Source of the DNA: Cordylochernes scorpioides
Lineage: Eukaryota; Arthropoda; Arachnida; Pseudoscorpiones; Chernetidae
Reading direction: 5' to 3'
Assembly: GCA_030710605.1 (NCBI GenBank)
Contig: CP092886.1
Span: forward strand, 164,341,302-164,405,301
DNA length: 64,000 nt
Shown: positions 1 to 64,000 of the stretch, in pieces
How the letters are laid out: each line of letters begins with the position of its first letter
Numbering within the stretch: position 1 is the first letter of the stretch
Translations under genes and position numbers: made by a program
The notes under the pieces: model-generated
The model's database searches: none
What the model was told of the DNA's origin: nothing
The model's input: the letters and a program-made list of their open reading frames with translations, nothing else

Positions 1-102
1 GCATAGATATGGCACAGAGAGAGAAAGTCAAGTATTAAAAAATTATAAATAAATTTTAACTTTTGTATATTAATATTTCATTAAAAATGATCAAATCTAC
101 AT

Positions 103-655
103 TTTCAACCTTCCTGCGATGATAGAATAAATTGATGAGGACTTGGCTCATCAATGGTGAAACCTCTCAGCGGTTTCGCCAAATTAATCTCCAGACCTCA
201 CTACTGTTGTAATGTATATATAATATAATATATATTAAAAGAATAGATGAAAAATTTGCCGGGAGGAAATTAATCCATAGAAGCTGGTGTTGTGGCTTTG
301 TCACCGACCCGAGGCCGCTAGTTGCGGCGATGGTCAATAGATGGCGTCAGGTTTGACGTTTATTTTGACGGGAGAGGCGCCCTATGCTTCTATATTAAAA
401 GAATGTAAAAGAAAAGAACGTAGTAATATATATATATAAACTTCAGGAGTTCTAGATGCTTATATCCAAGGATAAATTAAATATCCATAATTAGCCTCTT
501 CTTTAGAAAATGCCGCCATTGTAATACACACAATTGTAGAGCGGCCTGGAGATTAATTTGGCGAAACCGATGAGAGAAATAATCACTGATGAGTCAAGCC
601 CTCTCATATAATTATTCTATCATCGTAGTAAGGTTCGCAGAGGCAGTTATGATGA
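103..655. repeat. Inverted pair of the GGCTCATCA hairpin family
   Basis: 103-215 (+) and 505-655 (-) both carry tgatgag...ttggctcatca, cagcggtttcgccaaattaa and tctccag. The 290 bp between them hold a GC-richer piece (about 280-390) of unknown origin. Related copies: 5140-5225, 11479-11592, 27105-27195, 43955-44050, 47280-47370. Confidence 0.6.
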
Positions 656-1154
656 TTTATTCAAAAAGAAGCATTTTCATGTTTTTAAATTAAAATTTAT
701 CGATTGATCAAAATTTTGCATTGTATTTGCTGCTCTTATAAAGAATTTTGAACCATAAATAAACATATGAAGGGGCTTTTCATAAAGAGTCATGGGTTAT
801 TTACAAAATTGGAAAGAGGGAAGAGAGGATTTTGTGTCCTCACTTTGTGTCATAATTATCATGACCACACGCGTTATTGCATATCTTATTGATGGTTTCT
901 TTTTGCTGGGGGGGAAGAAGATTCCCCGTATTCTCTCTGCCAAAAGTTAAAAAGAAGATTTTATTCTCTATTGCTAGAGTAGATGTATGCGCCACTATAG
1001 AGAGAATGGAATGAACGAACAATCGCTTTCAACAACAAGCGATATGTGAAACAGCCTCAATACTCTACTTCACCCATTTCACCTATGTACATGAACTGTT
1101 TCTCTACGCATATATTATCATATTTACTCCAGGCATTCACTGAAATATGAATTA

Positions 1155-1364
1155 TACTCATGGACAAAACTTAAGGAAGTTGTACCATTATAATGTATAT
1201 CAGCATTCAGAAAATAACTCTGAAAGATATTTAATACACAGTGACCTTTATTGAAGACACACGAGATAATCAAGTGTGAACAAAATTGCCTCTGTCTCCT
1301 TGAAAAAATGGACAACGGCGATATCAAAGACTTTCCGCTTCCTTAAGTTTTGTCTCCATGAGTA
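1155..1364 (-). mobile_element. TA-flanked MITE, copy 1
   Basis: Ends tACTCATGGACAAAACTTAA and its complement near cttaagttttgtctccatga, flanked by TA. Internal block ...CTTTATTGAAGACACACGAGATAA is shared with copies 33843-34035, 37513-37719, 51945-52153 and 55918-56138. The TA target and TIRs imply mobilisation by a Tc1/mariner-type transposase, with different TIRs from the complete element here. Confidence 0.8.
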
Positions 1365-1654
1365 TATAGACATATCAATTTTACAATAATATTTAAAAAT
1401 TGTTTATTCTCTCAATATTAAAATATATTATTTTAGAAAAAAATACTCATAGAGAACAAATATGGAGACTTATGTGAGAGGTCGAGATTGAATATTAATA
1501 ACATTGATTCCTGTTGCTAGCTTATGCAATACATAGAAGGTCAATGGATTGACATCAAATCCTATCTTCAGAGCTTCCATATTTAAGGCGCCTATGGGGT
1601 TGCAGTGTAATATTGAAGTTCACAGAAATTTTATACGAACTCAAGAAAATCGCG

Positions 1655-1740
1655 AAGTTGATGTGTAACATATAATCGTTTCTTCATATATATGAATATA
1701 TATATGAAGAAACAATTATATGTTACACATCAACTTCTGT
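1655..1740. repeat. Long hairpin
   Basis: gaagttgatgtgtaacatat aatcgtttcttcatatatat pairs with its near-exact complement; arms of about 42 bases, no loop of note. Probably a foldback element. Confidence 0.7.
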
Positions 1741-2224
1741 AGGTCGTTATACATGTGTGAAACTCGATCTTTCATTCTTTTTCTGTACGTCGAGCTCCCG
1801 TACCCACAGTACCTCGTGGTACATCGCTTACTAAGGGGCCTTGTGTGTTGCTTCTCTCCTTTCTCCAGCTAGTTCGCTACACTGTCGGAGTGCTAGAAGA
1901 GGTCGCGCTCATAACTTAGAAATATGGGGATTTTCTTTAACACAAAAAAAATTTAAATTAGAAGTTTTTAAATATACTTTTCGCTGTCATTTTAAATTAT
2001 CCCACCCCTCCCAAATTGGCAGGGAGCTCGCTCGAGGTGTGGGGATGGCGTAACGGACGGATGTGGGTCGGGGAGCATTAGTCTCGCCCAGCCGTTCTTT
2101 CTTTGTGGTCAGGCTACAATGATCTCTTCCCCTCGGACGCTGGGTTTATGGCACGATTTGTGCATGTGCTGGGGAGGAAAGACCAAACCCTGGTCTGGAC
2201 TTATCGGCTATAAACGCTATTCAG

Positions 2225-3290
2225 CTCACATAGGTTTATGCATGACGCATAGGCCTAGATAACCCTTAGTCCTGAGTGTGTATGCAGATTTATACATGGC
2301 ATATAGGCCTCGGTATCCATTAGCCACGAGTGTGTGTATATTTATACCTGTGACGTATAGGTCTAGGTAACCCTCAGCCATGAGTATATGTAAATTTATA
2401 CATATGGCGCATAGGCCTAGCTATCCATCCTCCACCAGCGTATGTAGATATATACATATGGCGCATAGGCTCACGGGTCCTAGAGTGTATGTAGAGTTTT
2501 CCATGGCGTATAGGCCTAGGCATCCATAATTCACGAGTGTATTTAGATTTATATATGTGGCGTAAAGGCCTCTACAATCCACGAGTGTATGTAGATTTAT
2601 ACATGTGGCGTAAAGGCCTCTACAATTCACGAGTGTATGTAGATTTATACATGTGGCGTAAAGGCCTCTACAATTCACGAGTGTATGTAGATTTATACAT
2701 GTGGCGTAAAGGCCTCCACAATCCACGAGTGTATGTAGATTTATACATGTGGCGTAAAGGCCTCTACAATCCACGAGTGTATGTAGATTTATACATGTGG
2801 CGTAAAGGCCTCTACAATCCACGAGTGTATGTATATTTATACATGTGACGTAAAGGCCTCTACAATCCACGAGTGTATGTAGATTTATACATGTGGCGTA
2901 AAGGCCTCTACAATCCACGAGTGTATGTATATTTATACATGTGACGTAAAGGCCTCTACAATCCACGAGTGTATGTATATTTATACATGTGGCGTAAAGG
3001 CCTCTACAATTCACGAGTGTATGTAGATTTATACATGTGGCGTAAAGGCCTCTACAATCCACGAGTGTATGTAGATTTATACATGTGGCGTAAAGGCCTC
3101 TACAATCCACGAGTGTATGTAGATTTATACATGTGGCGTAAAGGCCTCTACAATCCACGAGTGTATGTAGATTTATATATGTGGCGTAAAGGCCTCTACA
3201 ATTCACGAGTGTATGTAGATTTATATATGTGGCGTAAAGGCCTCTACAATCCACGACCGTGTGTAGATTTATGGCGCATAGGCCAAGGTA
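2225..3290. repeat. 48-bp minisatellite
   Basis: Unit cacgagtgtatgtagattta tacatgtggcgtaaaggcctctacaatc; about 15 homogeneous units in 2537-3270, with decayed units from about 2225. Because 48 is three times sixteen, both strands show long ORFs (277 codons on -, 103 and 122 on +), with 16-residue repeats. These are artefacts. Confidence 0.95.
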
Positions 3291-4544
3291 TCCATAGTGT
3301 ATGTATAGATCTATGCATAAAGCACATGTCTACGTAGCATCTATTTTAAGTTCGTTAATTTTATACTGATGAGAAAATAGAAATAGACAATCCTCTTTTT
3401 GAAACCCCTCTCATTTTATGTATCTTTAAAAAATATATATAAATAATCTATAAAGAAAATAATTTAAAAAATAATTTGTGAAGTAGCGTGAAACTGACGT
3501 CCAAAATTCTTTCAAATTTAAAAGCTACGATAAATATTTTGTGCCAAAGCACAGCTCAAGACGCTTTAGGTTAAGTCAAATACACCCGATGGCTATGATT
3601 ATCATGCATATTCCAAAAAGTACTAACAAATGTACTGCTACGTGTGCTGCGCTATTCAAACATTCTGATGATAAATCATAAATATCAAATTTTCATTACT
3701 AAAAATTGATATTCATCACAGAGTTTCCTAATAATCAAAACTCTATTTTGGTTAATAATCATATTTCATATTAGAAGACAAAACCAACCTAACTAACATG
3801 TCTGATCATTCTATGTTTCACATGCTGTGAACTCTAATCTACTCATGATATTGTTGCATGCCTCTCCTCAGAGAACCAATGACGTTAGGCTAGAATCTTC
3901 GTGACACTTTGGAATAATACAGATAATACCAAAATTAAAGTTTGGGAAGGCTTTTAAAGATAATTTTGGTAATTTTCAAGTTTTGAAGCGAGGGAATTGA
4001 GTGATTTCTTTTGAAAATAAGACGAGTAATTAACATAAAAGACCGTTTTTTTAGCGAAAGTGGAGAGAACAAAACTTGAGTGGAGGTTTGTGAAGAAGGT
4101 TAGACAACGAAGGAACCATCAGGTTTCCAGCCACTTTATTTAAGTGATCGTTTTTAACCTGGTTCTCTAGTCAACTTGAAATGGAACGAGTTTGGGGACG
4201 CGATCCTATTTGAACTGATACAAAATTAAGACTATTTTCACACACAAAAAAAAAATTTACAGCGCAATCCTTTCACACGCGCACAAAAAGGTTTTAACGC
4301 CTACAATTTAAACGCCTGAAGATTAGATTTTGAAACTTTTGAAATTCTTCGAATTTTCTTTTCCCATTGTGAACTAATTGGCTTCAGATGACCGAGAAAA
4401 TATTTAGGTCAAGTAAAGTGCGGTCTAAACACAATTATGCAATTTCATTTAGTTTGAATGTGCGCTATTTGAGAATACTTGTTCACTTTCAAATTTTTAT
4501 ATGTCAAATTCAACTTCTTATATATCCAAGTAAAAGGATTAAAT

Positions 4545-4813
4545 AACAATAAGAAGACTCGGAACGATAACTATAAAGGAATGACAATACATCCAGATGG
4601 CACAAGAACCTAGAGGACATGCAACAACTGTCCTGGTGTGGAACTAACACCTACTCACATATTCACATGCCCAGTAATGGCCGCAGCCTTGCAGAAAATT
4701 GACATGGACCCAGAGCAGCAGCTTTACACACCCTAGATAGTGGACATTGCTGCTGCTGTGATAGAGATGCATGGGAAAATCTGAAGCTCTTTATTGGACA
4801 CGACAACAACAAC
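4545..4813 (+). mobile_element. 5'-truncated LINE with 12-bp target duplication
   Basis: AAAGGATTAAAT occurs at 4533-4544 and 4814-4825, bracketing the insert. The insert encodes the C-terminal tail of a non-LTR retrotransposon ORF (CPGVELTPTHIFTCPVMAAA, a Cys/His motif, then DPEQQLYTP, in-frame stop, IVDIAAAVIEMHG) and ends in a (CAA)n tail. The same tail occurs at 17049-17168 and 59647-59735. Confidence 0.85.
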
Positions 4814-5289
4814 AAAGGATTAAATTTCATTCGATTATTGAATTTGATCCAATAATTGTATATGTTATTGTTGGTGCTGTAAAAGGCTTTTACTTAACAG
4901 AGCGTTTGAGATTGTATATTCATTGTTATAGAAGATCACTACTAAATTATTGACTATTATGCACACAGTACACTTGTTGGATAAAAACATTTTACCACAT
5001 ACACAATGAGAGGTTAGAACTTATAAAAAGAAAGCATTTTATAGAGCGCGTTGTCTGTAATCAAGAATTGAAATTATTTTAACACTACTTTTTCTCCTTT
5101 TTGACTTAATAAAACTTTTTACTTCCCTGAAGCATGAAAAGATATTGCGAGTGCCTGGCTTTTCAGTGTGAACCCTCACAGCGGTTTCACCGGTTTACTC
5201 GCCCAAGCATCTCTGAACTTGGCTGCTATGCGCATATCGTAAACTTTAGAAGATTTCTCGATCTCAATGGTAAATATGGACATAATCCT

Positions 5290-5960
5290 TGGAAACTATT
5301 AAAATCGCAATAAAAATGTTCACATTGGTAAAACTTCTCGAGATATCTCTATTAGAATCAATGAACACCAAAGAAATGTAACCACAACCAGAACCCTAAC
5401 TCTCTAATAGCGAGTCTTAAAAATGAAACAGGACATACTCTTAATTCAAAATTCAAAACTATTTTAAAGGCGTAAGATTCTGTTTGAAATTAAACAATTT
5501 CTACTGCCCTTACTGCAATGGAAAAATTATTGGGAGGGCCTGGCTCATCAGTAAGGGCAGTAGAAATTGTTTAATTTCAAAAATAATCTTACTCCTTTAA
5601 AATAGTTTTGAATTTTGATATCAGATGGCGCGCTAGTGCATCATACTCTTAATTATCAACAAAGCAAGAGTCATCCATAAAAATGTAACTTTAAATCGAC
5701 AAAGATTACTCCTCGAAGCCATAGAAACATTAAAGAATCCCAAATTAATAAATTTCAGCATATAGATACCACAACACTCTATTCTCCTTCTCGCATAAAC
5801 CCCACACATAAAAGACATAATAGACATTATGAAATTTCCTTTATAAACTTCGTTTGTTTTCCACGTGCGCCATTTCAAAAAAGTATTTATCAATTCTACT
5901 CCAATGTGCCTAAATCTGATGAAGGACTTGTCCGAAAGCTTCCTATATTTTGATAAACTA
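5290..5960 (+). pseudogene. Penelope-like element remnant (GIY-YIG region)
   Basis: Frame pieces read GKTSRDISIRINEHQRN, then NETGHTLNSKFKT, then (after an insertion at 5447-5642) ARVIHKNVTLNRQRLLLEAI. This order matches the GIY-YIG endonuclease of Penelope-like retroelements (G-T-R-xx-R-xx-EH, then TGH, then a late acidic E). Stops and the insertion inactivate it. About 200 bp after the coding tail is CTGATGA-GGACTTGTCC-GAAA (5916-5937). Confidence 0.65.
5447..5642. mobile_element. Hairpin element inserted in the Penelope remnant, 12-bp target duplication
   Basis: ATACTCTTAATT at 5435-5446 and 5643-5654 flanks a foldback with arms caaaactattttaaaggcg... and its complement, core TACTGCCCTTACTGCAATGG, ending agatggcgcgctagtgcatc. 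The same family is at 18685-18816, with other partial copies at 52965-53012 and 60845-61250. Confidence 0.8.
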
Positions 5961-6277
5961 AAAAGTTTCGGTGTACCTTCCCATTTTAACCCACTGTTTA
6001 AAATACTCATCACCTAGTTAAATCGAGCCGTACTTTCAACTAATTGTGGCTTTACCTCTACGGTGCGATCTCAAGGAACACCAAGAGGATTGTCATGGTG
6101 AAAGGAAACCTTAAAATAGCCTGTTTATAAACTTTTTTCCAGCCGAATCGAGAAGCCTTTCTTTTTTCACTTATTTGAAATCACCCGTCTTTGGAAGGGG
6201 AAAAAAAAAAAGCTTTACAAAATTCTTCAAATATTTGTGATTTACCTCATATTAATTTTCTTTTAATGAAATATAGT

Positions 6278-6449
6278 GTTTTAAAATTACAAAATATTTT
6301 CTCACAATGAGTTTCTTTTTATTACAAAACGCTAGCTTTCAAGTGATAATCGCTCTTCAACGGGCTTAATAAAACATCGACTATTATATGCTAGCATTTT
6401 GTAACAAAAAGAAACTCATTGTGAGAAAATATTTTGTATTTTTAAAACT
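6278..6449. mobile_element. Inverted-repeat element (CTCACAATGAGT family), copy 1
   Basis: Arms contain ttctcacaatgagtttcttt and its complement; the loop carries cgctcttcaacgggcttaa. Other copies: 26248-26401 and 57062-57254. Confidence 0.75.
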
Positions 6450-7129
6450 TTTTTCACAATTTTATCATGAATAGAAATATAGTGTATAAATTAACACCTT
6501 GAAAGAAAAATGACGACTTGGAACGTCCTTGATGTAAAAATTACCTTTAATTTTTGTCAGTACAGATGTCATTAGGTTTAGTTCATCTTGTTCGAATGTT
6601 GCTCTTCTTGAAAAATTGTCAACGTCCATTAACGCGATCACTCTCAATGCTCAGAAGATGTAATTCAAAAATATTCTTTCAATTCACCGTTAACCACAAT
6701 CAAATATTGAATACGGACAATATATGTATTTTTTTAACCAAAAAGGTAAGTAAATGTTTTTAAAATATTTTTTTTTCTTTAGTAATTTATTTATCCAGTT
6801 CAATTAACCAATCTCGAAATATATTTTTTTACTGAATTTAATACAGAAATTGTATTCATCATCACCATAACGGTCTCTACTGGGGTGACGTACCAAAATG
6901 CATTGTTTAAATGCCTTTTTAACAAATATAGGTGCCTCTTTGGTGCATTTTTATGCCTAATATTAGGTTAATAAATAATATATCCATGTTATATTTGCTA
7001 TAAGTTAGAAAAATATGAAATGTATTACTTGAGATTATGAAAATATCCCCCAACAATATCATAAAGTAAGTGCCTATAGGGATTCAAAATTATCACCTGA
7101 AGTTTAAGTTCTACAATTCACCCATTCAT

Positions 7130-7620
7130 TTCTCTCTCTCCTAGCGACAATCTCAGGAATCAACTTAGAGCGACGAGATCATATAAAGAGTTTTCCAGAA
7201 AACTTTCCATCCATTGAATAAAGTCTAGGCGACCGACCGAATCGACCAATGCAAATTATCGGTGACGTTTCAATCGGAAAGGGGCATTAATTAAGTGGAG
7301 CGCCCACAAAGGCTGAAAAACGAGCTGACACCCCGCGTTGAAAGCCTTCTCCCTGCTAATAGCGTTTTCTTCAATCGGCGCCCATATTGAAGCTTCACTT
7401 GCAAAAAGCTCGGCTTCTTTGTGCCGCCTCCCAACCCTTGCATTGGCTACCAAATTGAAGGAAGCAGGCTGGGGATTGTAATCAGCTCGAGGTGATATCC
7501 GAGGAATGCTCGGTGAAAGAGTGAAGTGATCACTTTTTATCCCAACTTCATTTTTGATCTAGTCGATTCCGCCGATATTGGCAATTTTTTTCATTAATTC
7601 TCTTTCTTGTTCGGCCTATT
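7130..7620. promoter_or_regulatory. GC-balanced non-coding island, possible enhancer
   Basis: Stands out from the AT-rich surroundings, lacks a convincing ORF and contains ATGCAAAT (POU octamer), CATTAATTAAGTGG (homeodomain/NK-like) and CACAAAGG (TCF/Sox-like) within about 60 bp. Upstream of RNF220 exon 1. Inference only. Confidence 0.3.
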
Positions 7621-8558
7621 GGAAGGTTATGGAGGTATCGATAGTCATGAAGCGTGATAAAAAGGTATAGAGATGTTTTTAAGATTCGAAAATGCAATTT
7701 TGATTTATATATTTAAAAAAACGGTATAAATGAGAAAGTGCACAACTTATTACAAATTAAATATCGTTATAAGACGTTTCATAAAGAACATAGAATCCCT
7801 ATTTCATATTACCAGGGAGTTAAAGTGTCTCATTGCCAAGAATAATCACGTTTTGGTGCGTTGTATATATATGCCTGTCTATACTTAAAGCGTCTAGGTT
7901 GCAAATTTTCTACACATGAAGCATTTTGGACTATTCAGGGGCTTGCAAGATACTTTATTACTTGGAGATGAATGCAAGATTGAAATGAAGCAAGTCTCGA
8001 AACAATTCCTTTGTAATTGGTACTTGCAAGAAAAAAAAAAAAAAAACTTATGCGACTTGTTTATTTAAATGGTCAACCAACGATTCGTAAATAAAAGACG
8101 CAGCACATAGCAATCCAAGTGGTGAATTAGATGGTTTAAATATTATAGTTTGAGGTTAAAAAAATAACATAAACTTGTATAAATCTCAATATCAATATAT
8201 GAAGCGGATTGGGAGTGAATGTAGAATTTAAAGCCTGGCAAACTTGAACTAAATTTGATTATTCTCGTAAATATTGGTCCGATGCATAATTATTGCAGCT
8301 TTTTATCGCTATTTTTCAGTAAAAAATATTGAAAATAATAATATTTCTTCAGATAATGAAAATGCGTCTCAAAAATCATATCCATATCGCCTTATTACTC
8401 TCTTCCACTTCGATAAAAGGTTGGAATTCAGAACCGTAATTTCAGAGAACATTTTTTGGAATAGGAACTCATGAAAATATGTATATAATTGGTTTTTGAA
8501 CATTATATAAAGAACTCTATAGTTTACAATTCGATCAAATAATCCCTTGAATTAATAT

Positions 8559-8640
8559 TAAAATAAAAACATAAGAGCCTCCAGAGAAAAGTCTCTTTTA
8601 AAAGAGACTTTTCCCTGGAGGCTCTTATGTTTTTATTTTA
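8559..8640. repeat. Perfect-type hairpin, 41-base arms, no loop
   Basis: taaaataaaaacataagagc ctccagagaaaagtctcttt faces its complement with one mismatch around 8599/8600. Source unknown; single copy in the window. Confidence 0.75.
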
Positions 8641-9349
8641 ACTCTATAGTTTATTACCAAATAAAAATGGCGAATTTTTCATTTAATTGTCAATATATAA
8701 GAATAAAAATTAGATAGATATTATTTTATATAAAATATATATCCATTTTACAATATTTTCAATGTTTTATATGCTCTTTCAAAATTAAATTCCTCATATT
8801 GATAAATAGAATCATACTGATTGTCGTAAATATGTGAATCTAATATTTCTATATAAAAAGAGAATTAATATTTTAAGATTGTCTAATAAAAAAAAAATGA
8901 CGTGTAAAATCCTTCATAAGTGTCGCAGAGTATACACAGCATCGATAAATGTACGAGGGGCGAAGTTGGGAATTTTTCTATCTTTTTTTTTTTCTATCTT
9001 CTGCTACCTTTTAAATCCTTCTTGGACAAGTTGATCCTCCCACTTAACTGGCAGCTTTCTTATTGGTCAGCGGCGCCGTGACTTCTCAGCACGCCAGACG
9101 CCTTAATTGATTGCCTCTACGTGAATATGCTTCAATGAAAGGAGAGTGATTTAAAAGTGGATCATTCTTTATTAGGAATGAGAAAAAAAGGAAGTTTTGT
9201 TTATTTGAAAAATGCTTTGAATATCTCTCATATTACTTTCAATCTACATCTATTGTAATCAAAGTTCAGGTTGCGATGCCATTAAAAACTCGAGTTAAAT
9301 GAGAGATAAACCACAGATACATTGTTAGGATGAAAAATATTTTGACATA

Positions 9350-10080
9350 GTAAAGGACCTGTAGAAATCTCGAAGAGGACCACTAGAAAACTGGTAAGGT
9401 ACGTGTAGAAGAATGGTAAATGACCAGCGGAAAACTGGTAGAGTACCTGTAGTTGAATAGTAGATGACCAGTAGAAAACTGGTAGAGTACCTGTAGTTGA
9501 ATAGTAGATGATCAATAGAAAACTGTAGACGAATGGTAAATGACCTGTAGAAGACTGACAGATATGACCAGTAGAAAACTGGTAGAGTACCTGTAGTTGA
9601 ATAGTAGATGATCTGTAGAAAACTGGTAGAGTACCTGTAGTTGAATAGTAGATGACCTGTAGAAAACTGGTAGAGTACCTGTAGTTGAATAGTAGATGAC
9701 CTGTAGAAAACTGGTAGAGTACCTGTAGTTGAATAGTAGATGACCTGTAGAAAACTGGTAGAGTACCTGTAGTTGAATAGTAGATGACCTGTAGTAAAAC
9801 TGGTAGAGTACCTGTAGTTGAATAGTAGATGACCTGTAGAAAACTGGTAGAGTACCTGTAGTTGAATAGTAGATGACCTGTAGAAAACTGGTAGAGTACC
9901 TGTAGTTGAATAGTAGATGACATGTAGAAAACTGGTACTGTAGTTGAATAGTAGATGACCAGTAGAAAACTGATAGAGTACCTGTAGTTGAATAGTATAT
10001 AACCGTAGAAAACTATAGATGAATGGTAAATGACCTGTAGAAGACTGACAGATGACAAAAAGAAGACTGGTAGAAATATT
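9350..10080. repeat. 44-bp minisatellite
   Basis: Unit gtagagtacctgtagttgaa tagtagatgacctgtagaaaactg, about 14 copies, more diverged at both edges. The unit is not a multiple of three, so the 254- and 258-codon minus-strand ORFs cycle through all three repeat frames, all of which lack stops. Artefacts. Confidence 0.95.
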
Positions 10081-10680
10081 TGAAAACATTGGAAAGCAGG
10101 TCCAAGCCTTTTAAAACGAGGAAATATTACAAATCATTTTCATTACAATTTTGACATCGTCTTATTTGTTAACTCATAATTGGGCGCACTCGTAATTCTT
10201 TTTCCAAGGTGACGACAAGAAGAAGGGTCGGGGAGGGATCACTGCTGAGTGCTACAGGAGATAAGCATAATTACAAATTGCTCAGCCGACGGGAATAGTG
10301 GTTGCGTCACCAGAATGAGGGCGGGTGCTCGCCCCGGACTGTTGCAATGTAGATGACGAGCTCTTTGTACTTTTACCCACCAGATTTACAATACAATTGA
10401 GACGCTGTCAACAATGGACATTTTAATTTAGACGCCCAGAGAAGAGAAATAGAGAAATTTCTCAACACCTTTAAGATAAAAATAGCATTTTAACTGTGGA
10501 AAAAAATATATAGTAGAGAATTTATTTACTTATTCATATGTAGAAATGAGAAAATACACATTTTTAGTTTCAACATATTTAAGTCGTTAATTCTTTAGGT
10601 CTTTAAAAAAAAAGGTTTGTTCATTATTTTATAAAAGAATATTGTAAAATAACAACTGCAGTAACTTTTAAGCTATAGCA

Positions 10681-10749
10681 ATGGCGGTATCCATTGTAGA
10701 AAACACCCAACTTGCTCTCGATGCCAGACTAGCAAACGACCTGCCCAAG
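10681..10749 (+). CDS. RNF220: RNF220 exon 1, candidate initiating exon
   Basis: An ATG with purine at -3 and G at +4 opens 23 codons beginning MAVSIVENTQLALDARLAND and ending at a donor AAG|gtacgc in phase 0. Exon 2 enters in phase 0, so the join is in frame. Unspliced, the frame closes at a TGA about 40 bases further on. The N-terminus is not conserved enough with vertebrates to prove this exon. The alternative is that translation starts at the ATG at 11953, 15 bases before the exon 2 acceptor. Confidence 0.5.
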
Positions 10750-13700
10750 GTACGCTCGGTCAAAATTGGTCTTGGAAGGAAGAGATGATGGATGACCTGG
10801 ACGGAGGTAATGGAGGAAGATGGTCGAAATGGAATTCTGTAGCGCCCAAATGGAAATCGTATAAATTAACAATTTGCAGTAAATCTTCAGGGTTAAAATG
10901 GTAACTGTTGTTAAACCTTTTACGATTATTATGGAGGAAAACGGATGCTATTTACACACCGAGGTTTAAGTGCAATATTTCCATAACTTCCCTTTATATC
11001 ACATCGCGGCCACTTTGGTCAGTTGTGAAACGCACATATTCATATATATATTTGCAAAATATAAACGTTTTTAAATTTGTATTTATAAAGTATATTGTGT
11101 TTATAAACACCGCTTTTTATTGCTGGATTATTGATTGCTGGATATTTGAAAGCGTTTTAAGTGTGTGTTAGGTGAGTGTTTATTATTATTTTTTTATATT
11201 ACATATATGATAAATATGCAAAATAGTGAAAAAATAGAATAAAGCTCAAGTGTTGTTAATAAAAACAAAAAAGACATGTCCTGACCGCTCACACGAGCAT
11301 TTTAGATAGCGCTTTGACATCTAAAGTGTGAGCGGTCAGGATAGGTCTTTTTTGTGTGTGTGTGTTTTTAATATATGATAAATATTAGTAAATTAAATTT
11401 AATTGCCATCTATCGTTAAAATTTTACACAAATAAATTTACTGGCAATGCGTTTCTTTTGAATATCATCAAATATTATCTCTACAGACCTTACTGCAATG
11501 ATATGAGTTATTGAATGAGAGGGCTTGGCTCATCAGTAGTGACCCTCTCAGCGGTTTCGCCAAATTAATCTCTAGACCGCTCTACTATTGTATTGGATTC
11601 AAAATCATATTAATAGGTACCGCTCAGCAAGAGCAACCTAGTTCATGATAATTGAAACAGTGAATAATATGTGAAGGTTATTCACATATTAAACAAATTT
11701 TAACGCGGGATTCAATCCCGGTTCATGACTGTCGGGAATCGAGCGTGTTACCCTCTCATCCACCGTCATTGTATTGGATTGGTTTGGGATATACCCTGTA
11801 TTTTCTATGGAAGGCAGCTTAGGGGTGTTTAGTGAACTATGGACATAAGCTTATAGGTCTGTAGAGGTACATATGTATATAAATATGTTACTCGCCGAGA
11901 GAGATATGATGGGGGTGTATTTGTACCAATGTCAGATGGCTTTATACAGTGAATGTGTGTTGTGCAGGGGTTCTGCCTGGACTCCTACCTCCCCAACCCC
12001 ATGACCTCTTCAGCCCTCATGGTCCTGGCGGCAGACCAGCAGCGCCATTTCTCGGCAGCCTCCCATCTGGACAAGGACTTCGGTTTTCCATTTCGACCGA
12101 TGTTCCCAACTGATTCCTACCTGGCGCCGCCTTTTCCTCGGACCCTGGCGGGCGAGCGCTCGGCCTTCGTTCCCACAAAGAGAACATCGAGCCTCGAGCC
12201 CCGGTACCTCGCCTCCCCGGCATCCACCGCCGATGACTCCGCAGAAGGAGTCCCGGACTCCCCCGAGGATCCTTCTCATTCACAGAAAAGTAAGTTACAA
12301 AATGATATTTTAAGAATCTGAACTTAAATGATATGTGAGAGAAGATATGGGTGTTTATATTTTCTTTTTAACACACACACATAATGACAATAGTTCTTAT
12401 TTTGAAGTGCACTTGATTGGATTTTGTTTAGAGTTCCAAATTAGTTTCCTCGTTGTTCCTTACTTTAAAAAGTAATTCATCTAATTAAGTGCTTTAATTG
12501 ACTTTTTCACACAATTTGACTTATACAAATATGATGATTACAGTTTAACAGAGTATTAACATTTATTTGTTTTACCCTCTACACATACCGAGAGTGCCTT
12601 TAAGAACAAACACGTTAATGAATCCCGATTTTGTCAGTATCTCAACGTGAAATATATATTTGCCATTTAAAGCAAATATGAACTGTGTAGATCTCTCAGT
12701 GAAAGCCTTACAATTCACGATCAGCTACTGACAAAATCGGGCTGCAATAACGTTTGTGTTCTTAAGGCACTCTAGGTATGTATAGAGTGTATATGAAAAA
12801 TAAAACAAGAAGGAAAATTTAAGAGATCAGGTGACATAAAAGCATCATATCGTGCAACTAGACGTTGCTGATGGCTTGCGCCATCTATCAGAATAAAATC
12901 TTATCGATGATTTTTTTATATGCTTTGATTGTGAGGAAGTCTCTGGGGATCAGTTTTTAAAATTGTTGTAAGTACAACCTGCACCCACACTGATGAAGAT
13001 CTCATTTGTACGAACATAATATGTAAATTCGCTAACTCCAGGCATATGTGCATGTGCAGAGGTACCTAAGTACAACAATATAATCTATATATATATGTTC
13101 TCATTGTCATTTCATCAAATTCAATGCACTGTTTGTTGTCAGAAAAATAGCTGTATATCAAAGCTTTGACGTATATAATAAAAGCGAAAAGACACTACCG
13201 TCTTTTAAAAGGCAGAGCAAAAAAAAAAGCAATACATTTAATTGATCCCCTCGGCGCAAAAATGTATTAAAATACATTTCAATTTGGATTTAAAAGGATT
13301 TCATGTGCCAAAAGGTTATAGCCGGAAACCTTGATATACAGGTTGGCTTTTCGAAATTTCTAAGGATATCTAAGGATTTCTAAGGATAGTGTTTGGAAGC
13401 CTATTTAGAAGAGAGAAAGAGTAGATCTTTTTATGCGTTTTAAAAAACAGAATCCCTTTTTATTTAGGTTAATACAATCCTCTCTTAAAATTTCAACTTA
13501 TATTCCTATAATATATATTGAAAACCTTGAAATAACCTTAGAACGTGTACATTTATTTCAACAGACCCATTTTGGATCTAGACAAAAACTCTTCGATATA
13601 TCAACGAGAGGCCCGCTGGTGTTTTTCAAGATAACTAATCTTTTGATAAAACCCAGCCCCTGCCGCTAGTCGAACTATATAAGAATTTTCATCTAAGACA

Positions 13701-16700
13701 CATAAAATGCGCCTGAAAAAAAAAAGATTTACTACTATATATAATAGAAAGCAATAAATGAAGCCTTCGCATTGTGGTTTTAGCTGATTTTATGTTTCCA
13801 CAGGAGCTTGTGTAGATACTACTTACGGTCAAGTACCCACCTCTACATTGTAGCGATAATAAGGTATTTAAATAGAGAGCGAATGATCCAGGTGACACAA
13901 TTGCCAATAACGGGCGATAAATCAAGAATGAGCCTCCACGGGGTGTGCGGTTGGTGAAACGAGATCCCTCTTCAATTGTCCCTCGAGTTTGAGGCCCCTT
14001 CCATTTTCCAATCAATAGAGGGTTTGAATTTCCCCCTTTTATTATTGTAAATATTTCATTTATTAACGTCATCGTCATTTTTCTTTGGACGCTAACAAGT
14101 TCTGTCATCCATCGCTTTAAACTCCCGAGATCGGGTGTTTGGTCGAGTGCGTCGCTTGCCTTCCTAGTTGACACTGAAAGTTGTCGTTGTCAACTAGGCA
14201 CAACGAAAGCTGATGTATCTATTTTTGTGTGTGTAGATATTGTGTGTAGTTTTCTCTACCAAAGAGAGAAAATTAGTAGTAAATATTTAACCCTTACTCG
14301 TGCATATAAGAATTTACCCCCGAGAAAAGTCATTTAAAATTTTGAAAGATAGAAGACATATTGCTCACACTGTAGAAAAATTAAAGCTGGATTTTTACAT
14401 TATATATTTGGATGCATGCTTCTCAAGATGAAGATTGTTTTTGTCAAGAATTGGTCATCCATGCTTCTTGATTTTCATTGTTATCAAGTTCGATAATGTC
14501 TACTGCTCTTTAAATGCACACAACTTTCGTAGAATGTTAGAGAAAGGAATGACTCTGGAAGATTAGTTGAATCCCTGGAAAGATTTCTTCCTTTTTTTTC
14601 TTTCTGTTTTGTTCAAGAGAACCTTGTATAGGGCTGTTGTTGTTGCTTATTCCTCAAGTCGTTTAAACGATCTCCATTAGGTTCCATTGTCTCAGCTTTT
14701 CTATTATAGTCCTGGGGTTTTTCCAGAGGTCTTTTTTGGAGGATTTGATCAAATTCAATAGAATCATGGAGAAGGAAAGAGAGGTGCACCTTCTGTTATT
14801 AGGGCTGACGGCCCTAATAAAAAGCTTAATGTTGTAACACTTACACATTCGGCCATGACACACTGACTGGCAGGGATCAATAAAAGCCGCATTAATCGCA
14901 TTGCCATCGCTAATCCGCCCAATATCCATTTATGATTTCATCTTCCTTCCGTCAAAAAGTATTATTAGATAGTTCAAATTGGCATTTGAATATTGATCTG
15001 ATATTTCGTTTTAAAAATAGTTTTTTTTTTGTAACCTGATCTGCGCACAGCTATTGTTTAAACCACATACTCTTTATACTTTTATATTCACTCATTTATT
15101 TCGCTACATGTAGAATAGTATCAAGATTATTTGGCATTTTAAAATGTATTATAGAACGCTCAAAAGATGAAAAATGTTATAACACCTTGATAAAGGTTGG
15201 CGTTCAGCCAAAGAAATATTGGTAAAATAAATGATATTTTGACCCAATATATGCCTTTTTAATTAAATATTTATTTATGGATTGCTCTATTTTCAAGATG
15301 AAATATGTAATATTTTATAAAAATCTCATTATATATATATTATACATGAGTTATTGCACATAAGACTTATTTTACACAATATTTTAATCAATATTTAAGG
15401 AATTGGGTCTCTCATTTGACAATTCGTACTTCGCCGTGTGATGCTTAACGCTGCGTTCCTTCAATTACCACACACAACATATCTCAATCACCATTTAGAT
15501 ACAAATCCTGCTGGTTTGGACGAATTATTCAGTAGTATTCGTAAAGGAAAGGCCAAGAGTCCTTGGATTCCGGCCAGAAATAGCTCTCAGACTTCGGGAG
15601 AAACAAACTTTGGTTCTAAGCCAGAATAAACACATCTCTTATTTGGACATTTTCACGACAAATATCTTAGTTAAGTCGCGAGCAATATAAATAGAATGGG
15701 AAGTCTCTAAATGTCCTGCCAAGTCTAACTCTCAGCTAACCAACCAATGTTTGGAATGACGCACTTAACGATGAAATGGTGTCAAACCCGGGCGCTGACG
15801 TGAATGGCCAACAATGTCCAGGCGGTGAAAGGACGTCTGGCCACCTGGGCCTTTGAAGTTCCGACGTTACTTGGAATATCATCGGACGGCGTCTGCATTG
15901 TTTTACCATACATATTGTTTATTGTTTCTATATCTTGTTGTCCGGAAAGTTACCCTGCTGAAGATTCCATAATGTCCTGTATTTTACGAATACACAAGCA
16001 AAACGATAAACATGGCTGTTTAAGATTTTAAATAGTCGTCTACACATAGAATAGGTTGAAATTGTGAAAATAAATTGCTATATATATGCTTCTGGTGTTT
16101 GTTGGCGGTATCTTTGGGATTAATTGAAAATTTGAAGAAAAAAAGCATCTTCATTTATCGTTTTTCTTGATTTATCTTAATTGCACTGCCCTGTTTATGT
16201 TTCAACCGATTTAGAAAATAGTTTTGAGTTAAAAGGCGATCTAGATTAAATATAATTATATAAAAGGCGTACCTAGATCTGTAAAAGTAAACCTTTTTTT
16301 TCAATATATTTCGAGGGATTGCACCCTTTTTATCAATTTTTTTGATGCAAGGTTGAAATAAATTGTTAATTTTTTCCATCTTCATAGCTTTATCCTGAAA
16401 GAGATTTCACACTGGAATCTCAGCAAGAGTTGGTCGGCGCTGAAGTGTTTAGGATCTCCATGACGCCGGACATCACCATTTGTCTGGACAAGTTGCCGAC
16501 AAACATCTTCATTATCGCAGTGACGAGGCTTAATTGTCCCGCAGGGCGGGTCTGGCCTCTCCCTTTTTGGCGCCGCGCGGGCGTTTGTTTGTGTTTGCGT
16601 CCACTTACTTAGTCTCTAATGGTGACAAACTACTTGGTTCACTTCCCGAAGCATTAAGGAATCGCCTATTTAGGACGTATTAAGTGAGTGACCCTCCCTG

Positions 16701-19700
16701 TTTTACGCACCAGCATCCCAACAAACGAACTCTACCTTTGCCTCTGTCTATGGCCAAAACAACAAATTAGAATCAGATGGATTTTGATTTATTGTTATAT
16801 ATTTACGCTCTCTTAATCCTTGTGAAAATTGTTCAATAAAGTTTTCCGCAAAATATATGTTTCTTTTTGAAAATAGAGCAATTCATATTTAATTCATTAG
16901 ATAATAAAAGGCATATATTGGATTTAATAAAATATTTTATTAAATCCAATATATGCCTTTTATTATTTAATATGTTTCTATATGATAATTTACTTTTAAT
17001 TCGCAGCTTTTGAGTTGACTTATTATTCTACAGGCATTTTCTTCGTAGTTGTTGTTGTTCTTGTCGTGTCCAAAGAAGAGTCTCAGATGTCTCCATGCAT
17101 CTCCATCACAGCAGCAGCAATATCCACTATCTTGGGTGTGTAAAGCTGCTGCTCTGGGTCTAAGTCAAATTTTCTTCGTAGTCAATTGTATATATCTAAA
17201 TATTTTAAGAACATTTTTTAAAAATGGAACAGGATTGGACTCAAGCATTTCTTTTTACCTAATTCTCTTTCGTTTAATATATTCCATTATTCACTATAAA
17301 ATATTTTCATATATGATATATCCCCATACTCTATTATTATTATTGTTTAGAATATATACTAATTATCTATATCACTTTTCCTTTTGATATCAACAAATTG
17401 CGGCGGGAGATCAATGTTCCTGTTGATATTATAATGCTGAGATGATACGAGGGATTTTAAACGCAGACTTTTGTCTCTGCAACACAAATGTTCTGAAAAT
17501 GACATTCAACATTCTCGCAGTGACAGATTGCCGCGTATATGTTTTAATAGAACACGGGAACTGTCTAATGCTTCGGGCACATCCATCGGTTTCATTAAAA
17601 AGCTCACCAATCTGCTTAACAATAATGGATCCCCTGCACTTGTTTCCTGTGATGATCCTGAAACGCTTAGGAGCGCGATTACAGGGCTCTTAAAAACAGC
17701 GGCAGACCAATCTATACACAACGACCTTACAAGAATGGATAAATCTAAGCTATACTCTCACTACAAAGACATTCACATATCTTTCATGACGGAGGGATAC
17801 CTTTTAGGGGATTTTCCTTTCCCGGTTGTAAGACTACTCGCACAAGTTAGAATACTTTCAAGTTTTTTTTAGAGAAAACCACACCAAGATGCTCTGCGGT
17901 GAGGACCCGATTTGTACCTTCTGTAATTCAAAACTAAAAAATGAAATCACTCACTATATTTTTGATTGCTCTGCTCTGAAAGAAGAAAGAAGAACCCTTA
18001 TGCTCAAAACTGGGCAACTCTGTGCTTCACTTCCATCAATAATTGACAATATGACCCAGAACAAGTATATTGCTACGGCGTTTTATGGTTTCCACAAGTC
18101 CATATCTCATAAGAAGGCCAAGTGACACTCACTCCTCACTTTCTTACCGCTACTCTTTTTGTGTTGTTTTTCTTGATTCCCTCTTTCTCTTTCTTGTTTT
18201 TTTTTTCTTTTTTTCTGTCTATATCGTTATTTCCTTTGTCTCACTGCTTTGTTCTTATGCATACCTCTGGTGAATCCTGTATAGGGTCAGTGACCCTAAA
18301 TAAAGGCTTTTTGTTGTTGTTGTTGTTGACATTCAACATTCTCAAGGTTGAAAACGTGTCCAGTTTCTGTCGTGTGTTGGAAAATGAGAGCTTTATAATC
18401 TGGAGCTACTAAATGATTCTTTCTTCTAACTTCTTGTCTTCACGTCTATTTGACATATGCAACGTATTTTCAAATACTTATTGCCTCAATATACTTAAAT
18501 GCATCTTTATACAGTGGTCTAGAAAAAAAATTATCTATAACCTTTGTAAAAATTACTAATTACATATACTGTACTCAATAAACGAAAGACACGACATATA
18601 AAGAGAAAAGCATCTCCTGATTGTGAAACTCAAAGTTGTGTGCTGATGGCAACTGTCAGAATAAAGATAAACTAATCGTTGATTCGAAACTATTTTAAAG
18701 GCGTAAGATTCTTTTTGATATTAAACAATTTCTACTGCCCTTACTGCAATGGAAAAATTTAGTTATAAAATAGTTTCGAATTTTGATAACAGATGGCGCG
18801 CTAGTGCATCATATTATAATCGTTGATTTTTAATTATTTCACCAAGAAAGGATATTCGGCCAATTCTGGAATAATTAAGAATAAAAAAAAATTAGCTCAT
18901 TCGAAATTTATTTAAGACTCTGCGAGCTTCCATAAATCCAACGCCTCTCCTGTGTACTTTAACAATTCTTAGTTCTTAATAATAACAGGCACTAAGACAA
19001 GAAAAGGCTTTATTTTCAAGAACTATGAATGCCGACCACAGGCAAACTCTATATTCAAGATACTTTAACAATAGACCTGAAAATCTAACAGATCTCATTT
19101 CAAAAGAAATATATATTAAATGTTTATGAAGAATACTACATAGTTTATTTAAACATTGGTTCTCACTCCTCAGGAAACCCTTAAATATGAATGCCTTCCC
19201 CGCAACAAGAGCCCTTTCACAAGGTTTATAAACATTGCTTTTTTCTATTGAGAAAATAATCTTATTAAAATTATTATTTCAATTAAATCTCCGAGGCAAT
19301 ATTAAAAAAAAATCAACGCTTCTAAGGCAAAAACAGACATTGAAATTGATAGCTTGTGTTTCATGAGCGGTCTTCGCTGTTTTGAAAATACTCTATATTT
19401 AGATGTATTAGTACTACTAATAATATTCGTAAACATGAGCATCAATAATGGTTATTCGAAATTCGAAAATATCTCTTGCAGTGATATATTGCGCGAATAA
19501 AACGTAGATGAAGCGGGAAAAGGTCAAGGAATAAATAAATGTGGAGGAACAAGGAGAATGTCCAACATTGGAAACAAGCGAGATTCCCAAATTAGATTAG
19601 TTGGCAAGAAAGGGCAAGGAGGTGAGGAGGTCAACAAGGGTTAGACAAATGAGACCGCGGTGGTGGGGACACCGAAGGGGAGGTCGCCCGCTCGCCATAC

Positions 19701-22700
19701 ATCACGGCGGCCTCGCTAATTGAATGACCATTCAATGAGAATCGACCGCCCTACAATAAATCCCACTTAAAATTTCCCAAGACAACACTGTCCCAATTGA
19801 AGTCCGATTAGTATCAGCAAGAGGTCGTCACATTGATCAATCGCCAATTTGGGAAGACTTTAACATTTTGGTGGGTTGAAATCATTTACAAGCCCAGATG
19901 GGATAAAGTGTCAGAATTCTAAACAAGAAGCGAAGGTTCTAAATTAAATGCAAGGGCGTTAAGATGGAGGGACAGCTGTCGAGGGCCGTTTATAGGAATT
20001 TGCAGCTGGCAGCTTCAGACGCGTACAAATGACGTGCTCCTCCTCAGAAGAGGCCTCGAAATAAATTATTCATCTTCCGACTCTCGGCCGTTTTATTCCC
20101 CTCTTTAACCCCGGAGCTCCTTTTATCTCCGGAGCCATCTGAGAGGACTCGGCGAATTAAGCCAAGAAGTCGAGACATTTGGTACCATTTGTTCCGCGGA
20201 TAAAACGTCGTCGTATATATTTACAGAATTTACATAGCGTTTTACAACCTATTTTTATTTTTATTTCCTAGAGAATATTCAAATTCTAATTGTCTCTATT
20301 CCTCCTTCAGATAATAAAGATTTTTCTTATTGTATCTCTCTTTAATCTATGTGTAAATTACCTTTTTTTTTTAATTGGCGTCAGTGAAAATGGGTAATTT
20401 TTATTTACTCTTCTCAAGAAGAATGCGCAAACCACAGCACACCAGCACTTCTCACGTGTATAAGTACGAATTAAACAAGTCGGCTGCTGGATTAGTGTTT
20501 GAACAGTATTGGTGCTAGTGTCTCGATTGTTCCTATTTTGAGCCGAATTCCAACTGACCATATCTATCCACGCGCATTTTAAAAATCATCACTACGAGAG
20601 CAACTGTTACCGAAAAAAGCGTATTATACACTTTGTCATTTTGTGTAGTTAAAATATAAAGATAACTAAATTAATATACAAATTAAAAGGTTATATGTTC
20701 ATTTTTAATTTTCTATCCGAATATTGGAACACTTGCACACAATTCTTGAAACCTGCCAGTTAAAAATGCTGAAAAAAAGAAAGACTTAACCGAACATCCA
20801 AACATACCAAAAAATTATGTTTGATGAGAAGGACAGAACCAACATCCAATTATTTGTTTGGGCAGATACGATAAGTTAACCCCCACACTGATAAAACGGT
20901 GTTTACCTTACAACCCTGAACACTCGGATTTTCCTGGAAAGTCTCTTGAAGATTTATTGAAAAAGCCATGGTCCACTTGTGCTATGTGAGCAGAAGAACT
21001 TAAATTGACTTGTTCCATATGTGAATACCTGCTTTCTTTCCTCTTTTCGCTCTCCACTTCTCCCATCCATATTTCCAAAATTTTTTTATTTTATTTATTT
21101 ATTTTTTAATATTCTTCTTATTTCTTTATTCTTTCTTATAATCTGTATATATTTACCATATGTATATATTCTTTCACCATTTTTATTTCCCACTTTCTCC
21201 GTTTTGTAACCCCAAGGAGAATCCTCTGTAAGACCTGTGTGTCTTAATAAAGGCTTTTGTGTGTGTGTGTGAGAAACCTGCCAGTTCCACAATTCTTGCA
21301 GCCACGATTCGTGTTACTTGCCAGTTCCACAATTCTAGTAACCTGCCATCATTTTTAATTAGCTATAAAACGTATATCTCGCTCTCCCGTATTCACCCTT
21401 AGATTCAATTTTGCCCGTTAAAGAACGAGAACTCGAAAGTTCGCGATTTTGATAATTAAAAAAAAACTTATTTTACAGGAAACATTTTAGAACTCTCTAT
21501 AATAGTATATCGTAATGTTCTTATATTTAAAATTATGAACATTAAAATATATTCAGCTGAAGGACGAAACCCTAGAGAAATCTAACGCCGCATTCAACTT
21601 TAGTCAAAGCCCGGTCCTACCCAGGTAAACCGGTAGGCAGCGTACCGATGGATTAGTCGGCTGAGCCGCCTGCAAGCGACACCTCACATCTGGCCGGGGC
21701 TTACTTTAGATCGGGCCTTGACCGTTATCGGATTGGGCTTATAATGTGGTCGATTTGCTAATGTATTTCAGTAGAGTGCTTTAGAATAGGGATTGCGCAA
21801 CACTCAACAGAATTTGAGCTACTTCTGAAAAGTCACACACACTCTGTATGGATTGTTGCATAATGCTTGGGATATCGAATATCATCAGGTCAGAACACTG
21901 AACAAATAGACTGAGTAGGATTCCCAAACTACTCTAAGCTTTATATTTATGCGTTTTTTCCCCAATCTAATTAAAATGTTCCGTATAGGGATCAGAATTA
22001 AATTCATGTACACCTTAATCTAAAAAATAAATTATTTCAAACTAAAATAAAGAACATTTTCAATTAAAAGCATAATATACGAAAAAACAAAGGATATTCC
22101 GGCTATTTTCCCCCGAGCAGCTCAGAATTATGGAAAAAGGACAGCCTCTTAAAGATAAGCGATAGTATAAAATTTCAAGGTTGGATGTCCCATAGTGCTC
22201 TCTTTGTTATCCCCGGCTACAGGGAGAGAGACAAAATTATTATTAATTTTATTGCGAGGACTGCGCATAGAAATCCTCAGCGCGGGTGTCATAATGTCAC
22301 TAGTAGTTTAAAAGTAACTATTGTAATACAAAAGCGATGTTAATGAGAGAGGTATGTTGAGGTGATGTTGAATTTTCTTCACAGCAACCAATACCGCAAC
22401 ACTGAGGTAATTTTATTGCGAAGAGTGCGCATAGAATCGCGGGTGTCATAATGTCACTAGTAGTTATAAAAGTAACTATTGTAATACAAGAGCGATGTTA
22501 ATGAGAGATGTATGTTGAGGTGATGTTGAATCCTCCTCCCAGCAACCAATACCGCAACACTGAGGTAATTTTATTGCGAAGGGTGCATAGAAATCTTCAG
22601 CGCGGGTGTCATAATGTCACTAGTAGTTTAAAAGTAACTATTGTAATACAAGAGCGATGTTAATGAGAGAGGTATGTTGAGGTGATGTTGAATTCTCCTC

Positions 22701-25700
22701 CCAGAAACCAATACCGCAACACTGAGGTAATTTTATTGCGAAGAGTGCATAGAAGCCCGAGTGTCATAATGTCACTAGTAGTAATAAAAGTAACTATTGT
22801 AATACAAAAGCGATGTTAACGAAAGAGGTATGTTGAGGTGATGTTGAATCCTCCTCCCAGAAACCAATACCGCAACACTGAGGTAATTTTATTGCGAAGA
22901 GTAAGTAAGCACCGAGGAGGGGATTTCAGCCGGAGGAAATCCGCAGCGGGTGTCATCAGCACGTCGAGGACCAATTAATGTGGGTGACGTCAGCGGCCCT
23001 CGAGGTGCCATAAACACCCGCCGTAATGGGGACAATTACAACCTCCCCCCTCACCCACCGATATATTGGCAAATCTTCTAACTTCTTCTTAACATAGCCA
23101 AAGTGTCCTGCCTACAAAAATCCCCTCTTCCTCAACCAATCAAGATTCCTTCACCTATCTCTCGAGATATAAATCCGGATTTCAAGGTGATTTAAACCCG
23201 CATTGGCCATCAGGTTTCTGTGTGTAAAGTTAAAAACGGTCATTATAAAAAATCTTCTTCATTACGATACAAAGTGGGAGAATCTCTATTTGTAAAACTA
23301 AATGTTCAATAGAAATTTATAAAAATACAAGTAGCGTTGTACCTACATCCAATTATAAAAAGCGTATATAAGTGTATAAATGAACTTTCAACTTATCGTT
23401 TTTAACATATTGTGCGTTACTTGAATTTCTCCATATCAGATTGGATTGTTTATGAAATTATGTTGAATTCCGTCAGCTGTATGTTCAAAACTTTCATAGA
23501 ATTGGCGCGCTAATATCTGTTACACTTTGTTCCAATGTAATTGTTTCTTCGAAGTAATTTATTTTTGGTCTAGAATCCTCGAATCTCATATAATAATGAT
23601 TTATGATATTCTGTTACTGTTAATAAATTATTAAGCAGCTTACTAACATATACGAAGAACTTTTTATTCGATTCTGTAGTTTAGTATATTATTAAATTTG
23701 GAACATTTTCGTTGGAGCATTTATTTCATATTTTATTTCGTAAATAAATCATTAACATTCCACAAATATACGTATTCTAATAGTGATTTCAAAGTCAATT
23801 TATATAAATGGAGTAAAATATACAGTGGATTTCTTTTGGTGTTGTTCCGCACATATAAAACCAAACCGTAATATAAGGTTATAGAAAAACGATAAATCGA
23901 AGCTATAGCATGGCGCTAGGCGTCGTCGGATCAGTTAACCAATTCCTCGCCACAGCACACAAGAAAGTTGCCAACTTTGGGCGCCCAAATGATCCGATGG
24001 ACATTAGTTCATGGAGGCGATCGAAGCGTACGTGCTCCACGGCGCCGCGACAAATGGCTTCCAAAGCTGAAAAAGACGAGCTGGGCGGCGGATTGATCCC
24101 GGCTGGGGCAGGTGGGGCCACTTCATCAACCGACGCACACCGCTGCTTCTCCACAATGCCACAAGCCGGGACAGCTTGTTAGCGCTGCTGACACAAGGAA
24201 GGCGTTCCTTTCATCTCTTCCCGCTACGGATAGCGTCGATTACGCTGGGAAAAGCTTTTGGGGAAATAAACAAAACGCTTTATCACAATGATCCTTTCCC
24301 GGTTAGGCTTCCATCAACACTTCCTAAACACGCCGGGCGTTCCGCGCCGCTGCCTCCTCACAATATTTCCCCACATCTATTTAAACTAATATACTCGGGG
24401 TCCGGCTAGGTCTCCATTGGCCTTTCATTTCTTACACCATCTTGACAAAACGCCTTCAGGACATTCAAACCTAATCGGACATTTATTTGATTAGCGACTG
24501 AGCATTTACCTTCCTTCTCCCCTTTTGGAGCGCTGACATCCGGCTGAATCCAAAATATGGCGTAGGAATAGTGGGGCAAATCACTTAATGTCCAGTGTAC
24601 TTCTCGCCGGTACAATCTCCTCATTTGAAATCTCACAGGATTCTTAACTTACATGTTACCTTCTCTCTCGTCTATATGAACAGTTCCCAGATTCCATTAA
24701 AAAAATCGTTTTTAGATAATAAACTTAAGTGCGTAAGTGGAGTTTGTAAAACTTATAATTGGAAACATGTTAAATTTTATTCAAATCCAACCTACAGTAA
24801 TGAATTTTATATTTAACTGGAGTTAAAACTTTCAAACGCTAAATTATATCTATTGAATAGCCTTCTATATATAATCACAGGAAGATTAAAGAAACGCACA
24901 TACCAAAATGACCGCATACTGGCGGATCTTAAATGTCAACAGGGAAACCACGAAAAGAAGTTCAAAGGTTGCCGCCATAAAGAAGAAATCCCTAGCAAAA
25001 ACATGGTCGGACTCAACATGGCCGCTTTGTGTCCAAGGCCTATCTTGTTGAGGCAGAGTCAATAAAAAGGCCGGACATTGCTGGGGACAATTACAAGGGA
25101 AAGCTGTCGATCCATCATGCAGGAATGTCCAAGGACAATACCCCGATTTATCCCGGCGCCGGTGTTTATTTTAAAAGAGCCGCTGTAAAACTGAGGAAGA
25201 GGCGACGGTTTCGTTGCTTACATGGTGTTGGTGTTACAGCCATTTTACGGCCCGCTCTTCATCGCTCTGTTTAAACCTACACCCGTTACGAGGGCACTTA
25301 GCTGGGGATAAAATCTGATTTATCACCAGGCCGCGATCGCTTTACATCCATTTGCTTGTGTTTACTACAAGAGCGGTGCTGCTGCCGCTTCTTCTGCGTC
25401 ACAAAAGAGTTTTTCTTGTGATCAACCATCTGCGCCATCTTATAAATGGTTTAAAGAAAGAGAGTAATAAAATTTTATTGGTCCGTTTATTGTATTTTTA
25501 TCTTTTGATGTTTGTTGAGATTTTCTCTTTCTATATAAATTTATATTTACGAACCTTAACGTGGTATTTGAAAAGCAAATGTTGGCATGCTTAATATATC
25601 TATCTAAATAAAAGTATTTTGCCGAGAATATTTATATTTAAATCATATATTATGTTTTTAATCACACAAACTCACACACAACCTTTTTATTTTCCTTTAA

Positions 25701-28700
25701 TATGTCATTAATACAATACACACTTCAATGGTTATGAGAGATTGAAATAAAACATCCATATTTGATCTATTTCACATTTAAATAAAAGAGCTCGTGACCT
25801 TTTTGCCATTGGATATAATCAGAATACTCTAATAAATTTCGCAATTTTGAAAGAGTTACTTATGATAACAATCATCAAAAATACCTCTGCAGATCTTACT
25901 GCAATGATAAACATTTTCAGATGGAAGGGTTTTGCTCATCTAACAATTTAATCATTGCAGTAAGGTCTGCAGAGGTCATTTATGATGATAGTTATCAAAA
26001 GAAAAACATATATACGAAAAATGTGGAATTTATCGATATATGGCATTTAAAATTATAATTGCAATTGAAAGTCTCCTCCTTCATTTGAAAAAAAAAAGTT
26101 CAATCAATATTAAACTGTACTAAATTTTAACCTGGCACAAATGAATAATCTATGAGGTTTTTCTTTATCAAATACCTTAGATATTGTTACAATGGGATCC
26201 TATATTCGAGTAATGAGTAACTAGGTATTTATTAAGCATACTTATTTATTAAAATAACAATTATATTCTCACAATGAGTATCTTTTTTTAACGCTAGCTT
26301 TCAAGCGTTATTCGCTCTTCAACGGGCTTACAATAATATTGACTTGATCCCACCAGAAAAAAAAAAGATACTCATTGTGAGAATATAATTGTAATTTTAA
26401 TACTTTTTCACAATATTATCATGAATACTTATTTATTATTTTAGATTCGCTCAAGATATACAAAAGAAATTGTTATGAAATTATATTATTTTTATGAGTA
26501 ATATCTGAAAAAAATATATATATTTACAAAAAATAAAATATTACTATAAATTAATAAATTATACATATTCTAGGAAGCGCCACATTGGTAGTGTGGTCTT
26601 TATAATGAATGAAAAGGACATCCAAATATAAAGGACTTTGCAAGTCGTACTCGTACATTATAAGGCAAAACATTTTTTTTTTGCTTATCCCTAGTACACG
26701 TGGTACAGCCCATGATAATCATGGTGGGTAGTTAGCGACTGCCCTTTTACTGTAAGCGCACCACATGTCTACACATGTGTAAAGCAGTTCGACTTTGCAC
26801 TTACAAATATGCCAGAGCCCCGTTTGGTTACTTGCACTCGCTGGTGGGGTTGGACTTTTGCAAGAATCGGGGGCCATTGGAGCATTTTTTTTTAACAGAA
26901 AAAAGTGTCCAATGCGGGAATCGAACCCGGGTCATAGTGGTCGAAAACCAAACGGTTTACCAGCCTTCCACCGACCCCCCAAGGCAAAACATGAAGGAAC
27001 TCAATGCACCAAGTAAACTTCCAAAACTCTACGATGAAAACATAGTAGAGAATAAAAGAAACTATTTAGCGTTTTTTTTTTTTTTTTCGTTTCAAATATA
27101 CTACTGTCCTTACCGCAATGAAAAAAATATTGAGAAGGCCTGGCTCATCAGTAGTGAATCCTCCCCAGTAGTTTCCAAAGATTAATCTACACTACAAAGA
27201 TTTGCCATAAGGAATAAAAAATGCATTGTTTTGCTATGAAAACCTTCTCTTAAAAGATAAATATTTTTATTAAACAGAGGTTTAAAAACTAGCGTGACAA
27301 TAGGCGACTCTCTTCTGTTATCGTCCACAGCACATCCCATTTACCTCTTATTCACATTACCATATTTCTATAATCTACATTACCATAAATATTCCTAGCA
27401 CCTACTTTCAGATATAATGCAAGTTATTTTATAAACCTTTCGTGCTACATACATACTACCTTTATAATGAATAATATATTTTTAGTACATATCTTTTTAT
27501 TATTTCACGATTAACGCAAAGTTGAATCCATTTACACACACAAAATCAATATGCAACTTTTCTAGAGAATACATTCACAAAGAATCTTATCTATAAACGC
27601 GCCTTTATCTGTGTTGATATTAAAAAAAAAAACGTGTGATATGTTTAATCCATAAGATCATTTTTAAAATAAAGAAATATATATAGAGAAAGAGAGATAT
27701 GGATTTCTCAACAAAATATTAAATTTGAATCCTTCAATATTTTAAAGGAGAAAATCTCCTTGGCTTCGCAAAAACAATCCCCGGGCCCTAAGCCCCGTAA
27801 CAAGATCCAAACAGCGCGGTTGACACAAGGGCTTATGCCAAAACTAATTGGCGACGCTCGCTCCTCCCCGGCGCTGGCTCTTAATGAAAGCGTCCAGATT
27901 AGCTGAGCATCCGATCCAAATCTCTGAGCCTCTTAGCCGCTTCCGTGTTCCAGACTACGATCTGACACTCAGCCCGTCTCATTTCTATGCTTATACAATC
28001 ATTTGGAGAATTCGGAGAAAGCTGAAAAAAGGAATGGCTTAACAAGATCTTTTCTGTCTGGATATCTCAATTTGTGGCAATGTATTGCTCCTGGCTCAAG
28101 AGAAACCTAGATGCACCATTCTATTGAATTGAAACAAATTTACATATATATAGAATACTAACGTAAATATAAAAATGGTGAACACACAACATATTTCTTA
28201 CAAATTCTTCAATTCTTCACTCCATAATTATCTTGCTTAGGGGTCTTTGTCCAGATAAATCTCAAAATTCCGACTGTTCTTCTTCACCGAGGCGAAGAAT
28301 GCAGTTTGTAATCCCCACTTCATTCATAGAATCATCCAGTTGAGCTTCTTAATTAATTAATTGATTGTTCGGTGAAGTTGAGTCAGAGCTATGTTGTGGG
28401 GTCAACAGCTCCGCGATTGTTTGATTCAGCAAGAAGAGAACTTTAGTTAAAGTTTAGGTATTATAACAAGGGAAACATTTCAGAACTATTTATGTATCAG
28501 CATTTTAAATTTTTTTGAGTATTTCACCTTTTAAATTTAATTTAACGACATGTAAAAATGATTTAATATATATTATTGTACTTTTTGTGTGCTCACACAA
28601 CACACACACAAATCTGTGTGAGGAAATTTTAATTTTATTGAGCGTATGTTATCAATGATTTATATTAATTTCGATATACAATAAAAATGTTTTTGCATTT

Positions 28701-31700
28701 TAAAGAAAGAATAGATATATTAAAGGTGTGTGTGATGATAACCATGGTGGGTAGAGTGTTACGTCTGATTGTAATGTATCATACGCCTATACATAAAAAC
28801 ATCATTTTGGCTCTACTCTTAAAATATACTTGGTACTTGCCACGATTACCTAGTCTTCTGAATCCCTAGTGAAGTTAATCTTTAACAAGAATAAGGTGAA
28901 AATGCGAGAATAAGGTCAGCATACGCAATAATAAGGTGTGACCATGTAGGAGCCAGGTGAGAATACGCAAGAATAAGGTAAGCGTGCAAGAACCAGCGGA
29001 GCATGTAAGAGCCAGGTGAGCATGCAAGAATAAGGTGAGCATGCGAGAATAAGGTGAGCATACGCAAGAATAAGGTGAGACCATGTAAGAGCCAGGTGAG
29101 CATACGCAAGAATAAGGTGAGACCATGTAAGAGCCAGGTGAGCATATGCAAGAATAAGGTGAGACTATGTAAGAGCCAGGTGAGCATATGCAAGAATAAG
29201 GTGTGACCAGGTAAGAGCCAGGTGAGCATATGCAAGAATAAGGTGAGTCCATGTAAGAGCCAGGTGAGCATATGCAAGAATAAGGTGAGACCATGTAAGA
29301 GCCAGGTGAGCATATGCAAGAATAAGGTGAGACTATGTAAGAGCCAGGTGAGCATATGCAAGAATAAGGTGTGACCAGGTAAGAGCCAGGTGAGCATATG
29401 CAAGAATAAGGTGAGTCCATGTAAGAGCCAGGTGAGCATATGCAAGAATAAGGTGAGACCATGTAAGAGCCAGGTGAGCATATGCAAGAATAAGGTGAGA
29501 CCATGTAAGAGCCAGGTGAGCATATGCAAGAATAAGGTGAGACCATGTAAGAGCCAGGTGAGCATATGCAAGAATAAGGTGAGACCATGTAAGAGCCAGG
29601 TGAGCATACGCAAGAATAATGTGAGACCATGTAAGAAGGGTGAGCATATGCAAGAATAAGGTGAGACCATGTAAGAGCCAGGTGAGCATATGCAAGAATA
29701 AGGTGAGACCATGTAAGAGCCAGGTGAGCATACGCAAGAATAATGTGAGACCATGTAAGAGCCAGGTGAGCATATGCAAGAATAAGGTGTGACCAGGTAA
29801 GAGCCAGGTGAGCATATGCAAGAATAAGGTGATCATGCAAAAATCAGCGAAGCATGTAATAGACAGGTGAACATGCAAGAATCGTTTAAAAACATAGGAG
29901 CATTTAACTGAAATGCAAATTAAAAAATAATGGTTTTTATTAATATTTAACTATTCACAAAGGCTTTCAAAATCAGGCACACACATATATATTGTTTAAA
30001 CAAAAATTCTAAAATCGATAACAGAAATAAAAAATTATATTTTAAATATTCAATTATTTGCAAATATATTTACATATATTACACATGCAGTACTTTAATG
30101 GGGATAAATGCAAATATAGGGTATTCTGTGATACCACCGTTCTTTCGGGTGAACATTAAATCGTATATTTAAGTGTGGAAAAAAAGGTGTAGCGACATCT
30201 GCGCATGTTTACATTGGACGCCATTCAGGGAGTAAAATCAAGGAGTGAGCAAGTTGCGGTGCCAAATCCCATCTTAATCCCCGGCAATTAGAGCTGCGGT
30301 GATAGATGGTGCATCGATCCGCAGTGAGATTCCTGCGGTTGGTGAACAGCTCACACATGCACATCTCGCAAAACATTAGTTTCTTTCAGGTACCATCCAA
30401 TGATCATCTTTCTGACGGATAGAAGACTGCCTGCTCCGAAAGAATAGCTCAAATAAGACATTGTTTCCTGAGATTTCAATATTTTAAAGAATATATTTTT
30501 CATAATTTCTCAAATTGCCTCACTAGATTGGGTCTAACTCTTTCCCGGAGAGAGATGATAGGCTTTCACTTTATACGCGTGGAAAATACTATCGTTTAAG
30601 ACTTGATGGTGGAATGCAATCCACATTTAGCAATTAGATGATTCAAAAATAGCTTGCCTATAGGCAAAAGTTTTAGAATTTATCACGTAGATATCTGGTA
30701 TTAAATATTTTGAAAAATATATTACTGAAAAAAATATATACATGTTATTTTTTATTTAAAAACATTAATCGCCTCGTATAATAAACAATCGTATAAGGGA
30801 TCTTTATGAGCAAAATGAATGTTAAACAAATTGTTATCATTGTCTATCAATGGACTCAATGTCGTTTTTGTTCATATGCGCATCACTCAATACTCAGCTG
30901 ACAAATTTTCACTATTCCGTTCTGTAACGAGTTGGACATGCTTACGAATTATCTCTAGAGATTCTCTCTATACGTTGGATGAAACAACAAGACACCAACT
31001 TGATATTTATCTGAAAGACATTTTAATGGTCGCGCTTAGAGGATTTCACTTTGAATATCAACGTAAAGGGCATAAAGTTTGATTTATAAAATATTCTAGT
31101 ATATATAAAGCTACTTGCCACCATGTACAAGTTATTTCAAAGTTGATTTAAATGATAACGTACCCCTTACATAATGATAACTGTTCTCCACAGTGACGTT
31201 ATCAATTTCTTAAAAATCCAATATTTCAGATCATATTTCAGCATTTCCATTTTCCCATACATTCTATTATTGCGATTGTTTATTTATTTGAATTCGCTAT
31301 TTTAATAAATCATATTTGTGTGTGTATGCTTTATATTCAAACAAGAAATATTTCCGATCTCCGAACACTAAATACACATTGAATATTTGATATTATCCGT
31401 GTTTACTTATTGCTTCTAGTGTTCAGATCAGGTTAAAGAACTGCCAATAAAATGGTCTCCAAAATAAGCATTTTATCACAAATATCAAAGATGCTCATGG
31501 AATTGTGCGTTTTAGAATATTTGAAGCAAGAAAATGATTATTCTTTGAGTATGAAAGCTTGTAAAAAATAGGAGCTTACCCGCTATGATTATTAATTTGT
31601 TTATTTTTTGCTTTGTCGTCTGTTTTGCACAAGTTGAATCTGGTTAGAAAATGTATAAAAATTAGATGAATCTTTTGTTGCCTTAAATACGAGATAATTA

Positions 31701-34700
31701 ACTCGTTTCTATATATATCTAAAAATGTTTAATTTTTAATAAATTAATTTTATAAATCTGAGAGTTGTCTTCAAAAACGATCCAACATACGTAAATTGAT
31801 TTTGAATTGAACAGAAAATATCATTCATCGAGACCGTAATGCAATATATTGGAGCAAATACACAAAGTAGTAGAATATGTAAAACAAATGTGAAAATGTG
31901 ATTACGGTGTAAATAGTGGTACGGAAAGAACCACGGACTGCTCCATATGTGGGGAATCCGTTCAAGAAACGCCGCCTTTTGAAAAAGCGCCGGTTTAATC
32001 AATCAATTTATTGAGAAGCCATTAAAGGCTGTTATCGATTGTCCTCTGAAATCCCACACCTCGTGCCGGCTTGTCCCTGGCTCTTCTTTAAACCGCTTCG
32101 ATAAATCTTCTTTTTGACGAGGTCGGGGTGTTTATAGGGTACTGGGTTAGAAATATTTTACTGTTACATTCACAGTGCGTCTCATTTAAGTCATTTTTAT
32201 TCACAATATGTGTGTGTGTTGTGTGTTATTAATTTGAAATCAGTTAATAAAATAACACACTATTATTTTGAAATATTGATTTGAAGATGGCAATATATTG
32301 ATTTATTAGTAAATAATAAATAGCCTTTTACTACACATTTAATTACACTGCGTGACATTGAAAATGGAACACCAAGAAATAGTGCCAGAAAATTATGCAA
32401 ATTTCAGGGTAGACGCGCCTAACCGAGTTATGCGAATGATGTAAAATGCGCAGCTCTCGTGCGCACATGGAGTAAGATATAAGGGAAGGAACTTGCAGAA
32501 AGGACAGTATTCGTGTCGTTATTTCTTCAAGGAAAATCATTGTAGAAATTTTGTTCTTGTGTCAAAAGACACGTGTAATAACAGAGAATGCCAGGTCATC
32601 GTAAACGGAGGCAGTTCAAGCAGACAGACGCTTTTACGAGGGGCATGGTGATCGGACTGAAAAGGGCAGGTTGGTCCATACGTCAAATCGCAGCTGATAC
32701 ACACCTTGGTGCGTCCACGGTGCACCGACTGTGGAGAAGATGGTTGGAACAAGGAAATGTGGCAATTTATAGGAATGTCGGTGCAACCAGAGTGACGTCA
32801 GCACGTGTGGATCGGCGTATCCTTCGACAAGCAGTGGCGGCCCCACAAGCCACTTGTACCGCCATCCTGCAACATGTGCAAGACACCCTAGATCATTCCA
32901 TCTCGACCAGAACCATTTCCCGTCGATTGGTTGCTAATGGCTTGCACTCATGCCGTCCGCTAAGAAGACTGCCATTGACCCCACCGAATAGGCGCCAACG
33001 TTTGGAATGGTGCCGGGCTAGATCGATGTGGATGACGGAATGGCACAGGGTCGTGTTCTCAGATGAGTCGCGTTTCTGCTTGTCCAGTGATAGTCGCCGT
33101 GTGCGCGTGTGGCGTCGACGTGGAGAAAGGTCCAATCCGGCAGCAATTGTGGAACGCCCCACCGTGCGACAACGTGGAATCATGGTTTGGGGCGCAATCG
33201 CGTATGATTCCAGGTCACCTTTACTTCGTATTCAGGGCACTATGACGGCCCAACGATACGTTGATGATGTGCTGCGACCGGTGACACTCCCCTACCTTCA
33301 GGGGGTACCCAATGCCCTTTATCAGCAGGATAACGCCCGACCGCACACTGCTCGCATTAGCCAACAAGCTCTGCAAGATGTACAGATGCTTCCCTGGCCA
33401 CCGTACTCTCCTGATCTCTCACCAATCGAGCACGTCTGGGACATCATTGGACGCCGTTTGCATGCCTTGCCACAGCCGCGTTCAGAAGACGAACTGTGGC
33501 AAATGGTTGAGAGGGAATGGAGAGCCATCCCTCAGGACGCCATCCGTACTCTGATTGACTCTCTACCTAGACGTGTTGCTGCGTACATCGCCGTCCGCCG
33601 TGGTCCTACTTGCTACTAAGCCGACGCCGTTCTCGCTCTGTATTATGACTATCATTTTGAAATAAAGATCACTTATTGTTCGTCCCTGTCTCTCTCTGTC
33701 TGCCGAGTTTCATCACTTTCTGGCCACTATTTCTTGGTGTTCCATTTTCAATGTCACGCAGTGTATATAACACATAAAGTTAAAGGGAGAGGTGCCTCTT
33801 ATGGTACTGATTTATATGCCAACACATTCGATAAAATACGTACACTCACCCGATGTCGCCCGTCGTCTGTGTGTGTGTGTTTTTTTTTTTTAAGGAGACA
33901 TGCAATTTTCTTCACATTTGTTATCTCGTAGGTCTTCAATAAAGGTCACTGTGTATCAAATATCTTTCAGAGTTATTGTCTGAATCCCGATATAAATGCT
34001 AAAATCTACAAAATCCTTAAGTTTGTCCATGAGTGTACGTTTTACTTTTTTTTTTAATCAGTATATAAATGCTTGATGTGGCTGAAGACCAGGAGAGACA
34101 AATCTATATTTTGTTACTTATAACAACTCATGTTTTTCGCAAAGCGTTTCTTCATTAAAATATTCTAAAAATAACGAAATTTTAGTAAAATTGCTCTTCT
34201 TCAGGCTATCCATGTTGGCGATCACTACCAGGATGACTGTGCGCAGAGAGCTCGGAGCCCAGCTGCCCCGTTTGCGGCCAGGCCCTCCGCCCTGCGGACT
34301 TCCACGCCCACCTGCAGCTGGAGCTGGAGCGACTCACGAGCCTGGTGAACAGGTCGGTTCCCCGCGCTCTGACACACTATTGACTCTTCTTTATTCACCT
34401 ATAGCGCACTCCCTGATTAGAAGCCAAGTTTCTCTTCACCCAAAGCTACCTTCTCACACCGCCCAACGTAGTACCGACGAGAGCTATAAACAGTAAAAGG
34501 AATAAACCTGAAACGTTATCTAGGCCCATAGATATAAAGCGAATAGAACAAAGTTACAAATTGACTTATAAGAGCTATAACTTAAGCTACATGTGGGACA
34601 GCTGTAAATGTCATGTTAGGTACATAGTCTATATATCTTATTACACACACATATTGGAATCAAATTGGATTTGCGGGAATGTTATTAAAGACTTCTGAAA

Positions 34701-37700
34701 AACACGCCACCAAAGTTTTTCTTGTTTATTGATCCAGATAGAGAGCAGGCTCTCCAGCCACGATCTATCTTGATTGAAGAGTTCCATCTTTCCAGCTGTC
34801 TGGATCAGTAAAAAAGAAAATTTTGCGTGGTGTTTTCAAAAAGTCTTTAATATATAATTTTGATAGAATAAATACTAAATAATGGGAGTGAATACATATT
34901 TTCGATTTCTATATTGTGGAAAAAAAGGAAGGTAGTTATAAAATGACTACCAACATAATGCCCCTTATTGAGAAGATTTTCGAACAAAGAATTCAGTTCT
35001 ATACCACGCACCGACATGGTGACAACAACATGACATAAAATTTAATCGGACACCATATTCGTTCGGACGGAGGGCGACGACATTGTAACCTACATTATTC
35101 TCAGGCGATAAAAGGCAGCGGCTGGAGAATGGGCACAAGTCTTCCTTTCACCAAGTGACTGCCGCCGACTAAGTTCCGAGACAAGGTTAAAGGTCCGCAT
35201 TGTGCCGCTGTGAGCTCAGGTGCCCCTCCTCAAAGGAGAACATCAATTGACCCCTCTGGGGAACCTCACGCACTTCCTCCGCTAATATCTCATGGTTTGT
35301 TTGCTCATCGCGGAAAGGCTTGTGGAGGTCAACATTTTAATCCTATTCTTTGGCGAGTTAGCTCTTGTAATTTACATGTTAGATCGAATGCCACATTTTC
35401 TCTATTCTCGCCTATTTATCATCTGTAATTGTTCCACATTTTCATCAAAATAGCAGAGAACTTCCATAATTCCTTTAAAATTATTCAATTTTAAAACTTT
35501 TTTTTCTATAAGACATTTATATATTTACCATATAATCACTAATGCAGAGCTACCTTTCGTATCGAATACTTAAAAAAAGCACTATCATGAATTTTCAAAA
35601 AGAAAACGTTTGTAATGATGAAATAACACTAGGGCCCTTTTATACTCAAACATAATAATACAAAAATGACTTATTTATATTTAAAGTATTGTTTAAAATT
35701 ATATATATAATAAAAATATTAGAGTCAAGCTCTCAAATATTCAAAATAAACGCATTCAACTTTTACAAAAATTTCCATTAGGTTTTAAAAATCTAATGGA
35801 TCAAGTCCACTGGTGAAATATTCATAGAAAGGAAAGATCTCTAATTCTATAAAAAGAAGAAGAAGAGAGTTGTGTAACGGTGGAGTGGGTGTTGTTGCAG
35901 AGGCCGGGGTGGAGGAGGCTCCTCTCCGCCCTCCCGGGTACGTAGAAAGCTAAAAATCTATTTCCCCTTCTCCCGACTCTAATGCGGCCAGATTAGGACG
36001 GCGGGGATATATAGATTTCTTGTTGACTTAATGCTGCTTTCAACGGTTTATCCCCCTTTAATTCTCCCAAATGGGGCCGAAGGGGGTACGTGAGCGAGGA
36101 TAAAGGGAGAAACGCCTGCATTAAGCTAAAATGTTAATCTTTTTTTTTTTTCTTCTTTTAAACTTTCACTCTTTTTTTTCCATCATTGTTTATTTCGAGA
36201 GAGCTAGAGATGATTAGAATCAAAAAGAAAACAATAAAGCTTTTTAGTGGGTAACATATGGCCGTAATCTCACCACTGATGCCCATTTTTTGCGTCTCGG
36301 GATGACACGGTGCAAGTATAAATCTCCCCGGGACTCTTGTTTAATGGGAAGTGCGGGGCGTGCGCCGCCTCCAAATCTTCACCGCCGCTCAAATTTATAT
36401 CGCAGCTGCCTTCAAATGTCACAGCCCTGCTGCTTGTTGACGGCCCCAGCAACTAGTTAAAGTGAATTCCAATATCAATAGGCAGCGCCTTCCTACAGAA
36501 GAATGACAATTTGTATTTACTCCATTTGCCAAGTATAAAGAATTTTCTATTAAACGTTTTATTTGAAAGTTTGCGGTTTGGCGTTAGGTTCGCCCATTAT
36601 ATACATTTGGGTGTAAATTGATGTAAGAATTCGAAACATTATACTGAATTGATTACTACTTATCATATTTATGCTTGAACGTATATACATGTATATTAGT
36701 TTCAACCGAATTTATTAAACCAAACCTGCGTCTAACTGAAAATTCGAAGTTTCAGCCTGTTAAAGGTCTCATATGGGGATTTCAATTTTCTAAGAAGGAT
36801 ACTTGTAATATACATATATAGAGTCAATGTGGAGACCACACTAGAATCTAGCTGAATGTGTCATCCAATGTGGCAATACACATGTGTAAAAGTCAAGAAT
36901 GTTTTAAACAATTCAATAGATAGTATATAAAAGATATGCGTGTTTGCTGCTTTTCTTCATTTTTGTCGTTTTACAGCATTTTCACTTATGAAATCATTGT
37001 TAAAACTTTTCTTCAATTGTATTCACAAGTTTTTAAAATCCCCGTCTGTCGTATAATATTTTCAACAGTTCTATAGAAACAAAATTTTATCGTAATAAAA
37101 AAATTAAATAATAAAAATATATATATTTTAAAGCATATACGGGTCCTAAACTCCATACCATAATTTTTATGAAACCAGTAAACAGCCAAATCGGAGAAGT
37201 TTTAAGATTGTGAAAAAAAATAGGTTTTAAAAAGTTGCAAAGTTACATTGATGACTGTGCAGTCCACTCCGAGCCCGGCCGAGAGCGAGCTGAAGCGAGG
37301 GCTGTACGGTGACAAGCCGGAGTCCCGCTGGGAGGTACGTATACGACACGTTGACATTCCGGTGTCCAGTTAACACGTGGTGGTGCCCAGACCTACCAGC
37401 GAGTGCGGGCAAATCGCCAAAACCGCTTAAACGGTAAGTTCACATTGTGACATCTCGTCAAACATCGTCAAACAATGCTATTGAATCCCCTTTATTCCTA
37501 CACAGTAATCTACACTTATGGACTAAACTTAGGAAAGTTGAAAGTCTTTGGTGTCGCCCGTCGTCTATTTTTTTATGAAGACAGAGACAATTTTGTTCAC
37601 ACTTGGATATCTCGTGTCTTCAATAAAGGGCACTGTATATCAAATATATTTCAGAGTTATTGTCTGAATCTCAATATACATGCTAAAGGTACAACTTATA

Positions 37701-40700
37701 TAAGTTGTGTCCATGAGTGTAATTTATATCCTTAAGCCCATTATCAACAACAACTTAGTTCTTCCGTGTGCGCCATTCGCTCCATACGAACTCTACAGGC
37801 CACGCCTCACTGCCATGTATGTTGTATAGCAGAGTCTATTTTAAGCGGACACTCAAGAAACCGAGAAAAACATCTGGCTAACACACTTATTAGGCAGCCA
37901 CTGGCCCACGTGTAGCATTCAACAGGCTTCGACATAGGAAAATTTCGCTTCTAAAGCGGTTTTTATTTACTATATATTTAATGTCAACGTTTTTATTTCT
38001 CTTACAAACATTTTATTTAGTGACATCTATGAAAATGGAATGTTATCATTTCTCACAAATATTATTTACTAACATCTAGAAATTGTAGAGTGTAAAAAAT
38101 TCGCCAATATAAAATATATATTTAGATCATTTATGAAGTAAAAGATATTGAAAGCTAAAACTTCTTGAACGCATTCACTTGGGCTCCCAAGATAGAAAGA
38201 ATACCAAAAAGATTGTTCGTCTATACCTATGCTAAAATTGGAACGATACAGAGAATATTAAAATGGTCCCTGCGCAAGGATCACACGCAAAATCGTGAGG
38301 GTTTCAGAAGATAATTTCCAGAGAGGACTATCGGGAGATATCTTTCGCCTATCATAATCAACTTGACCCCCCGCGGCAAATTAATATTATTTAGAGCAAC
38401 ATTTTGAAAGAAATGATAACGTTAACATTTGGTGTAATTTCTTAGGTCATATTTAAAACAGATAAAACTTGATACACATAAAAAGTGAAAACATTTAAAG
38501 GAATTTATTTATGTGTTTTTAAAGCGGGAAGAGGGACTCTTTTCAGTAAAAAACCATTAAGAGGAAAATGAGAATTGCTGAGAATTAGTCTCTGTTACCT
38601 TTTGTAAAAAGAGACAAGTTTCACATATTAAGAAATGTTAATGCGATATTAGAGAAATTAACCCATTCGCGAAAAAGTGGAATACAAGATCGATATTAGT
38701 TTTGTAATTGCAAGTATATACGTATTCAGATTTCTCTTACGTTAATTTAGAGAACTATAGGAAGCGCCAGAAATCTGAATCTAGCTGCAATTCATGGATA
38801 CCCACTGCTTTAAAATATATTTGTGTGTGTGATTTAAATAGCATATATAAACGATTTCATATATATAATGAATACCACCTTCTCCCGCAACTTTTTGTTA
38901 TAGCTATATACTTATATATTCCTCGAATATATGGAACACATTCTATAATAATTATTGTGTGATTCATATAACATATACAATTTCATATATATGCAACTCT
39001 ATGTTATAACTATATACTATATATATATATATATCCCGCAAATAAATATGTAAAATTCTATAATAATTATTTAAACGATCGGGCTTATTTTGGATTAAAT
39101 AAATATTTTATTTCCAATATTTCAATGTACCAATCGTTTATCTTTTTATCCGTTTTTTTTAAGGCACGAAATCGCGTGTTGCAGTTAAAAACCTCGTAAA
39201 AGATGTACGATTGTTCGATCGAAATATTGGAAATACAACAATTATTATAATTTAAGCTAAAATGAGCCCTATCTTTAAATATATATATATATACATACAT
39301 ACAAAGTTTATCATTCTCTTTATTATTATCTCATTTAAAATACATCATTGTTTTAAATCGCTGTGAACTTCATGCTCCATGACAAAATCTTCACACCTTG
39401 TGTCATGCTTAAAAGACAATTACTGCTCAGCTCGCGTCTGCTCGAGCCGTCGCAGGAAATGCCCTGAGGAGATTGCCTGCACGGTCTGTGCTAAACCTTC
39501 AAGTCCGTGTCCTAAAAAGGTGAGTCCATCTTGCTTAGTTCCTCCGAAATGTACTTCAATATAAGCTGAGGGTCTAACATGACCTTGCATTGAGCTGCGA
39601 GTCACACAATCCCCGTCTTTGTGGCAGTTGCTAAAGAGCGAGGCTCCAAGAGAATGGCCAGCTTTCAACTTCCCAAGTAAGTTCCTATCTTTGACACAAA
39701 CACACACACTATATCGGAATATAAAAGTTCTTTGAAACAAAAATAATAAAGCGCTCTAAAAACATCTTTTTTCAGATACAGTTTTATTTGAAAGTTAGAA
39801 AAGAAACTGAACGACTCTATCTCGATAGCTTATACACACTTTTAAACTAAATTCTAATATATTTAGTGTTCATATATATATACGCAACAAATCTACGTTT
39901 ATAAAATGGTTCAATAATGGATATAGCTATATTTATAATTAGGTGATATTATGAATATACAATATATCAACCGTGCTAAGGCCAACACTCCACAATCCTG
40001 CTGGTGCCCAAGATGTAACGCGCAGCAAATGTTTCCCTCAGTTTTCCACCTGGAACCTGCGCACACGAAGCCCGTCTACCAGGAGGACGAGAACCAAGAT
40101 CTCAATGTGGACGACGATGACAGCGCCACCTATGGACAGCCCCAGTATCCTTCCTTCCAATATATTTAAATAACTTCGTTATTTCTCTCAATCTCTCCTA
40201 TAGCTTCTCTTCCTCTCAATCCTATAGCTTCTCGTCCTCTCAATTCTATAGCTTCTCTTCCTCTCAATCCTATAGCTTCTCTCCCTCTCAATTCTATAGC
40301 TTATCTTTCTCTCAATCCTATAGCTTCTCTTCTTCTCAATTCTAGAGCTTCTCTTTCTCTCCATCCTATAGCTTCTCTTTCTCTCAATCCAATAGCTTCT
40401 TTTTCTCTCAATCCTATAGCTTCTCTTCTTCTCAATTCTAGAGCTTCTCTTTCTCTCCATCCTATAGCTTCTCTTTCTCTCAATCCTATAGCTTCTCTTC
40501 TTCTCAATTCTAGAGCTTCTCTTTCTCTCCATCCTATAGCTCCTCTTTCTCTCAATTCTATAGCTTCTCTTTCTCTCAATCCTATAGCTTCTCTTTCTCT
40601 CAATCCTATTAGCTTATCTTTCTCTCCATCATATAGCTTCTCTTTCTCTCCATCCTATAAGCTTCTCTTTCTCTAAATCCTATAGCTTCTCTTCCTCTAA

Positions 40701-43700
40701 ATCCTATAGCTTCTTTTCCTCTCAATTCTAGAGCTTCTCTTTCTCTCCTTCCTATAGCTTCTCTTTCTCTCAATCCTATAGCTTCTCTTTCTCTCCATCC
40801 TATAGCTTCTCTTTCTCTCAATCCTATAGCTTCTCTTTCTCTCCATCCTATAAGCTTCACTTTCTCTAAATCCTATAGATTCTTTTCCTCTCAATCCTAT
40901 AGCTTCTCTTTCTCTCCATCCTATAAGCTTCTCTTTCTCTAAATCCTATAGATTCTCTTCCTCTCAATCCTATAGCTTCTCTTTCTCTCCATCCTATAAG
41001 CTTCTCTTTCTCTCAATTCTATAGCTTTTCTTTCTCTCAACCCTATAGCTTCTCTTCATCTCAATCCTATAGTTTCTCATTATTTCTTTTAAAATCCCTC
41101 AACCATTCCTACATTACTGAAAGTTTTTGGTATGAGCTTTGATATCTCTGAGACAAATGGGTTAATCTATATTAATAACAAGGGTTGTGTACCTTGACAC
41201 ATTAATTTATATGATATATACACAGGTTATAATATCACACCTCGTTTCATAATCATTGCAACTTTTTTTTACCTAAAGCCAGCCTGCAAAATGGCGTTTT
41301 CCTTTTTTTTTGTCATTTAGCTCAACAATGAAACCTTTCGTCTTGAAAAATTTAATCTTCAAATTTATGACCGAGTCAAACTGTCACTCGAGCATTTCCT
41401 CTCGCTCTCTAAGAATGAAACCTTTATCCCGGAATTGGAAATTATTTATATATCTGTCAAAATATATTATTGCTATACAAACTTACTTTTTCTTTCATTC
41501 GCGCGTTACCTACCAAATATTTTCTTCCCATGTTTGCACGTTACCAACGGGGTTTTCACAGGTTCCCATATGTGTCTGATGAAATTAATTCAAATATATT
41601 CTTTTAAAACACGGGAATACACTCAAAACATGGCGTGATACACGGCTGAAGGATTGGAAATGATTATCACTTCCGACACCCGAACCCACCAGTCGCCTGG
41701 TGGTAACCAGTAACCTGGTGGTTGGCCGTTGAATCAATGACAACTTCTTTGCTAAATATTGTTCTTGCATGTTCAATAGATACTTAGAGAAAGTTCCGTA
41801 TATAATTGTTTATTTTTTATCTAATCACACTCACGATTACTTTTTAAATAGCTTCAAAGATAAAAATACTCCATGTCATCCTAAATGAAGGTGGAAACAT
41901 CCAAATATTTTGCCATGTTCAGCAACGAGCCAATTACTCCAGAGGGAATCCCATGGAATGTAAACAGAACGGAGAAGAGGCCCAGATGGCGGAACATGAG
42001 AACGCGAGATTTATATTTAGACAGCTATGGGGACGATGACATGGGATCCATCTGCACTCGGGGATCACGAGGGTCGCCCTGGTATCCAGCGGCATTTGGA
42101 CTTGGATTGGTGTTTGGTGACATTCTCTCTATGTGGCACAATATCACCGCCCAAGTGGTCAATGTTCGTTTTTTTTTAAGAACTTGATGATTCTTAAACA
42201 GAGCATTGATCAAGTGACTCTAGCTTTTCCAACGTCTTCCTACATGAATCAATGTTATATCTAGAACTGGATGAGTTAAAAAAAATAGTTATTTGGATGT
42301 TATGGAAACGATATATTCTAAAACAAAAAGTAATTTCTATAATATAATAATTGCGCTTGGAAACATGATAGAGGAACACGCATTAATATTTCATGTTTCC
42401 TTTCGCGAGAATGCTTCTTAAATTCACATAAAGCATTATGAACGCTAGCAATCCCCATTGTAGATACAATTACAATTTAAGCACAATTTATATATTAATT
42501 TTATCGACATATATCACAAGTGAGTTCAATTTTAATTTGAAAAACTGAAAGTTAAAACTGTTAACCAATATATCGATTGACTATATTGCCATTTTAGTAG
42601 TAGCTCTATTTTGTTTTGAAATGTTTTGCGGTATTATGTTGCATGAATGAACCGCTCGAAGCTGCACGCGATACAAATCAGGCATTTTACAAACAACTAA
42701 AACCCTGAAGATGAGCGTACAGCCAATCGCAATATGTTTATATAAATTCAAGATGTTTGAATATATGAAGCATTATATATGCAGAGTATGTAGGTCTGAA
42801 ATATGTAGAATACACGTATTTAAAAATCACTGTTCTAAGAGAATAACCAAAATCAAGGAGCGAAAACGTCGCTTGTAAAGGAAAATGGAGGAAGGAAAGC
42901 TGCCAAGATGACCCATTTAATCTCGGGATAAATCAAATTTAGCGCATTTACAAATTGCCCTTCGATATTCAATTGTTTTGAAGTTTAACGGCGGGGGTGG
43001 TGGCGGGCTCAAGGGCTTGCGCGGGATGAAGTCGGCTGCCATTTATCAGAGCTGCGTTCTCTGCGCTTCCATTTGGTGCCTCACTCATTCTGTACAACTG
43101 GTCTAGAATCCCTCTCAACTAGTAAGTTTTAATGATTACATTTACTTTATTATTTATATTTGTTTTAATTTTATAAAAATATTTTTAAAGTCAGAAATAA
43201 AATCATATTGCTGTACCAAGTTGCAGCTTTGCAGGGTCATCGACCTTGGTTTCCTCCTTCTTGGTGTTATACACGTTTCCTGAGAAGGTTTCCATACTTA
43301 AATAAAATGAAGAAAAGTAACTAAAAGTAAAGTTATTGTGTTTATTTATTTGTTGCCTTCCTCGTAGCTCGTGATCCTGAGTCTTGCTCTAGGTCCTCTC
43401 TCCCTCCAATAACCAATCAAGATATATACAATAACAATATTACAAAAGAAATGATACCATTGTATATAATATGTTTTAAATAAATATCATAGAATATTTT
43501 GAATAATTGTAGGGCGCATCAAAATCGATGCAACAATATTTATATATGTATATAACATAAAGAATGGTATTTATATCTACCAAAAGTGACACCTCTTTCT
43601 TTAAAAATGCATAAAAACAATGCATTTCGTTTATCACCCACGTGAATATCGTACAGGTTGTGATCAAATAAGCCACAACACATCACATATAAGTTTCGGC

Positions 43701-46700
43701 AAACTCAGATGAAAGTTAACTTGTATACCATGCTTTCGGGCTTTGGGTCTTATCAGAACAGGAACGGCTTCAATTTCAAAACATCCTATGAGAGGTGTTA
43801 GGAAATTAATCGAATTGGACAAAAAGATGTTTAAGATGGACTTATTTTACACTATGTGGCAGTAACTTCTTCCATATCTAATTCTATACGATGTCAAAAA
43901 TTCATTCGAATAAATAAACAATTAAAATGAAACTATTTTGCGCTATTTCTCACAAATAAGACCATTTCATACTGTTCTTACTGGGATGAAGAAATAAATT
44001 GGGAGGCCCATCGCGTAAGCACACCAATATTATATATTGTGGCGAAGAAATAATTTATTATTTAATTTAATTATTGAATGAAAATATTTGGAAATAGATT
44101 TAAAATTTTACATTTTCTAAATCATTATTTTGTTGCCTAGCTTGCTTGCTTGATATTCTCTAGCTGTAGATAGTTTGGTTATTTTTTAAATAATTGTCGA
44201 CTAGTTGCCGTAACGTCATCAATAAATACTTTCATACCTTCAGATATACAAAGACTTGATTTCTACGCTACAATATATATAGCATATTTCTCCCAAATTG
44301 CCAAGCCTAATGTCCTCCCCACAACTATCTGAATATACTTGACAAAATGTACGCAATATTTCTAGAGATTTATCTTTTGAAATAGCGGTTGGTGAACATA
44401 CATAGGGATTTAGAAACTGAAAAAAAAAGAATAAAGTGAATTCACAACAAAATATTTTACAGACCCTATGCTAATTGATTCCATTAGTTAGCTACATCAA
44501 CAGAGTAAACATATGGCTTTATATATATTCCATAATTATACAACTACAAAGCAAGTCTTCGTGGCCATCTCAGTTCCGAGAAATTTCTTAAAACAAACTT
44601 TTTCACGAAGCGGCAAGAATAAACCGGAACTATATAAATCGTTATCTATTAATAATTGTTTTAATTGTTTTCTAGATGGGCGAAGTCCAATCTTGTTCAT
44701 GTTGTGGTACACACATACCCGTGAAGTAAATATATGGAATGTACGACAGTTACCGGGCATTGCCCATCTTTATGGTACAAATTTTAATTTAAGGTTCATC
44801 ATTGTTATATAATGAATGAATCGAATGCGAGCTTCGCTTCAGTTTGGCGTTCTTTTTTTAGATCTTTCATTGACAAATTATTAGCGAGCAGACCCTGTGT
44901 TATTCTCAGCCTTGCATGCATAGCTCTCGGAATCGATAGCTGTCGTCTTATTTGATGATGAAATAAAGAAAACTATTTGTCCTACTCGACTCTTCTTCTG
45001 CTCCAATCATAGCATTCACTACAACAGACACCTAATAAATAAATGATCATCTTTGTGCACTCTATCGCTGAAATTTGATACAAATTTTCAACAACGCTAT
45101 TTTCTAATCATTAAAAACTATTTCTTCAGACTTTATACATATTTTACACATTTAATGATACAAATATGTGCTAAAAAGCACATGTGCTCGTGGTCAGGAG
45201 AGAGATGCCTTCTTTATTTTTGATATAATATATATATATGATACAAATTTTCAACAACGCTACTTTCAAATCATTAAAAACTATTTCTTCAGGCTTTATA
45301 CTCTAATGATAAAAACGCCACAACGCTACTTTCAAATCATTAAAAACTATTTCCTCAGGCTTTATACTCTTATTGATAAAAATTGAAAATGGACAGTACG
45401 GCTCTATAGGTGAGCTAAGCTCCATCATTTTCACTTTTTATCATTGTAGTATAAGGTCTTTTAAAATAGTATTTAATTATGTAAAAATGGTAGCGTAAAA
45501 TTTGTATAAAGCTTCAATTACTAACATGTACTTCTAAAATTATATCATATTTTTCACTAGATATATCAAATATATACTTTCGGTACAAATAAACATCTTT
45601 CATCCTGTTTCAATATGATTTCGTTATCTGTTAACATGCGTGCATCTTTTAAAAGGCAAATAAAAGGTAATTTTGATTTATAAGATCTCTGTTTTGTTGT
45701 TTTATTTTATGTGGAGGGGAAGGGGGGAACCGCGACCTAACTGTATTCAGGAATTGACACCGCCAGGCTACGACATGTCATTTATCCAGCAGGACTGGGA
45801 AAGGAGTGCAGTTGTTAGAGGAGAATCGGACAAGCGATTTGGTTGGCCGCCAGAACAACCGTCTGGTCCACTAATCTCTCACCTTGGGTCCTTCCCAAGT
45901 CACCATCTCTTTCTCTTCCAGGCTCCATTTCTTAAATCTACTTGCAATACACAATGCCATTACAGATATAAATATTAGGCTTAGTTTGGCGATATTTTTC
46001 TATATATATAAAATTTAACTCCTTCATGTAAATATTGAAGTGAAGGTAAAAAAATAAAGCTCACCTTTATAACTTGCCAAAACCACCATATTCCCTATAA
46101 TTTATAAATTAATGCATTTTCATTACCATTGTATAAAATTTTTATATATTTATAGCAACAATACAATAGTATAGTTTATAGCGTAATCCATGCAACTTTT
46201 TATTGCAAAATTTTCCATTGTAAATTCTCTTGTATTTTGAACTGATACGTGAATATAAATGTGAAATTAGCTCATGTTTTTTACCGATAAAATAACATAA
46301 TTTTGGTGGAAAGCACTAAGAATTCTCATATTTGATTCCTATGCAAAAAATATATTATAACCCTCAATAAGATATAAAATATTAATACTTTATAATCGTA
46401 AATTCCAAAGCTTTCTTTGGTTTCAAATCCTAATTTATATTGTGCAATTTATAAAATAATCATATAGGCCATACATTAAAAAGTGCTATTTCCATAAATA
46501 TATAAGCCTTTTTATATTCTACATTTGAATGAAGATTATTGAATAATTATTAGAATTATTTAAATATTCTTATAAAACATCATTTCCTTCAATCTCTCTA
46601 GATATAAATAGAGAATTTAAACTATATGGGTTAGTGATTTGTCTAGCAAATACTTATTATCATTTTTGAAATACTCCGAAAAGTTGATATTGAAGAAAAG

Positions 46701-49700
46701 AAAGTTCTACTTTCTAAAATTTGTTGATGTTAATAGAACCATTTGGATATTCTGTAGTTCTACGGATCTTCTTCACTCTCCAAGGTCTGGGATGTCTGGA
46801 TGTCAATTTGTATTCACCTCGGTAAGTTGCTCTGAGATCGTTATGAAGTGGTTGTAATCTTGTAGGATTATTTGAAGAAGACGGTCTTAATATCCTTAGA
46901 AAAGTGCAGTCATATTTGAAGGATGTTTCAAGTTGTATTGTAAAACGTTGCTCCCTATTCGTGATATTTCGGAAGTGTAATTTAAGAACACAAGAAAGAC
47001 GCTTCATATTTATTGGCGATACTATATAAGAATACTAAGCATTTCTAAAGAAAAATGATTTTCAATCTTTGAATATTGCTGAGGTATTTTATACAAGAGC
47101 AGGTTTGATTAGCATAGTGATTTTCTATTAAACCAATTATTTTGGAAAATAAAGTTCGTTATTCCTAACGTTTTTACGGTTATTTAGGTAACATTGAAAT
47201 GCTTATGAAATTTCAGTACAAACATGTAAGAGCTTCAAAATATTAGCGCTATTTGGAAAAAAAAAATAGTTTTTTACTTATATTACAACGAAAAATTGGG
47301 AGGACCTGTCTAATCATTGGTAAACCTTTCCAGCGTTTTCATTAGTCTAATCAATAGTAGAGCCTAATTTCTATTGAATAATGATTTATTTGTCGTTTAT
47401 TTATCAAATACGCATATTTTATTCTAGGGGCATTTTAACACGAGGCTTAGAAATACAAATACATGTACCATTCGCCATCCTACACATAAACAGGAGGCCA
47501 TAGTTTAGCATATATATTTGCTCATTGCTATTTCTCGCCAATAGTGATGGCATTTCTGTTTTCCGGAGGAAATTTCAACAACAAGATTCCCATCACAAAA
47601 GAAAAAAATCCTTAAATCATTTTTTCAGATACAGCGAGACTGATCTTTCTTGCACTCAGTCTAAGGTGGAACAGCCTGAAAACAAAGACAAACTCGGGTA
47701 AGTACCATTAACGAATTGTGTTTTCGCAGTTTGTAATTCTTTGCTGTTTTTAGAAATTCTGACAAAAGTACAATTTCATCCTGTTGGAGTATTGAAACTA
47801 TTGGTAAGTTTTGTTCTATCACATTTTTGAAAATTCATAATTAACTTTGTGTAGATTTTCAGTCAGGTGCTCAGAGGCAATTTTCTCATAATAGGACTTC
47901 TATTTTTATATATAAGATATAGAAAACTTCAAATATTGCGGGTATTTTAAATATAGGTATTTCTAACTTGACAATCGGAATTTTCAATTTATGGGTGCGT
48001 TATAGCACCTTAGATTTTCACATGCAGATAAAATCCAAGGCATTTGAACGCCTAGAAACCAAGATTGATTTCTTTCAGTTGTCAGGAGTATCTGTTTGTT
48101 GATGAATTTAAGAAAATATGTGCGCGCGCATATTTTCTACCAATATAAATTCAAACTCTCATCAATATTCTCAGCTATATTTTGAACAAAATTAGAAAAC
48201 TCTGAATTGTTTAATGTTTTCAATAGAACTTTCATAGAACAATCAACATAATATTTGTAAGCTGAAATTATTGTGAATATTTCATTTTTATTTTCACCTA
48301 TAAGAATGAGATTCAGTTTTCTATAAGCAGAACTACAATATATAGAATGGTATATCTATAACACAGTCATAGTTATCTCCCAAATTATTGTGGTTAGAAT
48401 TTAGGATTTTGTAGTTTGACACAACTACAATATTAAATATTCACTTTTGCCAAATTAAAATGCCGAAAGCTTGACTCAGTGTGGTTTATGTTGAGTTTCT
48501 TTTTGAGCTCTTTTATTAATATTTTTATTTTAACAATTTAAAAAATTTGAGCTTAAATTTTTTTTAGATAATTTCTTATATGGATCGAACATCAAATGTG
48601 AGTAACTACACCGACAATATCTCCAGCGGCTGCACCAACCCACAGCTAAATTCCATTCTCAATCACCTCTCTCATCACCTCTCTCCATGCCACTCGGACT
48701 TTTGGCAGAGATCAAAGTCAATATCTTCATCCAAAAATCCAATTCAGAGTACCATATTCCCAACCAACTCTCACCGTACCAAATATCTGTCAGAAACTTT
48801 CATTTCTTCACACAATAATAATAAAACAAATTAAAAGACAGTTATTCACTCTTACATAGGAATTTTACAAAATGAATGAGTAATAAGTTTAAAATAATGA
48901 TTTAGAAGTGTTTGTAAACGCGTTTAATCGCAAACATAATGTAACAAAGTCATATATGAAATTGTGCGAATAAAACAGTGATGATAAATTATATAAATCC
49001 GTGCCAATTTTTTCTCATTAATCATAATATATTATAATATATTCAAAGACACAGAAAATTATATCTAACGCGTTTTACTTCTAGCTAATACAATAAAAAT
49101 AGTAAAGCTATATCAATCGTTTTTCTACTAGGAACTTATTTAACGCAAGGCGCTGCGAAAAAACAAAAATCCTCTATCGGCAGCTTACATAGTGTCTAAT
49201 TTGCCATTTAGAATTTCATTAACATTAAAAATATCATGAACGTAAAATTAGATCTCTCTGTATTAAAACAATGAAATATAAAAAATCAAACAATTGAATA
49301 CAGTTGTCATCAAACAATTGAGAATAGTTTTAAAAAAAATAAACATATTGCATTTTCATAAATCAATATTTTCATACGTATCAATATAATATCATTAGCA
49401 GAAAGAAGTCTCACAACCAAAAGGGACTATAAGAGAGTGGAAATGAAATTTAATCTTTCACATCTTGTAAATACACAAAGCCCATTTTTTAAATTAAGGC
49501 CGTCATGGCCAGGTATTGGGAGTGATAAAATTCGGAAAAACATAACCAAAAATGCATAAGTTTGGTATTAAACATACAATATATTATTGACATAATATTA
49601 CATTACCTAGTAATTAAGTTGTTAATGAATAACTGAAACATAAAAAGAATTAAGAATGAGAGCAAATAAGAACCAATTGAGGTAACATACATTACCTTGG

Positions 49701-52700
49701 AGTGTCATTATCCCTCCTTCACATTCTGAACTCTCTGATTCGAAACCAATTAAGAGCAATTCCTCTATAGGCTTCTTATTGCACGCCCTGAGCGTCTGAG
49801 AGCTGGAGCCCGTCTTCTGGAGGGATTGTCGGCGCCCATCGCAGGTGAGTCCAAGCTTCCGGCATTTCAAAGCTTTCCATCTCTCATTAACTAGCACAAA
49901 ATTGATAGTTATTCAAATAAGGGATTTATTTTGAATTTTCTAATTGATTTTTATTTTCCAGTAGTTCGATGGACTATTCGTCTATCTTTAATGAGGTGTT
50001 TGTTTTGAAATAACAGAAATTTGCGCGCAGTAGGTGAGAAAAGATCGTCTCACAAGCTCCTTGAGAGAAAATGTATCCAATTGGATGGTTCTCACCTGCC
50101 AGCGCGCGGCTTGCTGCTATTTATAAACGAAATACCTCAGAAAAGATGGATAAATAACCCATAAAATATATTGGATGATAAAAATTAATTATTAAATCTT
50201 AAATAAACCTCTTATATTAATATATATTATGGATTATGCTCCATATTCAGAAGAATTCATAGTTTAAATCCACGTAGTGTATTAACTATAAATTAAACAT
50301 ATAAGCTATATATAGGAATGTAATCCGTCAAAATCAGCCTAGAGAGTCTTAGTATGAAGTTTTCAGGTTATTTCTCTCAACTCACTATAGTATTCGTTAT
50401 ATCAGATTATATTTTACCTATGAACAAGCTCTCGCATTAAAATATTACAATTTAAGCTTATATTTATTTTGTCACAACAAACCACGCAGACATAAATTAT
50501 GAAAAAATTAATGAAAGAAAATATAAAATGATATACCAAGATCATATATAGTCTTCTAAATAAAATTAAACTATTTATTGCAATTGAGATCTTTCCTTAA
50601 ACGTCTTCCAAAATGAATGATCTTAATGAAATACAATAAATAATAGCGATCATAAAGCATATGCAGATAGTGTATATATATATGGGTTGACCAAAAATCA
50701 GGAAACAGGCTAAATCAACGTTCAGTTGATTTTTGTTCTACTAGATGGGCGTTCTCATCTGAAAAGCACATGTGCTCGTGATCAGGATATGCCTTCTTTG
50801 TTTTTAATATATATATGTATTTCAAAATTTCATTAACATATTTACACATTTCCCATTATTATACAATTGAAATCGTAGTATCTGTATAAGATGAAAACGA
50901 AAAATTTAATTTATGAAAGCATAAAGCGTTGCTCTTACAAATCTTCGGCGATATTCAAATCAAATTTGTGGAAAAAATTAATTTCGTGCCGGAAAAGTCC
51001 CGATTAACTCTACAAACGATTATAACAAACTACTTCAGCGTCTCCAACACCAAAAGCGATTAAGGAAAATTAAGTAAAGGTTTCTCGCATTTCTATATCT
51101 TCAATTAGATTGAAGGATTCGATATATCCACTGCAAGATCTATCTTCGGCCAAGTTGCTGACTCCGTTCAGATTTATCAGAACTTCGACCAATATTGATT
51201 TGAGAATTTGGATTATCGAAATTTTATTTTATTGCAAAAATTCGGTTATACACTACGATATAACGGCAATTATCCACATAAGACATATATTTCAAACTCT
51301 TTAATTATATATAAACAGAGAATAAAATGAGAGCTTTATATAATAGGACTCTTTCTCTTTTCTCTATATTGAATCAGTAGTATAAATTTGTTTATTGGCC
51401 TATAGCAGAACTTTGCTAAATGAACACTCTGTTGTATTTGAATATAGATTTGACGCTTGGTCTCAATCATCAATTGGTCAAATAGAATTATAAATAGGGA
51501 TTTCTTCGGCTTTTTAAAATACCAATAAACGTTTTAAATATAATTAAGAAAAAATATTTAATCGAATTTTCAGAGAATATACAAGATATGATTATACCTT
51601 AATGATCATACCTTGTATTAATAGATTTTTGTTCTTAAATATATGGGAGGATGATATTTTAAAATTTTAAAGATTTTTTTTAAATGTTCAATATATAAAG
51701 TAGTTATCACGTTATAAATTAAGTGTAAATAAGTGGAAACTTGATGATAAATGTTCACTATAGATAGGGTCTTGTGTCACAAACTATCCAAATGAGCGGC
51801 CCTGCAGAACACGTGTTTGAATGACGACAACCTTGCATTGCAGGACCTAAAGGTAGCAAGGAGGAACAGAAGGAGGACAAACAACAGAGGTAAGTTCCCT
51901 AACACACTCTCCAAGTAGTTCTAGGACACAATACATTACTTATACACTTATAGACAAAACTTAAGGAAGTCGAAACTTTGATGTCACCCGTCGTCTATTT
52001 TTTAAGAAGCAAGAAGCAATTTTGTCCACACTTGGTTATCTCGTGTGTCTTCAATAAAGGTAACTGTGCATCAAATATTTTACAGAGTTATTGTCTGAAT
52101 CCCGATATACATGCTGAAAGGTAAAACTTCCTTAAGTTTTGTCCATGAAAATGTACTTCTACTTTACACACTAATGGAAATAGAAATTAATACATCCAGA
52201 AGGAGTTAAAGATAAAAAAGGAATTCAGCTCAAAGTAATTTCTTGTGTCATGTAATTGATTCAATTTTGGATGAAAATCATCTACAATTAGTCTATCTTA
52301 AATTATTCATTTTAAATCATCTGGTCTATGTAATAATCTGCTCATTCATACCAAATTGGAAGATATTTCATCAGCTCCTTCTGGGTATAACACTTTCTTT
52401 CTATTCCCACGACCTTGGATTCACAGCCACGACCTTGGATCGAATCCCGAACTGGGAACTTTTTTCTTAATTAAATATTTTTCCGATTGCTATCGATTCT
52501 TCTGAAAGTCCAACCCAACCAGTTAGTGAAAGTAACCAAACTGTGCTATGGCACAATTGTAAGTGCAAAAGTAGAGCTGCTTTCTACATATCGTCCCTAC
52601 AACTGCAAACTATCGAATGTGAAAAATTCAATTTTGAAGGAGAGAGAAATGAAGAGACCATGTGGCCTACCCTCAGTAGAGGAAGGCATTGAAGGAGGGA

Positions 52701-55700
52701 GAAATGAAGAGACCATGACATGGTCTCTTCATTTCTCCCTCCTTCAATGCCTTCCTCTACTGAGGGTAGGCCACATGGTCTCTTCATTTCTCTCTCCTTC
52801 AAAATTGAATTTTTCACATTCGATAGTTTGCAGTTGTAGGGACGATATGTAGACATGTGGTGCACTTGCAATAAAATCAGTTGTCTACTACTACCCACCA
52901 TGATTATCGTGGCCTGTACTACGTGTACTAATGATAAATTGAAAAAAACATGTGTATATGAAAATTCGAAACTATTTTAGATGCGTAAGATTCTTCTGAA
53001 GTTAAACAATTTGAAGAAATTGTGTATATATAAAAAGCCTATAGTGGATATCAAAGAAAGTTAATTTATTTACCAATACTTCGATCAACATCAAGCCAAC
53101 CTTTATCAAGATACTAAATAGGTAGGAAAACACAGATTTTTGTGCCTTGATAAATTTTTGATAAAAAATAATGAAACTTTTTGAACCGGGTTTTTCTGGC
53201 ATTGTATCGAGTAGGCTCTGTGATGAGTGTCGCGATGCGTGTCTTTGCGCCCCACACAAATCTATGTTTAGTTAATTTAGATCTTGCGCACGAAAGTTCT
53301 TTCTATTTTCCATTATATTGCCACCAGATATTAAACCTTAAACTTTTGTTAGCTATATTTTATCGTTTATTTTAAGTCAATTTATTTTACGCACCTGAGT
53401 AAGAAGTACACACAGAAAGTTTAATTATTGGAAACCATCAGTTTTATACCAGTATGTGCTTGTATTTCAACAACTCTCTCTCACGTGACGGATAGAAATG
53501 TTATAAAAATACTGACAATGGAAACACCCGCAGTAGAAAGTGGTTCTGGAAAACGAAATTATGGTTAAAATGATGTTCTTTTATACAGTTGTATTTTTCA
53601 ATAATAAAATAGTTTTATACACTTTCAAATCTTCGTTCATCCGTTGGGAAGTCTCCAGGCGATTTATTGTGTAACATGCGATGTTTATTCTGTGTCTGCA
53701 AGATGTCTAGAGCGTAACTTTCACGGTTTATGTTGTGGTGTTTTCATGATGTTAAGAGTGTAACATGTAAGGGTCATTTTCCCATAACTTTCAAGGTTTA
53801 TTTTTTCGTGTCTCCAACACGTTTAGAGAGTAACATGCAAGGTTTATTCAGTGCCTCCAAGATGCTTTGAGCGTAACTTGTAAGGTTTATTTTTCCGTGT
53901 CTCCAAGATGTTTCAAGTGTAACATGCAAGGTTTATTTCCCGTGTCTCCAAGATGTTTCAAGTGTAACATGCAAGGTTTATTTCCCGTGTCTCCAAGATG
54001 TTTCAAGTGTAACATGCAAGGTTTATTTCCCGTGTCTCCAAGATGTTTCAAGTGTAACATGCAGGGTTTATTTTCCGTGTCTTCAAGATGTTTCAAGTGT
54101 AACATGCAAGGTTTTATTCCGTGTCTCCAAGATGTTTCAAGTGTAACATGCAAGGTTTATTTTCCGTGTCTCCAAGATGTTTCAAGTGTAACATGCAAGG
54201 TTTATTTTTCGTTACTCCCAGCGATATCTTCAGTTTAATCTCTAGAACACTTTATTATCCTATTCGACTTTTGCTTTATTCAGGAGTAGTTAAAAGTAAA
54301 ATTGAACTGAATAGAAACACTATATTGACACAGTTTTGTCAACGTGTTGTCAACGTGCTGCGCAGTTCCCAGGGGGCCAGCGGGAAGGACGAGGTGGTCG
54401 AGCTGAAGCTCTCCGACAGTTTGAAATGCTACATCTGCCGGGTAAGTCTTGCTCCTTCGTCTCACTTTAAGTTCTTTACTTCCGCCTGTATTCTATATAT
54501 ATTAAAAACAAAAATACATATCCTGACCAGACTCACGTGAGCATTTCTAGAGGGCAGAGCGCAGATCTGCTCATGCGAGCCTGGTCAGGATATGCCTTTT
54601 TGTTTTTAATATCAACACCTGACCTTTTTTTATATTTTTATTGTTTTTACACACACACATATATATTAAAAATAAAGAAAGCATATCCTGACCACGAGCA
54701 CATGTGCTTTTTAGATTGCAGAGCGCCATCTAGTGGAGCAAAAATAAACTAAACGTTTATTTAACTTGCTCCGTGATATTTGGCCAACCCAATTTCTTGA
54801 CAAATCAAGAAAAGCCATCCACTAATTTGCACCACATATATAAACATATTTTTGAATTTATGCTAATTTAAGTTACTTTTTTATTTTGATAAGGAATATA
54901 TATAGAATTATAAAGTACATTAGCATCATTTTATTTGAACAGAGATATGTCACATACTGTACTTACAAGATTTACAAGGAAAACGCCTCTTCAATAAAGT
55001 TCGGGACAGAAATACTTGGATATATACAACGTTTTTTCACTCATATATAATTTTTATTAAATCAACTGCTGCCATTCAACGGGGTAATAAGCCTCCGCCA
55101 AACAATTCGTAATTAAGTTATGACGCCTCTGTATATCAAAAAGGAATAAACACTCGTGACTTCAATTAAAGTGTTACTTTTAGAAATAAAGATACTTCGG
55201 CCAGTAAATCTTTTTATTACCTCGACGTTTCGACAAAAATATTTTGTCCTCGTCAGGAGCAAACAAAAATTAAAACATTTAGCAAGGCATAAAAAGATTT
55301 ACTGGCCGAAGTATCTTTATTTTCAAGAAAAATGAATGCCGACCAGGCAGCCTCAATCCTTACGATATTCATACGAATTAAATGGTTCAATATTGCTAAA
55401 GTAGGATTGTATGAGTGATTTAAATTAAATAAATGGATATATAAACTAGAGAGTATGATCCCAGGTATAGTTTCTTTTCCTTCAATCACTGGCTAGTACT
55501 TGTCTGGACTTATTTCTTGAGCGAACACTTTCTTCACACTTATTTTATACTTTTTGGACTCCTTCTCCGATATGTGTTGCTTGGGCGCATACTTCACCAC
55601 TTCATTCTCGAGCCGACACGCTCTGGACTCCCCACTCGTACATTCTTGATCAGCAGGTATTCACTTACTTTAGATGGACATACTGGGGTCGCCCACTCAT

Positions 55701-57431
55701 TCCTTTTCACACTTCTCTATTTATCACCCGCAGCCTCTCCAATGCTAACTTCTAGAAGACAACAATCACTCCGCCTCTTTCCCCCATATTTTTATTCCCT
55801 TTTGTTCACCTTTCTTCGTTTTTTTTTTCTTCGTCTTCATAGAACAAAGATTGGAGAAGGGTTGCGACCAGGCTCACCGACAGATACCAATTTCATTTTA
55901 AATGTCAACATAATGTACACTCATAGACAAGGTTAAGGAAGTTTTACCTTTTAGCATGTATATCGGGATCCATACAATAACTCGGAAAGATATTTGATAC
56001 AGAGTGAACTTTATTGAAGATACACGAGATAACCAGGTGTGAACAAAATTGCCTCTGTCTCCTTCAAAATGAATAAATAAATAACAGACGACCGGCGTCA
56101 TTGAGACATTCCACTTCATTAAGTTTTATTCATGAGTGTAAACATCCGTTTTTCAATTCGTTAATTCTCTTCATTAATTGGAAATAGTTAACATTTTAAC
56201 CATAAGTATATCTCGTTCAGTAGGTGGTAGAATATCTAAATTGAGGATAAATACACGTTGTACTTGGGTATACGTGGCTTACGTGGCTCCACCGCAGGAG
56301 CTCTACTCCCGGCCCGTGGTGTCCGTCTCCTGCTGGCACGTGCACTGCGAGGACTGCTGGCTGCGCACCCTGGTAAGTCCTCCACCGCCTGGGTGGACAG
56401 TTGAGCCGCGCTTTAACAACATGGCGGTGAACAATTCTTCATTCATAGCCAGATCAAATTCTTTGTATCTTATTGTACAACATAATGATAGAACATCACC
56501 TGATTGTTCAACTGTTACTGCTGATGGCTTTCTACCATCTGAAAAGTTAACAACCAAACGTTAATTTTTATTTACAAAAATGGGCAAATGCCCATTATGA
56601 AGTATCAAAAACCATTAAATTAGGCGTTTCGGGTTGTTGGCCCTCAGCATAGTGATGCATGCTTAACGTTGAAGACCCACCAACAGGATATCTTCACCTT
56701 TCATATTTATAATAATAATTAAAAAACTTTATCCATTTGGGATGAAAGTATGGATACTATGCGTCAAGTTAAAGTGAAGATATTTAAAAAATAATAAATT
56801 ATTTCCCTTTAATTAACCTTAGCCATCAAAATGAAAACTCATTTCTTTATGCTTGTATAAATTAAGCATATTCAGCTCGAGACAACTCTGAATGGAGATT
56901 CACTCTAAGCATTTACTTAAGATAAAAAGTGCACACATAGTGCATGTTGAATACCCTCTGAATATATGTAATATTTTTTATCGTTATAATAGAAGAAACA
57001 ATTCTTCTTCTCACTCTTTAGCTTTTTGATATGATATGTTTTTATTATCAGTTCTATCAAGGTCTAAAAATTACAAATATTTTTCACAATGAGTTCCTTT
57101 TTATTTTAAATCGCAAACTTTCAAGTGATAATAATTTTCTTACAGAAATATTCAATTGTTTTAATAAAGCTTGTTGAAGAGCGATTATCGATTGAAAGCT
57201 TGCAATTTATAATTAAAAGAAACTCATTGCGAGAAAATATTTGTAGTTTTTGAACGTTTTTCACAATTTTATACTGAATCTGTCAAGGTCAGGTTTTAGT
57301 TGAGAGATTCGTCCTGTGAGCAAGCTTTCCTTACATTGTGGGTGTCCCCGGTGTCGCAGGGCATCAAGCGACTCTGCCCCCAGTGCAGCATGATTACCGC
57401 CCCCCGAGACCTGCGCCGAATCTTCATGTAG
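10681..57431 (+). CDS. RNF220: RNF220-like RING E3 ubiquitin ligase, whole gene model (15 exons)
   Basis: Proposed join: 10681-10749, 11968-12289, 34247-34352, 35901-35937, 37263-37334, 37391-37433, 39431-39519, 39628-39676, 40042-40144, 47629-47697, 47754-47803, 51844-51889, 54366-54441, 56298-56372, 57360-57431. Every junction keeps phase and the total is 1278 bases, giving 425 residues against about 566 in human RNF220. Seen: an N-terminal block with SYLPNPMTSSALMVLA, a CPVC...HAH finger-like motif, VRANRQNRLN, an acidic stretch followed by YGQPQY, and a terminal C3HC4 RING ending APRDLRRIFM. Known for the family: RNF220 is an E3 ligase acting on nuclear and cytoplasmic targets (Sin3B, Gli factors) and linked to beta-catenin and to ZC4H2. 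Expected here by homology: an E2-dependent ubiquitin ligase. Least certain are exon 1, exon 8 and the choice between exon 11 and an alternative exon. The gene identity itself is secure. Confidence 0.93.
11257..11373. mobile_element. CATATCCTGACC hairpin MITE, copy 1
   Basis: Arms aaaaaagacatgtcctgacc gctcacac and complement. The family has terminal TTAAAAACAAA. Other copies: 45175-45237 (half), 50682-50815, 54499-54612, 54657-54795. Confidence 0.65.
11479..11592 (+). repeat. GGCTCATCA hairpin-family copy
   Basis: Reads ttactgcaatgatatgag, gggcttggctcatcagtag, ctctcagcggtttcgccaaa and ctctactattgtattggat. The stretch gtgaccctctcagcggtttc can fold on itself. This is the fullest single copy in the window. 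Confidence 0.65.
11698..11770 (-). mobile_element. tRNA-like (SINE head) sequence
   Basis: On the minus strand TGGATGAGAGG resembles a pol III A box and GGGATTGAATCCC a B box with paired flanks, spaced as in a tRNA. No acceptor stem closes, so it is a tRNA-derived SINE head rather than a tRNA gene. Confidence 0.4.
11968..12289 (+). CDS. RNF220: RNF220 exon 2, N-terminal conserved block
   Basis: Follows tgtgcag and ends CAGAAAA|gtaagt, phase 0 in and 1 out, 322 bp. It encodes SYLPNPMTSSALMVLAADQ near its start, close to vertebrate SYLPNPLASPALMVLAS, then a Phe/Pro-rich stretch (FGFPFRPMFP), a segment with SAFVPTKR like vertebrate SAFTPAKR, and a Ser/Asp/Pro-rich end. GC content is far above the flanks. 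If exon 1 is wrong, the in-frame ATG at 11953 would provide a start without a splice. Confidence 0.9.
12589..12784. mobile_element. MITE with ACATACC...GAGTGCC inverted repeats
   Basis: Left acataccgagagtgccttta and aatcccgattttgtcagta face right tactgacaaaatcggg and ttaaggcactctaggtatgt. Arms of about 55 bp with small differences; TA near both ends. One copy, 300 bp after RNF220 exon 2. Confidence 0.7.
12790..14560. other. Intronic sequence, nothing clear
   Basis: AT-rich intron of RNF220. The 161-codon minus-strand frame at 13689-14174 has no recognisable motif and low-complexity edges. Confidence 0.3.
14560..14840 (+). mobile_element. Possible LINE 3' end remnant
   Basis: Ends with a hairpin (attagggctgacggccctaa) followed by taaaaagctt, like the hairpin plus AATAAAGGCTT end of the 17.5-kb LINE. 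No target duplication found. A second fragment, cttgtatagggctgttgttg, lies at about 14625. Confidence 0.35.
14840..17035. other. Intronic sequence with two GC islands
   Basis: GC-balanced stretches at 15780-15910 and 16400-16740 stand out, without coding logic. The 16900-16966 hairpin lies here. The rest is AT-rich. Confidence 0.3.
16900..16966. repeat. Hairpin with ATATATTGGATTTAAT arms
   Basis: ataataaaaggcatatattg gatttaat faces its exact complement. A single arm (caatatatgcctttttaatt) also occurs at about 15244. Confidence 0.7.
17049..17168 (-). mobile_element. LINE 3' tail, minus strand, 13-bp target duplication
   Basis: ATTTTCTTCGTAG at 17036-17048 and 17169-17181 flanks a 120-bp copy of the same LINE tail as at 4.6 kb (DPEQQLYTPKIVDIAAAVIE), ending in (CAA)n on the minus strand. 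Confidence 0.85.
17517..18327 (+). mobile_element. 5'-truncated LINE with 16-bp target duplication
   Basis: GACATTCAACATTCTC at 17501-17516 and 18328-18343 brackets an 811-bp insert. It encodes the end of a non-LTR retrotransposon ORF: a helical tail with GYLLGDFPFPVVRLLAQVRI, a frame break near 17870, then a zinc-knuckle-like CTFCNSKLKNEITHYIFDC (C-xx-C...H-xxxx-C) and a stop at 18123. A roughly 200-bp 3' UTR holds a short hairpin (agggtcagtgaccct), AATAAA and a (TTG)n tail. RT is missing, so it is immobile. Confidence 0.88.
18685..18816. mobile_element. Hairpin element, second dated copy, 12-bp target duplication
   Basis: TAATCGTTGATT at 18673-18684 and 18817-18828 flanks cgaaactattttaaaggcgt ... 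agatggcgcgctagtgcatc. It is shorter than the 5.4-kb copy because part of the right arm is missing. Confidence 0.8.
19480..20215. promoter_or_regulatory. GC-balanced non-coding island in the large intron
   Basis: About 700 bp of complex, repeat-free sequence with CTAATTGAATGACCATTCAA, GATCAATCG, and CAGCTG E-box-like sites near 19975-20005. All frames are short. Typical look of conserved intronic regulatory DNA; unproven. Confidence 0.3.
20762..21272 (+). mobile_element. 5'-truncated LINE-like insert with 14-bp target duplication
   Basis: GAAACCTGCCAGTT at 20748-20761 and 21273-21286 flanks 511 bp ending gtcttaataaaggctttt and a (TG)n run. The 3' end resembles that of the 17.5-kb LINE (aataaaggctttttgttg), so I class it as a related element. 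Its coding part is too short and decayed to confirm. Confidence 0.7.
22245..22905. repeat. Tandem array of 156-160-bp units
   Basis: Four copies plus a partial one, each starting near taattttattgcga and including gtgtcataatgtcactagta, gatgttaatgagagaggtat and caataccgcaacactgaggt. Starts at about 22246, 22404, 22563, 22723 and 22879. Non-coding, nucleosome-scale period. Confidence 0.9.
22905..23070. promoter_or_regulatory. GC-rich island after the tandem array
   Basis: Contains ACCAATTAATGTGG, a CRE-like GTGACGTCAGC, CCATAAACACC and GGGGACAATTACAACC in 130 bp, with no ORF. Candidate regulatory element. Confidence 0.3.
23900..25340. other. GC-richer intronic block, no recognised gene
   Basis: Two islands (23900-24640 and 24940-25340) with competing ORFs of 70-90 codons on both strands, none with a family signature or splice logic. 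Could be regulatory DNA; the ORFs look like chance frames in GC-balanced sequence. Confidence 0.3.
25862..25998. repeat. Foldback with TTACTGCAATGAT arms
   Basis: tgataacaatcatc...ctctgcagatcttactgcaa faces its complement ttgcagtaaggtctgcagag...gatgatagttatca. It shares the TTACTGCAATG core and ctcatc block with the hairpin family. Confidence 0.65.
26248..26401. mobile_element. Inverted-repeat element (CTCACAATGAGT family), copy 2
   Basis: Arms ttatattctcacaatgagta and complement, loop with gctcttcaacgggctta. Lies in the large RNF220 intron. Confidence 0.75.
26674..26980 (-). mobile_element. tRNA-derived SINE with 12-bp target duplication
   Basis: AAGGCAAAACAT at 26662-26673 and 26981-26992 flanks a 307-bp element. 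On the minus strand it begins with a tRNA-like head: A-box-like TGGAAGGCTGG and a perfect B box GGTTCGATTCC. A body shared with 52.4-52.9 kb and 62.8-63.0 kb follows, and an A-rich tail (T run on +). The head would be a pol III internal promoter. Confidence 0.88.
28875..29880. repeat. 42-bp minisatellite with splice-donor-like motifs
   Basis: Unit is two related 21-mers, aggtgagcatatgcaagaat a and aggtgagaccatgtaagagc c; about 20 units. On + each unit contains CAGGTGAGC and AAGGTGAGA, close to the 5' splice-site consensus. Unit length 3 x 14 creates spurious ORFs of 181-321 codons. Confidence 0.95.
30000..32340. other. Intronic sequence, mostly featureless
   Basis: A GC-balanced island at 30180-30470 and another at about 31900-32140; otherwise AT-rich with no repeat family or coding frame I can support. 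The island near 32000 ends 200 bp before the Tc1 element. Confidence 0.3.
32346..33763 (+). mobile_element. Complete Tc1/mariner transposon
   Basis: Starts CACTGCGTGACATTGAAAAT and ends with its reverse complement; the TIRs of about 46 bp differ by one inserted base. TA dinucleotides flank both sides (32344-32345, 33764-33765). It contains one uninterrupted transposase. It lies in the 22-kb RNF220 intron, sense to the gene, and carries its own AATAAA at about 33661. Near-identical TIRs and an intact ORF suggest recent insertion. Confidence 0.95.
32588..33619 (+). CDS. Tc1/mariner-family transposase, intact
   Basis: 343 residues, usual Tc1 length. The N-terminal paired-like DNA-binding half includes a helix-turn-helix (about residues 20-60, GWSIRQIAADTHLGASTVH). 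The C-terminal DDE domain has SDESRF (first Asp), QQDNARPHTA (second Asp) and SPDLSPIEHVW (Glu). I count 32 residues between the second Asp and the Glu, two fewer than the common DD34E. The enzyme acts in the nucleus, cutting at the TIRs and inserting at TA. No frameshift or stop is seen, so it could be active. Confidence 0.95.
   Translation: MPGHRKRRQFKQTDAFTRGMVIGLKRAGWSIRQIAADTHLGASTVHRLWRRWLEQGNVAIYRNVGATRVTSARVDRRILRQAVAAPQATCTAILQHVQDTLDHSISTRTISRRLVANGLHSCRPLRRLPLTPPNRRQRLEWCRARSMWMTEWHRVVFSDESRFCLSSDSRRVRVWRRRGERSNPAAIVERPTVRQRGIMVWGAIAYDSRSPLLRIQGTMTAQRYVDDVLRPVTLPYLQGVPNALYQQDNARPHTARISQQALQDVQMLPWPPYSPDLSPIEHVWDIIGRRLHALPQPRSEDELWQMVEREWRAIPQDAIRTLIDSLPRRVAAYIAVRRGPTCY
33843..34035 (+). 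mobile_element. TA-flanked MITE, copy 2 (left TIR deleted)
   Basis: Same family as copy 1 in opposite orientation. It begins cactcacccgatgtcgcccg, lacking about 35 bases of the left TIR, and ends gtttgtccatgagtg before TA. It lies 80 bp after the Tc1 element. It contains a short TG run. Confidence 0.75.
34247..34352 (+). CDS. RNF220: RNF220 exon 3, CxxC finger-like motif
   Basis: Acceptor gcgcag, phase 1 in (completing AAG with exon 2) and 2 out. It encodes SSEPSCPVCGQALRPADFHA and then HLQLELERLTSLVN. This parallels vertebrate CPICQVLLRPSELQEHMEQE, a CxxC plus His putative zinc motif followed by an acidic helix. The donor AACAG|gtcggt is weak; an alternative donor at 34345 (CTG|gtgaac) would end in phase 0 and skip the microexon frame. 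A 101-codon ORF at 34191-34496 is a different frame over the same bases. Confidence 0.9.
34683..34852. mobile_element. MITE with ATTAAAGACTT inverted repeats
   Basis: attaaagacttctgaaaaac acgccacc at the left pairs with the right end gcgtggtgttttcaaaaagt ctttaat; inner blocks gatccaga / tctggatc also pair. Confidence 0.7.
35030..35340. promoter_or_regulatory. GC-balanced intronic island
   Basis: Repeat-free, non-repetitive sequence between RNF220 exons 3 and 4 with mixed composition; the 72-codon ORF here does not fit the gene's phase. A similar island is at 36240-36470. Possible regulatory DNA. Confidence 0.2.
35901..35937 (+). CDS. RNF220: RNF220 exon 4, 37-bp microexon
   Basis: Preceded by gttgttgcag and followed by gtacgt, strongly GC-rich inside AT-rich intron. 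With phase 2 in it reads GRGGGGSSPPSR after the shared Arg codon and ends in phase 0, exactly what exon 5 requires. Without it, exon 3 joined to exon 5 runs into TGA after ten codons. It encodes a flexible Gly/Ser/Pro linker between the CxxC block and the STPSPAESEL segment, where vertebrates have a Ser-rich linker of different sequence. Confidence 0.72.
37263..37334 (+). CDS. RNF220: RNF220 exon 5
   Basis: Acceptor gactgtgcag, donor GAG|gtacgt, 24 codons, phase 0 to 0. It reads STPSPAESELKRGLYGDKPE followed by SRWE. The TP-x-SP and ELKR spacing resembles vertebrate GTPKSLLLSASIKREGESP. The other two frames contain stops. A 56-bp intron separates it from exon 6. Confidence 0.88.
37391..37433 (+). 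CDS. RNF220: RNF220 exon 6, VRANRQNRLN block
   Basis: Acceptor gtgcccag, donor gtaagt, 43 bp, phase 0 to 1. It encodes TYQRVRANRQNRLN, nearly identical to vertebrate TFLRVRANRQTRLN, the most conserved segment of the middle of RNF220. A copy of a 207-bp TA-flanked MITE begins 80 bp after its donor. Confidence 0.93.
37513..37719 (+). mobile_element. TA-flanked MITE, copy 3
   Basis: Starts cacttatggactaaactta and ends gtgtccatgagtg, TA on both sides. Lies in the intron just after RNF220 exon 6. Its 86-codon ORF is carried by the repeat and is not a gene. Confidence 0.8.
39431..39519 (+). CDS. RNF220: RNF220 exon 7, basic and Cys-containing block
   Basis: Acceptor tactgctcag, donor AAG|gtgagt, 89 bp, phase 1 to 0. 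With the preceding G it completes NARV then SSRRRK, like vertebrate NARIGKMKRRK. It continues CPEEIACTVCAKPSSPCPKK, which adds a CxxC and more Cys not present in my recollection of the human protein. These could form a second zinc-binding site specific to this lineage (inference). Confidence 0.88.
39628..39676 (+). CDS. RNF220: RNF220 exon 8, candidate 49-bp exon
   Basis: Strong acceptor (cccgtctttgtggcag) and strong donor (gtaagttcc). Phase 0 in and 1 out bridges exon 7 (ends 0) to exon 9 from 40042 (needs 1). It reads LLKSEAPREWPAFNFP. It has no homology that I can see. The alternative is that exon 9 starts earlier in phase 0, at 39981 or 40026, and this segment is not used. Confidence 0.55.
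40042..40144 (+). CDS. RNF220: RNF220 exon 9, acidic YGQPQY block
   Basis: Start chosen after tgtttccctcag, the best pyrimidine-tract acceptor; phase 1 in, 2 out with a weak donor CA|gtatcc. It encodes EDENQDLNVDDDDSATYGQ and the split codon completing PQY, paralleling vertebrate DADLDVDGDDTLEYGKPQY. The same frame is open upstream to 39951 and includes SCWCPRCNAQQ, so a longer exon 9 with an extra CxxC is possible. The 24-bp pyrimidine minisatellite begins about 35 bp after the donor. Confidence 0.88.
40179..41080. repeat. 24-bp pyrimidine minisatellite with splice-acceptor-like units
   Basis: Unit ctctttctctcaatcctata gctt, about 37 copies, starting 35 bp after the RNF220 exon 9 donor. On + every unit is a pyrimidine tract ending TATAG. 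The minus-strand Arg/Glu-rich ORFs (RERKRSYRIE type) are artefacts of the 8-codon period. Confidence 0.95.
41885..42160. other. GC-balanced island with a 100-codon ORF
   Basis: The + frame 41885-42187 (MKVETSKYFAMFSNEPITPE...) is open over the whole island, but it ends in AT-rich sequence without a donor-like edge in the phase needed. A forkhead-like TGTAAACA is present. Coding exon or conserved non-coding element; undecided. Confidence 0.25.
42190..45085. other. Intronic sequence, one GC island
   Basis: A GC-richer stretch at 42840-43110 with no ORF and a weak GGCTCATCA-family trace at 43955-44050. The remainder is AT-rich. Confidence 0.3.
45085..45385. repeat. Short tandem triplication around a MITE fragment
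   Basis: caacgctactttcaaatcat taaaaactatttc, ttcaggctttatactc occurs three times (about 45092, 45254, 45320). Between the first and second copies is a half-copy of the CATATCCTGACC MITE. Confidence 0.7.
45715..45930. other. GC-balanced island with an open + frame
   Basis: After gtattcag the frame reads ELTPPGYDMSFIQQDWERSA. RNF220 needs a phase 2-to-2 exon in this intron if any, and I find no donor that gives it. Left unassigned. Confidence 0.2.
47629..47697 (+). CDS. RNF220: RNF220 exon 10
   Basis: Acceptor attttttcag, donor gtaagt, 69 bp, phase 2 to 2. It reads YSETDLSCTQSKVEQPENKD then KL, matching vertebrate YTEADVIPCTGEEPGE after the YG-KPQ block. It is followed by a 56-bp intron. Confidence 0.88.
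47754..47803 (+). CDS. RNF220: RNF220 exon 11, 50-bp exon
   Basis: Acceptor tttgctgtttttag, donor gtaagt, phase 2 in and 1 out. It reads NSDKSTISSCWSIETI, Ser/Thr-rich like the weakly conserved region before the RING. A nearer AG at 47729 would give an immediate TAA, supporting this acceptor and a 56-bp intron. Confidence 0.68.
49771..49844 (+). CDS. Candidate alternative RNF220 exon
   Basis: A GC-rich 74-bp segment with acceptor tcctctatag and donor GCAG|gtgagt. Only the phase-2 frame is open: LLIARPERLRAGARLLEGLS then APIA, out in phase 1. This is the same phase class (2 to 1) as exon 11, so it could replace exon 11 but not be added to it. It may equally be a conserved non-coding piece with chance splice signals. 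Confidence 0.3.
50682..50815 (-). mobile_element. CATATCCTGACC MITE, long form
   Basis: Reverse complement aligns along its whole length with 54657-54795: cctgatcacgagcacatgtg, a catctagta block, aacgttgattta, and a ggtcaaccca end. Confidence 0.65.
51844..51889 (+). CDS. RNF220: RNF220 exon 12, Lys/Glu/Gln-rich
   Basis: Acceptor ccttgcattgcag, donor AG|gtaagt, 46 bp, phase 1 in and 2 out. It reads PKGSKEEQKEDKQQ, a charged, probably helical or coiled linker ahead of the RING. Phase-2 entry gives an immediate TAA, so an exon of class 2 to 1 (exon 11 or its alternative) must precede it. Confidence 0.72.
51945..52153 (+). mobile_element. TA-flanked MITE, copy 4
   Basis: Starts cacttatagacaaaacttaa and ends gttttgtccatgaaaatg, TA on both sides. 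Inserted 55 bp after the donor of RNF220 exon 12. Confidence 0.8.
52400..52945 (+). mobile_element. SINE copy interrupted by a palindromic insertion
   Basis: The left part (about 52400-52588) follows the 26.7-kb SINE in order: ggatcgaatcccg, gaaagtccaaccc, aagtaaccaaac, gtaagtgcaaaagt. The right part resumes at tgtagacatgtggtgcactt and runs through ctacccaccatgattatcgt to an A-rich tail. Between them sits the 52583-52853 palindrome, absent from the 26.7-kb copy. The head boundary is uncertain. Confidence 0.8.
52583..52853. mobile_element. 271-bp near-perfect palindrome
   Basis: Two 135-base arms are exact reverse complements around a single unpaired base at 52718. Each arm contains two near-identical repeats with gagaaatgaagagaccatg. 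The outermost bases (tctaca/tgtaga) belong to the host SINE, so the insert is probably TA-TCGTCCC...GGGACGA-TA: a foldback MITE with a TA target. Transcribed in the RNF220 intron, it would fold into a long hairpin RNA. Confidence 0.85.
53640..54225. repeat. 45-bp minisatellite
   Basis: Unit gtgtctccaagatgtttcaa gtgtaacatgcaaggtttatttccc; about 8 good copies in 53880-54215 and decayed ones before. The 15-residue repeats seen in ORFs (CFKCNMQGLFPVSPR) are artefacts. Ends about 140 bp before RNF220 exon 13. Confidence 0.92.
54366..54441 (+). CDS. RNF220: RNF220 exon 13, pre-RING and first RING cysteines
   Basis: Acceptor gtgctgcgcag, donor CGG|gtaagt, phase 2 to 0. It reads SQGASGKDEVVELKLSDSLK then CYICR. 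CYIC supplies zinc ligands 1 and 2 of the RING (vertebrate CLIC). A 45-bp minisatellite ends about 150 bp upstream. Confidence 0.92.
54499..54795. mobile_element. Two adjacent CATATCCTGACC MITEs
   Basis: 54499-54612 is a short hairpin (atattaaaaacaaaaatacat ... complement). 54657-54795 is the long form with gagcgccatctagtggagca. Both follow RNF220 exon 13 within 60-350 bp. Confidence 0.65.
55185..55335. mobile_element. Penelope-type terminal inverted element with CTGACGA...GAAA core
   Basis: Arms ataaagatacttcggccagt and complement. On the minus strand the middle holds CTGACGA (55250-55256), a perfectly pairing GACAAAA...TTTTGTC and GAAA (55228-55231). The same family is at 59058-59205; a related tail (ctttattttcaagaactatg, aatgccgacca) is at 19000-19080. 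Confidence 0.55.
55918..56138 (-). mobile_element. TA-flanked MITE, copy 5
   Basis: Starts cactcatagacaaggttaag and ends ttttattcatgagtg, TA on both sides; same orientation as copy 1. Lies about 160 bp upstream of RNF220 exon 14. Confidence 0.8.
56298..56372 (+). CDS. RNF220: RNF220 exon 14, RING core
   Basis: Acceptor caccgcag, donor CTG|gtaagt, 25 codons, phase 0 to 0. It encodes ELYSRPVVSVSCWHVHCEDC then WLRTL, near-identical to vertebrate SIQCWHVHCEECWLRTL. It carries RING ligands 3 to 6 (C-x-H-xx-C-xx-C). Confidence 0.96.
57062..57254. mobile_element. Inverted-repeat element (CTCACAATGAGT family), copy 3
   Basis: More diverged arms (atttttcacaatgagttcc / gaaactcattgcgagaaaat) with the loop inverted (gttgaagagcgattatcg). 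Sits in the last RNF220 intron, about 105 bp before exon 15. Confidence 0.7.
57360..57431 (+). CDS. RNF220: RNF220 exon 15, end of RING and stop
   Basis: Acceptor cggtgtcgcag. It reads GIKRLCPQCSMITAPRDLRR then IFM and TAG, against vertebrate GAKKLCPQCNTITAPGDLRRIYL. CPQC gives ligands 7 and 8; the DLRR tail after the RING is an RNF220 hallmark. A hairpin element ends about 105 bp upstream of the acceptor. Confidence 0.96.
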   Translation, partial: GIKRLCPQCSMITAPRDLRRIFM

Positions 57432-58160
57432 GTCCCTTGGACTTCTTTCCACTTCTTAGTCTCCCTTCTACAGCTCTAGCATGTGTGTATATAAGAGATT
57501 ATTTTATCTGGGTTTTACACGACATGTAAAAAGATTTATATTCGCTAATAATTTATTCTCGTAAATGTGAAAACCACCAAACGATGTAGCCGAATATTTA
57601 TTGTTTAAATTTGTTGCCTAGTGTTATTATTCCGAGAAGGCTTTCAATCAATAATTATTTTGCCATTAGGTTTAAAAAAATTAATATAATTCGACATTAT
57701 TAACTTGAAAAGTTTAGTTGAAGTTTGTATATGATTATACACATCAATTTGACTAAGCAATTTAATCAAAAATAAATTTTTAATGTTTTAACGTATTATT
57801 TACTATGTGTATTTGTTAAAGTTATCTAGAATTATACAAAGACATTTTACACTCAATGATTTTATTTATTTGGACACGGAATAACCTAGAGGTAAAGCGT
57901 AGAAACCAAAGTTCACATAACCAAATATTTTCTTGGAACTAAGAGAAATGAGATGTGAGCGCCCCTGATATAAATTGTTTACACTCATTCTCTTGATCCA
58001 AAGTTATTCATTTAAACTCCCTCTTGATTAAAAAATAGAGTTGATCCAATTTCAACACATGTTAGAAATATTAAACGGTCTGCTCTAAGTTTGAGATTTT
58101 TTCTTTGTGTGAATAGCTGAGCACAAAACAATATTTTCTTCTCGCTTTTAGCCACAAGAG
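57432..58160 (+). other. Putative RNF220 3' UTR and flank
   Basis: AT-rich, no coding-like frame. The first AATAAA after the stop is at about 57771 and another is near 58877. Without transcript data the true cleavage site is unknown. No repeat family from elsewhere in the window is recognisable here. Confidence 0.4.
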
Positions 58161-58163
58161 TAG

Positions 58164-58343
58164 TTGAGTATTGTTTTCTTTAACTCGAAGATTGCTCGAT
58201 TTGCCAGCAAAGAGGTCGATGAGTTTGTCTTGCGTACTATCAGACGATACAAGAAATCTGAAGATTTACCTGCTCTAGGCAGAAGGAATCGTTCTCAGGA
58301 TTGGCTTGACCTTTTAAATAGCATCTCTTCACTGTATTTATAG
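58164..58343 (+). CDS. Unrecognised coding-like terminal ORF
   Basis: An open frame of 59 codons ending in TAG, without an ATG. From 58191 it reads IARFASKEVDEFVLRTIRRY, then KKSEDLPALG and DWLDLLNSISSLYL. The composition is strongly protein-like for so AT-rich a region. A pyrimidine-rich acceptor candidate (ttgttttctttaactcgaag) gives phase 0 from 58191. It could be a last exon of an unseen gene, an alternative RNF220 3' exon (exons 13 and 14 both end in phase 0), or chance. I recognise no family. Confidence 0.3.
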   Translation: MSIVFFNSKIARFASKEVDEFVLRTIRRYKKSEDLPALGRRNRSQDWLDLLNSISSLYL

Positions 58344-59057
58344 AACAACAATGAACTCGATAGTATTCTCACCGGTTAATTTCTGCTCTCCTCTATATTA
58401 TTGTTAAATATTATTGAGCCTTTTTTTCGTTGTCTCTTGATATCAAATTTGTTTTTGTCCTATTGTCATTTTTTTAAATTAATCTTTTATAAACCATATA
58501 CTATTATATTTACTGGTAAAATGAATCTTTTTATCGCCCATTTTGGGAGAGAGAACAAATCATCATCATATGATTTAATAAAATCATCTACAGCACCTCA
58601 TTATATACTCAACCTCATGACTACATATACGATATATGTTTAGAAAACTAAAAAGATCTCTGTAACGTGTGCTAATACCCAGAACTGAAAACTCCATATA
58701 AGGAATAGGTTCCTATTGTACAAAAGTCTTATTGCCTGTCTTTTGTTGATTGTTTTGTTTTCTTGTTGCTCCGTTGTATGGCTGCACAAACAGTATATAG
58801 ATTATATATATAACATATTTGTAAAGGCTTGTATATAAATATTAGAACAGAAGATGCATCAAATGACTGTTGAGATTAATAAACTGTGAAACAAATCATA
58901 TTTTGTGTGTTGTCTTTATTTATTTGTAGTTTCTGCACCAAAAGAGAGAATATCTTTTTTTATTTAGCCTGAAATGAACTTGTTTGAAAAATTGTGTGCA
59001 GATATTGCTTATATTTATACTCTTTAGTTACGACAACCTACTTTTAGACATTATTTA

Positions 59058-59205
59058 AAAGATAGACACTTCAGCCAGTTAAAGCTTTATTTTCTTAACC
59101 TTTCGGCAAAAATCTTTTGTCTTCGTCAGGAGATCCTGACGAAGACAAAATATTTTTGCCGAAACGTTAAGAAAATAAAGGTTTAACTGGCCGAAGTGTT
59201 TATTT
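59058..59205. mobile_element. Second copy of the CTGACGA...GAAA element
   Basis: Symmetric: each strand carries CTGACGA (59136-59142 on +, 59123-59129 on -), an imperfect AGACAAAA/TTTTTGCC stem and GAAA. Arms run from cacttcagccagtt to aactggccgaagtg. Confidence 0.55.
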
Positions 59206-59646
59206 TTAAAATAAATATGAATATCGGCCAGTCAACCTCTATCTTCAAGATTTAGAAATTCTGGAAAAAAACCTGTGTCCCCTCATGTTTTCAAGTTATG
59301 ACCATCATCACTGCGGGGAATGCTACAATAACATATGTTCCTACAATGTAGGAATAATGGAGTTATCCAATTCTATCCCAAGAGTGATTTAGAGAATGAA
59401 ATGGTAAGGATAATAATAAGCAAAATGACAGCTTAATTCGTTTTATTTTCACATTTCTTATCTCCGAATTGACCTTGACAGACCATTGAGTCGTCCTAAC
59501 AAAGATATCAGCTCGAAATTTAAAGGATAACTGTGACAGATACTGTGACACGCTGTGACAGATATAAGCAGAGTAAAAATATATTTTGCAAAGAATGTAT
59601 TTTTATTTACTAAAATGACAATCTTTCATACGTTATAGAACTTGCT

Positions 59647-59735
59647 AAGATAGTGGACATTGCTGCTGCTGTGATAGAGATGCATGGAGACATCTGAGGC
59701 TCTTCATTGGACGCAACTACAACAGCCCTTCATAA
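59647..59735 (+). mobile_element. LINE 3' tail fragment
   Basis: aagatagtggacattgctgc through ggacgcaactacaacag repeats the LINE tail of 4.6 kb. No clear target duplication. Confidence 0.7.
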
Positions 59736-59979
59736 TGCCAAAATGTTTATATATTGTGTGTATTTGCGAAACTATTGGCCTTATGAAATTCTAATGCATG
59801 AACACATGCTTCTTCAGAAAAAATAAGAAGAATAACTTTGAAAATGGCTCTATTTATTATACAAGTATTTTAACAGGCTAATTATAATAACATAAAGAAA
59901 TTTACAAAAGTTATTTTTACGGGTTACATACAAAATAAAAACTACTATAGCCTAAGTAAAAGTAAGTTAACACACAGAA

Positions 59980-60114
59980 ATGCGTACACTCAAAGTACAA
60001 CATGATCTGGAGGATGACGCCTTGGCCATCATGGCATCTGCCAAGACCCGCATCTACAAGCACTTCCTGGGCCTGGAGATGCGGGGAGTCCAAGAAGACC
60101 CCCTCCTCATCTGA
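59980..60114 (+). CDS. Unrecognised short ORF or terminal exon with poly(A) signal
   Basis: From an ATG just after cacacag, 44 codons: MRTLKVQHDLEDDALAIMAS then AKTRIYKHFLGLEMRG and EDPLLI, stop TGA. GC-rich codon use like the RNF220 exons, in an AT-rich setting. cacacag could be an acceptor (exon from 59978). An AATAAA at about 60247 fits a short 3' UTR. The longer 82-codon ORF overlapping it is an out-of-frame shadow. Probably the last exon of a + strand gene; I do not recognise the protein. Confidence 0.45.
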   Translation: MRTLKVQHDLEDDALAIMASAKTRIYKHFLGLEMRGVQEDPLLI

Positions 60115-60432
60115 AGGAGGACCTTATCAAGGTGGTGGAGCCTCCCTAGCTCCTAAAATCATTGTACATTCTCATCATTTATTCATTTTTAATATCATTA
60201 TTATATTATATATTTATTTTTTTTTGCAAAAATTGACTGATCGTCAATAAAATAATTTCCAATGTCAAAGTACAACAAAAATAAAAAAGAACGTAAATAA
60301 AAAAAAACACTCGATTAGTTTAAAAAAAAAACCCAGTACTTATATTTTATTCCAGCGTTGACGATGAGAGGACCGGGGTTACACAGGTATGCGAGGAGAT
60401 CACCAGACACGGACACAGAGAACACTTAGCAC

Positions 60433-60538
60433 TTAGCCTTTGGAAGCTTCCTCGTATTTCTTTTGAAGCTTCTTTATGTACAAACATGGCCACATTCGTC
60501 CAATGAGAAGGCGTGGGAAAGATCAGTTTACTTAACAA
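60433..60538 (-). other. Possible minus-strand gene tail facing the 59980-60114 ORF
   Basis: Read on the minus strand, a frame ends ...IKKLQKKYEEASKG and TAA at 60433, followed within about 80 bases by AATAAA and a T-rich stretch near 60310-60345. This would be a convergent terminal exon. A plus-strand frame (60357-60509, starting VDDERTGVTQ) is also open over the same bases. I cannot decide between them, and the evidence is thin. Confidence 0.15.
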
Positions 60539-60844
60539 ATAAATAACATCCCTTCAAAATAACTGAAAAGCTTAAAACTGATTTTTTTTCAAATAATTTT
60601 ATACGATTACACACAAGAGACTAATGAAATCATGTCTGGTAGAGGGATATGATTAAAGATAGCGAAAGGGTCCATTTTTTTATTTTTCGGAAGAGCATTG
60701 CTCGATGAATTAAATCTTTAATTTTAGATATAGACATAATTTATAATACAAGTATATGTATTTCTACTGTGCTTAAAGTTTATGCCCATAGTTCATTTAA
60801 AATACCCTTTCCAAGAGTTTAGTTTCAGTATTGATATAAAAGAA

Positions 60845-61250
60845 AAACAGCCTAATATTACAGCGGTATGGTAGATTAAACTGTCGAAACCGCTAAAAGG
60901 ATTTACCACTGATGAGCCAGGATACCTCCATTATTTTACCATTGCAGTAAGGGCAGTAGAAAAATCTTTATTTTAAAAATAAGCTTCCGCGTCAAAAATA
61001 GTTTAATTTTCTTATATGTATCAAATATATATATACGAAATAATAATAGAAACGAAATACCTTTATTTAATGAAGAAATTTGTGAGAAATTTAATTCAAC
61101 TAAAAGGCTAAATGAAAATTGGAAAGTATTAAAGACGCGTATGATTCTTTTAAAAATTCTCAATAATTTTTCCATTGCAGTAAGGGCAGTAGAAATTGTT
61201 TAATTTCAAAAAGAATCTTACGCGTCTAAAATAGTTTCGAATTTTCATCC
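60845..61250 (-). mobile_element. Two tandem hairpin-family copies
   Basis: 60880-60960 carries the reversed gatgagccagg and attgcagtaagggcagtag blocks. 61150-61245 repeats attgcagtaagggcagtaga and then aaaatagtttcgaattttca. Both are reversed relative to the 5.4-kb copy. Confidence 0.6.
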
Positions 61251-61570
61251 TCAAAATTGGAAAACGATATTTGCGTTGACATAATTATATTTTTTTTCAC
61301 TTTTTGAGGCTATCTTCGTATGGAAAGGATTCTAACATATTCACTTCGATCAAGACTCAGTTAACATTAAGGAATTTCCCATAATTGCTTCTATCTGCTT
61401 GTTATCTATCTAAACACTTTCAGGAAGAATGATCAGAGAACGTGTCGAATTACAGGCTAAACACTTCAGACGGCATTCATGAATATATATAAACAATTTT
61501 GATCACCTTAAAGATAAGGTAAGGAGAGATTCTCTTCACTGTGGTGTTCATGGGTTGATCTCTATCCGAC

Positions 61571-62005
61571 TTGCATGATGCTTGGCGCCACAGTCTGAAT
61601 GCTGAGGAACGGAGGATAACAGGACGCTTGGCGGATAATTTTTTCTTGGTGTCTGCAGGGTCAAAATGGGCGAATACTCGTCCACCGTTAGTACTGCGAC
61701 CAAGTTACACTGCTGATAATATTGTCAATTTCATTCATCAAATCGCGTATCTAATTGCATATTTTGAACTTCGTTTTACCTATTTTTATTTTCAGAGTCC
61801 AGCACGCAGGGAGTTCTTGGATTTTCCCATCAGCATTTTTCTAGACAGTCATTTCTTGAGCTGGATGATCCTGGACATCTTTTGTCGTTTGTTTGTATTG
61901 ATGGAAAGGCAGTCTATAATCCAAAATATGTCCATAAAAGTCTGGAAACTCGCTTGTTACGGAATATTGGGCACTACATTTTGCGATGGTACCGTTAACG
62001 ATTGA
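61571..62005 (+). other. Long ORF of unknown nature
   Basis: A 144-codon frame starting MHDAWRHSLNAEERRITGRL. The first third is GC-balanced with polar sequence. The middle is AT-rich and could contain an intron (ttattttcag before AGTCCAGCACG at about 61797). It may be a decayed mobile-element gene. No motif is decisive. Confidence 0.2.
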
Positions 62006-62265
62006 GAAATTGCCTGTGCGAACGCAACTACGCCAGTTGTATGAACAGTGAAGGTCGAAGAGAGATGGTTGCAGATGAGCTACGAGTGGTTATCATACAT
62101 TAGGATTGTTGGCGGAATTGAAACGAAGTTTCTAGAAGAAGCAGCATATTTGTGGTAGAACTTCCTCGATGTGCATTCGTATTCTCCGAGATCTTGTGAC
62201 GCAATTTATATTCACCGGCAGTTTATATGCGACGGTTTCTCCAGATAAAACTGAAATACGGATTT

Positions 62266-62650
62266 TTAGAGCTCTACTATTGTATTGGACGATTCTCCTT
62301 ATATATCCGATACTACGGTTGAATATATATTAGTTATGGTATTTAATAAAATTATGGACATAAGCTTCGAGGACTGTACTTTGAGCAATGTTTTTCCACA
62401 AATAAATCATACAAGGCCAGTTAGGCATAAGTTAAATACAAGTCATAACGCTCCACACATCTGTATAAACGAAAATAATAATAAAAAAATTATATACAAA
62501 AACGTACCTAGATCTGTGAATGAAAAATCAATTTTCTCTTTCACAGATTCAAGTACGGCTTTTTATATAAATATATCCAATGAATCACCTTTTAATTCAA
62601 ACTTCTCAATATCCTCACTGAGATGAAAATATACAATAGTAGAGCTCTAA
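62266..62650. mobile_element. 385-bp element with 20-bp perfect TIRs and an internal ORF
   Basis: Ends are the 20-mer TTAGAGCTCTACTATTGTAT and its exact reverse complement at 62631-62650. The interior is open for 113 codons on + (62285-62626, beginning TTG rather than ATG) and contains PHICINENNN and RSVNEKSIFSFTDSS. The end sequence resembles the CGCTCTACTATTGTATTGG end of the hairpin family seen at 11479-11592. No target duplication is obvious. Confidence 0.5.
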
Positions 62651-62779
62651 CTGACGCGACTGGCAGAAGGTTTCATCCCTGATGTGTGATTCACTCTGTG
62701 TTAAGTGGACCTCTAATTCATCCCAATCGCTAAGTCCTTAAAGGCTTTAACTTGTATTTTGAGCAGCGTCGTTTGTCCT

Positions 62780-63035
62780 ATTTTCCTTCTCTCAAGTACA
62801 CGTGGTAAATAGCATGATAATAGTGGTGAGTATTTAGCGAATACTTTTAAGTGCACCACGCGTAGAAATAAGTTCAACTTTTGCATTCACAAGTGTGCCA
62901 GTGCATCTTTAGTTACTTGCTCTCACTGATGGGGTTAGATTTTTGCTAGAATCGGGAGCGATTGAAGCAATTTTTTCTTCAGAATAAAAGCGCTCTATGC
63001 GGGATTGTGTCATGAGGGGTCATGATACATTGGGA
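62780..63035 (-). mobile_element. Decayed tRNA-derived SINE copy
   Basis: Shares several blocks with the SINE at 26674-26980: a tail block with tacacgtggta, a block like gtgcaccacgcgtagaa, a block like gttacttgctctcactgatgg, and cgggattgtgtc near the head. The tRNA-like B box is degraded. It sits between diverged direct repeats (about 62090-62230 and 63025-63100) that share ttctccgagatctt. Confidence 0.5.
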
Positions 63036-63439
63036 TTGATGGTGTTCGGACATTCATATTCTCCGAGATCTTACGACGAAATTTCGAAGCTTTTATATTA
63101 TGAATTCATATTCTTTCTATGAGTACCTCATTTTAAAAAAATATTATCTAACGTCTCATATTTGATCTCCGACATTCGTAAGCAGCTTTCTTATCTCATA
63201 TTTGGTTTTTAAAGCTGTACATTGAGAAGATCGCTAAGAGTGTCTTGTTTATCTTTGTTCAGTTCACATTTGCTTGGATTAATTGTAGTTTCCTATTATA
63301 AAATAAGTTCCCTGGTTCGGCGTTATATTTTCAGCTCCAATTATATATTTTTAAATGCTAAAAAAACTTAAAGCTTTGTTTTCTAAAAGGTTTGTTAGCT
63401 TTGTGTTTCTAATTGATGATTTCTATTTTTCATATCTCA

Positions 63440-63640
63440 TGTTGTAAGTGTATTGTGTATTGCCTTGTTATAAATAAGAAGATACTCTTACCTTAAGGAT
63501 TATATCTTTAATCTTATTTATTTATCTATTTACAAGGTAATATTTAAAACTTAGAACAATTACAGCTATGGCGGAACTTTCACCAGCCTAAGGTAAACAA
63601 CAACAGTCAATGTGATGATGATCGTAACGTACTCTCAACA
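63440..63640 (-). repeat. LTR of a Ty3/Gypsy-like element (3' LTR)
   Basis: On the minus strand the pol tail is followed by a purine tract (AGAAAAGGGGGAGATG) and then TGTTGAGAGT. About 200 bp later comes ACTTACAACA, giving TGTTG...CAACA ends. AATAAA-like stretches lie inside. The other LTR is beyond the window, so the length (about 201 bp) is inferred from the terminal inverted bases alone. Confidence 0.55.
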
Positions 63641-63656
63641 CATCTCCCCCTTTTCT

Positions 63657-63992
63657 CTAGAGGTTTAGCCTGTCTGGCGGCTTTACCACGCGTCCACTCC
63701 TGGTCTTTACTGGTTCCGGTGATCTCTGGAATGTCCTCGGTTCACTGTCACAAGTAGTGTTGTCCCCAGTAGATGTGAAGCACTGACTCATCTCAGGAGA
63801 CTCCATCTCTTCATCTTCCATGTCAATCTTTTCACCCTGTGGGTTTGGTAGTAGGTGGAATCTATTTCTTCTTAAAATTCCTTTTGGAGAGTTGACTATA
63901 TAAGATCTTGGACTTCCAGCGTCTTCAAGTACCACACCGGGAACTCTCAAGTCTTTCACCCATACTCTAGTTCCTTTATTCAGATGGGGCAA
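63657..63992 (-). CDS. Ty3/Gypsy-like pol C-terminus (integrase tail)
   Basis: 111 codons open to the window edge. Seen: a basic/hydrophobic small-barrel-like segment with RVWVKDLRVPGVVLEDAG and RRNRFHLLP, then an acidic Ser/Thr-rich linker and a basic end (TRSGRVVKPPDRLNL). This is the typical end of Gypsy-class integrase polyproteins in invertebrates. Protease, RT and the integrase core would lie to the right, outside the window. It is immediately followed by a purine tract and LTR. Confidence 0.75.
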   Translation of the reverse strand: MPHLNKGTRVWVKDLRVPGVVLEDAGSPRSYIVNSPKGILRRNRFHLLPNPQGEKIDMEDEEMESPEMSQCFTSTGDNTTCDSEPRTFQRSPEPVKTRSGRVVKPPDRLNL

Positions 63993-64000
63993 TTCTCTTG

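Follow-up and report, generated by a model that had tools for sequence, protein, structure and literature searches.

The palindrome and its host SINE

The window, a stretch of 64,000 nucleotides from contig CP092886.1 of the pseudoscorpion Cordylochernes scorpioides, carries on its + strand RNF220-like first, RING and last exons, the first and last of which we take to resemble RNF220, and it is among these exons that the palindrome considered here is found (Table 1). An earlier sequence-only reading had placed it in RNF220; this holds for its position within an intron of a gene with RNF220-like exons, the name itself being putative and based on likeness. In Pfam, the RING piece has just a RING match and the first exon has none; searched against PDB sequences, the RING piece finds no match at E 0.01. 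Identification of RNF220 by way of Pfam PF15926 was set aside: with 14 of 14 candidates scored, it appears only on contig C6, as two short matches.

The stretch 52583-52717 is matched exactly, over 135 nt (100%), by the reverse complement of 52719-52853, with a single A between the two; from the base composition of the window, ~3e-72 such cases per window would be expected by chance. The symmetry first described, a 271-bp palindrome with 135-base arms around 52718, is thus real, but the element itself is shorter. Since the outer six bases on each side and the adjoining TA are target DNA, the inserted element is the 255-bp segment with 127-bp arms. Within the left arm there is a direct repeat of 29 bp (52634-52662 and 52689-52717).

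Table 1. Features of the palindromic element and its surroundings, in window positions
Feature	Position	Strand	Basis or remark
Palindromic non-autonomous transposon TCGTCCC...GGGACGA, 255 bp	52591..52845		exact inverted repeat and genome-wide ends
Left arm, 127 bp	52591..52717	+	exact inverted repeat
Right arm, 127 bp	52719..52845	-	exact inverted repeat
Loop, single base A	52718		centre of palindrome
Outer arm domain (mirror 52801-52845)	52591..52635		common to 81-bp palindromes of the same family
Inner arm domain (mirror 52719-52800)	52636..52717		~1.5 units of dispersed 55-bp minisatellite
SINE, left of insertion	52431..52588	+	76% to 26.7-kb copy
Same SINE, right of insertion	52848..52953	+	81% to 26.7-kb copy
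Uninterrupted SINE copy for comparison	26670..26933	-	
TA target-site duplication, left	52589..52590		
TA target-site duplication, right	52846..52847		
Host SINE bases TCTACA	52583..52588		half of palindromic target, counted as element in the sequence-only reading
Host SINE bases TGTAGA	52848..52853		other half of palindromic target

The SINE carries on at both sides of the palindrome, as had been proposed, in that 52431-52589 and 52845-52953 align to 26933-26775 and 26776-26670, which adjoin each other in the 26.7-kb copy. Its target is palindromic by itself, and the uninterrupted form, CTACATATGTAG, is present in other SINE copies; indeed, the exact 32-mer of this target with a single TA occurs at least 39 times among the matches listed, a single tandem array on contig C5 accounting for 16. 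The window copy is bordered by TA at each end, where the uninterrupted targets have a single TA, which bears out the proposed TA target. From a B-box-like stretch in its sequence, the SINE would be of tRNA type; ARAGORN detects no tRNA in it.

Copies, age and target preference

Searches of the animal's own 2.62-Gb genome with the terminal 52-mer of the element give 350 forward and 351 reverse matches, against 0 and 0 for the reversed control. The other copies that had been anticipated therefore exist, with hundreds of ends found, and the sampled ones lie in unrelated flanks, which agrees with insertion rather than an assembly fold-back. The element, at 255 bp, is too small for a transposase gene and has many copies. 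Both ends are seen in 67 copies of the sample, the frequencies of which differ in meaning from genome frequencies, the copies having mostly been picked for good ends. These 67 remain from 68 after omission of L080, a segmental duplicate of L079. Repeated loci were dropped (L001 and L002, both corresponding to the window copy; L049 and L051-L054, the same as L003 and L005-L008; and L050, the same as L004), and loci with one arm end only (L004, L029, L035, L036, L037, L040, L044, L045, L046, L048, L061, L064 and L073) also stand outside the 67, as do L089, L090 and L091-L095.

Across 63 copies, 26 letters in 14,516 sites differ from the consensus (0.18%), and the window copy, arms included, is identical to this consensus from independent loci. 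Since the window copy equals the consensus and the sampled copies diverge by only 0.18%, its insertion is recent. Of the two causes first suggested for the perfect arms, very recent insertion is retained, while strong gene conversion can have contributed little at most. Both orientations occur: of the 29 full-length copies with two units in each arm (2+2), 18 have A as the loop base and 11 have T; L074 is left out of this count, being a 3+1 form in which the middle base is not the centre.

Both flanks lie in the same SINE for 4 of the 67 copies, one of these four being at another TA. Reading outward, the consensus of the 134 flanks is TA, then T (0.99), A/G (0.86), T (0.75) and A (0.46). This palindromic, AT-rich preference is similar to that of Tc1, for which CAYATATRTG has been reported (PMC9635669, PMC8525568). 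The presence of TA at both ends of 67 of the 67 copies is partly built in, copies having mostly been chosen for good TA-starting ends, and the case for TA duplication rests, therefore, on the uninterrupted SINE targets.

Probable decay of the palindrome and the alternatives

Instability is expected, according to a review, of long perfect palindromes that have next to no spacer (PMC7999016). In all 16 scored internal deletions, each of which had to retain both ends, the deleted stretch reaches to 9 bp or less from the centre, where 8.45 such deletions were expected and 0 of 200,000 simulations gave as many, and 11 of the 16 have a breakpoint within 10 bp of it (expected 3.62; P 0.0001), both limits having been set after the deletions were seen. 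The centre base is removed in 11 of the 16 (expected 7.04; P 0.012). Junction homology in 15 deletions averages 2.5 bases, compared with 0.86. Loss of one unit is found with centre A in nine and with centre T in six of 15 copies, and must, therefore, have arisen more than once. Genome-wide, a 35-mer search with up to three mismatches, in which every centre is counted on both strands, finds ~224 intact centres (224 forward, 223 reverse) against at least 350 elements (701/2).

Whole arms are also missing. Among the places listed, 24 have one perfect end, and 20 of these were examined over 10 kb each, one same-strand pair being uncounted; a second arm is present at 11, and at the other nine there is none within 5 kb. 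These nine places have nine different arm break positions, leading into sequences without common continuation, and only one arm is likewise seen at L004, L061, L064 and L073, in fetched stretches of 0.9 to 3.1 kb. Single-end places as halves of large cargo-carrying composite transposons were rejected over this range, a second arm being near at 11 of the 20 and absent within 5 kb at nine; a partner end farther away may exist. Half-elements of the family exist today (nine of the 20 places).

The explanation which we favour, with a probability of about 0.8, is that the element is a young TA-inserting fold-back MITE, pasted into the SINE by the transposase of another element, most likely of the Tc1/mariner type. 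Such a transposase would have cut the palindromic MITE from a donor site and pasted it into a TA of the SINE, in the intron of the RNF220-like gene. The perfect palindrome is unstable: among the copies sampled, some lack a 55-bp unit in one arm, others have had the centre removed by short-homology deletion and others are without a whole arm. The window copy would be too young to have decayed. The losses probably follow insertion, by means of hairpin or cruciform breakage or replication slippage.

A Tc1/mariner-type source for the transposase is suggested by the target consensus, which closely matches that of Tc1 and thereby makes it unlikely that the element belongs to another TA-duplicating superfamily. 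That alternative draws on the ends, which are unusual for Tc1-like elements, and on the failure to find a matching transposase. A CAGTG start is common in Tc1-like elements, and the ends of this family begin TCGTCC, without CAGTG; Tc1 itself is autonomous, with its own transposase and ends unlike those here. No transposase or longer element with the same ends was found among sequences that agree over 14 or 21 terminal bases and differ thereafter: the pattern of the first 14 bases followed by four mismatching ones occurs at one place (reversed control, one forward and one reverse), the 21-base pattern finds only two altered copies of the same family, and the 17-base pattern, of low power, gives 0 matches. 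The Tc1-like element at 32339-33770 was set aside as the mobiliser because its ends (TACACTGCGTGACATT) differ. Interrupted gap repair is expected to leave both ends intact, with short homology at the junction, and it is possible, if doubtful, that the central deletions reflect abortive repair after excision during transposition rather than breakage of the palindrome in place. The 16 scored deletions do keep their outer ends, which scoring required, and their junctions do have short homology, but the single-arm places, nine of 20 together with the four fetched loci, would not be expected if only the element underwent gap repair.

The identity of the arms might instead be maintained by arm-to-arm copying, through gene conversion or hairpin template switching, such that it would not date the insertion. 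Among the 63 copies, three private changes are symmetric in both arms of a single copy (L013, L023, L084); that mirror positions should have changed alike by chance is very unlikely, although a changed source copy could also produce them. Against these stand 20 changes in one arm only, and, moreover, the window arms are the same as the consensus drawn from independent loci, a match that conversion confined to one copy could not produce. Arm-to-arm copying is, on this evidence, an improbable reason for the identity; the arms are perfect mainly because the insertion is young, and conversion may act at times. Perfect palindromes are also a known class of assembly or sequencing fold-back artefact, a reading made scarcely credible here by 67 sampled copies that differ in their flanks but agree in their exact ends and in the targets they prefer, and by an inverted segmental duplication that holds the same 2+1 copy twice (L079/L080, 1009 of 1011 bases identical). 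Finally, the RNA of 52583-52853 is predicted to fold as one long duplex, as had been foreseen, at -259.4 kcal/mol (z -40.5), and may be a substrate for Dicer or ADAR, as the sequence-only reading suggested. This fold, the position between likely exons and the derivation of hsa-mir-548 from the palindromic MITE Made1 (PMC1784062) might suggest a hairpin that regulates the RNF220-like gene or yields small RNAs from it; such a role is very unlikely, the window copy being equal to the family consensus and its insertion, therefore, no different from those of its sister copies.

Relation to known elements, minisatellite and short forms

Made1/Hsmar1 of primates is likewise a nearly perfect palindromic MITE, mariner-derived and forming RNA hairpins, but Made1 is 80 bp long, its 37-bp arms being separated by 6 bp, as against 127-bp arms, a one-base loop and minisatellite units here (PMC1784062); the 80-81-bp forms of the present family are near Made1 by the measure of size. 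MITEs with tandem repeats are already known, and the present family is a variant of that kind. Thus, in a review, miDNA4 of Xenopus tropicalis, listed as Tc1-mariner, and Xmix/Xstir of Xenopus laevis, with the Xstir motif listed in terminal inverted repeats, are described as MITEs with a satellite motif, though, unlike the family here, they are given as producing satellite DNA (PMC9659126). Tetris of Drosophila virilis is also non-autonomous, no autonomous copy having been found, and has long inverted arms; the tandem repeats inside them differ in number between copies and form arrays elsewhere too; it differs in its 8-10-bp target duplications, ~220-bp repeats and middle domain, where the present family has TA only and lacks a middle domain, and it is said to have seeded a satellite (PMC4079207). 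Foldback4 (FB) of Drosophila melanogaster shares palindromic termini and variable repeat modules, but is larger (627-2266 bp) and has internal sequence (PMC2955051), and Tc1 of Caenorhabditis elegans shares TA insertion with the symmetric CAYATATRTG consensus (PMC9635669). In the present family, a MITE that moves by cut and paste carries units of a dispersed minisatellite, which it may have captured; in the published cases compared here, the direction is the opposite, from element to satellite. Moreover, its hundreds of insertions, nearly identical in those sampled, may offer a comparable natural record of palindrome decay in a genome, covering one-unit losses, short-homology deletions of the centre, arm loss and perhaps arm-to-arm copying.

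The tandem repeats of the arms vary in number, the copies having 2+2, 2+1, 3+2, 3+1 and 1+1 units, and one separate array of the 55-bp minisatellite differs by 8-11% from the element units, compared with 0.18% among the sampled elements. There are also palindromes of 80-81 bp bounded by the same ends as the 255-bp element. AAAATTCAATTTT, the centre of the 81-bp form, is still present in each arm of the long form. It is tentatively proposed, as a somewhat unlikely course of events, that palindrome breakage creates new family members: an 81-bp palindromic MITE would have suffered a break six bases beyond its centre, the remaining half would have been fused to DNA of the 55-bp minisatellite (by eye, the junction has a two-base TT homology), and this half would then have been mirrored by fold-back inverted duplication into a perfect palindrome with two working ends, which would subsequently have spread. 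Conversely, a deletion of 178 bp by way of the six-base repeat AATTTT in the long form yields exactly the 81-bp sequence, and the 81-bp form may simply have arisen by such a deletion. One locus, L094, has a different centre, which AATTTT-mediated deletion alone does not explain.

Limits and setting of the insertion

The arms of the inverted repeat, 52583-52717 and 52719-52853, match exactly around a single base, for which the chance expectation, given the base composition, is about 3e-72. The SINE continues on both sides when compared with the window's uninterrupted 26.7-kb copy, such that the insertion does lie inside a SINE, as the sequence-only reading had it. TA flanks the palindromic element on either side, and the uninterrupted, exact 32-base SINE target, ...CTACATATGTAG..., is found in the genome of the source species at at least 39 places among the matches listed, in keeping with the proposed TA-target insertion; with up to 3 mismatches it is found at 24,799 places (12,421 forward, 12,378 reverse). 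From the TA on both sides and these uninterrupted targets, the inserted part is 52591-52845 (255 bp), with duplication of the TA, and the next six palindromic bases at either end are target DNA rather than element. In other words, of the 271-bp near-perfect palindrome first claimed, the exact arms and one-base loop stand, but the element proper is only 255 bp long. Sixteen of the 39 listed empty targets lie on contig C5 (C5:40550084-40552716), spaced by 153 bp or a multiple, which suggests a tandem array built from SINE sequence.

The palindrome lies in the intron preceding the RING exon of a likely RNF220-like gene, a name which we give by likeness. Minisatellite arrays are plentiful in the window (see the table). 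The expectation of a long duplex in RNA agrees with the predicted fold of 52583-52853, a single hairpin of -259.4 kcal/mol (z -40.5).

Features of the window, with positions and strands
Feature	Position	Strand	Remarks
First exon, likely RNF220-like gene	within 11953-12321	+	no hit in Pfam
RING exon, likely RNF220-like gene	near 56298-56372	+	Pfam zf-C3HC4_2, E 1.6e-7
Last exon, likely RNF220-like gene	ends near 57431	+	
Tc1-like element	32339-33770	+	inside the same gene as the palindrome; inverted ends 46 bp, 96%, unlike those of the palindrome; open 345-aa transposase frame (HTH_Tnp_Tc3_2, DDE_3)
U6 snRNA match	38211-38314	+	full-length, 70.4 bits; candidate gene or pseudogene
Minisatellite array	2378-3272		period 48
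Minisatellite array	9564-10014		period 44
Minisatellite array	29002-29832		period 42
Minisatellite array	40196-41078		period 24
Minisatellite array	53785-54212		period 45

Copies, age and target preference

The genome search for other copies, proposed from sequence, does find them: the 2.62-Gb assembly has 350 forward and 351 reverse matches to the terminal 52 bases (up to 3 mismatches), and the reversed control has none. The copy sample, drawn from best arm matches, mismatch-free ends on the first contigs and single-ended places, comprised 68 two-ended copies, the window copy among them, and 67 once L080, a segmental duplicate of L079, was dropped; 13 more fetched loci with one arm end only stand outside the 67. 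Both flanks fall within the same SINE as those of the window copy in 4 of the 67 (match at E 0.001). In the 29 full-length copies with two 55-bp minisatellite units in each arm (L074 taken out), the centre base reads A 18 times and T 11 times, i.e. the element is present in both orientations. L079 and L080 themselves (contig C4, ~52.28 and 51.76 Mb) form an inverted segmental duplication, identical at 1009 of 1011 bases, and both carry the same palindrome with two units in one arm and one in the other (2+1).

Recent insertion, also part of the sequence-only reading, is borne out by the window arm, which equals the family consensus with zero changes, and by the sampled copies, in which 20 changes confined to one arm and 3 pairs placed symmetrically over 14,516 aligned sites (63 copies; L038, L063, L074 and L077 left out) amount to 0.18%, a figure that is a minimum for the family, good ends having guided the choice of most copies. 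Private base changes mirrored across both arms of one copy are seen in L013, L023 and L084, a possible sign of arm-to-arm copying.

Read outward, the 134 flanks give TA (partly fixed by how copies were found), T 0.99, A/G 0.86, T 0.75 and A 0.46, with A 0.59 two places beyond the last. In this regard, the consulted parts of the Tc1 sources give a symmetric target consensus, CAYATATRTG (PMC9635669; also PMC8525568), and those for Sleeping Beauty describe target sites that are also palindromic (PMC5801840). The target preference and TA duplication together point to a Tc1/mariner-type transposase as the enzyme that would move the palindromic element. Three end-sharing pattern searches of the source species' genome found no cognate transposase gene.

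Forms of the element and loss at its centre

The 67 copies divide into 30 with two units per arm, 15 of the 2+1 form, 3 with a three-unit arm and 19 whose centre is altered; one of these last (L043) might be read as 1+1. Within the 2+1 class the longer arm is paired with centre A in 9 copies and with T in 6, and in L018 the unit junction differs, so one-unit loss happened more than once.

In 16 copies, between 8 and 113 bp are deleted internally (L043 entered as a single 110-bp deletion; the complex or inserted cases L038, L063 and L077 and the one-base case L041 left out of the tests). All 16 deletions reach to within 9 bp of the centre (8.45 expected; 0 of 200,000 simulations) and 11 break no more than 10 bp from it (3.62 expected, P 0.0001), with the P values flattering the case since both limits were set after seeing the deletions; the centre base itself is taken out in 11 (7.04 expected, P 0.012). 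Mean junction homology is 2.5 bases versus 0.86 (15 deletions, L043 left out). Genome-wide, the central 35-mer, each copy of which counts on both strands, occurs 224 times forward and 223 reverse with up to 3 mismatches (95 and 101 with none), as against at least 350 elements (701/2). Of 24 places with a single listed perfect end among the element ends listed, 20 were examined, and 9 of these lack a second arm out to 5 kb; their arms break at nine different positions, with no continuation in common among the sequences past the break. The part consulted of a review (PMC7999016) describes instability in palindromes whose arms are long and similar and whose spacers are short.

Arm repeats and the short form

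Fold-back elements with repeats in their arms (Tetris, PMC4079207; Foldback4, PMC2955051), palindromic MITEs (Made1, PMC1784062) and MITEs with satellite motifs (miDNA4 and Xmix; review PMC9659126) are each already known, as the consulted parts of these sources describe. A MITE both near-perfectly palindromic and made of minisatellite units was not recognised in the open-licence literature, partially surveyed, nor does one appear in the part consulted of PMC2820488.

The inner part of each arm comprises ~1.5 units of the 55-bp repeat. The genome has 2505 matches to the full unit at up to 3 mismatches (1282 on the forward strand, 1223 on the reverse), outnumbering element ends more than threefold; the unit-unit junction pattern is matched 2626 times (1420 and 1206), some listed matches lying 55 bp or multiples apart. 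Among 100 junction matches listed, 8 agree exactly with the element's unit (4 of these being known three-unit elements), 2 are one base off and 90 two off; an array at the edge of locus L036 has ~8 units, 89-92% alike to the arm. Since the minisatellite is more varied than the element, we infer, from few arrays, that the element acquired it rather than seeded it.

Taken by themselves, the outer 31 bases are matched 413 and 412 times (up to 2 mismatches), above the 52-mer count, a surplus made up in part of 80-81-bp palindromes. Five short copies were fetched: three (L091-L093) form perfect 40-1-40 palindromes, one (L094) pairs at 39 of 40 positions and has a different centre, and one (L095) is 132 bp long, with additional central sequence. 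The long-form arm reads as the short form through its centre plus six bases (47 bases, L092 and L093), followed by minisatellite, such that either the long form would have grown from the short, or the short would be a microhomology deletion of the long.
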